From assembly GCA_950295325.1 (NCBI GenBank), contig OX485803.1, positions 45,957,554-46,021,553 of the forward strand: a stretch of 64,000 bases of DNA, given 5' to 3'. Of this stretch, positions 1-64,000 are shown piece by piece; the stretch's first letter is position 1; each line of letters opens with the position of its first letter. The notes under the pieces are model-generated. The model worked only from the letters and a program-made list of their open reading frames with translations, was not told where the DNA came from and searched no databases. Source of the DNA: Polytrichum commune (Eukaryota; Streptophyta; Polytrichopsida; Polytrichales; Polytrichaceae). A program made the position numbers and the translations under genes.

Positions 1-1253
1 AGCAATTGCAATGGGAGTTGGTTGGAGCTCATGTAATAAGTACCGTGTATATCTACTCATGAATTTTTTTTGATTAAATTTTGACCCATTTTGGTGATGC
101 TTTATGTAAAAAGTAGGATTTTCAACATGTAAAGTGTTTGCATGTGGTTGTTTAACTTTACAATGGAGTGAGCTCCATGTGTTCCTTCATGGCCAACTTC
201 ACCAAACCTTTGTCTTCAATAATGGAAGATTACTTCATTTACCTAGATTCACAACACCATACACAACATTAGGGTCATGAAACCAACCACGTTAGCATGC
301 ACCATGCAATGTCATGAGACCAAATGAACATGAATTCACATGAATTCTACTAAAAATCTAACTTTGGTTGAGAATTAATGTGGCCCACAAGGACTGTGTA
401 TTATTCTCATTATGGAAATTAGTGTGGCTTGTGGGAAAATACTGTGGCCCACAATAAGAGAACTATTTAGTGTATTATGTCAAATATCCCTACATGTTGC
501 ACTAAATGTCACCAAGTTTTGTCTCTAAATAATTACTTATATTGACAAATAGTATCATGTTGGCAATTAATAGACGTGACACTTTGAGACCTCTAGGCAT
601 GTAGGTTTTGCCCTTCACAAAATAGTGTACTTGACACTGAATACCATGAACGGTGTTCTGCGATCAACTGACACCTCAATATGGAAAATGAAAATGGGTA
701 AGCTTCTTTTGAAAGGATACTGTAGTCCCTGTAAAGGAGAGTATGATATTGAAATAATTTGCACAACAATCTTGAAAATTACAGAAATTAAATATAAAGC
801 ACAACTCTTAGTACTATTTTTTCCACTCAATGACCTTGAGGACCTTCAGTTTGTGCATTAAAATGATAATAATAAGAGCTCCAAAAATCACCTAGAAAAT
901 GGTTATGGGCACACGGTTTGGATCCTCCAACCATTTGCACTAAGTGCATGTTTCATACCCTACAGGAAGTGGAAGCAAGGACAAAAGTGTTTGAATAACA
1001 ACAGTCTGCCTTAATTCATGAAATCATTCCAGAAGTTAATTTTACTTTGTGAGTAATAATATGTGCACTTAGGTTGCATCTATACCCATACAAATAACTT
1101 TGAGTCACAATCACATCACAAAAACTCATAACTTTCTTTCTTCATCTATATAACAACTAGAGTGAAAAAAATTGTCACCACAGTAATTATTATTCAAAAC
1201 GAAGTGGAATGTTAATATTAGTGTGGGGCACTATACTAGTGTATTATTAGTGT
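1..1253. other. AT-rich intergenic stretch, no gene seen
   Basis: I see no coding region or recognisable element. Short open frames here (for example around 625-861) have no motif, no coherent composition and overlap one another on opposite strands. Confidence 0.6.
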
Positions 1254-1256
1254 AGC

Positions 1257-1579
1257 CACTAGTAGAAAAATATGCCCAAAAAAATCGCAGCCGAAATCGG
1301 CTGTAGTTCTTTTAACCAGTCTGATCTGCAATCGCTAACGACTACAAACTTTTCTTTTTCGTTTTGCGACTAAAATTTTAAAATGTTTGAACATGTAATA
1401 TATTTCTGGAAAGGTATTTTCATGACCTTTCCAACGGTATATTACATGCCCCAAAATTCCTAAAATTTCAGTCGCTAGACCAAAAAATCAAATCTGCAAT
1501 CATCTAGGGACTGCAAATCAGGCTGGTCAAAACAACCGATTTCGGCTGCAGTTCTGTTTGGCATAGTTTTCTACAAGTG
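1257..1579. mobile_element. Non-autonomous CACTA-type MITE, 323 bp
   Basis: The left end begins CACTAGTAGAAAAATATGCC. The right end, read in reverse complement, begins CACTTGTAGAAAACTATGCC. The inverted match continues, imperfectly, for about 45 bp through a shared GCAGCCGAAATCGG block. The element is flanked by identical AGC trinucleotides (1254-1256 and 1580-1582), the 3-bp target duplication made by the CACTA/EnSpm superfamily. The CACTA terminal bases are also diagnostic of that superfamily. The interior contains a second inverted repeat (about 1392-1448) centred on AAGGTATTTTCATGACCTT, so a transcript would form a long hairpin. There is no coding capacity, so it would need a transposase in trans. 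Confidence 0.88.
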
Positions 1580-1582
1580 AGC

Positions 1583-2990
1583 AAAGAGAATAAAAACAAT
1601 AAACCACATTAGTATGTGCAATTAGGTTGTATTTGCAAATAGGTTGCCTCTTTGCCAAGCCAAATGTCCTTTGGGTCAAAGTCCGGTCAGAAAACTTATA
1701 ACTTTCTTTGTTCTTTTCGTATTGCGCACAAATCCGAATACTAACTTGTATTCAAAAAGAGGATGCATTTTGTTACTGTTACATGCTACAAAGAGTGTGG
1801 AATGTCGATACATTAGCGTGGGCTGACCTAATTGCATAATTGACATGAATTCACAAGGACGGCTAGTTGGACAATAACATAGTTAGAATGCGAATTGTAA
1901 AGGGGGGTCAACAAGGAGTTGCGAGAGAGAGAGAGAGAGAGAGTATGTGAAGTTTGACTATCAATACTAGGTGTTGTGGGCGATGCAATCCAAGCTCTTT
2001 TCGTAGTTCAAGATGTGATTTGCTCCAAACTAATAATAAGTGAAAGATGGACTGTTGTATCCTTCCCCGATCTAGGACCACCATTCACAAGCTCCGTTGG
2101 GGTGCTCACTACAGACTCCGGAGGATAGATTAGTATTGGCATGGGAGACAAAGCAGGCATCAATGACATTGTGGGTTGCAAGTACAGAAAGGGAGTCACT
2201 CAGACACCATGACGAATCACACCCGTGGATTCATAAACCATGATGAAGCAGAGACGTGGAGTTAGAAACCATGACCTGGGATTTCTGGAGCTTCACAGAT
2301 TTGGGCTCACTTGGTGCCACTTCAGAGACGAGATTGATGGCCCGTGACTGTTGAGATTCAAGCACTGCCATTGCTGTAAAGGCGGAGCCTGTCAAGTTCG
2401 TTTCACATTACGATTGAGGGACCAACGGAGGAAGTGAATGTGAGATGCGATGTACAGTCTAACCAGATTCCTACATGGCCATCGCATGGACAATGTTTCG
2501 TGTTCACTTCATCTAATTTCAAAATAGCACCTCTTGGAGGTAGGCCTGTACAGGAGTTTGGAAACTGGGAGACGATGGCACTCCAAAATCCCACATCAGC
2601 TGAATCATCTATTATATTTCAACTAGCGTGAAGACCCTGCACGAATGGAACTTCGTTGAAATTCACATTTGACTCCACAGCTGCGTGTATTGTTGACAAC
2701 CTGTTTGCAAGTTTTGGACATGTGACACACAAATACTTGCACGTAAAAAAAATGCATGTCAATTGACACACACAAAAAGAAATTGACATGTACTAAGAGT
2801 CCCAAAGAAAAAAGCACAAGTCAATTGACATGTTAAATTTTTTTACTAACACATACTGCTAGGGATGCGACATTGTGGTGACATTTAGCCGGAAATGTAG
2901 ATGCTAAATGAGATTCATTTTTGTTTTGGATTTGAAGTTGAACGTCAAATGAAATTTGTCAAACATACCCACTTCTGCACACTACACTTG
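1583..2990. other. Intergenic stretch with one GA microsatellite
   Basis: No supported gene. A pure GA dinucleotide run occupies 1923-1943. The small open frames here show no family motif. Confidence 0.5.
1923..1943. repeat. (GA)n microsatellite
   Basis: About ten uninterrupted GA units, seen directly. Confidence 0.9.
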
Positions 2991-3300
2991 AGAGCCCCTA
3001 ACAACACTACAAGATCTTGTAACTGTTTTGGGACAGCCTTTGAACACTTCTTTTGGGCCCTGACATTTTAATGGGCACTGCTTGGGCAAGTGCATGCGGC
3101 AGTTGAAGCAAAGCCATAGTCCATCAAGTGTCAGGACCATGCATGAATAGGAAATCATTGAAATAGCAATTGGTTGGGGCCCAGTCACATATGACTTCAC
3201 AGTATAGTTGACAGCCCCTGACCACACTGCATGATTTTGTGAGTGTCTTGGGATGGCCTTTGAAGTTTTTTTTGGGCTGTTACTTTCACGGACACTGCTC
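2991..3300. repeat. Diverged direct repeat pair, offset 220 bp
   Basis: The block at 2991-3080 (AGAGCCCCTAACAACACTAC onward) recurs in diverged form at 3211-3300 (ACAGCCCCTGACCACACTGC onward). The shared order is a CAGCCCCT-like start, TTGGGA, GGCCTTTGAA, TTTTGGGC and then GCACTGCT or ACACTGCT. It looks like an old segmental tandem duplication. The minus-strand reading has scattered cysteines but no proper zinc-knuckle spacing, so I do not call a gene. Confidence 0.6.
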
Positions 3301-4358
3301 TCGGCTCTTCCTTTGAGATGGTCATGGTCATGGCCTTTATTGGCGAGTGATTTAGCCTTCGTATGTTGATCGTCTGCCCTAGCAGATTTGGACTTCCGAG
3401 CCTCTACATATCAGGCCAGAAGTTCGAGGAGGAAAACTACAGAGCATGTTGATATTAATGGCTTCACTTGGACGAATGGGGTACAGAAGGCTTGAAAGTG
3501 AGCTCTAGCAAAGCTGGGATGATGGTGACTTCAAAATTGTGCAAATAGACTTCTGTATGTACGAAAATACTGGCGGAGTGGTAGATTCGGTCAAAATGAG
3601 TTCATGCATTTCAGAGGCAATAGCAGCCAAAAGCAAAGAGAAACTAAGATGGACGCACTGCAGTTGAATTCTGTGAGGAACTTCAATTCACAAGCAACTT
3701 CCATTCCTGAGAAACTTCAATTCAGGACTTCATGAGCATGCAAGAACTCTTCAATAGCCAAAGCAAGGAAATTTCATGTCCAAAGAATCCAAACTTTTAA
3801 TAAACAAGTGAAAATCAGATAGTTTGAGAAAAAAAGAGGGACCCATCACTTGCAATGACACAATGAGTAGTAAAGTGAAAGAGGGCAATGTTCATACATA
3901 TTCTTCCCGCCGTTGTTGGAGGTAATCGGACGATGAGTTTGAGGTGGGAAAGTTGGGTCCGGCCACATTCAACCGAATTTCATCGTAGATAGTATCACTT
4001 ATGGCATCTTGTTCACCTACTTCATGTCGGGACCCCACCCTACTTCATCTGGATGAAGAATTCAAACCTTTTCATACCATTTTGCATTGTCAAGTCAATG
4101 GTGTCATCGATGTTTTTGGGTTTACAAAATTGCAAGATTATTGTGGAGGCGCCAGTGAGTGCTAGTTGTGTTGAAGTTGGCGGTGGGATAGGAAACCTCT
4201 GAAATTTTGTGGCGATAGGTGGGATTCTTGACCCCCATGTTGGGGGTTGCCAGCTACTCGCGTTGGCCTGCCCCGCTAGCTTTGGCAATGGCCGGGCGCA
4301 TGTGACCCCCAACCACCAAGCTCACACAACAACTCGCCCCTTCGCCAAGCTAGGCTTG
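3301..4358. other. Intergenic stretch, nothing recognised
   Basis: No supported coding region or repeat in this stretch. Confidence 0.5.
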
Positions 4359-4413
4359 CCCCCCCGCCCCCCCCCCCAAAAAAAATTAAAAAAATTAAAA
4401 AATAAAATAAAAT
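4359..4413. repeat. Low-complexity poly-C then A/T-rich tract
   Basis: A cytosine run with one interruption passes into A-rich sequence broken by single or double T. Such tracts are prone to sequencing and assembly error. Confidence 0.85.
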
Positions 4414-4490
4414 CTCATGTGCTAGATTGTCCCGCCCTAGCCATGATCCACCCTCCCCTTTGTAGGGCAATCGGTTTCAAGGCCTTTTTT

Positions 4491-4567
4491 CTTGATTTGG
4501 GTTTGGGCATCCAAATAGATGGCCAAACCCTAAACCCTAAACCCATCATCTATTTGACCAAATCAAG
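4491..4567. repeat. Inverted repeat enclosing a telomere-type motif
   Basis: The centre holds AAACCCTAAACCCTAAACCC (4525-4544), nearly three units of the common plant telomere heptamer. It is bracketed by imperfect inverted arms. The left arm has CTTGATTTGG and CCAAATAGATG; the right arm has CATCTATTTG and CCAAATCAAG. This may be an interstitial telomeric-type seed, a telobox-like element or chance; the length is too short to claim a former chromosome end. Confidence 0.6.
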
Positions 4568-7500
4568 CAATTTCAGTTTTTTTCAAAAATCCCTCACACT
4601 TGAATTATAAGGTTGTTTAAATGAATTTTGGCGCACATAGTAGTAGGCATCACCTTTCACCAATAGATATCTTCCATCCACATAGATCGCACCTAGTGGG
4701 TCGCAGACCCCATCTAAATATTAGGTGGCAATACATTTTGGAATGCATAAGCATTTAAGGGTTAAAGGTGACTTATTCCGTCCAAGTACAATGGGTTTAA
4801 GGATTTGAATTGTGCTATAATGTTGATCCCAAACACTACTATTTTTTTATTTTGGTGTGATGTCTCCATTGTCATATGTGGGGTGTGGAGAAAGTTGGCC
4901 CTTCTTCATTATCTGCCTTCATTTGTTCCGTATTTTGAGTATCTATATTGTCTTCCTTCCATGTATTTTTGTTTGCCATAGTGGTGTTTGTCTTGCTAAA
5001 TTGGTGGCATTAGTAGTTGCTTCTAATCATGGTTGGCTATATATGAGGTTGCTTTGGAAAATGGAGTCCGGAGTGAGCTACTTTCTTGGGCTAAAGAGAC
5101 ATTTTTTTTTGTTTCATGTCAAAGTCGTCGCCATTGATGGTTGCTATTTCTTCTACTCTAGTGGTTTTCCTTGTTATGTGGTGTCTTTCAAATTTCTAGA
5201 TTTATTTGTATATTTTTGAAAATTTGTTAGTAGTGGGCTCAAACATCCTTTTGAAACTTGGATCGTAGGAAAACGCTGAAATTAGTGTTGTCTAGGAGAA
5301 ATAGGGGATTAGTGAACAAAATGATAGAATGTTTTTGAATATGGGCAAGAGATAGAGGGGGCTCTCATAAAGGGCAATAAATATGTATAAAATGGGGAGG
5401 ATTAGAATACCTTTTGTCAGCTTGGCTATGGACCATAAACATTAGTTGAAGGCTAAGTCTCTTGCCTCTCCTATATAGCTCTATAGGCCATAGTCAAGGC
5501 AGTCGCAGAAGACACACAAGTTTTTTTCATAGAGATATCAATTCCCTCTCGAGAAGAGAGTGTATCTTTTGTAATACTCAAATTACTAGTACCATCGTCC
5601 CAATGTAGTAATTAGGTGTGAAGCCCCTTCCATTTGTAATAACATCTTTGAGCAATATATGGCCGTGACCAATCATCATGTTAACTTCTACCATTATCTT
5701 TGTGTGAGTTGTGTAGTAATCGTCCCTCGGGAAGAAAGCACATTGAGTGAGTCAATTGTCTAAAGCACTACCATCATAGGTGAGAGCTCTAGAGCGGCGA
5801 GTCTTGGGGGATTAATGAGAGCTTTTGGGGAAGTATTGATCTTGTCTACTCGACTTGCATGTTGGCCACGAATCAAATCAAGTGAAATGCCGGAAGTCAA
5901 TGTTGAGAGATTGCCACTGTCATATTGGTCAAATACCATTGTCTAAGATACATTTTTGTGTGTGGAATTCTTGCATTCCAAATGAGAATATGTGGTGTGC
6001 AAGGATTCTTAGAGGTGGCAATTATTTTTGTTGTATTGTTCACGCCATTGGTTTAACTTTTGAAAGGAGTACTCAACGTGTATTTGACATTGTTAGTACA
6101 ATGGTCTAACTTCATCCATGGGTATGAAGCCTTTCTTATGGGGAGTTATTTTATGCAACTTGCATTTGAATGTGTATGACCATAATCTTCAGCGAAGTGC
6201 TTGAGTGAGGGAATAAAATTCTCCAGTGATGTTTGAGTTATGCTAAAGGTCTGATGAACTTGCTGGTATATGTGATTGAGTCTCAAGAGAAGGTTGACAG
6301 GTTTTGTCCAACATTTGCTTATTATTATAATTTGTGATTAAATGAAATGGGCGTGAAACCCTGAAATTAATTAGATGAATGGATTTTCTTGATAAAATTG
6401 ATTCTCGGAAAGAGAGCCGTTTGCACCACAAAGAATTAAGTGTTAAGACCATAGTCCTATTCAATCATAGTATAAAGACTTTGTGTTGCGATTAATGGTC
6501 AAATAACTGAATAATTGGCTAAAACAAAATTATTCATGAAATCTTTGTGTTCAATCATATTTAATAAAGTTTCATATTCAAATTTTAGAAGGAATAAAAG
6601 ACCATGATCAGATAACACATTGTAGATGAAGTGTGAAGGGCCTAAGTTGGTGCACGGTCATGGTTTTTTGGAATTGCAGAGAAGTGGCAAGTGAAGAGGA
6701 GGGATTGTCACTTGTGAGGACGAGGTTGTCCCATAACGAATGGGAGTGGCATTCAGAGCACCCATAAAATGGAGAGTCACGAAAGACCATCAACAAGTAA
6801 CACATATCCGAGACTTGACCATTCCACAATACATCTTAACCTTTGTGTGTTGATTCATTACATAGGCACACATATATACTCAAGTGACATGATCCCATTT
6901 ACTTAGATACTTTAGATTTAAAGACTAATGGTCAGATGAATTGGCCATTTTCTTTTGCAAATTATTTGAATAAGTTTATTTTAATTGATGAACTTACTAT
7001 TGCATAAAAAACATTTAATTTGTGAATCATAAAATGAACTTTAAAAATGATTAGAGCTAAAGGAGTATTCTAAAAGGAATATCATAAATTAATATGTGAA
7101 TCGTTGTAAATATTAATGAGCTTAATCAATGCATAAAGTGCAATTAATTCAAATTAGACTAAAGGACTAACGAACCATGGCATAGGCATGTATACCAATT
7201 TGTGATGGCCTATGGTTCTGAAAACATACAGGATGTTGTTCTTCAATCGGTTCAGATAAGGACAATCGTTTCATTGCCTCATTAAATCAAAGATAAATTA
7301 ATGAACGCAATGTGGGGTTTGTTCTACAATATTTCATGATCCACTAAATGATCAAATAATAAATGAGAGATTATTTTTCATAATAGGCTACCCTCGGCCT
7401 TGATTTTATGTGATTACTAGTTATTAAAAAACAAATTAATGAGCCGTGACTTCCTTCATTGCAATCCCAATGTTCTAGAGAGTCGTTACTACTGGACTAT

Positions 7501-9059
7501 GGCTGTAAAGGAGAGACTTTGCAATTGCATCAAGTGCATTGAATGATCCTAATAATCCATTCCTTAATCTCCTAAATCCCTAAAATCCATATGAAAGAGA
7601 ATTTCACCTAAAGTTGACGTTTTAACTCCACTTTGAAGTTGTTGTGACCTATCAATTAACCTAATAGTGACATTTAAAGTTCAATCTAACACTTATTTAG
7701 GTTTTTTCTGTGTATTTTTGTTCAATGAAATCCAATTCAAAAACCTATCTACATGTGATTGTTAGGATAACTCCTCATGTCATTGGGCTATTGGAGGCTG
7801 GATTAGACAATTATGGCCTAGCTCAACCAAGATTTTTCTTTGTGTGACAATTTTTTTGGGGCTACTTGTTGTGAGCTAAAGTGTGTGTCTCTTAGATTTT
7901 GAAGCCAAAGGTGAATTTATTATTACCTTTTCATCACAAATAAATTATGATTAAGGTTCAAAAATCTTGGTGAGATAATGAATTTAAGTATTTTTACTAA
8001 ACGCCTAATTGATCCAACCCAAACTTGGTTGCCGTGGAGTAAGCAACTTCAATTTTTTATATAGAATTTAGTTACTATAATGTAATCCAAGATGGTTTTA
8101 CGCCTAATATGATTCTTTATAAAGTCTAAATTATCCTTAAAAAAAAGAACGAGTAGAACATTTTCTGAGCTATATTATGGAAACATCTATAACTTTGTGT
8201 CAAATATTTTGAGATAAAATAAAATTTATTGGACAAGAAAATTTTAATATTTACATAATAATATGAAGATTGTGGCTACCTGTGATAAAGCTACAAAGTT
8301 GGCTACACTAAAATAGAATATATCTTGTAAAAACATTCATAACTTCTAGACAAAGTTCTACATCGCTAAGGCAATTTAATAAAGTTAAGTGGGCCTTCTA
8401 TTAGTCAACTTCGCTTGGTTCCACTCGTTTTATTGTTTTGGTGCATAATCACCTCAGATCCTCAGAATAATTAAAAACCACATTTTTATCTACCATTTGT
8501 TTTTGAACTTTAGCTTAATTAATTCCAACAAATTCACTAATGATTTTTTGATGCCCATTATTTTAAGATTTTACCCACTTAAGCCAATATTCATTCTAAA
8601 GTTCTCTAACTTACCAACTCATTTATTTTCTAACCTTTATTTGCCACAACGACAAGGTTAATTGATTAAGAAATCAATTAAACCCTTCATACCAATAAAT
8701 TCACACCCTTACAAATATAACAATCTTATTGACTACCACCACCATAATAGAAGCCCAACAATAAACAATGCAATTTGCTAATCTTGGTTGCATAGCCAAA
8801 ACATAAGTCCACAAAATCACCACTAAACGAGCCATTGTCAATTGCAAGAAGTCATCTACAAATACTAGACTGCATTAAATTTCAAACCCAAAGTCATGCA
8901 CAAAAACATATTCAAACCAACCACCACCACCACATAACTTGACTCTCTGAAGGACTCCAACAACAACATACTCACTATCCCACTAGCTATAGCTTGAGAA
9001 AGAATGGAAACCCAACAAAATACCTTCAAATGCCAAACTCCCATTTGTGACAATATCAC
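4568..9059. other. Gene-poor AT-rich region
   Basis: About 4.5 kb without a supportable gene. The 120-codon open frame at 4857-5219 is rich in F, L, V and Y with no motif and is probably fortuitous. The stretch near 5455-5665 has a TATATAG and sequence resembling a decayed retroelement LTR (TCTCGAGAAGAGAGTGT followed by an AT-rich tail), but I found no partner copy, PBS or target duplication, so it stays a suggestion. From about 6900 to 8750 the sequence is plain AT-rich DNA. Confidence 0.5.
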
Positions 9060-9189
9060 GGGTCACAATCTCCCACCCCCTACATAGATGCCCCTAGCTA
9101 GGAAAAAATTGATTCATCTTAGATAAAAGAAGACCCTAGATACCAACATTGCCAAACACTTCTCAAGATAATTCTACAAGCCTCAAGAG

Positions 9190-10323
9190 ACTAGCAAGAG
9201 GTAAAACACCTAGCCTAGACAACATTCCAAATAAAATCATCAAGGCTTTATCATCGATGTTTCACAACCACTTTTTTCTCTTCTACCAATAGTATTACCC
9301 ACACAAAAATCCCGAACTATTGGAAATACAGCAAAATAATACTACTACACAAAAAAATGATCATTTCATACTCACAAACTACCGACCCATAGTTTTGGCC
9401 AACACCATATATAAACTATGCACCAACACACGAACCTCACTCCTCACAAGCTATGGACAAAACATAAAAGTTTACACGTTAATCAAGATGGCTTTAGACC
9501 ATACATAAACAACTCAATGCAAGTACATAAGATTATAGGGTCCTAGAAGATGCACGACTCATCAACAATAACATTTACCTCATGTACATAGACTCTCAAA
9601 ATGCTTTCGGCTCCATAGATCATGCGAGACTATTAGCAATAATGGAAGACTTAGGTTACCCTAAAGACACGGTAGAACTCATAGGCAACATAAACACAAA
9701 CTCCATTACCTTTCTCCATGCAGCCACTTTGGCGCCACCCCACCAATCCAAATTATTAGAGGAAGCATTCAAGGCGAGACTTTAAGCCCATACCTATTCA
9801 TCATCTTCCTAGACCCCCTCCAACGATGGCTCAAAAAGGACAATATTGGTGACCACTTCAACACATTTATTGTATTGTTCAATACTATCGCATGTGCCAA
9901 CAATCTAACCAACAATCACGGATAAAATCACTCACATACTACCCCAAATCAACAAACTCCAAATATTCTCTGCATGGGCATATTTGCACCTCAACCTAAT
10001 GAAATGTGCTATCACCGGATGCCTGAACAAATCCACACTCAACCTAGACACATTCAAAGCAAATCATCCAAACACACAACATCCTTTTCAAGAACAAGCC
10101 TTTGCCTACCCTAACCCAAAGTGAACCATTCACATACCTAGGCATTCATCTTGTACTATCATTGAAATGGAAAATACAAAAAGATATCACCATGGCCAAG
10201 GCAAAAAAAGCAGAGAAAATTACTAACTTTTTCACCGGCCTCCCTAAAACAAAAAATTCACATACTAAACATAGTCATAAAATCAAGTATAGCATATGCC
10301 TACTATGTTGTTCCCTTCTCTAA
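9190..10323 (+). pseudogene. LINE reverse transcriptase remnant
   Basis: Stitching frames by eye shows LINE RT motifs in the expected order: GKTPSLDNIP; NYRPIVLANTIYKL (about 9380), the NYRPI block; MYIDSQNAFGSIDHARLL (9582-9635), the block with the first catalytic aspartate (YIDxxNAF); QGETLSPYLFIIFLDPLQRW (about 9765-9825), the GxxQGxxLSP block; then a position where YADD is expected but CANN is read (about 9895). FTYLGIHL follows (about 10,130), the typical block after the catalytic core. RT would copy element RNA at a nicked chromosomal site. The loss of the YADD aspartates and many stops make this copy dead. Confidence 0.85.
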
Positions 10324-10865
10324 ACCCACCATCAAAAAACTAGATGAGATTCTTAGTATACTAACCAAAGAATATGCAACATTCCCAAAAGTATAGCCAA
10401 CATACTAATCCACCTACCACTCGAAGACTTCGGCATCAACACCACATCTTTACTCTCAGACTATGTAAATTGCATAAGGAAAAAATTATACATGCCCTTA
10501 ATGACTGAGACCAATTAGGACAAGTTTACCAAAGCCTAACCATACACATTACCGTCAAACACAGTGGATCTCTCCTCCCACATCTAGAGTACCAGGCATG
10601 CTCACACTCATTTATAGCTAGAAGCTTGTACATGCTAGAAATATAATACAAAATTTACATCAACATTATTAAACGAGACTTCCATGTACACCAAACCCCA
10701 ATTGAAATAGCATGGAAAACCTCCACATATTACAATTTGCTCACACTAGAACAAAAAATGAACTCCAAAAAACACCATAACTAATTATACATGTATAGCA
10801 TTACAACCAAAACCCAACCACAAAAGCAATCATATCCCCTGAAGAGTTAAAAAACAAATACAAAG

Positions 10866-11258
10866 GTGTCCCATAACTCATCAAAGAAGATATTCAACAA
10901 GCAACCACAAAACTCGACACCACCTCAATATCCACACAACTGCAAACCAACAACACCAACACCCAAACCAATAGAATGCACATACAAACCATCATCCATT
11001 CCAAAACCTCAACAAGGAAATATGGATGGGGGGCACAAGCTATTAAAAAGAAAAATACCTATGCCAAAATGGAACACCCAACGACACCCCACCACGAGAT
11101 GGATAGATGAATCTCAACTACTACATCTAGATAATATAGCCTTCGACCACAACCTACTTCTGACAAATGTATTATTCAAAACACACATATTAACTCCTCC
11201 CTTGATGCATTCAAATTTTGTATCAAATTCTCACAATTTAAAGATCATAAATTCATAA
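10866..11258 (+). pseudogene. LINE C-terminal tail remnant
   Basis: The frame reads PKWNTQRHPTTRWIDESQLL near its middle and stays open for 130 codons. It lies downstream of the RT remnant on the same strand with the same A/C bias, so I take it as the C-terminal part of the same LINE. No catalytic motif is visible, and assignment rests on position and composition. Confidence 0.45.
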
Positions 11259-11300
11259 GACTGCCAATCGACACTCCCAATCTAACATTATCCATATAAG

Positions 11301-11914
11301 AATGCAACCTAGATAAAGACATTGTCACCAACATACCTACCGTGAAGACCTCACGGAGGTTAATAAAAGAGGTAGCAATAACAACCCCAAACGGGGGGCA
11401 CCATCGGGTCCCTCACACATAAGGGCCCTCAAGGTGGCGGGGGGCAAAAACAACCCAGAACGGGCGGGAGAGTTCTAACTAACAAACATAATTGGAGGGG
11501 GGGTCAAAGTCGTCGCAACAGGAGGCCATAGGGGTTGAACCTTGCCAAAGGCCGGTGGGCGAGCCCCACTGGGAATGCCATGGAGCCAAAAAAAATGGGG
11601 GGAGGGGCTAGGGCGTTGTGAGCTTGCTGAGACTGGGGCGCCAACTCCATGGGCACTGCCAGTTGGGTCACCCACTAGGGCGAAGGGAAGGGAAGGGGGG
11701 GAGGGGGAGGGGGAGAGCCCGACCGTCGCAATGTCAGGTGGCCTCTCGGGCATTGCCTAGCGCTGATGGGAGTCCGTCCCCATGGTCGAGGTGAGCATTC
11801 AACAAACACATCCCGAAAACTAGAGGTGGGATAGCTTCCCAAGGGGCCTCCGGCGTCGTTAGTCGTATGCGTTGAGAAGATCAATGCTCTGTGGGTCAAA
11901 ATCAATGTCGACGT
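11301..11914. other. GC-rich segment without a recognised gene
   Basis: A sharp rise in G+C begins at about 11,390. Overlapping open frames on both strands (11,475-11,905) are what GC-rich DNA produces by chance. Their predicted products are low-complexity P/G/S-rich with no motif. Confidence 0.5.
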
Positions 11915-14900
11915 TTAAGCGAGCAACCCCAAAGTCGGATGCCCACCTGTAGACCCGAGCATTGCCCCCGTGGTAAGAACGTCATGAACACGGAAGTAGC
12001 GTAAGCAATCCTCTTTGGTGAAGGAAGTCATAGCCATTGTAAGGGTGTTGTGCTTCCAGGCAAAGGCCGAGTCACTCAAGAGCTTGTCAACCTCTAGAGC
12101 AATGCATTCCTCAAAAGCCGGTTTTGTGAAGCCAAAGTGGTGAAGTGTAAAACAGTATGGATTGAGTCCAAGCGCGGGGGTGGTGGTGTCTTTATATTTG
12201 TCGAGGGGGGAAGTGCGGGTGGGCTCCGGATACGCGAGTGTGATCCACTCTGCCCTTTGAGACACTGAGGCGACCTCTGAGAGAACCGGTTGGTCGGTGG
12301 CTGCCTGTTGATTGCTTTCGGTGGGATGTGATGGGCATGATGGCTCGCCACCTTGCCACCTTGGAGGTTTATGGGCAACATGATTGGAGAGTGGCAGGGA
12401 TGAGGATGGATTGTGTCCGGGCGGCGAATCCTATGTCGTTCTCTCACGTCCACCACAAGGCCGTGGCCCAAAGCAGCAACGTACATTGGGCCTGCTCTTG
12501 GGTTTTAAAGAGGTAAGAGGTTCCTCACTCAAGTCAGACTATGGTCTTTGTGGGTCAGGTGGTCTGGACAGATGAATCGTAAGGTCCTTTTGGTGTTTGG
12601 GGTCCTGGTTAAAGGTTGGTGTGTCATGCCCCGTTGGTCTTTGTGATTTATTAGAGCGGGTGTTGTTGAATTTGTTCCTTGTGTTGGTGTAAGGTTCTAG
12701 GGTTGTTGCACACCTCTTCATGAGGAGTGCCCGAAACACCATGGGCACAAGGGAGACCTTGGAGTGACACCCGGGATTTGTGGAGCCGTTGGTGAGAGGG
12801 CCAAAGTGATCTTAGTGTGGGTGAGGGCCCCAGGCGTTGGGAACGCCTCTCACCCACGGAGACTAGGAGTCACAAGGGGAAGGCCATAATTTTTGCGTAG
12901 CTTATGCCGTGCAAATTCTAGAATGCTCAAGAACACCTTAATCAAAGGTGTGAGCAAGAAGATATGGCAATTTGAGTGGGGCGTTGTCCCGGTGTAGCAG
13001 TGTCCTGGGAGTGATTCCCGGGACTGCCAAGGTTTGAACAGGCATAACGTCCTTAATACTTGCCCGAATGGGGCATGTGACGAGTCCATCGGCATCTATA
13101 TGAAATGTAGATGAGGATAAAGTAGTTTTTTTGTTTGCATCAGGCATCATACAAGGAAGTTATGGTGTTCTAAAGCTGCTAGGGGCTTCCAGCCCCAACG
13201 GCTAAGGGAAAATGTCTACTTGGCCCCAATTCTTGGTAGAGAGACAAAAGGCTTCTTGACGGTGAGGTAGGGGCTCTGTCAAAAGTTCTAGAGGCTTATA
13301 TGGGTGAGGTGGTATGGCCAAAGCACCTGAGGCCGAACGGCACGGTCTCCATGGGCATTGGCCCAATGTAAGGGCATAGTTGCCTAGTATGGTTCGGGTT
13401 GTTGTAGTGTTGCTCCGGCAACGCGATGATCAACATAAGATTGGCCTTTCATGAAATGAAGTCCACATCTAAGAATTGATTACCGATTAAAGGGTGAGTC
13501 CCGAAAACAAAGTAGGAGAATTGGTTCCCCTCCTATGAACTATAAGGTCCGCGCTTTGGGGAGCTAACCATTTGCATGGCGGAATTCGAAGGGTTAGCAC
13601 TCGTGACCCTTGCTAGAATTGAACAAATGACCAAGTTAGTTAAGAGGAGCTAGCGAGGGTTGTAACAAGGGTGGTGTTGAGTGTCTAATCTGTGAGTAGT
13701 TCTTGTCTCATAATCTGCTTGATTTCCCTCAATAATGCGTCAATGTACATGGTGTTGTTGTTGTTAGGTGAATTTGACAATCCATCTCCTCTTTGGTGGG
13801 CTGCTTTGGGTGAGCTCCGTTGTGTCACGTACTTGGTATGGTCAATTCTTTGAACTTGGGCCACCTGAAGACGTGTTTGTGTGGTGGGAGAGTGTGGGCT
13901 CTCCGCTTGGCGATGTGTGTTGTTGGTGTCCCACTCTCCTTGGTAGGGTGGGAGGGGTGAAGCGTTGTATGAAGTCCTTGGATCCCCTTCTTGTTGGTGA
14001 GGAGTACTACTTTTCTTCCTAGTGACCAATTATGAGTTACACGAAGCCCGTTGCAGGTTTGGTCATTCTTGTCCCCCGCTTGGCCTTGGGCCAAAATGAC
14101 AACGTTTTTTCTGTCGACTGGTTGGTTTGATCCTTGGTGGGGGGTGTGTGGTGTCGTCAAGGTCTTAGGTATTGGTGTTTTGTCTGGAGGTTGTGATCGC
14201 ATGTTGTCAGATTCATTACGGTCATGTTTCACTGGCCCGGGTATGTGCCATTGATCTTGAGTGTTGGTTTGCAACTCTCCCAAGACACCAGTCGCTTCTC
14301 GCCTTCCCTGTATATGTCCCGAGGTCCATTGCTCCTTCTCAGGAGGGGAGATTAGTGGTTGTCGTCTAACATGATAGCTTGATGGGTGATGTAGTTGTCA
14401 AGGGCAACATTTCTTGGGACGGCTTGTCGGTCTAGTTGGGGCACGGGATTCCCCTTGTGTTGGGAGTTGGTTCTCCTTGGCTAAGTGATTTGTGTCTTCT
14501 TGCATAGCATGGCTTGTCAGTTTCACGAGGGTGTGTTGTGTGCCTAAGAGGGGCTTGTTGTGTGTGTGGTGTGTGGTAGATTGGCAAAGCTGCATCTGGC
14601 ACGTAGTGGCACCATCGCCCCTGGTGTTATGGTTGCTGCGTTGGTTTTTTTGTTGGGTTGTGTCTTGTGGTGCAATATTGCCCTCTTCCCAATTCTCAAT
14701 GATTTGAGGCTGATTGTTATAAGGTGTTGATGAAGAGGGTTGTTGATGTGGTGATGTAGGGGGTGGGTCATTGTGATTGGGCGGCTCTGGCGGTATCTGC
14801 AATTCTTCGCTCTTGCTCCTTATTGGTGGTCTCCAGTTAGCCCCTAGCTCCTGTAGAAATTTGTGGATGTGGTTTGGGAAGTCTGCCCTTGCTGTAAATT

Positions 14901-15262
14901 TTGCTTAAGGATCCGGGGATAAATAGCCAATTAATGCAAATAGGGGGGGATTTTCTAGGCTCCTAATTCCCTCGGGAGAAATTCTTGGTGAGGCGTAATG
15001 TTCCACTTAATCTCTATGCCGTTAGCTTTGCCAAGAATGTTGGTAGCAGTCCATATCTTTTGGAAACTTGCTATCACTTCTTGCCATTTTTCCTCGTTTC
15101 ATTTATGTCTAATGAGCTCTTTGTATGCTTCCATCGTACAATGGATTGTGTTTCTCCATGCATGTCATAGAACTGCTTCGAGTTGAAATATCTCATCATG
15201 GAATGCGTGTGCTAGTCGTTGACACCAAATGGACCATAGTAGTTGGGCACAAAATATGTCCC
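11915..15262 (-). mobile_element. Minus-strand LINE-like remnant interrupted by a solo LTR
   Basis: Reading the minus strand from 15,262 downward gives WDIFCAQLLWSIWCQRLAHA, then WRNTIHCTMEAYKELIRHK and KWNITPHQEFLPRELGA. This resembles the C-terminal, post-RT part of plant LINE polyproteins. Below it, to about 12,000, come broken P/T/N/H-rich frames, including LTMAMTSFTKEDCLRYFRVH near 12,010. The block is cut by the solo LTR at 12,704-13,667; removing that LTR and one AGGGT restores a continuous sequence. Family assignment is tentative and no catalytic RT block survives. Confidence 0.4.
12704..13667 (+). mobile_element. Solo LTR of a gypsy-type retrotransposon, 964 bp
   Basis: The sequence aligns along its whole length with the LTR at 16,425-17,397. 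It starts TGTTGC and ends GTAACA (the related copy starts TGTCGC and ends GCGACA). Immediately outside are identical pentamers, AGGGT at 12,699-12,703 and AGGGT at 13,668-13,672. These are a perfect 5-bp target duplication, so the boundaries are firm. No PBS follows. This is the usual product of recombination between the two LTRs of a former full element. Confidence 0.93.
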
Positions 15263-15700
15263 ATGGGGTGTCCGCATTGATAGTGAAAGTTGTCGCAGTA
15301 TATATCCTATAACACTATATTCGGTATTGGAGACTTTTTGTTGATTATGAGACTATATAAGGATGCACATTTCAAAATTGGACCGGTAATGACGACTAAA
15401 AATCCCATATGTATAATGGTATGCTACTATTATTATACATAAAGGCATGGAAGTGAACAAAAATGTGAGGCATACATGAAAATAGTTGCGTATGAAAGAC
15501 AACTCGTTATGAATGGAAGGGAAGATGCGAAGAATGAATGGAAGTTGAATGAATTAATTGGGATTGAAATACAATTATAATGGAAATACCATCAATGTCT
15601 TGAGTAACTTGCAATAGCATAGAAAGTAAGCACTTAAATATGTTCTACACCTAAGCCCATTTAGGGAGTCCGTCCCACTAGTACGCTTCTAGTCACACTA
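15263..15700. other. Intergenic AT-rich spacer
   Basis: No coding signal or repeat recognised. Confidence 0.5.
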
Positions 15701-16424
15701 GTCCGACCCACTATTTTTTTTTTGCGGCTAAGTCCTTTTTTTTGGCAGCCTCCATGGCTCTAAAAATCTCAGGCCCACGACTGTATCCTTGTGTGTTGCC
15801 TGGACATGAATATGTGTCGTTCTTGCATGTTTCAGGACGCGCTCCCGAATTGTAAGAGGTGGTATTATAAGTAGAATGCGAGGGTGTTTGCGAAAGGGAA
15901 CGTCTTGCGCTTCTCCGGAGGGCCAGACAACGATCGGACTCGGAAGATGCGGCCCTGAGGGCGTGCCTATCCAAGGAGGACGTGGAGGAGGGCCGGGCAC
16001 CAAGCGAGCGGGTAGCCACCTGCGAAACAACGTCATAGGAAGATAAAAATAGGAATGGAGTGGGGAAAATAATGAGGGCGGTTTGGGATGGGCGCTCGTA
16101 AAGAGAACGGCACGCAAACGGAAGACAAGGGAAGCAAAAGTGGGAAAGGGGTTTAGGGTTGAGGAGGGCACCTTGGCTTTGGGGACGTCCATGCGGGGAA
16201 CGGTGGGAACGAGGGGGGCGTCGACGGGAGCATCCGGAGCCGATGGAACTATTGCACTGTTGGATGGCGGGGGGGAGTCGAGGCGTGGAGGGCCCACGAT
16301 GGCGGAGGACGTTGCGGGGGGAGGAACGGAGTCGGCGGGGGAGGTGTGGCAACGGGGGCCTTCCATGCGGAGACGCCGGCTCGGCCCGCGACGAGTGACG
16401 CCGTCGTCCTTAGAGGGCGAGAGG
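15701..16424. other. GC-rich segment, overlapping long frames on both strands
   Basis: This GC-rich block ends exactly at the LTR start at 16,425. The plus strand reads an E/R-rich, coiled-coil-like stretch near 15,890-16,040 (RQRSDSEDAALRACLSKEDV). The minus strand keeps frames of 213 and 309 codons open. The longest minus frame runs across the LTR boundary, which argues against it being a real gene. A captured host exon is possible, but I cannot choose a strand. Confidence 0.35.
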
Positions 16425-17397
16425 TGTCGCGCACCTCTCCATGAGGAGTGGCCGAAACACCATGGGCACAAGGGGGACCCCGGAGTGACACCCGGGACTT
16501 GTGGCGCCATTGGTGAGAGGGCCCAAGTGATCCTAGTGTGGGTGAGGGCCCCGGGCGTTGGGAACGCCTCCCACCCACGAAGACTAGGAGGCACAAGGGT
16601 AAGACCATGAGCTATGCGTAGCTCATGGCGTGGTGATTCTAGAATGCTCAAGAACACCTCAATCGGAGGTGTGAGCTAGGAGTTATGGCCATTTGAGTGG
16701 GGCGCTGTCCCGGGACAGCGCCCTGCTACAGCAGTGCCTGGGAGTGATTCCCAGGACTGCCAAGGTTCAAACAGGCATAACTTCCTCAAGACTTGCTCGA
16801 ATGGAGCAAGTGAGGAGTCCATCGGCATCTACGTGAAGCGTAGATGAAGATGGAGTGGTTGGTTGTTATGATCAGACATCATACAAGGAAGTTATGATGG
16901 TCTGAAGCTGCTGGGGGGTTCTAGGCCCAGCAGCTAAAGGAAAATGTCCACTTGGCCCCAACTCTTGGTAGGGAGACAAGGTGTTGGTTGACGGTGGGGT
17001 AGGGGCCCCGCGTGAAGTCCTAGAGGCTTATATGGGTGAGGTGGTGTGGCCTCACCCACCCGAGGCCGAACGGCAAGGCCTCCATGGGCATTGGCCCATT
17101 GTGAGGCCATAGTTGCCTAGTATGGTTCGGGTTGTTGTAGTGTTGCTCCGGCAATGCGATGATCAACATGGGATTGGACTTCCATGGATGGAAGTCCACA
17201 TCTAGGAATGGGTTACCGATTAAGGGGTGAGTCCCGAAAGCAAAGTAGGAGGGTTGGTTCCCTCCTATGAACTATAAGGTCCGGGGTAGGAGGAGCTAAT
17301 CATTAGCATGGCGGAATGCGAATGGTTAGCGCTCGTAACCTTTGCTAGAATTGAAAATTGGCAAGATTGTGAAGGGGGGCTAGCAAGGGTTGCGACA
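16425..17397 (+). repeat. 5' LTR of the truncated gypsy element, 973 bp
   Basis: It begins TGTCGC and ends GCGACA, a perfect 6-bp terminal inverted repeat. The whole length matches the solo LTR at 12,704-13,667. It differs by point changes and by a palindromic block at 16,700-16,723 missing from the solo copy. The PBS starts three bases after the terminal CA. Confidence 0.93.
16700..16723. repeat. 24-bp perfect palindrome inside the LTR
   Basis: The half-site GGGCGCTGTCCC is followed directly by its exact reverse complement. The solo LTR has only the left half followed by diverged sequence, so this arose or was lost as a palindromic indel between related LTRs. Confidence 0.9.
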
Positions 17398-17399
17398 CT

Positions 17400-17411
17400 T
17401 GGTATCAGAGC
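17400..17411 (+). promoter_or_regulatory. Primer-binding site (initiator tRNA-Met type)
   Basis: TGGTATCAGAGC lies two bases after the LTR end. It is the standard plant retrotransposon PBS, complementary to the 3' end of initiator methionine tRNA, and fixes both the LTR end and the element's orientation. Confidence 0.95.
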
Positions 17412-17765
17412 AGGGTTCCAATTTTTGAGCTAGTACTTTGAGGGAAGCATGGCTATCAAATAAGCGGGTTGTGATGGTGACCCGGGGTTTCCAAAAGGTT
17501 GTGAGGCTCAAATTGGAACAAAGATCATGTGTTAATGTAATTTGACCATACCATTGGTTCTAATGACAATGGTGGGCATGATGGTGGATTTGGTAAGGAA
17601 AATGGTGGAGTCCTTTGAAAGGGCTCCCGCACACCTCAAAAAGCATTTGAGGCCTAGAATACCGAATGCACCCAAAACCTTGGAGGGCATTAATGTTGGA
17701 TTGAAATTCCAATTCCAAATGCTTGGAAGGTATTGATGTTGGAATGAAGTTGGTGGAAATGAGGC

Positions 17766-18033
17766 GTCCGGGCCTCTTAAGGCGTATATGCGCGCATTTC
17801 ACACCCAAATGAATAGTACATCTTTGATGAACGAGCTTTCTAAGAAATGCATCGTTTTAGGTGGGTTTCAAAAGCAGGTGGTGAATACCAAGTTCAAATT
17901 TCCAAAGTTTATTGAGGTTGTGGCGGGGATCATCAAAATTGCCATGAGCATCAAGGCCGATGACCCCATTAAGCAATTTGGCGGTGCGTTACAACAATGG
18001 ACGTTGAGGGGAGATAGGTTCCCCGCCAAATAA
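17766..18033 (+). pseudogene. Gypsy gag-like remnant
   Basis: The frame around 17,788-18,033 reads ELSKKCIVLGGFQKQVVNTK followed by KFPKFIEVVAGIIKIA. This looks like the helical gag segment of gypsy elements (an N-T-S-L-x-x-E-L-S-K pattern with a following K-F-P-K block). Neighbouring frames are closed. It sits at the correct place, just downstream of the PBS. Confidence 0.45.
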
Positions 18034-18131
18034 TACTTGTGCCGCGAACCGAATGTAAGACGATGGCATTGTGGGCAAGGCTAGTAGCCTTAAGCCGAGG
18101 CCAAGTCTTTTGTACCTTGAGGCTCAAATGA

Positions 18132-18560
18132 ATGGGAGAAATGTCTCACGTATTGATAAAGAGGCTACCACTTCTTCTTGAGCCCAAAACTCACAAGGGA
18201 GTTGGGGCTTGCCGATTGGTAGAGCGGGCAAGCCCACCAAGGGTGCGGTTTGGAAAGGGCGATCCGCATGAGACAAAGGAGGCCGCGATGCATGTAACCT
18301 TTCAATGTGGGACATTGGATTTTTGTCAAAATTTCACACCAAGTGAAATAGATAAAATGCATGTCATTGTGAAGGCCGCCTTCTTTGAAACTCACATGAT
18401 AGATGTGAGGTGCAAGCCGGTGTGCTTGCGGTGCATTATGATGTGTCATAATGGCAAAGAATTCAAGTTCAAATTAACAATGACTCCTATGGTAGGAGGA
18501 CCTAAGTTGAATTTGGTCTTAATGGACCGAATGAAAAAAAATAAAAAAATAAAAAAATAA
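18132..18560 (+). pseudogene. Gypsy gag-pol junction, protease-like remnant
   Basis: A 142-codon frame in which residues from about 60 on (TLDFCQNFTPSEIDKMHVIV, later KEFKFKLTMTPMVGGPKLNL) resemble the aspartic-protease/linker segment upstream of RT in gypsy elements. No clear D-T/S-G catalytic triad is readable, so this is inferred mainly from position between gag-like and RT-like sequence. It ends in an AT-rich slippage-prone run. Confidence 0.35.
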
Positions 18561-18565
18561 TGGTC

Positions 18566-20210
18566 GTGGTTCAATTGGAGCAACTCCAAGGAACGTATGG
18601 GGAGGCTAGGAAAGATGGCCCTCCCCCAAACAACATTGGTGTGATGTTGGTGAGATACAAGGATGTATTCACCAATGTGTTGCCCAAAAAAAAAATTACC
18701 GCCAAGGAGTGAAAAATAACTTTGCTCAATGAGAGATTGAGTTCTTGAGGTATGTGGTGACAAAGGAAGTTGGTGGACGAACATGAAGAATGTCAAGACA
18801 ATCCAAAAGGAGAATTGGCCCTTGATTCAAAAATGGCTTAGGTCATTTGTTGGCCTAGCCAATTAGTACCACCACTTCATTCGAGAGTTTTCTAAGGTTG
18901 CTAGGACCTTATTCAACTTATTGAAGAAAATGGCTATCCCAAAAGTGGGATGAGCCTTGTCACCAAGAATTTGGGGAGCTCAAAAACAAGTTCTCTTCGC
19001 CGCCCGTGCTTAAGTTCGCGGACTTTTGACAAACCTTTTGAGGTGCATACGGGGGCGAGTGACTTTACCATTGGTGGATGTTGATGCAAGATGGATGGCC
19101 ATTGTATATGAGAGCATGAAGCTCGATGGTTGTCCAACTTTGTGCGACTAGTGAAAGAAATGGATATCCCAAGAGTGGGTTGAGCCTTGTCTCCAAGTCT
19201 TTGGGGAGCTTAAGACTAAGTTCTCTTCGCCGCCCGTGCTCAAGTTTGCGAAATTTGACATACCTTTTGAGGTGCATACGGGGGCGAGTGACTTTAGCAT
19301 TGGCGGATGTTGATCCAAGATGGATGCCCATTGTATATGGGAGCATTAAGCTTAAAGGTTGTCAAACCTTGTGCGACTTGTGAAAGAAATGGCTATCCCA
19401 AGAGTGGGATGAGCCTTGCCACCAAGTCTTTGAGAAGCTTAAGAGCAAGTTCTCTTCGCCGCCCGTGCTCAAGTTCGCGGAGTTTGACAAACCTTTTGAG
19501 GTGCATACGGGGGCGAGTGACTTTACCATTGGCGGATGTTGAGGCAAGATGGATGGCCATGGCATATGAGAGCATGAAGCTCGATGGTTGTCCCACCTTG
19601 TGCGACTTGTGGAAGAAATGGCTATCCCAAGAGTGGGATGATGTTTGTCACGAGTCTTTGGGGAGCTTAAGGCCAAGTTCTCTTCGCCGCCCGTACTCAA
19701 GTTCGCGGAGCTTGACAAACCTTTTGAGGTGCATATGGGGGTGAATGATTTTGCCAATGGTGGATTATGTGTAAGATGGATGGCCATTGCATATGCGAGC
19801 ATGAAGCTCAATGGTTGTCAAAGAAGACAACCAACTCATGACAAAGAACTTCTTTGCGGTAGTGCATTGCTTGAAGATGTGGCGACACTAGTTGGGATCG
19901 CACAAAGTAAAGGTCTACAAGGACAATGTGTCCTAAAAGTATTTTGACATACAAGCGCAAGTGAGCGCCAAATCATTGCGTTGGCATGATAGCTTGGCGC
20001 TTATTAAGGTGGATTTGATCCACAAACCGGACCGTGGAAATGTGGTGCCGGATGTGCGAAGTAGACCGGAAGAGTTCCAAGCAATGAGAACCATCCAAAA
20101 GTTGTGGCTAATGTGTGCCGGCGAAGGAAACTTGTGATGCAAGATACGGGAGGGTAATTTAATTACCCCTGTGAACCCTTTGAGTGGTCCACCACTCTGC
20201 GGGATCACTT
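18566..20210 (+). pseudogene. Gypsy RT/RNase H remnant with internal repeats
   Basis: Fragments in order are: a pre-RT block (VRYKDVFTNVLP, about 18,650); the RT end (RSFVGLAN, about 18,845; FIREFSKVARTLFNLLKK, about 18,875); the RNase H entry (GELKxKFSSPPVLKFA then PFEVHTGASDF); and post-RNase H sequence (VDLIHKP, about 20,010; RPEEFQAM, about 20,070). These match gypsy pol in order and spacing, except that the GELK...SSPPVLKFA...PFEVH segment occurs four times. Frameshifts and stops are frequent. No integrase HHCC or DDE core is seen. Confidence 0.75.
18921..19830 (+). repeat. Four tandem copies (229-230 bp) of the RNase H entry region
   Basis: The anchor TGG(C/A)TATCCC occurs at 18,931, 19,161, 19,390 and 19,619. 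Each is followed by AGTGGG, then a GAGCTTAAG-type block, TCTTCGCCGCCCGT, TTTTGAGGTGCATA and GGATGGCCATTG-type sequence. Periods are 230, 229 and 229 bp, not multiples of three, so the copies lie in different frames. This is a local tandem duplication of part of pol, with few differences between copies. Confidence 0.93.
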
Positions 20211-20734
20211 TTAGTTAGAATGTTAGCATTAAAAGTTAGAATTGATAGGGAATTTAGGGAAAATTAGTTCATTTAGCATTTAGCCTAGAAGAAGGAAGGT
20301 CAAAATGAAACTAAGTAGTGCTAGAAGATAGCAAAGTAGAAAAAATATGCTAGCTAGTAAAAACAACTAGCTAAGCAAATATTAGTAGATGCTAGCTATT
20401 AAGCAAATGTTAGTAAATGCTAGCTAAGCAAGTGTTAGTTTATTAGTTAGTGTGAGGCACACAAGACTATTAGAGGTGGTTTAGGTAAGAAGATAAAATC
20501 GGCTTGAAGACTTTTGAAGACAAAAAAGAAAGAGAGCAAGGGGGCTACTTGCCCACTTGCCCCCTTGCCAACTCGATGGCGGAAAAATTAGAAAGATTTC
20601 TAAAGGTTTTTTGTCGGAGCCACCTCGGCGAGAGGATGGCAACCTCAACCGGGAAAACCCCCGAGCCAAAATTTCGGGAAAGGGTTTGAAAAATGGATCC
20701 GGTGGAGGAGGGGTCCAACCCTTTTGTGAGAGGG

Positions 20735-20780
20735 TTTAAAAACCCCTCCTTCCACCTTGTAGCTCTCTCTCTTTCTCTAG
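20735..20780 (+). promoter_or_regulatory. LTR promoter candidate (TATA-like plus CT-rich patch)
   Basis: TTTAAAAA is followed about 25 bp later by CTCTCTCTCTTTCTCT, the arrangement of a plant TATA box and pyrimidine patch near a transcription start. It is inferred to drive the downstream gag; no transcript evidence is available. Confidence 0.4.
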
Positions 20781-21060
20781 TTTTTGGGCGAAGCCCTGCT
20801 TCAATGTAGTTAGGAAAAAATCCTTTAGCATGTATTCTCAATGGTCTAAAAGAAAGGCTTGAGAACCTCCTCTACTCTCTCTCTCCTAGTTAGGTTGTGT
20901 GTTTATTAACACACCAACAAAATTATTCCTTCTTTTGTAGAGGTAGGTTGGATGGTAGAGTTTTGAGTAGAGGCATTATAGACCTCATCTGCCAATGCCC
21001 TGAAGGCTTAGTTCAAAAGCTAGAACAAGATACTTATCATTTTTTCTCTTAGAGAGATTT

Positions 21061-21780
21061 CATATAGCTATCCATAGCCGTTTCCCATTTGTGATTTGGT
21101 TGAGATGACAATTAGTTATGGATTTTCAAAGATGGAGTAGAAAAACTGGGTGGTCTTGTGGGTAGCGGCTGCTGGATCAGACCTGCGAGCCCAATAGGAA
21201 TTTTAATTCCAAGAAATTATATTTTTCCCAAGTAGAACTTTTGTGTAGCTTTCCAAAATGGCTTAGAACATTTGATTTGAGCATGATTTGAATTAGATAT
21301 GAATTGTGCAAGATGGGACACATAGTTTGAGAACTTTTGGTTGACTGCTGCATTACAGAGGACCTGCTGGGTTCACTTCGGCTTACCTTTCTAATCACAT
21401 ATTTTTATCAAATATATCTTTTTAATATCTCTCCAGGGTCATATAGAACGTTTGATTTGACTAAGATTTGAATTAGATATGAATTGTTGAAGGCGAGATA
21501 CATAGTTTAAGCCTTCTTGATTGACTGTTGTGTTACAAGGAGTCCGCTGAATTTCTATTAGCTTAACCTGCTGATGTCATAATTTTTCTAGTTAGAGTTT
21601 GTTCATAGCTTTCCAATGGTATAAGGAAAGCCTAGATCCAAGTAGTAAGGAATGTGCTATGAATTCTTGAAGTTAGAAGGTAGATAGGTGGGTTGGAAGG
21701 GTCGGTTGAATCGACCTCACACTTCCAACCCTCATAACTTTTGCATTTCTTATCCGATTAGAGTGATTTTTAGATCATTG
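21061..21780 (+). repeat. Degenerate 180-bp tandem repeat, about four units
   Basis: Units start at about 21,061, 21,241, 21,421 and 21,601, an exact 180-bp spacing. Shared landmarks are TAGCTTTCCA, TTTGATTTGA, AATTAGATATGAATTGT and ACATAGTTT, then TTGACTG and an (A)GAG/AAGG end. Units 2 and 3 are clearest; the first and last are strongly diverged. Confidence 0.75.
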
Positions 21781-23013
21781 GAAAGATAATTTGGTGCACT
21801 AAGTATAAATATTATGCTTAGGATTAAATTACAGGGCAGAATAACACTTTATATTTTAATTGTTAACTAAGGTACGCTTACTACCAAACTAGTTACAAAG
21901 AAGGAGGCAAGGTCGACGCTCGGAAAGTGGAGCAAGGAAGGAGGTAGCGGTTCGGCCTACATCAAGCCCAAATCAACCGAGGAAAATTGAGGTAAATTAA
22001 CTAACCTTAAGCCTTCCATTTAGGATTGGAGGGAGCACGGCTAAGGTACGCATCTCTAAACCCACTCACCTATCTCGTAAGGTCAAGTGGCTCGACCACT
22101 TGACCGCCAAGGGAGTACCCAATTCCATTATTTTCGGGGCCCTTGGTATGTTTTGTGGTAGTAGCTTCATTTATTAGCAAGTTTCGTGTGTGGTAAGTCG
22201 GATTAATCACCGACACGACCACTCTGAATGTTGTTGGTGGAAAGGTGGGGTTAATGACCCGCGAATCCACTATTATGTTGTTGGCCCCATAGATTGGGAG
22301 TAATGGCCCCAATTTATGAAGATTGCGCAACAGGTTGAACCTACAGGTCGCCCGTCACCCTGGTCCCATTGAGTTGCATTTCGTGGTCTATCCAGTGTAA
22401 ACACATTTAACAATCAAAACATACAAAATAAATCGTAAACGCTTGTTGGCAAGAGACCCGAGGTAAGGGGTGATGCCTAATATGTTAATGTAGTAAGTTA
22501 GGACGTGCAAACAAAAGTAAGTAATTAAGAAGGAATTTGTGTGAAGGGTGGGACTTAGGCCAAATTCCCCCGCTTAGAAAACTAAATAGAACTAAATAAA
22601 GAAATAGGAAGAATTGAATGGTCCATCAAATTGTCGTTATTCCGTTCGTTGAGTTAGGGTGGTATGAGTCACACCCGGTTGGGTGTATCAGAACCATCCC
22701 AATTCACAAATTAGGATTGCCTTGGTTTCAAGGCTGGTGCGTCTGCGCGTAGAATAGGTTGTAGGTTAAGGTTAGAACTAGATATGAAATTGGTTAGTGG
22801 AGTTTAAAGCCACACTAGTAAAAAACTAAGGCCTAACCTCCGGAGGTACTACGACGCATATTTAATCTCCCTTAAAAATCTAACTACTCACGTTATACAC
22901 CTATCATCCGGGTTCGGCTTGGGCGCCTGCAAATGCAGGCCACCTTCACCGAAGGGCTTGTGTGATACTTTTAGGCTCCCTCGAAAGGGGGTGGCCCAAA
23001 AGTACCACATAAT

Positions 23014-23030
23014 TGGTGCGTCTGCTGGGA
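23014..23030 (+). promoter_or_regulatory. Probable gypsy primer-binding site
   Basis: TGGTGCGTCTGCTGGGA resembles the TGGCGCC(G)...GGGGA class of primer sites in plant Tat/Athila-like gypsy elements. It sits just downstream of a CA terminus and about 120 bp upstream of the gag start. I cannot name the tRNA. Confidence 0.5.
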
Positions 23031-23147
23031 GGGTGGATGCCCCTGCCATGCTCGAATGATATTTCTTTGAGTACTTATACGTTTAGACTAAGAGAAGAAG
23101 AGTTTAGTCCAATAGAAATTAGTCATACGTCATGGGCCACTTGTGCT

Positions 23148-25856
23148 ATGGTTAGTACTAGGGGACGATCGTACGACACCCCAACAACAACAACCGCATT
23201 TGCATCGGAGGCAACACCAGGTAAGAGGTCGAAGAACGAACCACCAAAACCCGGAAAGACTAAGGAAAATAAATATCAAGGTCTAGGTCCAGAGTCCGAG
23301 CGCGAGAGGGAGAAATCCCCCACCCCACAAAGTCCGGTTAGGGTGGCACGACCCCAACTCATGGCGAATCCTTTGGATGCAATGATGGCTCCTAGAGGGC
23401 CTCCCATTGTAATGCCACAAGCATTAGCGCCAAGGGCGATGCCGAGTTATTTTCCGAAGTTCGGTGGCCTCCCGCATGAGGATCCTTCAACCCACATTGA
23501 ACGATATATTGAGGTAATGTTGGCCAACGTGATAGCCGAAGACACGTATAAACTCGTTTGGTTTTCTACTACGCTAGAGGGTATAGCGTATGAGTGGTAC
23601 CGATCCCACGATGAGGGGACATTTAGGGACTGGCGAGCATTGCAGACGGCATTCCTTAGACAATTTAGACCGGAAATGGGCCAACAAAGCGCACTCGTGG
23701 CGTTAACGAACATGCGGCAAGGCCCATCCGAGGGTATTACATCATACATCCGACGGTTCGAGACGGTGGTAACTCGTTATGTAGGAACCCTTCTCACAAA
23801 TGACACGATTAAATTCTACTTCATACAAGGGTTCAACAAACAAGGTACAATCCGAGAAATTCTTAACTCCAACCCTCAGGATTTGGAAGAAGCTAAAGCC
23901 GAGGCTAGGAGGATCGAAGGTGTAGACAAACAAAATGAGCGGATGTGGAATTGCACTATTGCACCTGTGCCAGCCTTCCTACCCACAACCTACATTCCTC
24001 CCGAGCAGAGTAAGCCTCCTCAGCTGGAGCCATCCCGACCGGATGCATACGCAGTCCACCGAGCGGCCCCGGTTCCTTTGGCTACGAGGCCACCCCCTGA
24101 GCTCTTAGCACTCCCTAGCCCTCCGAGCCACACCACGATCGAGGAGCTAGAACTTAGAGTTAAGAAGGCCAACGACGAGTTGAGGAGCGATGTCATGCAG
24201 TCGCTCAAGACCCTCACAGAGCAGCTAACAATGGCAATCACGTCTAGGCCCTTAGCACAACCAGTTCCGCCGGCCTCGGAGGCGGGTAATTATGGCACCA
24301 ACATTTGGTGTCGTAATTGCAACAAACCTGGCCACAGTAATCAATTTTGCACGGAGCCTAGGTTCACAGGTAACCTAGTAGCCCCACCCCCCCGTCCACA
24401 ACAAGGCCACTCCCAGACTCAAGCCCGGAACAACGGTAAAGGAGTTTGTCCCACTTGCGGCAAGGTTCACATTTTGGGGCCAGGTAAGTGTTGGATCGAG
24501 ACGGGGGTGGTCTGCAACCATTGTGGGGGTAATCACCCGGTCGATAATTGTCGTAGGATTCTCGCGGAGCGACCCTCCCATTACTCTCAGCTGAATCAAC
24601 AACTTCCGGCATTCTTCTATGATAGGAATCAACAGAACCAAGGAGGAATGTCGGTTAATTATCACCAAGGTAACCCACAAAGCAATGGCCAACAAAACTA
24701 CGGTCCACCCAACCACCAAAACCAAGGTAATAGGGGGAACAACTATCAAGGTCCACAAAATTTGTACCCTCAAAACCCCCCAGCCGGTGGTAGGCAAGCC
24801 GACTCGAACTTGGTAGGAATGGTAAGCCAACAGTATGTCCCTCAGATGGGCCGGAACCAACCAAATAGGTTCAACAATGGACCCCAAGTTGCACAACAAG
24901 GTAATACCTTCAATAACTCCCCTAATGAAGGCAACCCATTCTATGGGTACCAAATGAACCAAGGTCAGGCTTATGGTCTTAACGGTCAGTATATCGACAA
25001 CCCTCCTCAACATCTTATGGGGAGTGGACAGGATACTAACCAACAATGGGCGCAAAACATGAATGGGCCTCCAACATCCCAAGGTCCCCTTAACCTTGGT
25101 CATGCACAAACCCAAGACGCGAGGTTCATTGATAACAATAGGGCGAGCACAAGTTGTTCAGCTCCATTCCTTCCTATCCCAAATGATAGTCATAGCAACT
25201 TCATCTCTCACGAGCTAGCCGATTCTTCTTTACGGGCTATCCTGGTTCCCCCTAAAAAACTAAAGCAGAAAATAGACGTGGCAGTGGTCACTAGGGCTCA
25301 GAAGAGGGCACAAACCGTGATGGGTGAAGGTTCCGAGAAGTCGAATGAGTCTGAAAAGTCACCAAAATTCGCAGAACTTCCAGAGTTCTTGCAGAACGCA
25401 GCCCTTAAGGCTAAGGTTCCCACAACTTCCCTAGAGCCTAACCCTGATGACGAACCGGTAGAGGAACCATTACTGGAGGAAGAGGAAGACCTCTTCCGAT
25501 TTGTGGATAGACGAGACACATGGGGCAATGGCCTGCCCGCTAACTTCCCACCGAAACCCCGGCCTAGTCGCGCCTTTAACCCGGCCGAGGACTACGACCT
25601 TTGGTCAGACCTTTCTAGCCTACGAGCCAACATTTCTTTGGCACAACTAATTCAAGTAGCTCCCGCCTTAAGAAAGGAATTCAAGGAAGGAGCCACCCAG
25701 GTTAGGAAGGCTAAAATCCCAACGATGGCAGTTGAGGTCCGAAGAACCCCCCTAGGGGACGAAGGACCAATCGAGGTGGAGGTTGAGATTATGGACAAAA
25801 TAATTCTGAAATGTGGCCCAGAATGCTACCTCAATTCATACACTCCAGAATTCTGA
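23148..25856 (+). CDS. gag: Gypsy retrotransposon Gag, truncated into satellite DNA
   Basis: This is an open frame of about 902 codons. The frame is open from 23,013, but the ATG at 23,148 gives MVSTRGRSY, the usual gypsy Gag opening. Counting from that start, residues about 100-260 form the retrotransposon Gag core (HIERYIEVMLANVIAEDTYK, AYEWYRSH, FRDWRALQTAFLRQFRP). A CCHC zinc knuckle follows (CRNCNKPGHSNQFC), then CPTCGKVHILGPGKC and a CNHCGGNHPVDNC knuckle-like motif with one residue fewer between the second C and H. Next is a long N/Q/G/P-rich, prion-like segment, then an acidic linker and a DLWSDLSSLRANISLAQLIQ block that precedes protease in this class. The last 15 or so residues (KCGPECYLNSYTPEF) are satellite sequence, so the pol part is missing. 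Gag would package element RNA. No nonsense mutation is present in the body, so the copy looks young. Confidence 0.9.
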   Translation: MVSTRGRSYDTPTTTTAFASEATPGKRSKNEPPKPGKTKENKYQGLGPESEREREKSPTPQSPVRVARPQLMANPLDAMMAPRGPPIVMPQALAPRAMPSYFPKFGGLPHEDPSTHIERYIEVMLANVIAEDTYKLVWFSTTLEGIAYEWYRSHDEGTFRDWRALQTAFLRQFRPEMGQQSALVALTNMRQGPSEGITSYIRRFETVVTRYVGTLLTNDTIKFYFIQGFNKQGTIREILNSNPQDLEEAKAEARRIEGVDKQNERMWNCTIAPVPAFLPTTYIPPEQSKPPQLEPSRPDAYAVHRAAPVPLATRPPPELLALPSPPSHTTIEELELRVKKANDELRSDVMQSLKTLTEQLTMAITSRPLAQPVPPASEAGNYGTNIWCRNCNKPGHSNQFCTEPRFTGNLVAPPPRPQQGHSQTQARNNGKGVCPTCGKVHILGPGKCWIETGVVCNHCGGNHPVDNCRRILAERPSHYSQLNQQLPAFFYDRNQQNQGGMSVNYHQGNPQSNGQQNYGPPNHQNQGNRGNNYQGPQNLYPQNPPAGGRQADSNLVGMVSQQYVPQMGRNQPNRFNNGPQVAQQGNTFNNSPNEGNPFYGYQMNQGQAYGLNGQYIDNPPQHLMGSGQDTNQQWAQNMNGPPTSQGPLNLGHAQTQDARFIDNNRASTSCSAPFLPIPNDSHSNFISHELADSSLRAILVPPKKLKQKIDVAVVTRAQKRAQTVMGEGSEKSNESEKSPKFAELPEFLQNAALKAKVPTTSLEPNPDDEPVEEPLLEEEEDLFRFVDRRDTWGNGLPANFPPKPRPSRAFNPAEDYDLWSDLSSLRANISLAQLIQVAPALRKEFKEGATQVRKAKIPTMAVEVRRTPLGDEGPIEVEVEIMDKIILKCGPECYLNSYTPEF

Positions 25857-28400
25857 AATGTGGCCTAGAATGCTACCTCAATTCATACACTTTAGAATTC
25901 TGAAATGTGGCCTAGAATGCTACCTCAATTCATACACTCCAGAATTCTAAAATGTGGCCTAGAATGCTACCTCACTTCATACACTTTAGAATTCTGAAAT
26001 GTGGCCTAGAATGCTACCTCAATTCATACACTCCATAATTCTAAAATGTGGCCTAGAATGCTACCTCACTTCATACACTCCAGAATTCTAAAATGTGGTC
26101 TAGAATGCTACCTCACTTCATACACTTTAGAATTCTGAAATGTGGCCTAGAATGCTACCTCAATTCATACACTCCAGAATTCTAAAATGTGGCCTAGAAT
26201 GCTACCTCAATTCATACACTCCAGAATTCTAAAATGTGGCCTAGAATGCTACCTCACTTCATACACTCCAGAATTCTGAAATGTGGCCTAGAATGCTACC
26301 TCACTTCATACACTTTAGAATTCTAAAATGTGGCCTAGAATGCTACCTCAATTCATACACTCCAGAATTCTAAAATGTGGCCTAGAATGCTACCTCACTT
26401 CATACACTCCCGAATTCTAAAATGTGGCCTAGAATGCTACCTCACTTCATACACTTTAGAATTCTGAAATGTGGCCTAGAATGCTACTCATTTCATACAT
26501 TCCAAAATTCTGAAATGTGGCCTAGAATGCTACCTCAATTCATACACTCCAGAATTCTAAAATGTGGCCTAGAATGCTACCTCACTTCATACACTCCCGA
26601 ATTCTAAAATGTGGCCTAGAATGCTACCTCACTTCATACACTTTAGAATTCTGAAATGTGGCCTAGAATGCTACCTCAATTCATACACTCCAGAATTCTA
26701 AAATGTGGCCTAGAATGCTACTCATTTCATACATTCCAGAATTCTGAAATGTGGCCTAGAATGCTACCTCAATTCATACACTCCAGAATTCTAAAATGTG
26801 GCCTAGAATGCTACCTCATTTCATACACTCCAGAATTCTGAAATGTGGCCTAGAATGCTACCTCACTTCATACACTTTAGAATTATGAAATGTGGCCTAG
26901 AATGCTACCTCACTTCATACACTGTAGAATTCTGAAATGTGGCCTAGAATGCTACCTCACTTCATACACTCCAGAATTCTAAAATGTGGCCTAGAATGCT
27001 ACCTCACTTCATACACTCCCGAATTCTAAAATGTGGCCTAGAATGCTACCTCACTTCATACACTGTAGAATTCTGAAATGTGGCCTAGAATGCTACCTCA
27101 CTTCATACACTCCAGAATTCTAAAATGTGGCCTAGAATGCTACCTCATTTCATACACTCCAGAATTCTGAAATGTGGCCTAGAATGCTACCTCACTTCAT
27201 ACACTTTAGAATTATGAAATGTGGCCTAGAATGCTACCTCACTTCATACACTTTAGAATTCTGAAATGTGGCCTAGAATGCTACCTCAATTTATACACTC
27301 CAGAATTCTAAAATGTGGCCTAGAATGCTACCTCAGTTAATACACTCCAGAATTCTAAAATCTGGCCTAGAATGCTACCTCACTTCATACACTCCAGAAT
27401 TCTAAAATGTGGCCTAGAATGCTACCTCAATTCATACACTCCAGAATTCTAAAATGTGGCCTAGAATGCTACCTCATTTCATACACTCCAGAATTCTAAA
27501 ATGTGGCCTAGAATGCTACCTCAATTCATACACTCCAGAATTCTGAAATGTGGCCTAGAATGCTACCTCAATTCATACACTTTAGAATTCTGAAATGTGG
27601 CCTAGAATGCTACCTCAATTCATACACTTTAGAATTCTAAAATCTGGCCTAGAATGCTACCTCACTTCATACACTCCAGAATTCTAAAATCTGGCCTAGA
27701 ATGCTACCTCACTTCATACACTCCAGAATTCTGAAATGTGGCCTAGAATGCTAGCTCACTTCATACACTCCAGAATTCTAAAATGTGGCCTAGAATGCTA
27801 CCTCACTTCATACACTTTAGAATTCTGAAATGTGGCCTAGAATGCTACCTCAATTCATACACTCCATAATTCTAAAATCTGGCCTAGAATGCTACCTCAC
27901 TTCATACACTCCAGAATTCTAAAATGTGGCCTAGAATGCTACCTGACTTCATACACTTTAGAATTCTGAAATGTGGCCTAGAATGCTACCTCAATTCATA
28001 CACTCCAGAATTCTAAAATCTGGCCTAGAATGCTACCTCACTTCATACACTTTAGAATTCTGAAATGTGGCCTAGAATGCTACCTCAATTCATACACTCC
28101 AGAATTCTAAAATGTGGCCTAGAATGCTACCTCACTTCATACAGTCCAGAATTCTAAAATGTGGCCTAGAATGCTACCTCACTTCATACACTTTAGAATG
28201 CTGAAATGTGGCCTAGAATGCTACCTCAATTCATACACTCCAGAATTCTAAAATGTGGCCTAGAATGCTACCTCACTTCATACACTCCAGAATTCTGAAA
28301 TGTGGCCTAGAATGCTACCTCACTTCATACACTCCAGAATTCTAAAATGTGGCCTAGAATGCTACCTCACTTCATACACTCTAGAATTCTGAAATCTGGC
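25803..28400. repeat. 47-bp satellite array, about 55 units
   Basis: The unit contains GAATTCTGAAATGTGGCCTA then GAATGCTACCTCAATTCATA and ends CACTCCA, 47 bp in all. Nearly every unit carries an EcoRI-type GAATTC. Common variants are TCTAAAATG for TCTGAAATG, CACTTC for CAATTC, and CTTTAG for CTCCAG. A 46-bp unit (GCTACTCATTTCATACATTC) occurs at about 26,483 and 26,717. The left edge is abrupt and in frame with the gag tail. The right edge (28,401-28,560) fades into degenerate partial units (AATCTGAAATGTGGCAATGA, ATTTGGCCGAGAG). Confidence 0.96.
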
Positions 28401-29300
28401 CAAGTGAGTAGCATTTACACAAGGATTCAAGCAATCTGAAATGTGGCAATGAGATAAACCCACACAAAAAGATTCTAAAATTCAGAGATTTGGCCGAGAG
28501 ACACACCTGAACTCAAGAATGCAACCTTTGTCAAATGTGGCCGAGAGAGGCCAAACCAAAACTTCCATTTGTTATATAGCATTTGGGATAGGAAGTCGTC
28601 CAATGTGAAAAGGGTGCACGTGGAGGCAAACATCATGGGCTAAATATTTGATTGGATTCCAATAAAGTAATGGGGTGAATCTTGCCTTGAGTGGGGGATG
28701 CGATCTTCAAAAGTATGACTATAATGCCACATGCAACATCTGGTGCAATGACCACAACCTTTGTGCTAATACTTAACACAAAAATCAAACCATTCAAACC
28801 ATGCAAAGTCACTCACAACCTTAGGTACTCTCAAGTACAACTAAAGTAAGCAACCTCCAAAGTATATTCAACCCGTCCACCCAAACCTTTAAAGAGAAAT
28901 CAAATTTGTGGTTACGGCTCTTGGGTCGTGTGTGAAGTAGCCCTTAAATGCACTTAAGTGTTCTTAAATAATTTAGTCCAAAGTGATACATTGCCCCAAG
29001 TAGCTAGGGTACTCCATACAAGTATTCTAAACATAACATATCAATCAAAGTTGAGGACGTGGTTCACACATATAGTCTCTCGGAACCGACAAAGTAGTTG
29101 AACCTATCAACCAACTAGTTGAACATATGTACAAAATTAAAACAATCCTTCAAACTTCAAGAGCAATTGAAAATAAACAACATAAAATGAAGAAGGAGTT
29201 GAATGTGGTTTGCAAAAGGCACAAGGAAATTCAACAAATGAACTTATAAAAAACTCAAATATAGACAATATAAAGGAGGTTCCAAATGCAAGAGGCGCAG
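28401..29300. other. Spacer between satellite and the methyltransferase-like gene
   Basis: The first 160 bp contain decaying satellite-like pieces. Beyond that the sequence is AT-rich with no recognised gene, LTR or terminal inverted repeat. If the 29.3-40.9 kb genes belong to a transposon, one terminus should lie in or near here, but I could not find it. Confidence 0.45.
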
Positions 29301-29578
29301 TCAAGAACTCGGACTACCATGTCTATCACTATCCTCACCATGCTCGGCCTCTATGTCTAGAAAATCCAAAACTAGTTTGTTGAAAGGTCTGATGGGACTA
29401 GGAGGTGGAGATGGAGCTTCCGCTAACAGATTGGCAAGCTCAGCAGCATACGAAGGGAGCTCGAATGTCTTGGAAGGACTGGAACACATGCCTCGACGAA
29501 GGTCGGCGTTCTCCACTTGCACTCTGAACCCCAAAGACAAAAAATTAGAAACGAAATGACACAGGAAGATGGAAAAAC
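29301..29578 (-). CDS. Possible additional 3' exon of the methyltransferase-like gene
   Basis: The minus strand has a good acceptor (pyrimidine-rich, GGGGTTCAG) near 29,527. After it, an open frame runs VQVENADLRRGMCSSPSKTF ... AELANLLAEAPSPPPSPIRP to a stop at 29,301. It looks like an acidic, proline-rich tail. The upstream exon reaches its own stop at 29,617-29,619 first, and no strong GT donor in the right phase is visible before that stop. Either this exon is used by an alternative or mutated donor, or it is fortuitous. Confidence 0.3.
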
Positions 29579-29616
29579 GACATGAACGTAAAAATGTGAA
29601 AACATATGAAGCAAAC

Positions 29617-30601
29617 TTAGGCACAAAGAAAGCCGAACGCGCGTTTGGTCATCTTTTGAGGCGGATCAAAAATAGAGGTAGACGGTGGGGCAACAGAGCG
29701 AGATGTACGAGCAAGCTGGGGATCGCGCATGGGGACCAGAAGTGCATTGAAAATGATGGGGTCACTCTCTAGTGCCACAATATGCCGCTCAAGGGAGCGA
29801 CAAGCTACAATCGATCCACCTAAAGCAAAGAAAGGTAAAATGTTAGTATGGAAGGTAGTGAAGCAAAAATAACGGAAAATTCAAAGTAAAGGTGATGCCG
29901 AAAAAGAAGGCGTACCTACACCACACTGCCAGTCCATAACAACATCATTCTTGTCGGTGAGAGTAGCGACAAGGATAGAGAAGAAAACATGATGTTTTTC
30001 TCGAGCACCTCTCCAAGGTATCCCATCAGAGCGCATCGCCTGGCTCTTCTCATCGGTGAAGGCATTTAACCATCCATCTCGCTGGAGGTTGTAACCATAC
30101 TCTTGAACGGCCTCCTCCCGCATTTTGAGAACGGAGTTAACTCGAACAAGAACCTTGATGCTGAATTTCCGAGTCTGAAAAAAATCAAACAAATTTCATT
30201 AAACTCGGAAGAAATGAAATGAAACATAAATACACAATCGTATGAAGAGACATAGAGTTGCTTACCACTCCAGAGGGGACCACAGGGGATTGGAGGTCCA
30301 AATCATTCATACCAAACCAATCCTCTGCGACGTAGAAATCATAAGTGTGTGCCCAATCAAAAATAATCTTAAAAACAGAGGAGCTTGCACAATGGGCAAG
30401 GACGAGGACACCATGATCATAGAGGTTAGATTTCGCAAATGCAAATAGACACTCATAGTATGATTCATGGAGCTTGTTCCAAGTAGGAACATCAGTGGAG
30501 ATATTTGGCACAGGCAAATTCTCTGGAATGTCAGCAAAGAGCAGATCGAGGCCCTTGTGAGTTGTAGTCGAGGTGTTCACACAGGAACGACCTGCCCCAA
30601 C
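29617..30601 (-). other. DNA methyltransferase-like domain (exons 8-10)
   Basis: Exon 8 has LDLLFADIPENLPVPN, at the place of catalytic motif IV ([D/N/S]-P-P-[Y/F/W]), but it reads D-I-P-E. GVLVLAHCASSSVFKIIFDW follows, a strand-helix typical of motifs V-VI. Exon 9 has REKHHVFFSILVATL, comparable to the K-P-x-x-[LF] region (motif X). It then reads VVMDWQCGVG, running into exon 10 as GSIVACRSLERHIVALESDP: this is the SAM-binding motif I (D-x-x-x-G-x-G-[GS]) with the acidic motif II (E-S-D-P). The order IV then X-I-II defines the beta class. SAM binding looks plausible. Catalysis is doubtful because of the changed motif IV. Confidence 0.7.
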
Positions 30602-33578
30602 CTACAATAAAAAGTTCATGAGAAAAACAGAACAAAGGAAAAATAAAAAAAATCAAAAGGAAAGAAACCAAACAAATGACGAAGGGAAAGATACAAACCT
30701 TGGCTATAAACTCCTGTATGCGGGTATAAGCTGGGAGGGGACCTCCTGCAAGCTCCGAATCGAGCATGAGTTGCACCATGTCCACATTTTCGATGAGGGT
30801 AAGCGTGGTAGGCGACTCCGAAGAGGTGGCACTCGTATCCAAGAGGGCGGCCTTCCTCTTGCGAGGCAAGGAGAGAAAAGAAGTGCCACTGTGAGAAGGA
30901 GCAGCAATAGTTTGTGGACGAAACGCCGAGGGAGTACCAGAGGGGGCAGCCGATGGAAGAACGGAGGGAGTGATGGAAGGACTCCGTAGTACGGTGGGTG
31001 GCTGAACAGGGGTCTTTGAAGCAGACCGAGTGACAACTTGGGAAGATGCCTGAGTGGCGGTATTCTTTCCTCTCTCCTTTCCCTTTGGTGCCTTAGGTGG
31101 AGGAGGAGGAAACTCAACGATGTCGGGCTCCTCAAAGGGAACAATGTTCTCATCGGGAGTACTACTCACTAGGCTGGCAAAAAGAGGCTTCTCCTCCCCA
31201 GGCACAAATCCTCCAGAACAGTCCAAGTACCATCCCCCAGCCTGCAAGTGAGAATGAGGAAACCTGTTTGTCTGCGTAGTCGTGTACACGCAAAGACTAG
31301 AATGGACGTTCACCCAATCCGAGAGGTAGGTGGGCAAGGAAGATGATGCTAAGGCATTCTTAGCAACCAACTCTCTCATGATATACCTACAAAATCCAAA
31401 AATATTTGACAATGAGAAAGAGCATGATATGGAGTGAAAGAATGTAAAAATTAAAGAGCGAAAATGGGGAATAAGTGCATTACCGATAGGCGACACGCTT
31501 GATAGCGAGAACACTCTCCTCGAATTCTAAGAGGTTATCACCTTTGGCAAAGGGAATGTCAGGATTAACGCCGAGGTAAGGCTTGAAGGCTCTGTCCCAA
31601 AGGAGAATCCTCCAGTGATCAACATATTCACGAGGGCGTAAGATAGTCTCTGATGCGTCCCAATCGATATCGATGGTGAGGTCGTCCTGAAATGAATCAA
31701 TCTGGACCGCGACTTCTTTCTCCAACTGAAATGAGGGTGAGAAAGAATGAAATTAGATATGAACCAAGAGGAAAGAAAAAAAAATCAAGAAGCCAATGAA
31801 TGGATATACCTGAGCCCAGAATGACGCCTTGTGAAGCCAGTCGTCTAAGGCCTTCTCTCTCATAGGCTTGTCAACAGGGAACTTGTTCTCCGACCTCTCA
31901 CGAATTGAGGCGTTCCACCAATGAAGCCACTTGGCTTTGAATGCAGCTTCAACCGGACAAGTGACAATTTTTTACAACTTTTCAATTGTCATATCGGTCG
32001 AGGCAAACTCGTTAAAATGCCTGTCGATCTGCGCACGTCCAAATAAAAGAAATAAGTTCAAGAATGCACATAAATAAATGGGTTATTCATATGAAGGAAA
32101 CCATGAAGAAATCCATGAAGAAGAGATACCTCGTGAAAAAATTCCTCCCCATTCTCAGGGTGTGCGACTGAGATGTACTTTTCAAACGTGCGTGCTCGAA
32201 TGCTCTTGATCGTCTTCTCTTGGGCCTTGGTCATGACATTCCAAATCTCTGTAGCAGTTCTCCCGGCAACCGGAGTGGTTTCACGGTAATGCCTCACCGC
32301 AAGGTCAGCTTGAGCCGAAATCTCTCTCTGCGAAAATTGACATTGTCAGCAAATACAATCGGTATGAAATGTAAAATGAAATGCAGCCCGGGAAATAGAG
32401 AAGGCATACCTTGTAAAAGAATTTGACGAAAACATCCGCGGTGAGAGTGTACCAAGTAGGACGACTCTCCTTAATCTTTTCGCATGCTTTGTAGTCAGCA
32501 GGAGATATGAGATCCTTGAACGTCGATAATTCCAACCTCCCAAACGTACGAATTTGAAGGAGCTTGGCAAGAATGTTCGCCTTCACATAATCATGCTCGG
32601 TAGACCTAAGAGGAAAAAAGAATATGAGAATCGACCAATGAAATGAACGGATGAAATTAACAGAAAGAAAACTATGCTTACCAATTAATGTCGCTCATTG
32701 CGTTGAGGAAGACACCAGTGCATCCCCTAGGGTCGACCACAATACAATCCACCGACACATGCCAACTCTTGTCGTCAGCGTGGTTGTTATTGATGTGCCT
32801 CCACCATGCTGTAAGTCGATGGTTTCCTTCCCACACGAAGAACATCTTGCCACAGAAATGTGCAAGATCCGGATCCTCCTTCAGCTTAACATCGAAATCC
32901 GCGGAAGCCCCTTGCCAGAGAGGACTCCAGGAGGCCATAATGGCAGGGGAAACCGGGAGGTCTACCGGAATGTCATTGAAAACCGAAACGTACATTACCC
33001 GATCTCCCTCTCGGTATCCCATAACAAACTCACATTCCAAACGCTGGACCTCCACCTCGCTGATTGGACGGACAAGTGGAAGGGCTCGCAAGCGGCACAA
33101 AGGAATGGAGAAGCGGGACTTACTAGTGGGCTTAATACGGAGGCGTTGAATAACGCCGTTGGAGTCCTCCTTTTGTGATTTGCGGAGCTCAAGCTCACAC
33201 ACAATAGGATCCGTGTCGGCAACAGCAACGATGTTATCATGGCCAATAGACATCACCTCTCCCTGCATTTGGCCTTGCGAATTAGCACTCTCAACCTGGG
33301 CGGCCTCAACCTCGACCGCGGGGGCAGCAATGACAACGTCTTCTGCAGATTGATGTTGCTCCTCCGCAACTTCAAAAGATTGAGAATCCTAAGAAAATAA
33401 AACCATATGAGACCTTCCCAACGAACAATCAAATAACCAATATCCCAAATAGCTATCAAAATTATCAAAATCCCAGTAGCTATCAAAAAAATAACTCCCA
33501 AATTAGTTTGAACACAAAGTAATACTGTTATCTATTAGGAGGAAAAAGTGCACCAACCACATTCAAAGCCGCCATCAT
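29617..33578 (-). CDS. ParB-like / DNA amino-methyltransferase-like fusion gene, ten exons
   Basis: Exons on the minus strand: 33578-33558 (tentative start, MMAALNV), 33388-32682, 32605-32410, 32327-32130, 32028-31810, 31725-31484, 31386-30699, 30601-30266, 30174-29916, 29819-29617. Every intron is GT-AG. From exon 2 to exon 10 all eight junctions keep frame (two at phase 2, one at phase 1, the rest phase 0), giving about 1,022 residues. Residues about 110-250 form a ParB/sulfiredoxin-like domain with GNHRL. Residues about 510-740 are a P/S/T-rich linker with basic patches. Residues about 758-1,000 resemble a beta-class DNA N6-adenine/N4-cytosine methyltransferase (motif IV region before motif I). 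Exon 5 has one in-frame TAA (31,974-31,972). Otherwise the frame is clean, so the gene was recently functional or the stop is a polymorphism or error. Eight frame-keeping introns rule out simple bacterial contamination. Confidence 0.82.
32410..33388 (-). other. ParB/sulfiredoxin-like domain (exons 2-3)
   Basis: Exon 2 encodes, in order: LPLVRPISEVEVQRLECEF, comparable to the ParB box that opens I-x-P; FFVWEGNHRLTAWW, comparable to the conserved G-(N/E)-(H/R)-R phosphate-binding motif; and WHVSVDCIVVDP, comparable to the following beta strand. Exon 3 continues FLNAMSDINWSTEHDYVKAN, comparable to the A-x-x-E-N-x-x-R region before the DNA-binding helices. In bacteria and phages this fold binds palindromic centromere sites with CTP, or acts as a nuclease or kinase. 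Here only the fold-level resemblance is claimed; the GNHRL motif is at residues 195-199 of the predicted protein. Confidence 0.65.
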
Positions 33579-33748
33579 GATGAGATAAACGTGTCAAAGA
33601 GGTCCTCGAGAATGTAAATAAAACAAATGCCTGATAGAAAATCAAGGCCGAGAGCAAACACATGAGCCATAACCACATGATTTTTCAAACACATAATTCT
33701 GAAACAAGCAAAACATGAATTTACAAGCATCTACCCTGCCACAAAAAA

Positions 33749-33772
33749 AGAGGCCTCGGATCCGAGGCCTCT
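33749..33772. repeat. 24-bp perfect palindrome, copy 1
   Basis: Half-site AGAGGCCTCGGA followed by its exact reverse complement. It is embedded in a repeated context (CCACAAAAAAAG before, CTGC then TGGCTTCAA after). Confidence 0.95.
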
Positions 33773-34012
33773 GCATCCCTGGCTTCAAATGCCGAAATGA
33801 CCTACTTATGAACTTAACAAAACTTGAAAGGCCTAAAGCAAACTGATGAGGCATAACAACCTGATTTCTTAATGGCACCTACTTCTGATGTTAAGCAAAC
33901 AAGATATGCCTAAAGCAAACTTATGTGGCAACACCTTCTGATGTCTCAAGCGCCTGACACTCTGAACTTAAGCTAAACATGATTTGACAAGCACCTCCTC
34001 AGCCACAAAAAA

Positions 34013-34036
34013 AGAGGCCTCGGATCCGAGGCCTCT
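34013..34036. repeat. 24-bp perfect palindrome, copy 2
   Basis: Identical to copy 1 over all 24 bases and set in a similar surrounding repeat, 264 bp away. Confidence 0.95.
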
Positions 34037-34850
34037 GCGTCCTTGGCTTCAACTTCTGAACTCAACAAAACTTCTAATGTCATAATGGCCTATTACTGAA
34101 CTTAACAAAACTTGAAATGCCTAAAGTAGATTGATGGGGCATAACAACATGATTTTCCAGGCACCTACTTCTGATGTTAAGCAAACAAGAAATGCCGAGA
34201 GCAAACTGATGAGGCTTAACCTCCTAGTTTCTTTATGGCCTACTTCTGAAGATTAACATTACTTGAAATGCCTGAAGCAAACTGATGAGGCATAAACCTT
34301 TGATGTCTAAATGGCCTACTTCTGAACTTAACAAAACTTGAAATCCTAGAAGTAAAGTGATGAGGCATAAACTTCTGCTGTCTTAATGGCCTACTTCTGA
34401 TGTTAAGCAAACAAGAAATGCCGAGAGCAAACTGATGAGGCTTATCCTCCTGCTTTCTAAATGGCCTACTTCTGAACTTAACAAAACTTGATATGCCTAA
34501 AGTAAACTGATGAGGCATAACAACCTGACTGTTCAGGCACCTACTTCTGATGTTAAGCAAACAAGAAATGCCGAGAGCAAACTGATGAGGCTTAACCTCC
34601 TAGTTTCTTAATGGCCTACTTCTGAACTTAACAAAACTTGAAAGGCCTAAAGCAAACTGATGAGGCATAACAACCTGATTTCTTAATGGCACCTACTTCT
34701 GATGTTAAGCAAACAAGATATGCCTAAAGCAAACTTATGTGGCAACACCTTCTGATGTCTCAAGCGCCTACTTTTGAACTTAACATTTCTTGAAATACCG
34801 TGAGCAAACTCGAAACCCTACATCTCACATACTCTATGCCATGAGCAACC

Positions 34851-35300
34851 CAAGTGAACATTTCATTTAGTCTGAGATAGCAAGAACCTCACCACACTCA
34901 AAACCCTACCTCCCACATAGTCACTAAACCCAAATCAAGACAAGGCCATGAGCAACCCAAGTCCACATTCCATGTGCTTTGAAAATCAAGAACCTCACCT
35001 CACTCCAAACCCTACCTCTCACATTCTCACTCAACCCAAATCATGGCAAGGCCGACAGCAACCCATGTCCACCTTCCATGTACTTTGAAAATCAAGAACC
35101 TCACCTCACTCCAAAGCCTACCTCTCACATTCTCACTCAACCCATTTCAAGCCAAGGCCGAGAGCAACCCATGTCCACCTTCCATGTACTTTGAAATTCA
35201 AGAACCTCCCCTCACTCAAATCGCTACTCCTCACATTCTCAGTAAACCCAAATTCAATTTGATATTCGATGTACTTTGAGAAATCAAGGTAATACAAAGG
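34851..35300. repeat. 106-bp minisatellite, four to five units
   Basis: The anchor CAAGAACCTC occurs at 34,881, 34,987, 35,093 and 35,199, exactly 106 bp apart. Each is followed by CACTC-type sequence, TCTCACATTCTCACT-type sequence, an AAGGCC(A/G)A(G/C)AGCAACCCA block and CCACCTTCCATGTACTTTGA. Confidence 0.92.
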
Positions 35301-35415
35301 CCGACATGTAGTTTTACCCCACCTGGTTCACTTACCCTAAACATACCAAGGCCGATAGCCGTAGTCATGTAGACTAGTCTTTTACCTTGATATCAACAGT
35401 AACCCTCGGCCAAAT

Positions 35416-35439
35416 GGAGGCCTCGGATCCGAGGCCTCC
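35416..35439. repeat. 24-bp perfect palindrome, copy 3
   Basis: The same 22-bp core as copies 1 and 2 with outer bases G/C (half-site GGAGGCCTCGGA). The flanking sequence is different, so the core is conserved outside a shared repeat unit. Confidence 0.95.
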
Positions 35440-35467
35440 TTCCCCCACCCTCTCATTATGCGCACTT

Positions 35468-36518
35468 CTAAACCAACATAGCATTCCCGAGAGCCCGACA
35501 GCTTACCAGGATTTGGAGTATGCCATCCACTGAAGCCCCAATATCCGCGCCGCTATCTTCCGAGCTCCCGTCCTCTGTCGGCGTTATTTGAGTGCTCCTC
35601 ATGTCACCGAGGTTGACCTGCGCTTTTCCTCTCCCGTGGCGACGCCCTCGCTTCGATGTCTCTTGTGTTCCGCCCACCTTGCTTCGCAACAATCTTGAAG
35701 CAGGGGTCACAATATCCATATTTAGGGTTTCAGTCCCTGGGCCTCCTCCTTCAGCTCTTTCGCGGCCTCCCAGTAAATTGGATTTCAGATCTTCCTCAGC
35801 CGCTTTCCTCTTCGACACCTTCATTTTTTCTCTTCTCTGAATCGTTGGCTGTCCCGACAGCGGTCCTGTCTCTTCTAACGCCTTTTCAGTTTGTTGTGCT
35901 ACCTCCACGTTGTCTTCTTCTTCGTAGCTATTTCCACTCTCTCCACTCACCCCTTCCTCCTATATTTTAGACATAACAATGTTTAGGGCAATGATGACAA
36001 ACCATAATATTTAAGATAAAGTTGTTTCACAATTCAATATTTTCCTCCATTTTAATTGTGTGCTCAGACAACTGAATATATGGAGCACCCGAATAATACG
36101 TACAACACTTGTAGAGTTCGTCTCCTTGCGTGAGTCCTCTTGGATGTTGTCATTTCCCAACTCTTCCACTTCTGCCATTGTCTGTGCTTTACTTCCGTCC
36201 GCCTTCTCTACAATCGGTGATAAAAGGAAAGGCCGTATCTCACAGTCTAGCCTCCACGAAGATTTAGGATGCCTTAAATCCTTGGGCGTTCCACGGTCCT
36301 TGATTGGCGCATTCGTTGACTGTGTCTTTTGTATCCTCACTGTCTTCCTCTTCTTGTCTGTGTAATGTATAGACGATCGCCTCCTCTTCTTCTTCTTTGA
36401 TGGTTCCGCTGTCGGAGGTTGTGAATTGCCTATTTCCTTCATGTGTTCAGGCCTCCAGCAATTTAGACCCAATCGCTATATTTCCTTTCCACAACCTCAC
36501 CACATCAAACTCGCACAT
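35468..36518 (-). pseudogene. Lysine-rich nuclear-type protein exons, divergent from the transposase
   Basis: The minus strand begins at an ATG (36,518) with MCEFDVVRLWKGNIAIGSKL. A one-base shift near 36,450 then leads into MKEIGNSQPPTAEPSKKKKR (ATG near 36,443), rich in nuclear-localisation-type basic runs. A GTACGT donor near 36,110 and an acceptor (ATATAG, near 35,960) join this in phase 0 to EEGVSGESGNSYEEEDNVEV and a mixed acidic/basic region ending GASVDGILQIL. At that point (35,517) a good GTAAGC donor occurs in phase 0. Spliced to the phase-0 acceptor at 33,389 it would become the 5' part of the ParB-like gene, with both minisatellites as intron. Unspliced, it stops at 35,468. I cannot decide which. 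Confidence 0.5.
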
Positions 36519-36641
36519 TGGAAAGTGAGTGAGCTTGCATTCTTCTCAATTTATAATTCATGTTTAGGGTTTTCATCTTTCTGACAGTCGTTCCGTTTTT
36601 TCCATTTTTGGCATCATTAATCTGTTCACTATATATCTCTA
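36519..36641. promoter_or_regulatory. Short head-to-head (bidirectional) promoter region
   Basis: Only 123 bp separate the minus-strand ATG at 36,518 from the plus-strand ATG at 36,642. The interval contains TATATA (about 36,630-36,636) and AATTTATAAT (about 36,548). If both starts are right, the two genes share a compact divergent promoter, as paired genes in a transposon often do. Confidence 0.45.
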
Positions 36642-39600
36642 TGGCTTCCTCGTCTTCTGTGCCTTGTTTGTCAGAGATGGCGGAGCTCCGTGCCAATGGC
36701 TTTGGAGTGCCCATCCTCTTTCCTATAGATGCAGACGGATTTGCACATGTCTCTTCCCTCCACCTTAGCATCAGGTTCTCCTTGCAGGATGGTTCAATCT
36801 GGGTCGAACGCGAAATTTATGATCCCCTTACCTCTTTGTTGTCCTTGACCATGCGTGAGAATCGCATTCTTGCCGACAACGGATCATTTGTGTGGAAACT
36901 TCCCGCAGGTAATTACAGAGTCTACGGACTCCCTGAATCTCGGCCACACGTTTCCACCGAGATCCGTACCCCTCCTTATTCTTCCGCTTCCACGTTCAAC
37001 ACCCCTCCCGCCGTTCGTGTGAAGATTGAACCTGGTATTCATACTGTCATACATCTTTCTGATTCATCTGATAGTGATGAGCCCGTTCATTCCACTCCTA
37101 ATATCGTGCCATCTTCATCCTCCTTCAGTCCCCCCTCCTTGTCCCCCCCCCTGTGCACCTTGATCCTATGTGTCATCTTCCCCCATCCCCTACCAAACAC
37201 ACCCCTTCCATTCTTCAATGTCTTCGTTCTCTTGCTTCCATGCCCGGTAAGAAAAACATCCTTAAGAAGCTAGATTATGACACCTTGCGAACTAAAGAGG
37301 TGAATTATCTCCCCCCTCGATTTGATGGTGATCTTATGTTTGTCCTTCCCCCAGTCGGTGTCTCTTCCTCTCATAAGAAGGCCCAATCTATGGACGGCAT
37401 GGACAAACGCTATGACGGCCATGTTTGGACTAAGACCCAGACCACCAATATCACCAATGACATGGACCTTGCTTTTCGCTCCTCCATTTGCGTTGGCCAC
37501 CTCCAGTGCCAAAATCCTCAATGCGATTCCTACAACGTGCTCATCGGACTTCCCCGGTCAATGATACTGATTTCGACGGATTCACCAAGGAGCCATTCCC
37601 CGTTGGTGGACCCTTGCCTTTGGGATCCACTCTAGTGTGCCGGATATGTAAGAACCCTCCCAAATGCATTGCACCATGTCCTGCCAAAATCTTCTACGTC
37701 CACGGCAAAGGCACCACTCAGCGTGCCTGTATTCATCTAGGCAACCATCATCATCCCGTCAAGGTTGGCAACTGCAGAGATAGCCGCAAACGCATCGACG
37801 CCCTGATCGAGGAGCACGTCGAGCGAACGCCCCAAGCCACTCATAGCAAAATCGTCCTCGAAGCCAGCAAGGACCTTGTGGGTGAGTTCCTCCTCCGCAA
37901 TGATAGTGATCCTCATCACATTCTCTCCTTGGAAGAACTTGAACCAGTTTTTGATCGTTGCAAGGAGTTGAATTACCCCCACCTCCGTAACAAGGTTACC
38001 AATTTCAAATACTTACGTAGGTTAGGGGTTATGGATGGAATTGCCAAGCTTCGAGGTGTCAGCAACTAGGCCTATGTCCAGCGTAATCAATTCCCGGGCC
38101 AGGGTGATGATACGGACAAAGTTTTCGTTTTCAAGATGTTCGAAGTCGGCCCTGGTAGTGGGGTCGACTTGGTTAAGCGCATGCAACCTGGTGGGGATCT
38201 CGAGCATGCTTGGATGATGTCTGACCATGTCAAACGCGTCTCCAAGTGGACCACCATGGCCTGCCACGTATACGACGGTACCTACCAGCGCGTCATGACC
38301 ATCGCTTGCTGCGACTTCCAATCCGAAGACAAGGATGCTCAAGTTCTTTTTTGGCATAACCTCAACCACGTCATGGCCCGCCATGGATTCCCCAAGCCCC
38401 ACTTCAAAGGCTTCATGGCCGACAGTGCCCAAGCCAATTGGAATGCCGTGAGGATTGTTTACGGGTCCGGAGACCCAAAGGTTCCCATCGATAGGCGTGA
38501 GAGAACGTGCTACTTCCATTGGACCCAGTCTTTGGAGAAACACACCAAGCTATATATCAAGCATGACTTGCAAGACCAACACAAGCGTCTCTGCCTGCAG
38601 TATCGCGACGCATCCTCTATGCTCGAGGCGGAAACGAGGTACCTCGCCATCAAGGCCTGGTGGGCTTCGTCTAACTGCACCTCAGATGAGGGGCTCAAAC
38701 ACCTTCAGCTTTGGCTGGCCTTCTGGCACTTTCGTTATCGACAATGGGGTGGCTTCATGAAATTGGTGCGTCTTTATTGTTATTGCTTTTTGTTTTGTGT
38801 TTTATCTTTTTTTTCAAGCTTTTCTTATTTCTTGCACACCCTTTCCATTTCACAGGAGAAAATCATGACCGCCGAGGAATTTGCACAAATGCCCAATTGC
38901 AACCTTGCCGAATCCATTCACAACAAATGGCTCCAAGCGTCCGGCAACAAAGGTGGCGATCTATACGTGGCCACTGTGGATGACTATATTCGAGTTTTCC
39001 TCCAAGTTGTGGCGTACCATCAGTTCCTTAAGGGTGGCATTGGGGGCGATGGCCCTAGCAAAGAAGAACTCAAGCTTCGTGCCGCTCAACGTCGTGCTCA
39101 ACGTACTGGTGACCCCGCTGTCCTGCAGAAGGTTCTTCTCGACATGCCTGGCGGAAAAGAATTTTGTACTCGTAGTCCCCACCTTGAGGGTGCCGAGGTC
39201 TTTGGCTCCCAGAAACGCAAGCCTGACACTCCCATTGGAGCTGACGATGAAACCCACCGCCCCGACACCCTCAACTTCTCTCGCCCTCATGTCGCACAGA
39301 GAACCACAAGATCTCAAACTTCACCTTTGCCTACCATCGTCGAGGAGTCCTCCCCGACATTGCTCGAGGTTCCACCACCCCTTCCCACTGGTCTGGATTT
39401 TCGCCGTGTCACTGCTGTCCAAGAATCTGAAGTGGACGAGAAGCTCTGGCATATTGCTCGTGTTCCTTACAATTCCTCAAAGGCATGTTGGGCCATGCAT
39501 GCTGTCACCAAGAAGAAATGCACTGCCAAAATCGTCTCCAATTCCAAGAGCACCCCTGCACCGGCTTACCTTGGAGTTTGGAACTATTACAAATTCACCA

Positions 39601-40313
39601 CACCTAAATCTAAAAAGTTCTTTTTCTGCCCCGACGACATTGAGCGTTGTGTGAAAGGTTCACGTTGCAAGTGGGTCGACAAATTCTCTGCTGACCAAGA
39701 ACGACCTCCGATTCCTCCCGTGTGGCCTGTCAAGCTTGGTACCAACCTCACTCGTCCAGAGATACTAAAGCTTGAAAATGCCGGATTCCAGCTCCCGCAG
39801 AAAGAACGCATCACGCCAACTCGCCTCTTCAACACTTCAGCTCCTCCCCTTGACCTCTCCGGAATAGATGTTCCTGCCAACCCCGACTCTTATCCTTCTT
39901 CCAGGCAGTCCAAGGCTACGAGACGGTCTGCTACTGCACCGTCAACAAAACAAATGCAGATGGTCGCATCTGCACGAGCTATGGACGGGACCATTTTGAA
40001 GGTTACTATGATTCCACGCCCTGGATTTGGTTGCGTGCTCACGTTGCAATCCAAACCTGCACCTACACAATCTATTTACCAACTGACAGTCAGTTCCTTG
40101 CCCGAGTGTAATTGCCCGGCATTCAAGGATATGATATCAAAGTTTGGCCGGAAACGAAATTCGTTCTTGCACTGCAAACACATGTACTTCATATTTGTTA
40201 AGGTGTCTAATGCAGACCTTGAAGTTGATTTGTTCATACACGCCCCTACCTTTAGCTTCAATGAAGTCAAACTCATCCTAGAAGAAGGCCTCTTGACACA
40301 ATCTACTTCCTAG
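36642..40313 (+). pseudogene. MULE-like transposase with SWIM zinc finger, decayed
   Basis: Starting at MASSSSVPCLSEMAELRANG, the frame has an N-terminal domain and then an S/P-rich linker with HLSDSSDSDEP. The frame shifts in a run of nine C (37,143-37,151) to reach MPGKKNILKKLDYDTLRTKE and the pre-transposase block FRSSICVGHLQCQNPQCDSY. It shifts again near 37,545 into NDTDFDGFTKEPF. An in-frame TAG lies at 38,068-38,070. The transposase core follows (VYDGTYQRVMTIACCDFQSE, then GFMADSAQANWNAVRIVYGS with a catalytic-type D, then RTCYFHWTQSL). A 90-bp GT-AG intron (38,766-38,855) interrupts it before NCNLAESIHNKWLQ. The C-terminus has a SWIM finger (CNC at 40,107, CKH near 40,173), common in MuDR/MULE proteins. 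Two shifts and one stop inactivate it, yet the rest is well kept. Confidence 0.75.
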
Positions 40314-40397
40314 AATTCCTCTCAGCCTAGCACTACATTAGGCTATGATATATGTGTCCATTTCTGGACCTCTTGTGCAATCATAATTGATTGATAT

Positions 40398-40403
40398 AAT
40401 AAA
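40398..40403 (+). terminator. Poly-A signal downstream of the transposase
   Basis: AATAAA lies 85 bp after the transposase stop, in AT-rich 3' sequence. Confidence 0.5.
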
Positions 40404-40474
40404 TTTATAATCTCATGGATTATTTTTATTCATTTCAAAATTTTGTATTATAATGTTTCCTATGTCTATCAACT

Positions 40475-40942
40475 CTATTTCCGTTTTGCATAATTCTTCG
40501 ATGATTCCGAGGGAGGTGGACCCGGTCGAAGCAAGTCAATATAAGAAATTGTTTTATCTTTCATTCGATCCTTCAGTGGACGACGATGCGGCGACAATCC
40601 TCTCATCCTTTCGCGAAATGAAAGAGACTTGGAAGATTCGCCTACCACCTTCACCTCCTGCTCCGTTTCGTTCGGTTTGTCTTCATCCAAATCAACGTCC
40701 TTCTCCGGTACATCTGCCTGCCTCTTTTCATTTTTCTCATATTCTTTCTGCTCCCCCTGCATCCTCCACCTCCATGCTTGTATAGACTGCGAAAATGGAG
40801 TCACCTCGTAGTCATCACTACTTCGATTTCCAGCAACAAACTCAAATTCCGGCGATGGATTAAAGAAAATATGAGGATCTCCTAGACTTCTAATTTCCTT
40901 CTCCCATCCTAGTCCAGCAAACATGTCTCTCTCATCTCCCAT
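40475..40942 (-). CDS. Hypothetical acidic/basic 155-residue protein
   Basis: An ATG at 40,942 opens MGDERDMFAGLGWEKEIRSL, with NPSPEFEFVAGNRSSDDYEV, a hydrophilic middle (QKEYEKNEKRQADVPEKDVD) and a basic C-terminal third (SLSFRERMRGLSPHRRPLKD). I do not recognise a family. The frame is open to its stop and faces the transposase gene tail to tail, about 160 bp apart. It could be an accessory gene of the same element or a first exon whose partners I did not find. The hydrophilic composition and coherent N-terminus make it more credible than the surrounding random frames. Confidence 0.45.
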   Translation of the reverse strand: MGDERDMFAGLGWEKEIRSLGDPHIFFNPSPEFEFVAGNRSSDDYEVTPFSQSIQAWRWRMQGEQKEYEKNEKRQADVPEKDVDLDEDKPNETEQEVKVVGESSKSLSFRERMRGLSPHRRPLKDRMKDKTISYIDLLRPGPPPSESSKNYAKRK

Positions 40943-40963
40943 TGTGTGCAAGTGTATATACAA

Positions 40964-41384
40964 TCATGTCGGGTATGAGTTCAATTTATAATCTATTCGG
41001 CCAAAAACGATAATTGCTCCAGTCCAAGCTATAGAGTTGACTCACATATAGGACAAAAATAAAAGTGATGGAATAAAAACGAAGCAAATTGATTATTTTG
41101 ATTGACTCATTCTTCAATTATACCAATCTCATAAAATTCATTTTCATTGATTATTTCTTGTAATCATCATTGGTTTTAATAATTCAACGACCTCACGGTT
41201 TCCAAACTTAATGAGACCATTTCAAATTCAGGGCATTTTCTTAATTTTAGGACCTATACATCCCACGGAAATAGGTCCAAATTTTTTTACCATTTTTTAC
41301 AGATTCTAGAATATTCCAGGTATATTCCTGTCTATTTTTTAAAAACCTTATTTTAGTCTGTCAAGTTTGCTATTTTTATTTCTT
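40964..41384. other. AT-rich spacer, no gene
   Basis: Nothing coding recognised. This is where the right end of a composite transposon might be. AATAGGTCCAAATTTTTTTA near 41,270 has a terminus-like T-rich look, but I found no inverted partner. Confidence 0.4.
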
Positions 41385-41640
41385 CTACGCTCTCCGCTCT
41401 CCAAATCTCCGCTCTACGCTCACATAGGAGTGTCGTCCAGTGAGCACGTGAATCATGCCTTCCGATAGATTGAAGGTAACCTCAAACAGATTGATAGCTT
41501 TGAATGAAAGAAGTGCAAGGGATGGGTGTAGGGTTTCCCAGGCCCTAGCTGTAAGAGCTTTGAGCCCGGGGTGCTTACCTTGAATCCTTCTAAGGATGGT
41601 TAAAAGTCCGCTTTGGCAGTGCATGTTGATCGCAGGGATG
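41385..41640 (-). pseudogene. Possible LINE ORF1-type fragment
   Basis: The minus strand reads GKHPGLKALTARAWETLHPS then LALLSFKAINLFEVTF and an E-G-x-x-x-x-L-x-x segment. This resembles the nucleic-acid-binding N-terminal region (DUF4283-like) of some plant LINE ORF1 proteins. It is short, ends abruptly, and lies next to another LINE fragment of opposite orientation. Family assignment is tentative. Confidence 0.35.
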
Positions 41641-42033
41641 CTAGTAGCTACTCTGGTATGGAGATGACTAACTTGCGGTTGGCCTCTTGTTTTGTGCTCG
41701 CATGCGGCTCCGGGCCGTTACATGGGGTGCTCTCCATGGCAATAAGTATTGGGGGAGTGAAGATTTGTATCTAGGGCAAGTCAATCGATCTGGCTGCTAG
41801 CTTCGAAGGATTGTCCACTCCTATTTGTGCAGTTGATCTGCTACGAGTGATATGAGTTGGTGTTGTTGTGTGTGGCCGCGTGAGCCGAAACCCTCTTGTG
41901 CAACCGTCCTCAACTCCTTCGCAACTCCAAATGTTGTTGTTGGGATGTCCAACTTGGTGACCTAGGAGTTCGTTAGAAGCAAACTTCCTTCAGCAATCGC
42001 ATGGTAGCAACGTCGATCCATGATACATCTCTT
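41641..42033. other. Unassigned segment between LINE fragments
   Basis: Moderately GC-rich with no coding motif I can place. It may be further LINE 5' sequence on the minus strand. Confidence 0.35.
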
Positions 42034-43137
42034 CCTGCAAGAAATCCTACATTCCGAGAAAACCGAACCTCACCCAGTTTTCACAGAGCTCCCCACCCGA
42101 GTTAGACGCGCTACCATCGCAAAGTGAGTCACCAACGTACCTACCATCCAATTCTAGGGACTAGAGGAAAATGTATTCAATCAAATAGGGGCCTATACAC
42201 AACCCTCCACACAAATACACTACAATGGTTATGGAAAAAGAAACAATCAAAATATTGCACACCCTGTGGCCAACTTCCTCCAACCACCACCACAAAACTT
42301 TGACACAAAAATTCTATGCCAATACATCTCTATCCTTCCTAGAAAGAAACCCAAAAAAACACAACCCCAACAATAAACACCAAACACTCCACTCAACAAT
42401 CCTCACTACCTTATTTGACACATACAACATCACCAATTCATACTACTCCTCACCCCTTACATGCCCAATGAACCTAACACAATACAATTCCTCACATAGT
42501 TGAGACATAATCTTTAGGTCATCTAGACTCTCACAATCATCAAAATGGGAAGAAAACAAACCGGCCCATCCACCTAACATGAACCTAGCCATGGAAACAA
42601 TCCATTGGGCGAGAATGGTTGCAAGAGAAAAGACACATCCACAACCTTAGTCATGATTAATCACAAACAAAGAAAGCACCAAACAAATACCACACAAAGA
42701 TGTACACACCATCCTCACTGTCTTGCCCAAAACTGTGGAATACAACCAGAGTGGCCACAATACCTACACATGCATGAACCCAAACACACCTTCATCACAT
42801 GCATCCATAATAAAAAAAACCCACCAAGGCAACCAACAAATTCTATACATGCTCACAACCGTCATACTTGAACTCTACAATGCACATGTTAAAACCAACC
42901 ACATACAAGGAACGCCCCCCGAATACAAACTCACGCTCACAAAAAAAATTCATTGCTTTAATTACCAACCACACATGTGCGTCTATACCAAAGGTTCATT
43001 CACCCCCCCCCCTCCCCAATGATCACGGTAGAGGAAGCACTGCCAGTTCCGGAGTCTACACCCCACACACAAACCTACAAATAGCAAAAAAAACTTCTTG
43101 GACAACAAAACATATTGTATGAATACTTCTATGAAAG
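42034..43137 (+). pseudogene. LINE fragment with RNase H-like 3' end
   Basis: The plus strand is strongly A/C-biased, like the LINE at 9.06-11.3 kb. Near its end it reads YTKGSFTPPPP, then GSTASSGVYTPHTNLQIAKK and a WTTKHIV end. This resembles the opening of the RNase H domain of plant LINE polyproteins, where YTDGS carries the first catalytic aspartate. Here the D is read as K. A one-base shift lies in the C-rich run at about 43,004-43,016. The upstream frame (42,723-43,022) is open for 99 codons. The element is truncated on both sides. Confidence 0.55.
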
Positions 43138-43439
43138 TAGAAGGTATTAACTATACTAAACAAACTAAAAATAGAACTCTAATTTTAGTTCCATTCTGGA
43201 ATGACAATGCCCCTTTCAATGGTAAGTCACAATAAATATAACCTTAATGCTAATGAGGCTTTTGTAATGTTTTTGACTTCCAAGTTAATTACATGCTTTA
43301 TTGATGGTTTCACTTCGAAAAGGAAATCCCAATCAATTGTTTAATTACTCAATGGAAGTGAACATATATACTGGATTTTGGACCTTGAAGATGAAGTGCA
43401 CTCAATATGGGTTACATGGACAAGCGGCCTTCAATCATA
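43138..43439. other. AT-rich spacer, no gene
   Basis: No motif or repeat recognised. Confidence 0.45.
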
Positions 43440-43615
43440 TTGAGGGACAATAGGCATGAAGGACAAAAGTAAGTATTAAAGGACAATCGCAGTGAAGGAC
43501 AAGAGTGATGAAGGATAACCACACTTAAGGACAATAGTGATGAAGGACAATCACAATGCATGACAAGATTGACTCCTGAAGGACAATCGCATTAGGACAA
43601 GACTTATGAAGGACA
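43440..43615. repeat. Degenerate short tandem repeat (GAAGGACAA motif)
   Basis: GAAGGACAA or near variants (TTAAGGACAA, ATTAGGACAA) recur about every 15-30 bp, some ten times. The period is irregular, so this is an old decayed microsatellite-like tract. Confidence 0.75.
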
Positions 43616-46600
43616 ACACCATGGTATTGAAGAAATCACGCTAAAAGGCAATTGTTATTCTCTTGAAGTGGGGGACATCAAGGAAGAGAGGTGTTTGGGA
43701 AGAGATGGGGCAACCTTGCCCGGGCCATGTGGACAGGGATACGAAAAGTTTCAAGGGGCAGAGGTGGCGATGGACCCCACTAGCGTATGTCACGCCGGAC
43801 AAAGCTCGTTGGGGTCCCTTTAGCGTCCGGCCATACTTTTTACATTCTAGGAAACGAAACCGCAAACCACCAACTTGGTTCAAATTTCTCCCCATTCACT
43901 GTGCATAACAACATAAAATAATGCCATTGTAATTAGTGAATGGAAAGTACGGGTTGAAGTTTGACCCAGCACTTGGTTGTGAAGGACACACACCTACTGT
44001 CCGTTTCCAGTCAGGTGGATTCTGGACCAGAATACTTAAGGCTGGCTCACAACATTGCAACAGGCAATATTAATGCAGATGTGGGTAACGTACACATTGT
44101 CTGCATTTGAGGCTCTGTTATGGACAAAGATTAGCAGTGCCTTGAGCACCAAGGTATGTGGGTGTTATTTGGTTCCTTCTCATGTTCTCCAACTTCTACC
44201 GATTAGATATATACATAACAATACTTGTGTTGCATTAGCAAAACTACGATGAAATATATGTAAAAATTGGACTTCTTTTGTTTTGGTTATGGTTATTAAA
44301 AGTGTATGTTTGTTGATTTCTCAACTTGATACTTAAGTCCTCCCAACTGTGTTCATTATTGAGTGTAGAGGAGTTAACATTATTTGAAGACGTAGTCCAA
44401 TCTCTTTTAAAGATGTGTCTCTATGATGTTTGCTCTTTGATCCTCGTCGAACCACGTACCAATCATATATAAGGGTCCGATTAAGAGAAGTAACCGCATA
44501 AAACCTGCATACCTTAAACACTAATGCCACACTTCCATGTGCCAGTCATTTTGGCAAATTAATAGAGAGGTCACTGACATCGGCGAAGCTTTTGTCAACA
44601 TTTTCAAGCATGTGGTTGTTCAAGCACTTCCGTGGGGATCAGAATGGGGGCCAACATAGTAAGAGATTATATTTGTTTTGTTGTTCAACATAAGAGTTGG
44701 ATTGTGGTTGTCTTTGCACTTATTCATTATGAATGTTGCATTAGTGAGTTTTATTAACTTCATATCTTGAGATCATTAAAGAAAAATAAAAATAAATTCA
44801 AGAAACATGAAAATTGTGGACAACATTTGAATATAAACATATGCCAACATGAAAAACATTAGCGTAAAGCATAATAATCTTGGGCCCACACTAATATGTT
44901 AATGGAAATCAAGTTTTGTACACTAGATGAAGCCAATTTTTAGGTTATGAAATAAAGAGGTGGCCAAATAAAGTTGAAGTCCCCCTCCTCGAACTTCAAC
45001 TTTCTCTTATAATATGGAAACCGTTTTTAGTTTCCAATATGAAAAACTAACACACACTTTCATGTGGAAATAGGTCTGAATTTTTGTCATCTAGTGCTTT
45101 TCACTAGCTTTGCTAGCACATGGAAGTTTGCCCTAGTTAGGATTGATCAAGTGCATTCATGCAATACAACACATGTTGATTAGATCAATATCACAAAATG
45201 GTTCATGTGCATGACCATTAAAACGGTTGACGGTAACTGAATATAGAATCGACGGTATGAGGGCTACAATGACGTGGTGTCTTTCAAGTAGCTATCATCT
45301 ACACATGTCGTGCAACTATGTTTATAGCATGTCCACTTGCGGTGCCTGTGGGTTGTAGAATTGCAAATGAACAAGGTCAAATGTCAAAGATTGTTTTCCA
45401 AAAGAAACATGTGACAAAGAAAGAGGAAACATAAGTGGAAAGGTGGCCAGGGGAGAGGGGTAGGGGTTAGGATGGAGACTATGCGTACAAAGAATGGGTA
45501 TCGTGGGGGAAGTAAGGGGAGGTGGTGGGCATGGAGCCAAGGTGGCGACATGCCATATGACAAAAATATTTAAAGTAGGACAATTTAATCAAAAAATAGG
45601 ACAAAGAAAATTCATTTTGTCCTCAAAGCACTCCATGGGGGCTTATGAGCATGGGCATGGGCATACATGCATATGATGGGTACACATAGGCATGGAAAGC
45701 ATATGGTTGCATGGGGTTGGATTCATTCTAGATATTAATTCATATGCACAGGTGCAATGGGCCAAGACAACACAAATTGAAGCTAGTGTTTGAAAATAAA
45801 ATGAGACTATATTCTCAAACTAGGTATATTTGTTGATCATACTAGGTTCCATCCAACAAATGAGAGGGCCTTTGTGATCACTTATAGAAAGAGATGATTT
45901 TCACTCAGGCCCCCTCTTACTTTTGCATCTCAACCTTGATTCTTGAACTAAAATGTTAATTTTTGCGATTGGCAATTGCTAACCATTATTGGATGAACCA
46001 ATTCACCCTAGTTTTCCCCACCATCATGCACACCTTTTGCACTTGTAGTCCCCCACCTTTTGTTTTGGGGGTTATGGGTGGTGAAGGAATAAAACATTAT
46101 CTTGCAGATTGTTAGAGTTATTCTTTACACATGGATACTACATATTAACATTGGCTAATTCAAGGCATTGGTATCAGCTTTTGGCAAGGGGTATACAATG
46201 TCTACATAAGCTCATCTGGTAATGAATTTTGGATAAGTGTGGATGGGTGGGTTGCAAGTTGAAAGTAAGCCCTCGTCAAACAAAAGACGAAAACAAAAAA
46301 ACTTGTGTCATGAGCCAAAGTGGATAGGAGGGTATATATGATGTGCCTTTGATTCTTGTTAAAATTGCGCAATTAATCAATGTTGATTGTTAAGAGATGT
46401 TAATTGATGTTTATTATTAATTTACCTTGCTTATTGGGTTGCTCATATCTATGAAACCCTATTAAAAAACCTAATTTTTTCCTTTAATTGTTGAAAAATG
46501 GACACATATCTTCTTCAACAACATTATTGTCTTTATTGTAGAACACTATGGTAGTTATAATGTTTTTTACTATAAGCATTAAATTATTAAGATTCCTTAT

Positions 46601-47694
46601 TAAATACTAATATATGGGGTTGTTATTTCACACACCACGTGCTAAATAATATCAAATGCATATGGAAGGGTATATATCTAGAGGTGTTTGTGAAGAAGTA
46701 CCCTAATTAATAATTTCATTTTTTAAACACCTAACACAGTATATACACCAAACTTATATTTTGAAATATCATCAATAATATCTTTCCTTCATCAATTATG
46801 TTAGTTGGAATTGTCTAGTTTCATCATGATTCATTCATGCATCTTCTAGTTGGAACTGCCAATTCAAACTTGATTCATTCAATCATTATGCTAGTTGGAA
46901 ATAATATCTAATTTTGATTACATTCATTTATTATTGAGAGTTGTCTAACTCCAATGAATAACATCCATCCCGCTTGAAGTTGTTTTTTATTCGTATCTTC
47001 TAATTGGAGTTGTCTAACTCCAACATAATGATCATACATATTTTTTGTATTGTTCAAAATCCCAATGCAATAAAAGAGGTTATAAAGTAATCCAATGTTA
47101 AAGTATGAGCAAATATGTATTTTGAAAAAACCACTTAAGGAAATTGGATCCAATGAGAAATTCAAGATCAGAAGAGAGGTCCATGGACTGAGACTAAGTT
47201 AGATCAAAGATAGAGTCGAGAGAGTCGAGAGAGTAAATTGTATCTGATAGTGATTTAAAGTAGGATACGAGAAAGAGTTTTGATATCAATCCAAAGCTAG
47301 AAGATTGAAAAACATCTTCTAATGATTTAAAGTAAAGAGACTGAAAAAAAGATTTTGAGAGAAAGAGAGAGAGCAAAGAGAAATCCAAGAATGAATAAAA
47401 GCTAGGATACTATGAGATATCCAAGACGAAGAGAGACCCAACAAAAATTCGAAGTTATAAGAGTAACAAAAATATTGATGATTTAAGAGGGATCCAATAG
47501 AGAAACCCAACAATGATCCAATTTATGATATTAAGAGAGATTCAACAATGATTCAAAACTAATAGACTAAAGGAGACCGATTAGATATTAAGCCTAAATA
47601 CAAAAGTCCTAAGCTCATCAATAAATGGTCACAATCATTAGATTTAGCACACATCAAAAGCCCCTCATAGAATCAGCCGAGAGCTACAACCAAC
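43616..47694. other. Gene-free intergenic region
   Basis: About 4 kb with no supported gene. Small frames (43,641-43,908 on both strands, 44,055-44,252, 45,322-45,540) lack motifs. From about 46,400 the sequence becomes AT-rich. 46,790-47,040 has loosely repeated TAGTTGGAA / GAGTTGTCTAACTCCAA phrases, and 47,160-47,580 has purine-rich AAGAGA-type degenerate repetition. Confidence 0.5.
44921..45097. repeat. Nested inverted repeats, possible MITE relic
   Basis: The outer arms are CACTAGATGA (44,921-44,930) and TCATCTAGTG (45,088-45,097). Inside is an 11-bp stem, AAAGTTGAAGT (44,970-44,980) with ACTTCAACTTT (44,993-45,003). No clear target duplication is seen. Confidence 0.4.
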
Positions 47695-48934
47695 CACTAG
47701 TAGAGGTCATGGTTCCTTTGTACACTTGGAATGAACACAATGGTTATTTGTGTTGTCTGGACCACGCTCATTTTGGATTGTCATTAAGCCATTTTGTCAT
47801 ATGGGCCACCACTAAATTTGTGTTATTAATCTTGTACATTATAATCATATTTTTGTGCGCCGTGGTGCCATCTTGCTATTTTGTTGGCCATGCGCAAGGT
47901 CCGTGAAGTTTCCATTATATTTTTGGCTACTAATTAGCCCTTACACACTAGATTTCATGTTTATTATTGAATGTCCATGAAGGAATGTTCTATCATTGTT
48001 TTGATTTTAAAGATTTTGTAGATCTAGATGTGAGCCACCTTCCTAGGTAATTACCAATGTGAGGGAAGAGAGGAAATTGCCACATACAAGTGTCCTTCAT
48101 TCATCCAACAAAGAAGCCTTGAAATAATAAACTATATGCATTTTAATATTTTTAGTAATTTAGACACTGGATTTATTAGGTTCAAAGACCCCACATTAGT
48201 CTACTCACATTCCTAAGTATTACCAATGTGAAAGAGAGGAAACTACCGCATACAAGTATTTTTCAATCATCCAACAAAGAAGTCCTCAAATAGTACACAA
48301 GCCGCAATTTATAATTTTTAGACATTTTGACACCGGATTTGGGTTCAAAGCCCCAAATTAGTCTAGTCCAAGTCATTTGAGCCGCCAAAAATCTATAAGG
48401 GACAAGTTTTTATGTTGGAAGGATGAGAGGTATTTTACTATCTACACTCTTCAAATACAAGGTAAAAGTGGCCTTCCCATATAGAGAGCTTCAAAACCCA
48501 TTCTTTGCGTGTGTGAGGTGTAATGGGTTGGTGGCCAAGGTGTTGGAAGTAGGGCTAGGAGGTCCAATATTCGAACCCTTGGCCCAACACTTCTTGGCCT
48601 CATATTGTAGGCCGGAGGGCCCTACCTGTGTGTCAGATTTAGTTTTAATTAGATATATTCATTTTCTAAAATTTATCACAAAAATTTACTGCCGACCAAA
48701 AATTACTATGTCAAAAAATGAATTTGGTAAGTACTAAAAATGAGATTACCGTTTGCATATAAGAATATATTTGTGTGAGGAGCCATTAGAATTAATTTGT
48801 CATTAAATCTGGGGTGGACCCGAGCAATTTTGACAAAGCCAACAATAGGTGGGGTTTGTGTCAAAGGGGGCATGACCCTTAGAACATGACATGAACAACA
48901 TTTTTTGGACTAGCTGGACCAAGATTTAAACACT
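47695..48934 (+). repeat. 1.24-kb dispersed repeat, copy 1
   Basis: It starts CACTAGTAGAGGTCATGG and aligns nearly end to end with 52,496-53,736, with point changes and small indels. Both contain a short conserved frame starting at a shared CATGGTTCC or CATGGCTCT (ACTTGGAATGAACA... region, about 65 codons, reading YTWNEHNG and CCLDHAHFG in both). Inside each copy a diverged internal duplication repeats a CTAGGTAATTACCAATGTGA-type block. No transposase and no terminal inverted repeat. Confidence 0.85.
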
Positions 48935-50639
48935 AGGTAAAATGGCTCTTTTGTGTTAAAATGGCTATTTTTTCATGTTCAAAAGAGTCATGACCTGTAC
49001 TAGTGAACCTCATTGCAAATCGAGAGTTTAAAAACACCTCTTTCATAGGCAAAATCCACAAACATCTAGTGCAAAAGCAAGAGCCACAACCATCAAGAGC
49101 TTCAAAAGTATGAGCAAAAGAGAAATAGAAGAGTGCCACAAAGGCCTTTTATGAAGTCTTTTGGGTGGAGGGTGGGACAAGAAGGGCTCGTTGGGGCTTC
49201 TTATCAAGACTTGAGGCATGTTACTTGTGGGTAGCTAAACTTCTAAATCCAAATTTTAGTCAAGATAAAAACAAGAACCCTTAGACATGGGGCCGTCTCA
49301 CACTCTTGAGACAATCATAGTAAAGAGCTAATGAGGCTCCGTTTGCACATGGTGAAAGTCCATGGGCTCCAATTAAATGAGAATTCCTAGATGTTGCAAA
49401 ACTTGAGCCTTAGCGGCAGGGCTTGGGATTTGTGGCATCTTTGTAAGGGACTTTAGGGAAAACAAGTTCCGTACAAGGTTTGGGCTAGTGATTGGGGAGA
49501 TTTTTGGACATGATTGGTTGAGATCCTAGTGTTTAATTTGCAAGTCCGACCGGTTACATGTTGACATCCTCCGGTTTTCCTTTATTAAATTGAGGTATAT
49601 TCTATAAACTCCTCTAAAATGATCGATAATTCTCCTGCAGTCTTAAGCTTCAACCGGTTATTTCTCAAACTCAACCAGTTCTCCCTCATCATAGGTTCGG
49701 GCTGAAGCATTCCAAGAGGACACCTTCAGACTTCTAATTTGGGGTCTCTAGCCCAACTTTTGGCATGCACCTAATTAAAATTGTACTATATATTGTAGGG
49801 TGACTCGTACAATTCATATCGCTATCCAAACCACACCCACACGAAAGGCTAATTGGAGACATTTGAAAGAAGGTGAGTACTATATAAGTTATTACAATAA
49901 TGTATAATATCATACTTACAACAAGTTGACTTGAGTTAAAGAATGGATCCCTATTTATGAATCATATTTAATTGATCACTGAGCAATTCTGGCATGTAAA
50001 ACATCATATTCAACAGCTGGGATGCATGTTTTAACACCACTTCCAAAGCATGCATAAATTGGGGGGAGTACCTAGAGTAGGTAATCGGTGTCATTAGAGG
50101 CAAGGCAGATATTTCGGAGAGTATTATAAATAGCACAGGGGTGGGATGCTTCCAGGGAGCTCACAGAAAAATGATATTCTTTTGCTCTAACAATGATGAT
50201 GATGAGGCAGGCCGTGTGTTTCATATACAGCTGTACTAGAGGTGCATAGAAATAAATAAGTACGACTTACGAATGCAGATTTCATGGCCGAACCAGATTT
50301 TAACACTTGGCACAAATCAATAATCATGCGGAAGACATCGTGGGGTCTATCTCATTGGGAAACCCAAGACAACCCAACAATAATAAAAACCGCGTTAGAT
50401 GATGTCAAGGAGGCTATTCTTGCTATAGAGTGGTATTCTTTCCATCTCTTAAGGAAGAAAGTAGATTACCTCCACCCAGTGTTCAACACCTGTCAAATGC
50501 CATTTTGGCCGTCAATTTATTTATTTATTTATTTGTTTTTGGCACTGCACAAAAATGTGCTCTGCAAAGTTTCCAGCCTTCATAGTGAAGGCATCTCCAA
50601 AAATTGCATGTCACAAAATACACTGGCTGTAATTTGCAA
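48935..50639. other. Intergenic, with one dispersed minisatellite-type unit
   Basis: No gene supported. 49,613-49,690 contains CTCTAAAATGATCGATAATT and a CAACCGGTTATTTCTCAAAC block that recurs as the 67-bp array at 51.6-52.1 kb. The open frame at 50,284-50,643 has no convincing motif; it may be upstream hAT sequence. Confidence 0.45.
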
Positions 50640-50942
50640 ATAGAAACATAGTTGGACTACAATCTTGGCACTCTGGCAGACACTTCCAAATTCCAATAAC
50701 TCCTGCAATTTCGACTCTACAACTTCGACTCGGCACCAAGCACAACTATATGTGAACGTGGATTTTCCAAACATAATTGGGTGAAGAGTGATTGCAGAAG
50801 TCGATTGAAACTTGAAACATTGGATGCATTGATGCGAGTGTCATTATGCGGTCTTCCGATGGAAAATATGGTTTGGGCTAGAATTTTTTTAGAATTGGAA
50901 ATTGACCAAAAACCGGAGGGCTTTGCCTTTGGAGTTGGATGA
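50640..50942 (+). pseudogene. hAT transposase C-terminal (dimerisation) fragment
   Basis: The frame from about 50,720 to the stop at 50,942 reads APSTTICERGFSKHNWVKSD, then RSRLKLETLDALMRVSLCGL and ENMVWARIFLELE. This is the hAT C-terminal signature (A-x-x-[CS]-E-R-x-F-S ... K...R.RL...TL..LM...). It would mediate transposase dimerisation. The DNA-binding BED finger and the catalytic core are absent and a stop lies just upstream, so only the tail remains. Confidence 0.85.
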
Positions 50943-51614
50943 TGCTTAAATGCATTATGTAGGGAATCTAAATAATTTTAGTGCATCATTTTATTTCATG
51001 TACTTCTTCAATATAGCGAGACATCATATTATTTTCATATTCAATGCAAAACGGCCAATATCAAGTGAAGTGTTGCAAAAAAGTTTGAAAGTTTGAGTGA
51101 AGTGTGATTATTTTGAAGCCCTTCACATTGAAATGCATGTGCACACTTCAAACTTAAACATTGCCTCCACCTCAAGGATTTTCTCATACATGAATGTGAG
51201 TTATACTTGAAGCAATCATGCAGTGACACTATCATAATGCAGGAGCATCACTGCTTATCGCATTGTGAACCATAGACTTGTAATTGAAATTAGATGGTAG
51301 TCAAACTATCCCTATATCAAGAGATAATAAATCCATTTATAAAGACAAGTATATTTGGCCGGCAACGAAAGCTAAACAATTGCAACAAGTGGATTGTATA
51401 CAATAATGCTTGCGGCCCTCACTAATGTTCTTCCACAAAATATTAATGGCCACAGGCTGAAGGCTCTTTGTAGGGCCAAAGGGCTTTAAAGCAAGCCTAG
51501 TTGTTCTTGGATCAACATCTGTATCCGGGAATAAAAAGTGGCCTTTGTCCATGATGCAGATGTAGACCCAAGAAAAATTGCCACTCATCTTGCATTGTTT
51601 TCAATACTAACTTT
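50943..51614. other. Intergenic spacer, no gene
   Basis: Nothing recognised apart from small fortuitous frames on the minus strand. Confidence 0.45.
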
Positions 51615-52110
51615 TAAATTTCCTCTAAAATGATCGATAATTTTATGAAGTCATGAACTTCAACCGGTTCTTTCTCAAACTCGTCTGGTTCATTTTTTAT
51701 GGTTAATTTTATGAAGTCCCAAATATCAACCGGTTATTGCTCAAACACATCTTGCTCATCTGTAACTAGTAATTTTCCTTAAGTCTCAAATCTCAACTGA
51801 TTAGTTCTCAAACTCCATTTGGTTCAGCTGTAACTAGTATTTTTCCTAAAGTCTCAAACTTCAACCAATTAATTTTCAAACTCATCTGGATCATCTGTAA
51901 CTAGTTCTTACCTGAAGTCCCAAATCTCAATTGGTTATTTCTCAAACTCAACTGGTTTATCTATAACTAGTAATTTTCTTGAAGTCCCAAACCTCAACTG
52001 GTTATGTCTCAAACTCATCCCAATCATCTATAATTAGTAATTTTTTTGATGTCTCAAACCTCAACTGGTTATTTTTCAAACTCATCCCGTTCATCTATAA
52101 CTAGTTGATC
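51615..52110. repeat. 67-bp minisatellite, seven units
   Basis: The anchor CAAC(C/T)GGTT-like block starts at about 51,661, 51,727, 51,794, 51,862, 51,928, 51,995 and 52,062, each 66-68 bp apart. Each unit continues with TCTCAAACTCATC, then TCATCTGTAACTAGTAATTTT and GAAGTC(C/T)CAAA. Divergence between units is substantial. Confidence 0.9.
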
Positions 52111-52495
52111 CTAGAGAATAGTAAGTCGAAGGTTTAAAAAAAATTATAGTCCTATCATATATAACCCTCCCCGCATATCTCTCACATATGCAAGGAACTT
52201 GAGGCTTTTGGCATAAAATTTCATATGTGTTTGATATTTATGTCAGTGAGTGGGTGACTTCCATGCATTTGCATTTGCATTGCAAATGTTAAAGTGCAAA
52301 TGCAGATATGGATGTAAGGAGAGTGGGCTTGTTCTTAGTGGACACTCTCTCTAGGTACGGCTTTAGCTCTATCTCTTTGTTGCCATGGGTTTTGGCCGTC
52401 GCCTGCACAAATAGTCGGACGCAACTTGGCGATAACCAATAAAAACAAGAAGCCCTCTTATTAATTAGAATTAATGAAGACGGTGGTATAGAGCA
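52111..52495. other. Intergenic spacer, no gene
   Basis: Contains a small hairpin-prone ATTTGCATTGCAAAT motif near 52,270; nothing else recognised. Confidence 0.4.
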
Positions 52496-53736
52496 CACTA
52501 GTAGAGATCATGGCTCTTTTGTACACTTGGAATGAACATAATGGTTCTTTGTGTTGTTTGGACCACGCTCATTTTGGATCGCCATTGAGCCATTTTGTCA
52601 TACGGGCCACCACTAAATTTGTGTTATTAATCTTGTACATTATAATCACATTCTTGTGGGCGGTGGTGCCGCCTTGTTATTTTGTTGGCCATGCGCAAGG
52701 TCCATGAAGTTTCCATTATATTTTTGGCTACTCATTGAAGTTTACACAGTAGATTTCATGTTTATTATTAAATGTCCATGAAAAAATGTTCTATCTTTGT
52801 TTTAATTTTAAAGATTTTGTAGATCTAGTCCAAATCTAGATGTGAGCCACCTTCCTAGGTAATTACCAATGTGAGAGGGAGAGAGGAAATTAGCACACAC
52901 AAGTGTCTTTCATTCATCCAACAAAGAAGCCCTGAAATAATAAACAATCTATATTGTATTATTTTTAGTAATGTAGACACCAGATTTAGGTTCAAAGACC
53001 CCAAATAAGTCTACCTATATTCCTAAGTATTGCCAATGTGAAAGAGAAGAAATTACTGCATACAAGTATTTTTCATTCATCCAACAAAGAAGCCCTGAAA
53101 TAGTACACAAGCCGCAATTTATTATAATTTTTAGACATTTAGACTCCGGATTTAGGTTCAAAGCCCTAAATTAGTCTAATCCAAGTCATTTGAGATAAAT
53201 CCACCAAAAATCTATAAGGGACAAGTTTTTATGTTGGATGGATGAGAGATATTTTACTATCTACACTCTTCAAATACAAGGTAAAAGCGGCCTTCCCATA
53301 TAGAGAGCTTCAAAACCCATTCTTTGCATGTGTGAGGTGTAATGGGTTGGTGGCCAAGGTGTCGGAGTAGGGCTAGGAGGACCAAGGTTGGAATCCTTGG
53401 CCTCATATGTAGGCGGGAGGGCCCTATTTGTGTGTTAGATTTAGTTTTAAATGAATATACTCATTTTCTGAAATTTATCACAAAAATTTACCACCGACCA
53501 AAAATTACTATGTCAAAAAATGAATTTGGTAAGTACTAAAAACAAGATTACCGTTTGCAAACAAGAATATATCTGTATCAGGAGCCATCATAATTAATTT
53601 ATCATTAAATCTAGGGTGGACTCGAGCAATCCAACAAGGCCAACAATAGGAAGGGGGTTGTGTCAAAGGGGGCATGACCTTTAGAACACAATCCGAAGAA
53701 CATTTTTTGGACCTGTTAAACCAAGTTTTAAATACT
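52496..53736 (+). repeat. 1.24-kb dispersed repeat, copy 2
   Basis: Starts CACTAGTAGAGATCATGG; direct-orientation relative of 47,695-48,934. Its homology ends in the bases where the left inverted repeat of the oxidase-bearing segment begins, so the two structures abut. Confidence 0.85.
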
Positions 53737-53790
53737 ACACTACATATGATATTTAGTGTTGTTACCACCCTACCCTGCTAGACACTAATT
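53733..53790 (+). repeat. Left inverted repeat arm
   Basis: 58-bp arm, reverse complement of the right arm at 57,759-57,838 with a few changes and one short gap. Confidence 0.85.
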
Positions 53791-53986
53791 GCACTCCATC
53801 ACTCTCAGAAAATAGTTGGTTTGAAACCATCCTAATGCACTTTCAGTCCCATTTAGCCTTTTGGCTTCCCGGAATCTAAAATTAATATAATTTCAATGCA
53901 ACATGAATCCACCGAGCATGTCCACACTGTCTGTATCTTCGGCACAGGAATGCCGGTGATGCGAACACATGAAGCCCCCGGAGGGT

Positions 53987-53996
53987 CTATTTATAG
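53987..53996 (+). promoter_or_regulatory. TATA-box candidate upstream of the oxidase gene
   Basis: CTATTTATAG sits in a typical TATA context. It is 1.6 kb from the oxidase start codon, so it would imply a long leader or 5' intron, or it belonged to an earlier, now decayed copy. Confidence 0.3.
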
Positions 53997-54489
53997 TGAC
54001 TTCAACTTGAAACAGGTCAAAATTGACGAGAGGAGTTAAAAAGTTACTTAATGAATGCTTTTAACACGTATTATATTACTACGGCTTGGCGGCAAGGAAG
54101 TTGACTGGGAGAGTCCGAGTTTTGGGCACCTGCTAGTTGCCAACATGCTTGGCGCTACAAAGGAGAGGAGTCCTTCATTGAATATTTGGAGTTTCAGAGG
54201 AGTTTGGAGCTCCCCAGAAATTATAACCAGCGTTGGGTTGGAGTTCGGTTTTGAGGTACTTGGCATCAACTTTTATCTAGACTGCAGGAGCATTTGTGAG
54301 TTTGGTCATATATACAGTCTCTCAGCTCATCAATCCTCCCTCATGATCATCAAGCTGGACCGTACTGCAGCACTGATGTGAGTTATGCATGAATGCATGG
54401 TATATATGTTTGTGTTTTGAGCCTCAAGCCTTTCAGTATATGAATCTTCAACCGGTCTAATAAATCTCCTGGTCTCATCGGCTTTAATA

Positions 54490-55680
54490 ATAGAGATTGA
54501 AGTATATTAGCTGTGAAACTGGAGCTGCGTTGCTGTATGATACATTTCTACTGCGTAGACATTGAGTTATCAGTTTTCCTGAATCTTCACGGGTTTGAGC
54601 TGGTTGTGCTGATTATCTCAGGCTGTCCTATTGATTCAGTAGTTGATGCCATTGGGGTTACGCTGGAAATTCGAAATTCTTCCGCAATGCCGGGGTTGAG
54701 TAGTTCACTCATCTGGTTAGATATTCAGTGTAGGTTGCTCCTTTCCATTTTATGGAGCAACGACTTCATAAAATGATGCTCATTTAAACTAGTCTTGTTG
54801 ATGGGTGCACCAAGCGACTTATCAATCTCCTTTCACATGGCTCTGTAGAAGGTTAAGTGTATCAGCTGTAAAGTATGTTTTTGTTTGATATACTTCTCGT
54901 ATGGGATGGGCAAGTGAGATCCTAAGGCTGATTTCATTATTTGGTTCTGCTCAAATAATCTCAGGCTGTCCGACTGATCAGTAGTTGATGTTGCAGACAA
55001 TACACTTGGGGTTAACCGAGCTTAAGGAATTTAATACTTATCTACTTAGAGATTCAGTGTAGCCCGCTCCAAGTTTCTAATGAGTCATATAGACTCAGGG
55101 AGAGGGGACACCATCCCCTCATATGTACGTTTACTGTACATTTCGAGTGGTGCAGAAAGGAAGGGTGGTCCCCTCGCCCTTAGTCGTCCCAGCCTTTTAA
55201 GGTGCAACTAGCTGGGCAGGATGGCCATTAGTAACAGAACCGTTGCAGTGCTTGCTTAGAAATCAGCCCAGCATAAGCAGTCTTATCAATCTCCGCTCAG
55301 ATGGATCTGTAGAAGTTAAAAAATGTCAGCTGTATAACTGTGCCTGTTTCTGTTCGATGCATTCCTACTAAATGGACATTGAGTGAGTCTCCCTGATTTT
55401 TCATGGGTTAGCTGGTTGTGCTGATGATCTCAGACTGTCTGACTAAATGGGTAGGTAGTTGATGTTGCAGAGACAATGCACTTCGGGCTAACCTGGGTAT
55501 ACAGGATGCCTTCATCCTAGCTGTTGATTTTCCAAAATGCGGACCTTAAGAGATCTCTTTGACATCTAGTTACATCTCGCTCTAAGTCTCCACCGAGGTA
55601 TAATTAAACACTCAAGGAGCATGCAGCTGGGCAGGATGACCATGAGTACCAGCAACATCGCTGCAGTGGTTTGCTTACTT
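54490..55680 (+). repeat. Diverged upstream tandem repeats, one with an oxidase 5' CDS vestige
   Basis: Three diverged units share CTGTA-rich openings, a GGTTGTGCTGAT(T/G)AT-type block, CTCAGGCTGTCC or CTCAGACTGTCT (about 54,617, 54,959 and 55,429) and GTAGTTGATG. ATCAATCTCC recurs at 54,821 and 55,285. At 55,204-55,258 the block GCTGGGCAGGATGGCCATTA with TTGCAGTGCTTGCTTA closely matches the start of the oxidase coding sequence (55,626 onward), 415 bp away. So the gene's 5' end was tandemly duplicated upstream. Confidence 0.75.
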
Positions 55681-57264
55681 TCAATCCAGGTTGCGGTGAT
55701 CAACCCTGCATTTGGAGCAGCTCTGGATTCCTGGAAGCTGGTTGTACCAAATGCAGGGGTGTCCGCTATGCACATGACCACCGCGCACACAGACAAAGTC
55801 ATCTTCTTCGACCGCACCAACTTCGGCAAATCGCAAATTGACCTCCCGAACGGCACTTGCCGTGACAACCCACTGGAGAAGGTGCTCAAACATGACTGCA
55901 CCGCGCACTCGGTGGAATATGACTCGCTCACGAATGCCATCCGGCCGCTGTTCATCTTCAGCGACACATTCTGCTCATCAGGCACCTGGCTGCCCAATGG
56001 CACACTGCAGCAAACCGGTGGTGACAACGAAGGTGACCATGTCACTCGGACAATTGGCCCAGGACCCAATGACAATTGGGTGGAGACACCTGGGGGGCTG
56101 TATACCCGCAGGTGGTATTCCACTGACCAGATCTTACCCGATGGCCGTGTGATCATCATCGGTGGAACATATCAACCGACCTACGAATTTCTCCCCAGAT
56201 CTGGGTACTGGGCGACTTCTCTTCCATTTCTGCAGAAGGCATTCGACCCGATCTCGCAGAATAATATTTACCCCTTTGTGCACCTTACTCCAGACGGAAA
56301 TCTCTTCATTTTCGCAAATGTGTACTCTATTCTCTTCGACTACAAAAGCAACCAAGTGGTGAAGACATTCCCTGATTTCGGCACGGACCCAAGGGTTTAC
56401 CCTTACTCTGGAACCTCGATGATGCTCCCGCTCACCGCAGCTGATAATTTCACCAACGTGGAGATTTTCATATGCGGAGGCGGCCCAAACGGCTCCTACG
56501 CGCAAGCTTACCAGCGGAACTACTGGCCTGCGCTGAACACATGTGGCAGGATGGTCATCACTTCGGCGACACCTAAGTGGGCGGTGGAGACGATGCCCTC
56601 CCCAAGGATTATGTCTGATGGGCTCCTCCTGCCCACTGGGGAATGCTTGATCATCAACGGTGCGCAGGCAGGAGTGTCTGGCTGGAGCACCAACAGTAAT
56701 CCTGCGTTCGCACCGTTCCTGTATGATCCCGTGACACATAAGTTCACGGTGCAATCCGCCACCACCATTGCCAGAATGTACCATTCCTCAGCCAATGTGC
56801 AGTCGGATGGAACCATCTTGGTTGGTGGTGGCAATGATCAGAGTGGCTACGTCTTCACCGGTGTCAGGTTCCCCACCGAGCTTCGACTGGAGAAATACTC
56901 CCCTTACTACCTTAACCCCAGCTATGACAAGAAGAGGTTCACAATTTTGGACGTGCCAGTCACTGTGCAGATAAGTTCAGTGTTTCTTGTAAAATTCAGT
57001 TGCCCCGTGCGGGGAGGCCCCAAAGCTGTGCAGATCAGCTTGTATTTCCCCTCCTTCACCACCCATGCCAACTCCATGAGCCAGAGAATGGTCATCCTGG
57101 CTGTAGGCCCCATCACTCAACCAAAACGTGGCGTTTGGCAAGTGCCTGTGACCGCCCCTCCCAGTGCCACCATCACCCCTCCGGGTTACTACATGCTCAC
57201 GGCCCTCAACAAAGGGACGTCGCCTGCCATCCCCAGTACAGCAAAGTGGGTGCAAATATTTTAG
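55621..57264 (+). CDS. Glyoxal oxidase / galactose oxidase-like secreted enzyme
   Basis: Single-exon gene of 547 codons, full length for plant glyoxal-oxidase-related (GLOX) proteins. These are copper-radical enzymes that oxidise aldehydes to carboxylic acids with release of hydrogen peroxide in the cell wall. Residues 1-34 form a signal peptide (hydrophobic stretch, cleavage near AFG-AA). Residues about 40-420 are the glyoxal-oxidase N-terminal kelch-like propeller; about 440-545 are the DUF1929-type C-terminal domain. Copper/radical residues are in place: C118 (TFCSSG) for the thioether link, Y166 (RRWYST), Y387-H388 (ARMYHSS) and H482 (TTHANSMSQR). A second ATG at codon 6 is an alternative start, still before the signal peptide. 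No stop or frameshift is present. Upstream lie diverged duplicates of its 5' end. In plants such genes act in anther, pollen and wall development; the substrate here is unknown. Confidence 0.93.
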   Translation: MQLGRMTMSTSNIAAVVCLLSIQVAVINPAFGAALDSWKLVVPNAGVSAMHMTTAHTDKVIFFDRTNFGKSQIDLPNGTCRDNPLEKVLKHDCTAHSVEYDSLTNAIRPLFIFSDTFCSSGTWLPNGTLQQTGGDNEGDHVTRTIGPGPNDNWVETPGGLYTRRWYSTDQILPDGRVIIIGGTYQPTYEFLPRSGYWATSLPFLQKAFDPISQNNIYPFVHLTPDGNLFIFANVYSILFDYKSNQVVKTFPDFGTDPRVYPYSGTSMMLPLTAADNFTNVEIFICGGGPNGSYAQAYQRNYWPALNTCGRMVITSATPKWAVETMPSPRIMSDGLLLPTGECLIINGAQAGVSGWSTNSNPAFAPFLYDPVTHKFTVQSATTIARMYHSSANVQSDGTILVGGGNDQSGYVFTGVRFPTELRLEKYSPYYLNPSYDKKRFTILDVPVTVQISSVFLVKFSCPVRGGPKAVQISLYFPSFTTHANSMSQRMVILAVGPITQPKRGVWQVPVTAPPSATITPPGYYMLTALNKGTSPAIPSTAKWVQIF

Positions 57265-57382
57265 AAGTAGGGTTTTGCTCTTGCTCTGGTTCCTAGACAT
57301 AACTTAGCTCTAGAGATACTTCGTCGCTCGTGAGTGGGGGATACAGTCTTTTCACTAGCATAATGAAACCTTGGGGGCCCTG

Positions 57383-57388
57383 AATAAA
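57383..57388 (+). terminator. Poly-A signal of the oxidase gene
   Basis: AATAAA 119 bp after the stop codon. Confidence 0.55.
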
Positions 57389-57758
57389 TCTTGTAATTTC
57401 CATCGGGTGCGCAGCTAGAGTTGGATGATCAAACTTGAAGGGAGGATGCACCAGGTTTGAGAACAACGCCTTTGGCTGCAAAAAGCTAAGCCCTAGTCCT
57501 CAAAGACGCACATAAGATCTGGAATTCTTGCCAATTACTTTGATCATCTGAGTTGGAGTACTGTTGTTACAATAATTATTAGCAAGTAGTTTGTGAACAA
57601 GCATTGTTTAGAACGATGCAGCTAGGCTGGTCGACGACTTTTTGGAAGTAAAGATATGGGAAAAAATTAAAAATTAAAAAACAAAAACAACAATGATAAA
57701 AGGAGAATTCCAGCATATCTTCTAGCATATCTTCTAATACTAATTGTCAAGGAATTGA

Positions 57759-57838
57759 AAATTAGTGTCTAGCAGGGTAGGATGGTAACAACACTAAATA
57801 TAATCAAACACTAAATATCATATTTAGTGTAGGGAGTA
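57759..57838 (-). repeat. Right inverted repeat arm
   Basis: 80-bp arm. It contains a 21-bp near-perfect palindrome (CACTAAATATCATATTTAGT plus G) and a short internal duplication not present in the left arm. Confidence 0.85.
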
Positions 57839-57864
57839 GTTATTAGTTACCTTCGTTCTCCCCT

Positions 57865-58071
57865 TGTTAGATCCATTACCAGGTAGTTTAGTCTATTGTT
57901 GGTAGGACTCTGTAATGTGACGTCCTGTCGTTTTGCAATAAAGATAGGAATGCACTATTGACAACGCATTTTTACTCTAATTATGAGGTTTTGTGCCGGG
58001 ATAGTGGAGGTAAACTTACTCCAGCATGCAATAGCATAGAGTTTGTTCCTTGTTGTATCTGAGATCTCACA
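57865..58071 (+). repeat. Probable LTR of a decayed plus-strand copia element
   Basis: Begins TGTTAGATC and ends GATCTCACA, near-perfect inverted ends. It holds GCAATAAAG as a poly-A signal and is followed at once by TGGTAATTGC, a degraded match to the TGGTATCAGAGC primer site. A gag start follows 40 bp later. No second copy in the window. Confidence 0.6.
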
Positions 58072-58111
58072 TGGTAATTGCTTCAGGTCAAGAGGATACT
58101 AATCACTACTC

Positions 58112-59035
58112 ATGGTAGAAAACAGTGTCATTTCCGATATTCGAGAGTCTAGCTCAGTCGACAAGTGCAATGGTACCAACTTCCAACTCTGGAAGATGCA
58201 TATGAGTTTGTTTTTCTATCCTGTGAACTCTTTCCCATTGTCAATAGTGCTTTGAAGAAGTCTGCCCTCGCCACTGCTGCCGAGAAATTATTATGGGAGT
58301 AGGATAAACAGGCCATTGTGGCCATTCTTGCTACCATTGATTCTTCCCACAAAGCTTAGGTTATTAATTGCACAACTTCCCATGCTATGTGGACACACTA
58401 ACAGGCGTATCATGATCAACACTCGGATGAGTGTACCATCGTGCTGCAGGATAAATATTAAATATTATGGTTGCAGGCTTCTTGCGGGAGAGTCGACTGC
58501 GCCTTTTATCCCGTCCTTGCAAAAACTGGCCAAACAATTGAAAGACCTTGGTCAACTGATTACTGATTAGCAGTTGGTTAGTAAGATCAAATGTGGCTTG
58601 CCATCTGTGTTTCATCCGATACACTTAGCCTGGGATCGCGTTCCTGTGGTGATCAGACGCTCATTTCCTTTCAAACACGGCTAGTCGAATTCCAGAGTCA
58701 ATTGCGTGATCGGGATATCGCGCATGAGGTGTCTCTTGATAAAGCCTTCTGCGTTCACGGCTTCTGCTCCACCAATGTCCACCTTTCGTTCCTCCCCTAC
58801 TGTTGATCAGAAAAAGGAACGAGCCGATCGGTTAGCACGGCAGAAGCGTCAATTCTCTCGTTGTACGTTACAACCGTGGGAAACGTGGCCATTATGGCAA
58901 GGGGTGTCCTCATGCTACAGATAGCTCCTCTTCCTCAGTGTCTCCGAAGCGGCACAAAGGTCCAGCGTCTGCTCGGCACACGTCCTCCAAACACAAGGAG
59001 CATTATAAGATTGGCAAGCGGAGTCAAGCAAATTA
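58112..59035 (+). pseudogene. gag: Copia gag remnant
   Basis: From the ATG at 58,112 it reads MVENSVISDIRESSSVDKCN then GTNFQLWKMHMSLFF, the N-terminal gag domain of copia elements (G-x-N-F/Y-x-x-W-K). It continues, with stops and shifts, through DKQAIVAILATIDSS and TSHAMWTH, and ends in a zinc-knuckle relic (NRGKRGHYGKGCPHA, with two of the cysteines changed) and a basic tail. It is cut at about 59,035 by the minus-strand copia element. Confidence 0.8.
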
Positions 59036-59270
59036 AAGAATTTAGATACAGGAGTTACTTGAGAGAATATCAAGCTTTATTAAAGTGTTGCAGAATGCAC
59101 CACTGAATCAATCCACAACAGATTAGCAATCTAAGAAAGCAGGACTATCACTCTACTTCGTGTCGCTCTGTCTACGATCGGAAAGACTAAACTACAATCT
59201 GTGCACAATGACAATATAGCTAAACTACTTCTAACAGAAAAGAGTGGATGAAGAATACTTACATCCAACA
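59036..59270 (-). repeat. 3' LTR of the minus-strand copia element
   Basis: On the minus strand it begins TGTTGGATG right after the polypurine tract and contains AATAAAGC (poly-A signal) near 59,083. The far boundary is uncertain because the partner LTR is outside the window. Confidence 0.6.
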
Positions 59271-59279
59271 CTCCCACTT
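59271..59279 (-). promoter_or_regulatory. Polypurine tract
   Basis: AAGTGGGAG directly precedes the LTR start TGTTGG, the usual copia arrangement for plus-strand priming. Confidence 0.75.
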
Positions 59280-59340
59280 ATTCTTCAGACTAAAATCTAC
59301 TCTTGAATGTTCTATCTAAACTAAGCAGATAAACTCCCAC

Positions 59341-62300
59341 TCATTCAGAGGAGAGTGTAGTCATGCCCATAGCTCGACAGAGCTGTTGAAACCTGTCTCT
59401 AGGTAGAGGCTTTGTAAACAAATCGGCAAGCTGAGCATTGGTGTTAATATACACATAATCAACTTCCTTCTTCTCCCATAATTCACGAACGAAGAAATAC
59501 TTCAAATCAACATGTTTGGTTCGCCTGTGATAAACTGGATTCTTCACAAGTTGTATAGCACCTTGATTGTCACAATGAAGAACAACAGGAAGGGTCATAT
59601 TACAATTGAGATCAGAAAGGAAACGGGATAGCCAAATGGCCTCTTTAGATGTTTCCGCCATCGCGATGAATTCCGAGACCGTGGTAGAATCAGCTACAGA
59701 ACCCTGTTTGCGGCTTGTCCAAGAAATTATACCGCCCCCAAATAAAAAACAATAGCCAGTGCGCGATTTCCGATCATCAGTATCACCTGCGAAATTAGCA
59801 TCTGAAAATCCAACCATCGATAGATTGGTGTTGGAATAGAGAATACCCAAAGAAGTTGTGCCTCGCAAGTATCGAAAAATGCGTTTGACGGCTTGCCAAT
59901 GGGATTTTCGTGGGTGAGCTTGAAACTGTGCAACTTTGCTAACAGCATATGCCAAATCAGGTCGAGTGCAAACAGTAAGGTACATCAAACACCCTATTGC
60001 TTGAGAATAATCCTCCTGTATAAGCTCATCCGCAGGGTCATTACAAGCAGACAAAGTCTTGTTAGCCTCCGCAGGTGTAGTCACCGCATGAGAGTCTTGC
60101 ATAGAAAACCGGACTAATATGTCCTGGATATACCTGGTTTGATGAATAAATATGTTGTGGTTGATGGGATTTTGGGAAATTTGAAAACCCACAAAACAAT
60201 CAACATCTCCGTGCACGACCTTGAAGGTAGTCTCAAGATAGGCCACAATCTCATCAATATAAGTTGGTTTCAAAGAACAGATTAAACCATCATCAACCCA
60301 GATCCCCAACATGGTGTGGATAGTCCCTGCATTTCGATAAACACAAGGGTCCCCTGAACAAGGAATGAGATCAAAATGCTTCAAGAAAGCATCAAAAGTC
60401 TTGTTCCAATAGCGAGCAGATTGTTTAAGGCCATATAAGCTTCGGAGAAGTAAACATACATGGTCAGGATAGGTGGAGCTTTGAAACCCCAGAGGCTGAA
60501 TCATATAGATGGGTTCAACGAGGTCACTATTGAGATAGGCGGTTCCTATATCAAACTGCTTCATCTTCATTTTGAGTGCTGCGGCAATAGCAAGCATGAT
60601 GCGAATGGACTGATGCTTGACAACCGAACTATATGTCTCAAAGTAATCGATGCCATGTTTTTGGGTGAATCCTTTGGCTACTAAACGGGCTTTATACCTA
60701 TCAATAGTGCTGTTAGAGTGATACTTGATTTTATAGACCCATTTGCACTGAACTGGTGTTCTACCTGGTGGCAGGGGAACAAGTTTCCAAGTATTATTGG
60801 CCTCCAAAGATTCATACTCACGCTCCATTGCTTTTTTCCACTCGCGAGCTTGATCGGACAGCAGAGCTTGCCGATAACTTTGGGGTTCAAGAAACTGTGC
60901 ACCCATAGATGCCATACAGGAAATCGATGGAAGTACCGATGTCGATGTAGAGGCTTCAGGTGGAGTCGTAATTTTGGATGTAGAGTCCAAAAGGTCTTGT
61001 ATGCTCCGGAATTTGGGAACAGCAGGTGAACTGGAGTCATGAGGATCAGGATGAAGGGATAGAGAGGGAGTAGATGAAATATCAGATGAAGGGTGTGGAC
61101 ATTCATGACCAGAGAAATCATATGGATCATCAGAATCGTATCTGAGATTAGGGGCTTGTGTATCCAAAGATAGTTCAACGGAGGATTGTGCCACATCTGG
61201 TTCCACAGTTGGAATATGATCAGGCACATCTGAAGATGATGAGCTCCCACTGTTTGAGGTACCAGGAGAAGATGATGGACTCCCACTGTTTGTGGAAGGA
61301 ATAATACAATAATCCATAGGTTCCAGAGTGGGGAATAAGGCAAGATTAATCCGTCTGGGACGTTCATCAAAATGAACATCATTACTCTCGATAATCTTAT
61401 CAGAACGTGGATCCCACAAACGATATGCTCGAGAATGAAGACTATAACCCACAAAAATAACTGGTCAACTCTTGGGGTCAAGCTTCGTACGCACCTCTTT
61501 GTTGATATGAACATAGGCCAGAGAACCAAATACTCGGTAATGTGAGACTGAAGGTTTGTGAGCAAACCATTTCTCATACGGTGTAACTGAACCAAGTTGT
61601 TTGTTCGTTGTCCGATTGAGTAAGTATACAACACAATTGATAGCTTCTGCCCAAAGATGTGTAGGAAGAGAGAAAGCATGAAGCATGCTTCGAGCACATT
61701 CCATGACTGTTCGGTTATCACGCTCGAGGAAACCATTTTGCTGTGGGGTATAAGTGGCAGATAACTCATGATGTATACCATGTTGATCCAGAAAAAGAGT
61801 GAAATCTTTGTTAAGAAATTCACGACCCTGATCAGTGCGTAATTTCTTCACCTCAATGCCTTGATCGCGTCGAACAATCTTGACCACCTTTTGAAAGAAA
61901 GGGAAGGCAGCATCCTTGTTGCTTGCACATAAAACGAATCTGTAACAAGATGTGTCGTCTTTATACAGAATAAAGTACTGTGCTCCACCGAGGGAAGGGC
62001 AAGCGATTTTTCCAGAAGTATCGCCATGCAAGAAAGTACCCACGGGTAGGTTTCGAAGTTTGTGAACATCTGTAGGATAACTCGCCTTACTGTGCTTGCC
62101 TTGCATGCACCCGTGACATAGTTCCTGAGGAATCGTGGTGTTCTCGAGGTTGAAATCTTGAAGAGAATTTTGTGAACTCATATGCTGGATAGTTTTGTAA
62201 TTGACATGTCCCATTCGGAAGTGCCACAGTTGCATGTCATTATAATCTGACCACTTGGATGTATCACTTGGATGTGTCACTAAAGCAACTGAGGATGAGG

Positions 62301-63701
62301 CTGGAGAGGTTATTGTAGGAGGTACGACTGTCAGAGACAGCTCATACAATTTGTTAACTCGTTTGCCTTCCATAACCAATTCTCCATTCTTAGTTCAAAA
62401 CTCACAATTACCAGGTTGAGTAAGGGACTCAGATAGAAATATAATCCCAGCATCGGAAACTGTCCCAACAGACAAGAGGTTGCGAGCCAAATCAGGGATA
62501 TAGATGATATTGCGGAGGATACCTGTTAATTGGCGACCATTGACATGTCTGATGATTTTGATATCCCCTCTACGTTTGACCCATATTGTTTTGTTGTCAG
62601 CAACAACAACTGGCCAAACTCCTTCATCAACCGAGTTGAAAGTTGTGAACCACTCACGACGATTGGTCATATGCTCTGTTGCAGCTGAATCAGCATACCA
62701 CTTGTCTGAGAGCAGAGAAGATGTTAAAAACGCAGTGGAACAAGTAGAAACCATGAATGCTATTTCAGGTTCATCATCAGAAGGATGAGTATCTGAGTTA
62801 TCAGATAAGGTTGTTGTATACATGGCTTCTGCAATATTAGCAGCACTAAGGCCGGAATAGGGTTTGCCACCGGGTTTGGGAAGAGGTTTTTTGTGAGGTT
62901 TTGGACAATCAGCAGTCCAGTGGGCACCTCGTTTCCCGCAATTAAGACACTTCGCTCGACTCTTCAGGTCTTTGAGATACTCAACATCCTTTCGATGTTG
63001 TTCTTTCCTTGAGAAGCGTTGGCGAGGTGTTGTTGAAGATCCCCAGCAGATCGTGTAAAAAATGCCTTATCACTGCTTTCATCAAAATGACCTTGCCCCT
63101 TTAAGATTGCCTCATGTCGGAGCAAACGCTCTTCAAGAAGATCAGCAGTTTGTTTGGATTTATCCACATTCGACCGAGCAGCAATAACGCTGTTATAACT
63201 GGGAGGTAGACTCAAAATAATCTTTGCCATAATCATGCTCGGAGTTAGTGGTTCTTTAAGATCAGCCAGTACCACAGCCATGTTGGTAATATTTTGAACA
63301 TGAGAGGAAATATCATCAGTCTGACTCATCTTATAATCGTAGAACTTTGCTTGAAGGTTGAACACATTCTCTTCAGTCTTCTTCAGATGAATCGCATTAA
63401 GCTTTGTCCACATCGCATGAGTATCTTGACAGGTGGTAAGCTTACCAAGAATTCGTGTAGATAAGCTACAGCATAAGAGATATTTTGTTGTTGCATCCTT
63501 GTCATCCCAGATTTCTTGTTGTTTGATGTCTTCAGCAGAGGGAACTTGGCCTGTAGGTATAACTGGTCGGAGCTCTTCGCCGTTGACCAGGCGAATCAAT
63601 TTCTTGGCCGCATACATGGTTTCCATTTGGAATTTCCATACAGAGAAACCATCTCCATCAAAAATCTTGAGGTGTAATTTCTCATTCTGGACAGAGTCCA
63701 T
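59341..63701 (-). pseudogene. Copia gag-pol polyprotein, lightly damaged
   Basis: It starts at 63,701 (MDSVQNEKLHLKIFDGDGFS then VWKFQMETM), a copia gag. A frameshift near 63,020-63,060 separates this from the zinc knuckle CLNCGKRGAHWTADC. The protease site reads WYADSAATEHM, with A in place of the usual G after D-S. Integrase follows (WHFRMGHVNYKT; catalytic D in HGDTSGK, D in RTDQGREF, E in NGFLERDNRT). RT has QFDIGTAYLNSDL and IWVDDGL (the YVDD box with W for Y). RNase H ends with HCDNQGAIQLVKNPVYHRRT and ADLFTKPLPRDRF. In-frame TGA codons lie near 62,394 and 61,465. Two stops and one shift inactivate it, while domain content is complete. Confidence 0.92.
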
Positions 63702-64000
63702 CTCTCAAGGAGAGTGTGACACAATCAGCAACTAAAGCCTACGACACCTGAACCACAAGGTTTGAGAACATCCAGAATCAAGGAGTGTCTATCCTAAACA
63801 ATCAAGAAACATATAATCGGAGAAATTTTGTTATCTCCAGTAATGATCCTATCGAAAAGCCACTGAGAGTTGCAGGTTTGTAGTAAGAATTTCTATGATC
63901 TACTAAAGACCACCGAATCTGCTAAAGACCACCGAATTTGCAGTAACAAATGATTTGCAGTGTGAGTCGGAGTCGGAGTTCTATCATCTGCTAAAATGGA
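63702..64000 (-). other. 5' untranslated leader of the minus-strand copia element
   Basis: Non-coding; no TGGTATCAGAGC complement and no match to the 3' LTR, so the PBS and 5' LTR must lie beyond the window edge. It contains a short duplicated phrase, CTGCTAAAGACCACCGAAT-like, at about 63,900-63,940. Confidence 0.55.

Follow-up and report, generated by a model that had tools for sequence, protein, structure and literature searches.

The accessory gene analyzed in this work is carried, as the second gene, by a family of large, MULE-like, cut-and-paste DNA transposons with terminal inverted repeats (TIRs), one copy of which is present in the window (i.e., the whole analyzed stretch of Polytrichum commune DNA, 64,000 nucleotides in length). 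It does not stand alone as a host gene; it is multi-copy and lies inside an element which, in the window, extends from a 47-bp satellite through to position 41438, the opposite end being outside. The following features were distinguished:

25802..28401, no strand: 47-bp satellite, 55 copies, 3' part of the element (repeat analysis; A2 has the same satellite)
29301..33578, minus strand: accessory gene, 11 exons (splice model and recurrence in other copies)
33578-33558, 33388-32682, 32605-32410, 32327-32130, minus strand: its exons 1–4
32028-31810, 31725-31484, 31386-30699, 30601-30266, minus strand: its exons 5–8
30174-29916, 29819-29639, 29523-29301, minus strand: its exons 9–11
32682..33388, minus strand: exon 2, conserved N-terminal domain with the motif [WC][ED]GNHR..AW (8-copy alignment; "ParB-like" by eye only)
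29639..30601, minus strand: exons 8–10, predicted permuted amino-methyltransferase domain (profile tests and alignment)
33749..33772, no strand: perfect palindrome AGAGGCCTCGGATCCGAGGCCTCT
34013..34036, no strand: perfect palindrome, second copy
35416..35439, no strand: perfect palindrome GGAGGCCTCGGATCCGAGGCCTCC, third copy
33796..35253, no strand: tandem arrays, with units of 75 and 106 bp, between the two divergent genes
35468..36475, minus strand: two conserved ORFs (36011-36475 and 35468-35959) for a basic protein, perhaps part of a third gene; identity about 78% (B1, B2) and 96–98% (A2)
36641..40313, plus strand: transposase gene, two exons, intron near 38766-38856 (comparison with other copies; motifs by eye)
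40475..40963, minus strand: conserved ORF, possible third gene (part); C1 is 67.7% identical over 161 columns
41407..41438, minus strand: outer terminus of the element; the inward reading is GGACGACACTCCTATGTGAGCGTAGAGCGGAG (end-pattern comparisons)

Structure of the accessory gene and the transposon family

The introns joining the nine exons from 33388-32682 to 29819-29639 are of the GT-AG type, 76–101 nt long and of compatible phases, as had been described from exon 2 onwards. Exons 2–10 were found again in four other copies (A2, B1, B2, and C1) with 50–99% identity, and the nine-exon structure is therefore not a product of chance. The clean match of exon 2 starts at residue 46 in the B copies and at residue 51 in C1, exon 10 of C1 was matched up to residue 46 of 59, and exon 9 of B2 was found as two pieces. 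In eight aligned copies, exon 2 showed 40–87% identity to the window; in C1 the N-terminal exons diverged and the methyltransferase exons stayed close, and the splice phases of exons 8, 9, and 10 are identical even in a lineage that is only about 37% identical. An extra C-terminal exon (29523-29301) is conserved in A2 (98.6%), B1 and B2 (47.8%), and one D copy (41.5%), and was not found in C1. Because of this conservation the gene probably reaches 29301, and not 29617 as initially proposed. Two features were placed from the window sequence alone: exon 1 (33578-33558) and the splice donor of the last intron, which, as chosen, is weak. The window copies of both the gene and the element are broken, with an in-frame TAA at 31974-31972 within the fifth exon of the accessory gene, and, in the transposase, two frame changes, the first located between 37102 and 37273 and the second between 37461 and 37635, as well as a stop (38067-38069).

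The transposon is present in at least hundreds of copies in the 408-Mb genome and is 17–18 kb long in C1 and L006, where both ends lie close. Of the two origins previously proposed for the gene (domesticated or transposon-carried), the ends, target site duplications (TSDs), and many copies uphold the second and not the first. The ends start with GGAC (GGAT in one) and GGGA and carry TIRs, as in MULEs, with TGTGAGCG[TG]AGAGC common to both; the left and right end patterns were found genome-wide at 39 and 156 places, respectively, and controls gave none. Among 13 end pairs of relatives, the 10-bp TSDs were exact in eight, had one mismatch (9/10) in four, and were missing in one, which agrees with the 8–11 bp given for MULEs (PMC6446971). 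Membership in Zisupton (KDZ), for which an 8-bp TSD is given (PMC12730594), was rejected on this length, and that in the Lanisha (CMCT) group, given as having mostly CA..TG ends and 2–5 bp TSDs, on both ends and TSD. Within the literature library searched, no description of an element of this kind was found.

In the transposase, the motifs D..C..H, N.AESIHNKWL (N.AES.HNKW), and a C-terminal, SWIM-like CNC...C.H were recognized by eye; no Pfam family, including MULE or SWIM, was matched at E 5, and there was no usable PDB match. A divergent transposase lies within 15 kb of 76 of the 149 exon-2 places (random mean 0.5, maximum 3), and the two genes are arranged head-to-head in the A, B, and C lineages as well as in the deeply diverged D lineage. 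Sequence comparison indicates that this pair persists, under purifying selection, in lineages about 37% identical. Since the D element keeps the pair and dN/dS between A, B, and C copies is 0.13–0.21, the accessory gene appears to be a core component and not a passenger. For the A1–A2 transposases, dN/dS is 0.93 over 193 codons. A LINE ORF1 was rejected for the ORFs at 35468-36475 and 40475-40963, since other copies of the element contain them as well. Among the 253 listed pairs of B copies (276 possible), 84 show at least 99% identity over 3 kb, from which the B copies are judged to be young.

Domains of the accessory protein

On profile and alignment evidence, the fold of the C-terminal domain is that of a permuted amino-methyltransferase, with the motif order IV (ADIPENL), X-like (PWRGAREK), and I (DWQCGVGGS). 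Matches to both PF02195 and PF01555 had been anticipated, and the latter (N6_N4_Mtase) was recovered by seven of eight members at 0.1 or better (best 9.5e-10). Its curated cut-off of 26.7 bits was passed by a D copy (28.2 bits), while the window copy gave only 0.038–0.039, under the cut-off. CcrM was matched at 4.9e-5 with the whole domain aligned and its ADPPYNL opposite the profile's adiPegl, and hhalign against phage methylases yielded 96.2% (E 2.2e-9, score 66; decoy maximum 26). These independent tests agree with the methyltransferase-like domain proposed earlier. Phage DNA methylases match it only in part, and of two viral-contig scans for a relative, one had no pattern match and the other gave 19, none of which was confirmed.

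In known enzymes, the flipped base is stacked against the aromatic residue of DPPY. Here, the catalytic tetrapeptide reads D-[IVLQ]-P-E in all 19 spliced copies, outside the (D/N/S)PP(Y/F/W) pattern, and D, P, E, and L are invariant in motif IV of the eight aligned copies; the motif-IV-like segment noted before is present, as ADIPENL, but is not of the DPPY type. Motif I (FxGxG in general form) is QCGVG in A–C and TAATG or STATG in D.

FFVWEGNHRL, at about 32842-32813, is present as described, and so is MDWQCGVGGS...ALESDP, in exons 9/10; the ParB domain proposed around the former was not recovered. PF02195 was matched by none of the eight copies of exon 2, its genome-wide matches being confined to the small contigs C12 and C23, and hhalign of the exon-2 domain against eight phage/bacterial ParB domains gave 0.2% probability, against 96–99.5% in leave-one-out controls of the same eight. 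In the best alignment, with a 41-column stretch omitted, the GNHR motif falls on ParB box II, at a score equaled by 21 of 100 decoys; a PDB search of exon 2 gave no useful match. The GNHR motif is thus the single point in favor of a putative ParB assignment, and, given the negative profile tests, a ParB domain fused to an active methylase is not shown.

Phage and bacterial ParB-methylase fusions (e.g., L001, Desulfofustis phage L094, and phage WO L095) likewise carry a C-terminal permuted N6/N4 methyltransferase behind an N-terminal domain, but the present protein has no detectable ParB profile, D-x-P-E for DPPY, a long middle region, introns, and a transposon as carrier. The class-beta adenine methyltransferases CcrM and DpnA can be aligned from motif IV through motif I (6pbd) or over X–I (5hfj), whereas the catalytic Tyr is replaced here and motif I altered. 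The Marchantia N4-methylase is of a prokaryotic-type amino-methyltransferase fold in a eukaryote; it and the bdelloid N4CMT are cellular genes, whereas the gene found here is that of a high-copy transposon and its product has a non-canonical active site. The bdelloid enzyme is given the same type of fold (PMC8885841). Fungal TET/JBP-carrying DNA transposons (KDZ and others), as presented in PMC12730594, also have a DNA-modification-type gene beside the transposase, but the enzyme fold differs.

Palindrome arrays and the possible role of the protein

The inter-gene interval contains repeated perfect palindromes with the common core CTCGG-NN-CCGAG, which occur also in the large introns of the C1 gene and, in some D copies, in the 3' flank of the gene. 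There are 3 core sites in A1, 9 in A2, 27 in B1, 33 in B2, and 41 in C1 (28 in the interval and 13 inside the gene span), and each of the 30 exon-2 loci L004–L033 has 2–8 sites in 3.6–3.7 kb. Among 21 D loci that were read (L064, L065, and L072–L090), only L065 and L088 had the core; in L090 neither the inter-gene interval nor the arrays contain it. The window copy has seven palindromes of half-length at least 8, compared with 1–4 in three shuffles, which is a small excess. Sites in A and B are 0.88–1.0 identical, and their ungapped 30+30 flanks 0.32–0.42; the A and B intervals share further array pieces with 85–88% identity. Two classes of outer half-sites were found at 2137 and 2064 places in the genome (controls 0). 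The palindromes contain CpG, and the A/B/D class contains GATC; the C class is without GATC and has a variable central pair. Such tandem arrays could be passively homogenized.

On balance, we lean towards the accessory protein being a VANC-like self-recognition (anti-silencing or regulatory) protein, with the palindrome arrays as its predicted sites. The protein, probably dimeric, would read the palindromes via the methyltransferase fold and the N-terminal region and coat the interval containing the promoters of both genes, and this coating would protect the element from silencing by host cytosine methylation; alternatively, it may control its own expression and the transposition of the element. 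The re-purposed prokaryotic methyltransferase would act as a DNA reader, not as an ordinary base-modifying enzyme, analogously to VANC on VANDAL, for which an anti-silencing precedent is described (PMC10398659). Like these Arabidopsis MULEs, the present element is a DNA transposon with a second gene, a long TSD class, and noncoding tandem arrays of short motifs diverging between families (the L090 arrays without the core being an exception), but it differs in the methyltransferase fold and in long perfect palindromes, whose binding is putative; no Pfam match links the proteins. An escape from methylation is unsupported by base changes: among 20 B copies, 279 of 548 rare changes are C>T or G>A, in all contexts, and these copies therefore look methylated or deaminated, not protected. 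Also counting against this reading are the near absence of the core from the D loci, the small palindrome excess in the window copy, the possible passive homogenization of the arrays together with the further array pieces shared by A and B, the lack of a MULE match for the transposase, and the A1–A2 transposase dN/dS of 0.93.

An active methyltransferase marking the element at the palindromes (with N6-methyladenine or N4-methylcytosine), and so timing transposition or blocking host 5-methylcytosine, seems unlikely, though it deserves consideration. The entire fold is kept, with dN/dS of 0.07–0.25 in exons 8–9 (A1/B1/C1), the motif I glycines are partly kept in A–C, and the palindromes contain CpG and, in the A/B/D class, GATC, whereas Glu takes the place of the DPPY aromatic residue in 19 of 19 copies, motif I is D-C-T-A-A-T-G in four of five aligned D sequences, and the C-class palindrome lacks both GATC and a fixed central pair. 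SAM binding may persist, and the protein may thus conceivably be an active enzyme with altered chemistry. Somewhat more doubtful is a structural role in the transposition complex, as for MuDR mudrB or TnpA-type proteins, in which the palindromes would be bound internally and would not serve anti-silencing: linkage to the transposase in the A–C and D lineages and the extra ORF common in MULEs (PMC6446971) are in accord with it, but the palindromes are located in the inter-gene interval, in introns, or on the 3' side of the gene, away from the terminal repeats.

MULEs are also described as taking up host fragments (PMC6446971), but a captured passenger or hitch-hiking host gene family is very improbable considering that the pair and its intron phases are common to lineages of about 37% identity, under purifying selection and in many copies. 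Hardly credible is a domesticated host gene for a ParB-methylase fusion; such a domain order does exist in the same assembly, in the real fusion of the phage-like contig L001, and the GNHR-type motif fits, but the stop codon of the window copy, the element ends with TSDs, and ParB profiles negative beside positive controls speak against it.

More tentatively than for the self-recognition role itself, we suggest that a eukaryotic transposon superfamily may have turned a prokaryotic methyltransferase into a D-x-P-E reader of thousands of palindromes, serving as a self/non-self tag against silencing. If true, the VANC strategy would have been invented independently, with ParB/parS-like site clusters, and the element-specific tag would consist of two or more co-diverging classes of outer half-sites. 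Carried as cargo, a prokaryotic-type amino-methyltransferase fold has spread with a DNA transposon that is successful in a plant; its active site is conserved but non-canonical, and candidate binding sites lie ready beside its gene. The two site classes, together with the C1 copy, may provide natural material on protein and palindrome changing together, and the system offers a way to test by what means transposons of this plant lineage may overcome silencing by DNA methylation.

The accessory gene and its copies

The features below were distinguished in the window, which holds A1, one copy of the transposon studied.

12704-17392: first pair of LTR-like direct repeats, 84% identical
23013-25856: Gypsy-like gag ORF (by eye), reading directly into the satellite at 25802
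25802-28401: 47-bp satellite, 55 copies, CpG observed/expected 0.03; part of the element, also in copy A2
29301-33578, minus strand: accessory gene, 11 exons
35468-36475, minus strand: two conserved ORFs
36641-40313, plus strand: transposase gene
40475-40963, minus strand: conserved ORF
41438: element end
47695-53737: second pair of LTR-like direct repeats, 87% identical
55570-57264: long open frame resembling, by eye, a glyoxal-oxidase-type host gene

The preliminary description had proposed nine exons (33388-32682 through 29819-29639, minus strand), and their in-frame splicing via short GT-AG introns was confirmed. Two exons were added, an eleventh (29523-29301), for which the splice donor is a weak guess, and a short first one (33578-33558), giving 1089 codons in total with one in-frame TAA (31974-31972). 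Exons 2-11 were found in copies A2, B1 and B2 of lineages A and B, and exons 2-10 in copy C1 of lineage C (exon 2 matches cleanly from residue 46 in the B copies and 51 in C1, and C1 exon 10 to residue 46 of 59). This recurrence indicates that the accessory protein, not the DNA alone, is conserved. All of exons 2-11 are stop-free in A2; stops are present in exons 7 and 8 of B1 and in exon 9 of C1 (one), and exon 9 of B2 is in two pieces. Four further stops in the tblastn alignment of B1 and B2 exon 2 precede, as we take it, residue 46, in a longer, probably non-coding stretch. Against A1, synonymous change in copy C1 is at or near saturation in exons 2-6, and exons 7-10 show dS of 0.2-0.6; this pattern points to an exchange within the gene by recombination between lineages.

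A MULE-like transposon family

Comparison of the five copies revealed that similarity spans the accessory gene, a tandem-repeat interval and the opposite-strand transposase. Read inward, the two ends are GGACRACAC...TATGTGAGCGTAGAGC and GGGAAACTYA...TGTGAGCG[TG]AGAGC; the left-end and right-end patterns occur at 39 and 156 places in the genome, respectively (reversed controls 0). Target duplications of 10 bp are exact in 8 of 13 end pairs and carry one mismatch in four, and the pair without duplication (B2) is probably nested. In copy C1, both ends are present at a distance of about 17.5 kb, the introns are large, and the transposase is missing its 5' part; another element (L006) is about 18 kb long. 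The second end of the window copy was looked for and does not lie within the 64-kb window.

The transposase (about 1200 residues, two exons) matched no family in Pfam and no meaningful chain in PDB. By eye, the motifs C..H, N.AESIHNKWL and a C-terminal CNC...C.H were recognized, and a stop-free 766-codon frame spanning its first exon occurs at at least 28 places among the matches listed. According to PMC6446971, MULEs have target duplications of 8-11 bp; SWIM fingers are frequent in them, and some carry an additional ORF. The 10-bp duplications agree with these features, as the by-eye motifs may, and we call the element MULE-like, without assigning it as a MULE. The conserved minus-strand ORFs on either side of the transposase are perhaps a third gene spanning it on the other strand.

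Searches covered the window's own assembly, which totals 408 Mb and has seven large contigs (the window is C1:45957554-46021553, on contig C1, distinct from copy C1). SBP genes, a mark of green plants, gave 16 matches in this assembly and were found in 0 of 14 control genomes. The exon 2 query gave 1295 first-look candidates (150 scored; 200 matches reported, those listed down to 60% identity), the transposase 1719, and lineage-D exons 9 and 2, from a deeply diverged lineage, 899 and 1231 (150 scored each). Judging from these matches, the family comprises at least hundreds of copies; thousands are not claimed, because unscored candidates may include chance matches. Of 149 exon-2 places taken from the listed matches, 76 had one of the 150 listed transposase matches head to head at no more than 15 kb, the median distance being 8.4 kb (mean 0.5 and maximum 3 in 200 trials of random placement). 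The lineage-D element L090 has the same head-to-head arrangement, its transposase being 56% identical to that of lineage B over 377 residues; its exon 2 shares 40% identity with that of the window, and A and D agree in intron phase at exons 8/9/10.

Of the 276 possible pairs among loci L010-L033 (mostly class B), blastn reported 253; in 84 of these, identity is 99% or higher across 3 kb or more, and by this identity the copies are young. The top pair (99.97%, both on contig C4, about 106 kb apart) may be a local duplication. At C5:23469701-23505343 (L064, L034, L035, L065), the A2 element interrupts a lineage-D copy of the accessory gene, having inserted downstream of exon 7 and before exon 8 ends.

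Domains of the accessory protein

The methyltransferase-like domain proposed earlier was supported by profile tests. The window copy by itself gave weak matches (PF01555, E 0.038; DpnA, 0.0047), lineage D exceeds the Pfam PF01555 cut-off (28.2 vs 26.7 bits), and PF01555 was found in seven of the eight members of an eight-sequence alignment (best 9.5e-10), which also matches several phage DNA-methyltransferase families. In a profile search, CcrM was matched across the whole domain (4.9e-5) and DpnA over the motif X-I part (1e-7). With hhalign, four methyltransferase domains of phages, of which three come from proteins starting with a ParB domain, were matched at 96.2% (E 2.2e-9, score 66.4; maximum of 100 column-shuffled decoys 26.2). 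The CcrM DPPYN aligns onto D[IVLQ]PE[GN], and D-x-P-E stands at motif IV in all 19 spliced copies; thus the amino-methylase active site changed early and was afterwards kept. Motif I reads DWQCGVGG in lineages A-C and DCTAATGS in four of five aligned D sequences.

Exon 2, conserved across eight copies (40-87% identity to the window), carries the motif [FY]F[VI][WC][ED]GNHR..AW, resembling ParB or sulfiredoxin box II. The ParB-like domain claimed for it gained no support from Pfam, PDB or hhalign searches, the same hhalign set-up recovering, at 96-99.5%, every one of eight ParB domains from phages or bacteria; the exon may still encode a ParB-like fold. Small contigs C12 (L001) and C23 (L002, L003) of the assembly carry phage- or bacterium-like genes, including a textbook ParB-methylase fusion with DPPYG (L001), and are probably contamination.

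Palindrome arrays, selection and a possible role

The interval between the divergent genes holds tandem arrays in lineages A, B, C and D, with differing units. Array pieces common to A and B (72 bp) are 85-88% identical; blastn of the C1 or D interval arrays against the others found no common pieces. A perfect palindrome, (A)GAGGCCTCGGATCCGAGGCCTC(T), counted by its core, occurs 3 times in A1, 9 in A2, 27 in B1 and 33 in B2. The mosaic copy C1 has a different class, CACCCTCTCGGAACCGAGAGGGTG (41 cores, 28 in the interval and 13 within the gene span). Common to both classes is the core CTCGG-NN-CCGAG, found in all 30 exon-2 loci L004-L033 (2-8 each); it was searched for in the L090 interval and is absent there. 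Palindromes with half-length of at least 8 number 7 (A1), 16 (A2), 35 (B1), 43 (B2), 39 (C1) and 3 (D), versus 0-4 in shuffles (three each). Between A and B, the palindrome site is 88-100% identical, whereas the 30+30 flanking bases, ungapped, are 32-42% identical.

Genome-wide, the first class (A/B type) occurs at 2137 places and the second (C1 type) at 2064 (controls 0). The first 50 first-class places listed form six clusters on contig C1, and no cluster is more than 3 kb from a selected listed match to exon 2 or to lineage-D exon 9; the clusters near the latter indicate that lineage D also carries this palindrome, 3' of the gene. Among 21 D loci, many too short for the 3' flank, it was found only in L065, and L088 has a third version, TGTCTCGGTCCCGAGACA. 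Of the first 50 second-class places listed, 48 fall in two clusters: one at C1:16.46 Mb, where an exon 2 lies at 16461488, and one inside an element end pair at C1:24.59 Mb; the other two are singles (467243 and 9750567).

According to PMC10398659, VANC proteins of VANDAL elements bind family-specific noncoding tandem arrays, leading to loss of silent marks. By analogy, the accessory protein would dimerise and bind the long palindromes, which adjoin two putative promoters, and the bound protein might act in anti-silencing. Counting against anti-silencing, C>T or G>A makes up 279 of the 548 rare changes seen across 20 B copies (CG, CHG and CHH alike), as methylated DNA would be expected to show, so that the copies are at least often methylated. 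In the literature searched (titles and abstract starts), we recognized no description of such a plant element or of any DNA transposon in which a gene of N6/N4-methyltransferase type is carried; the family may be catalogued in subscription papers or Repbase reports. The nearest systems are the TET/JBP transposons of fungi (PMC12730594) and N4CMT of rotifers (PMC8885841).

Compared pairwise by the Nei-Gojobori method (938-1002 codons), the accessory genes of A1 or A2, B1 and C1 gave dN/dS of 0.13-0.21 between lineages, many between-lineage dS values being saturated; A1-A2 gave 0.35, at low divergence, and their transposases 0.93 over 193 codons. The low between-lineage dN/dS and the conserved gene pair indicate that selection maintains the accessory protein longer-term within the transposon. 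Since palindromes lie near the two presumed promoters, and the conserved methyltransferase-fold protein has lost its base-stacking residue, this protein may be a dimeric sequence reader.
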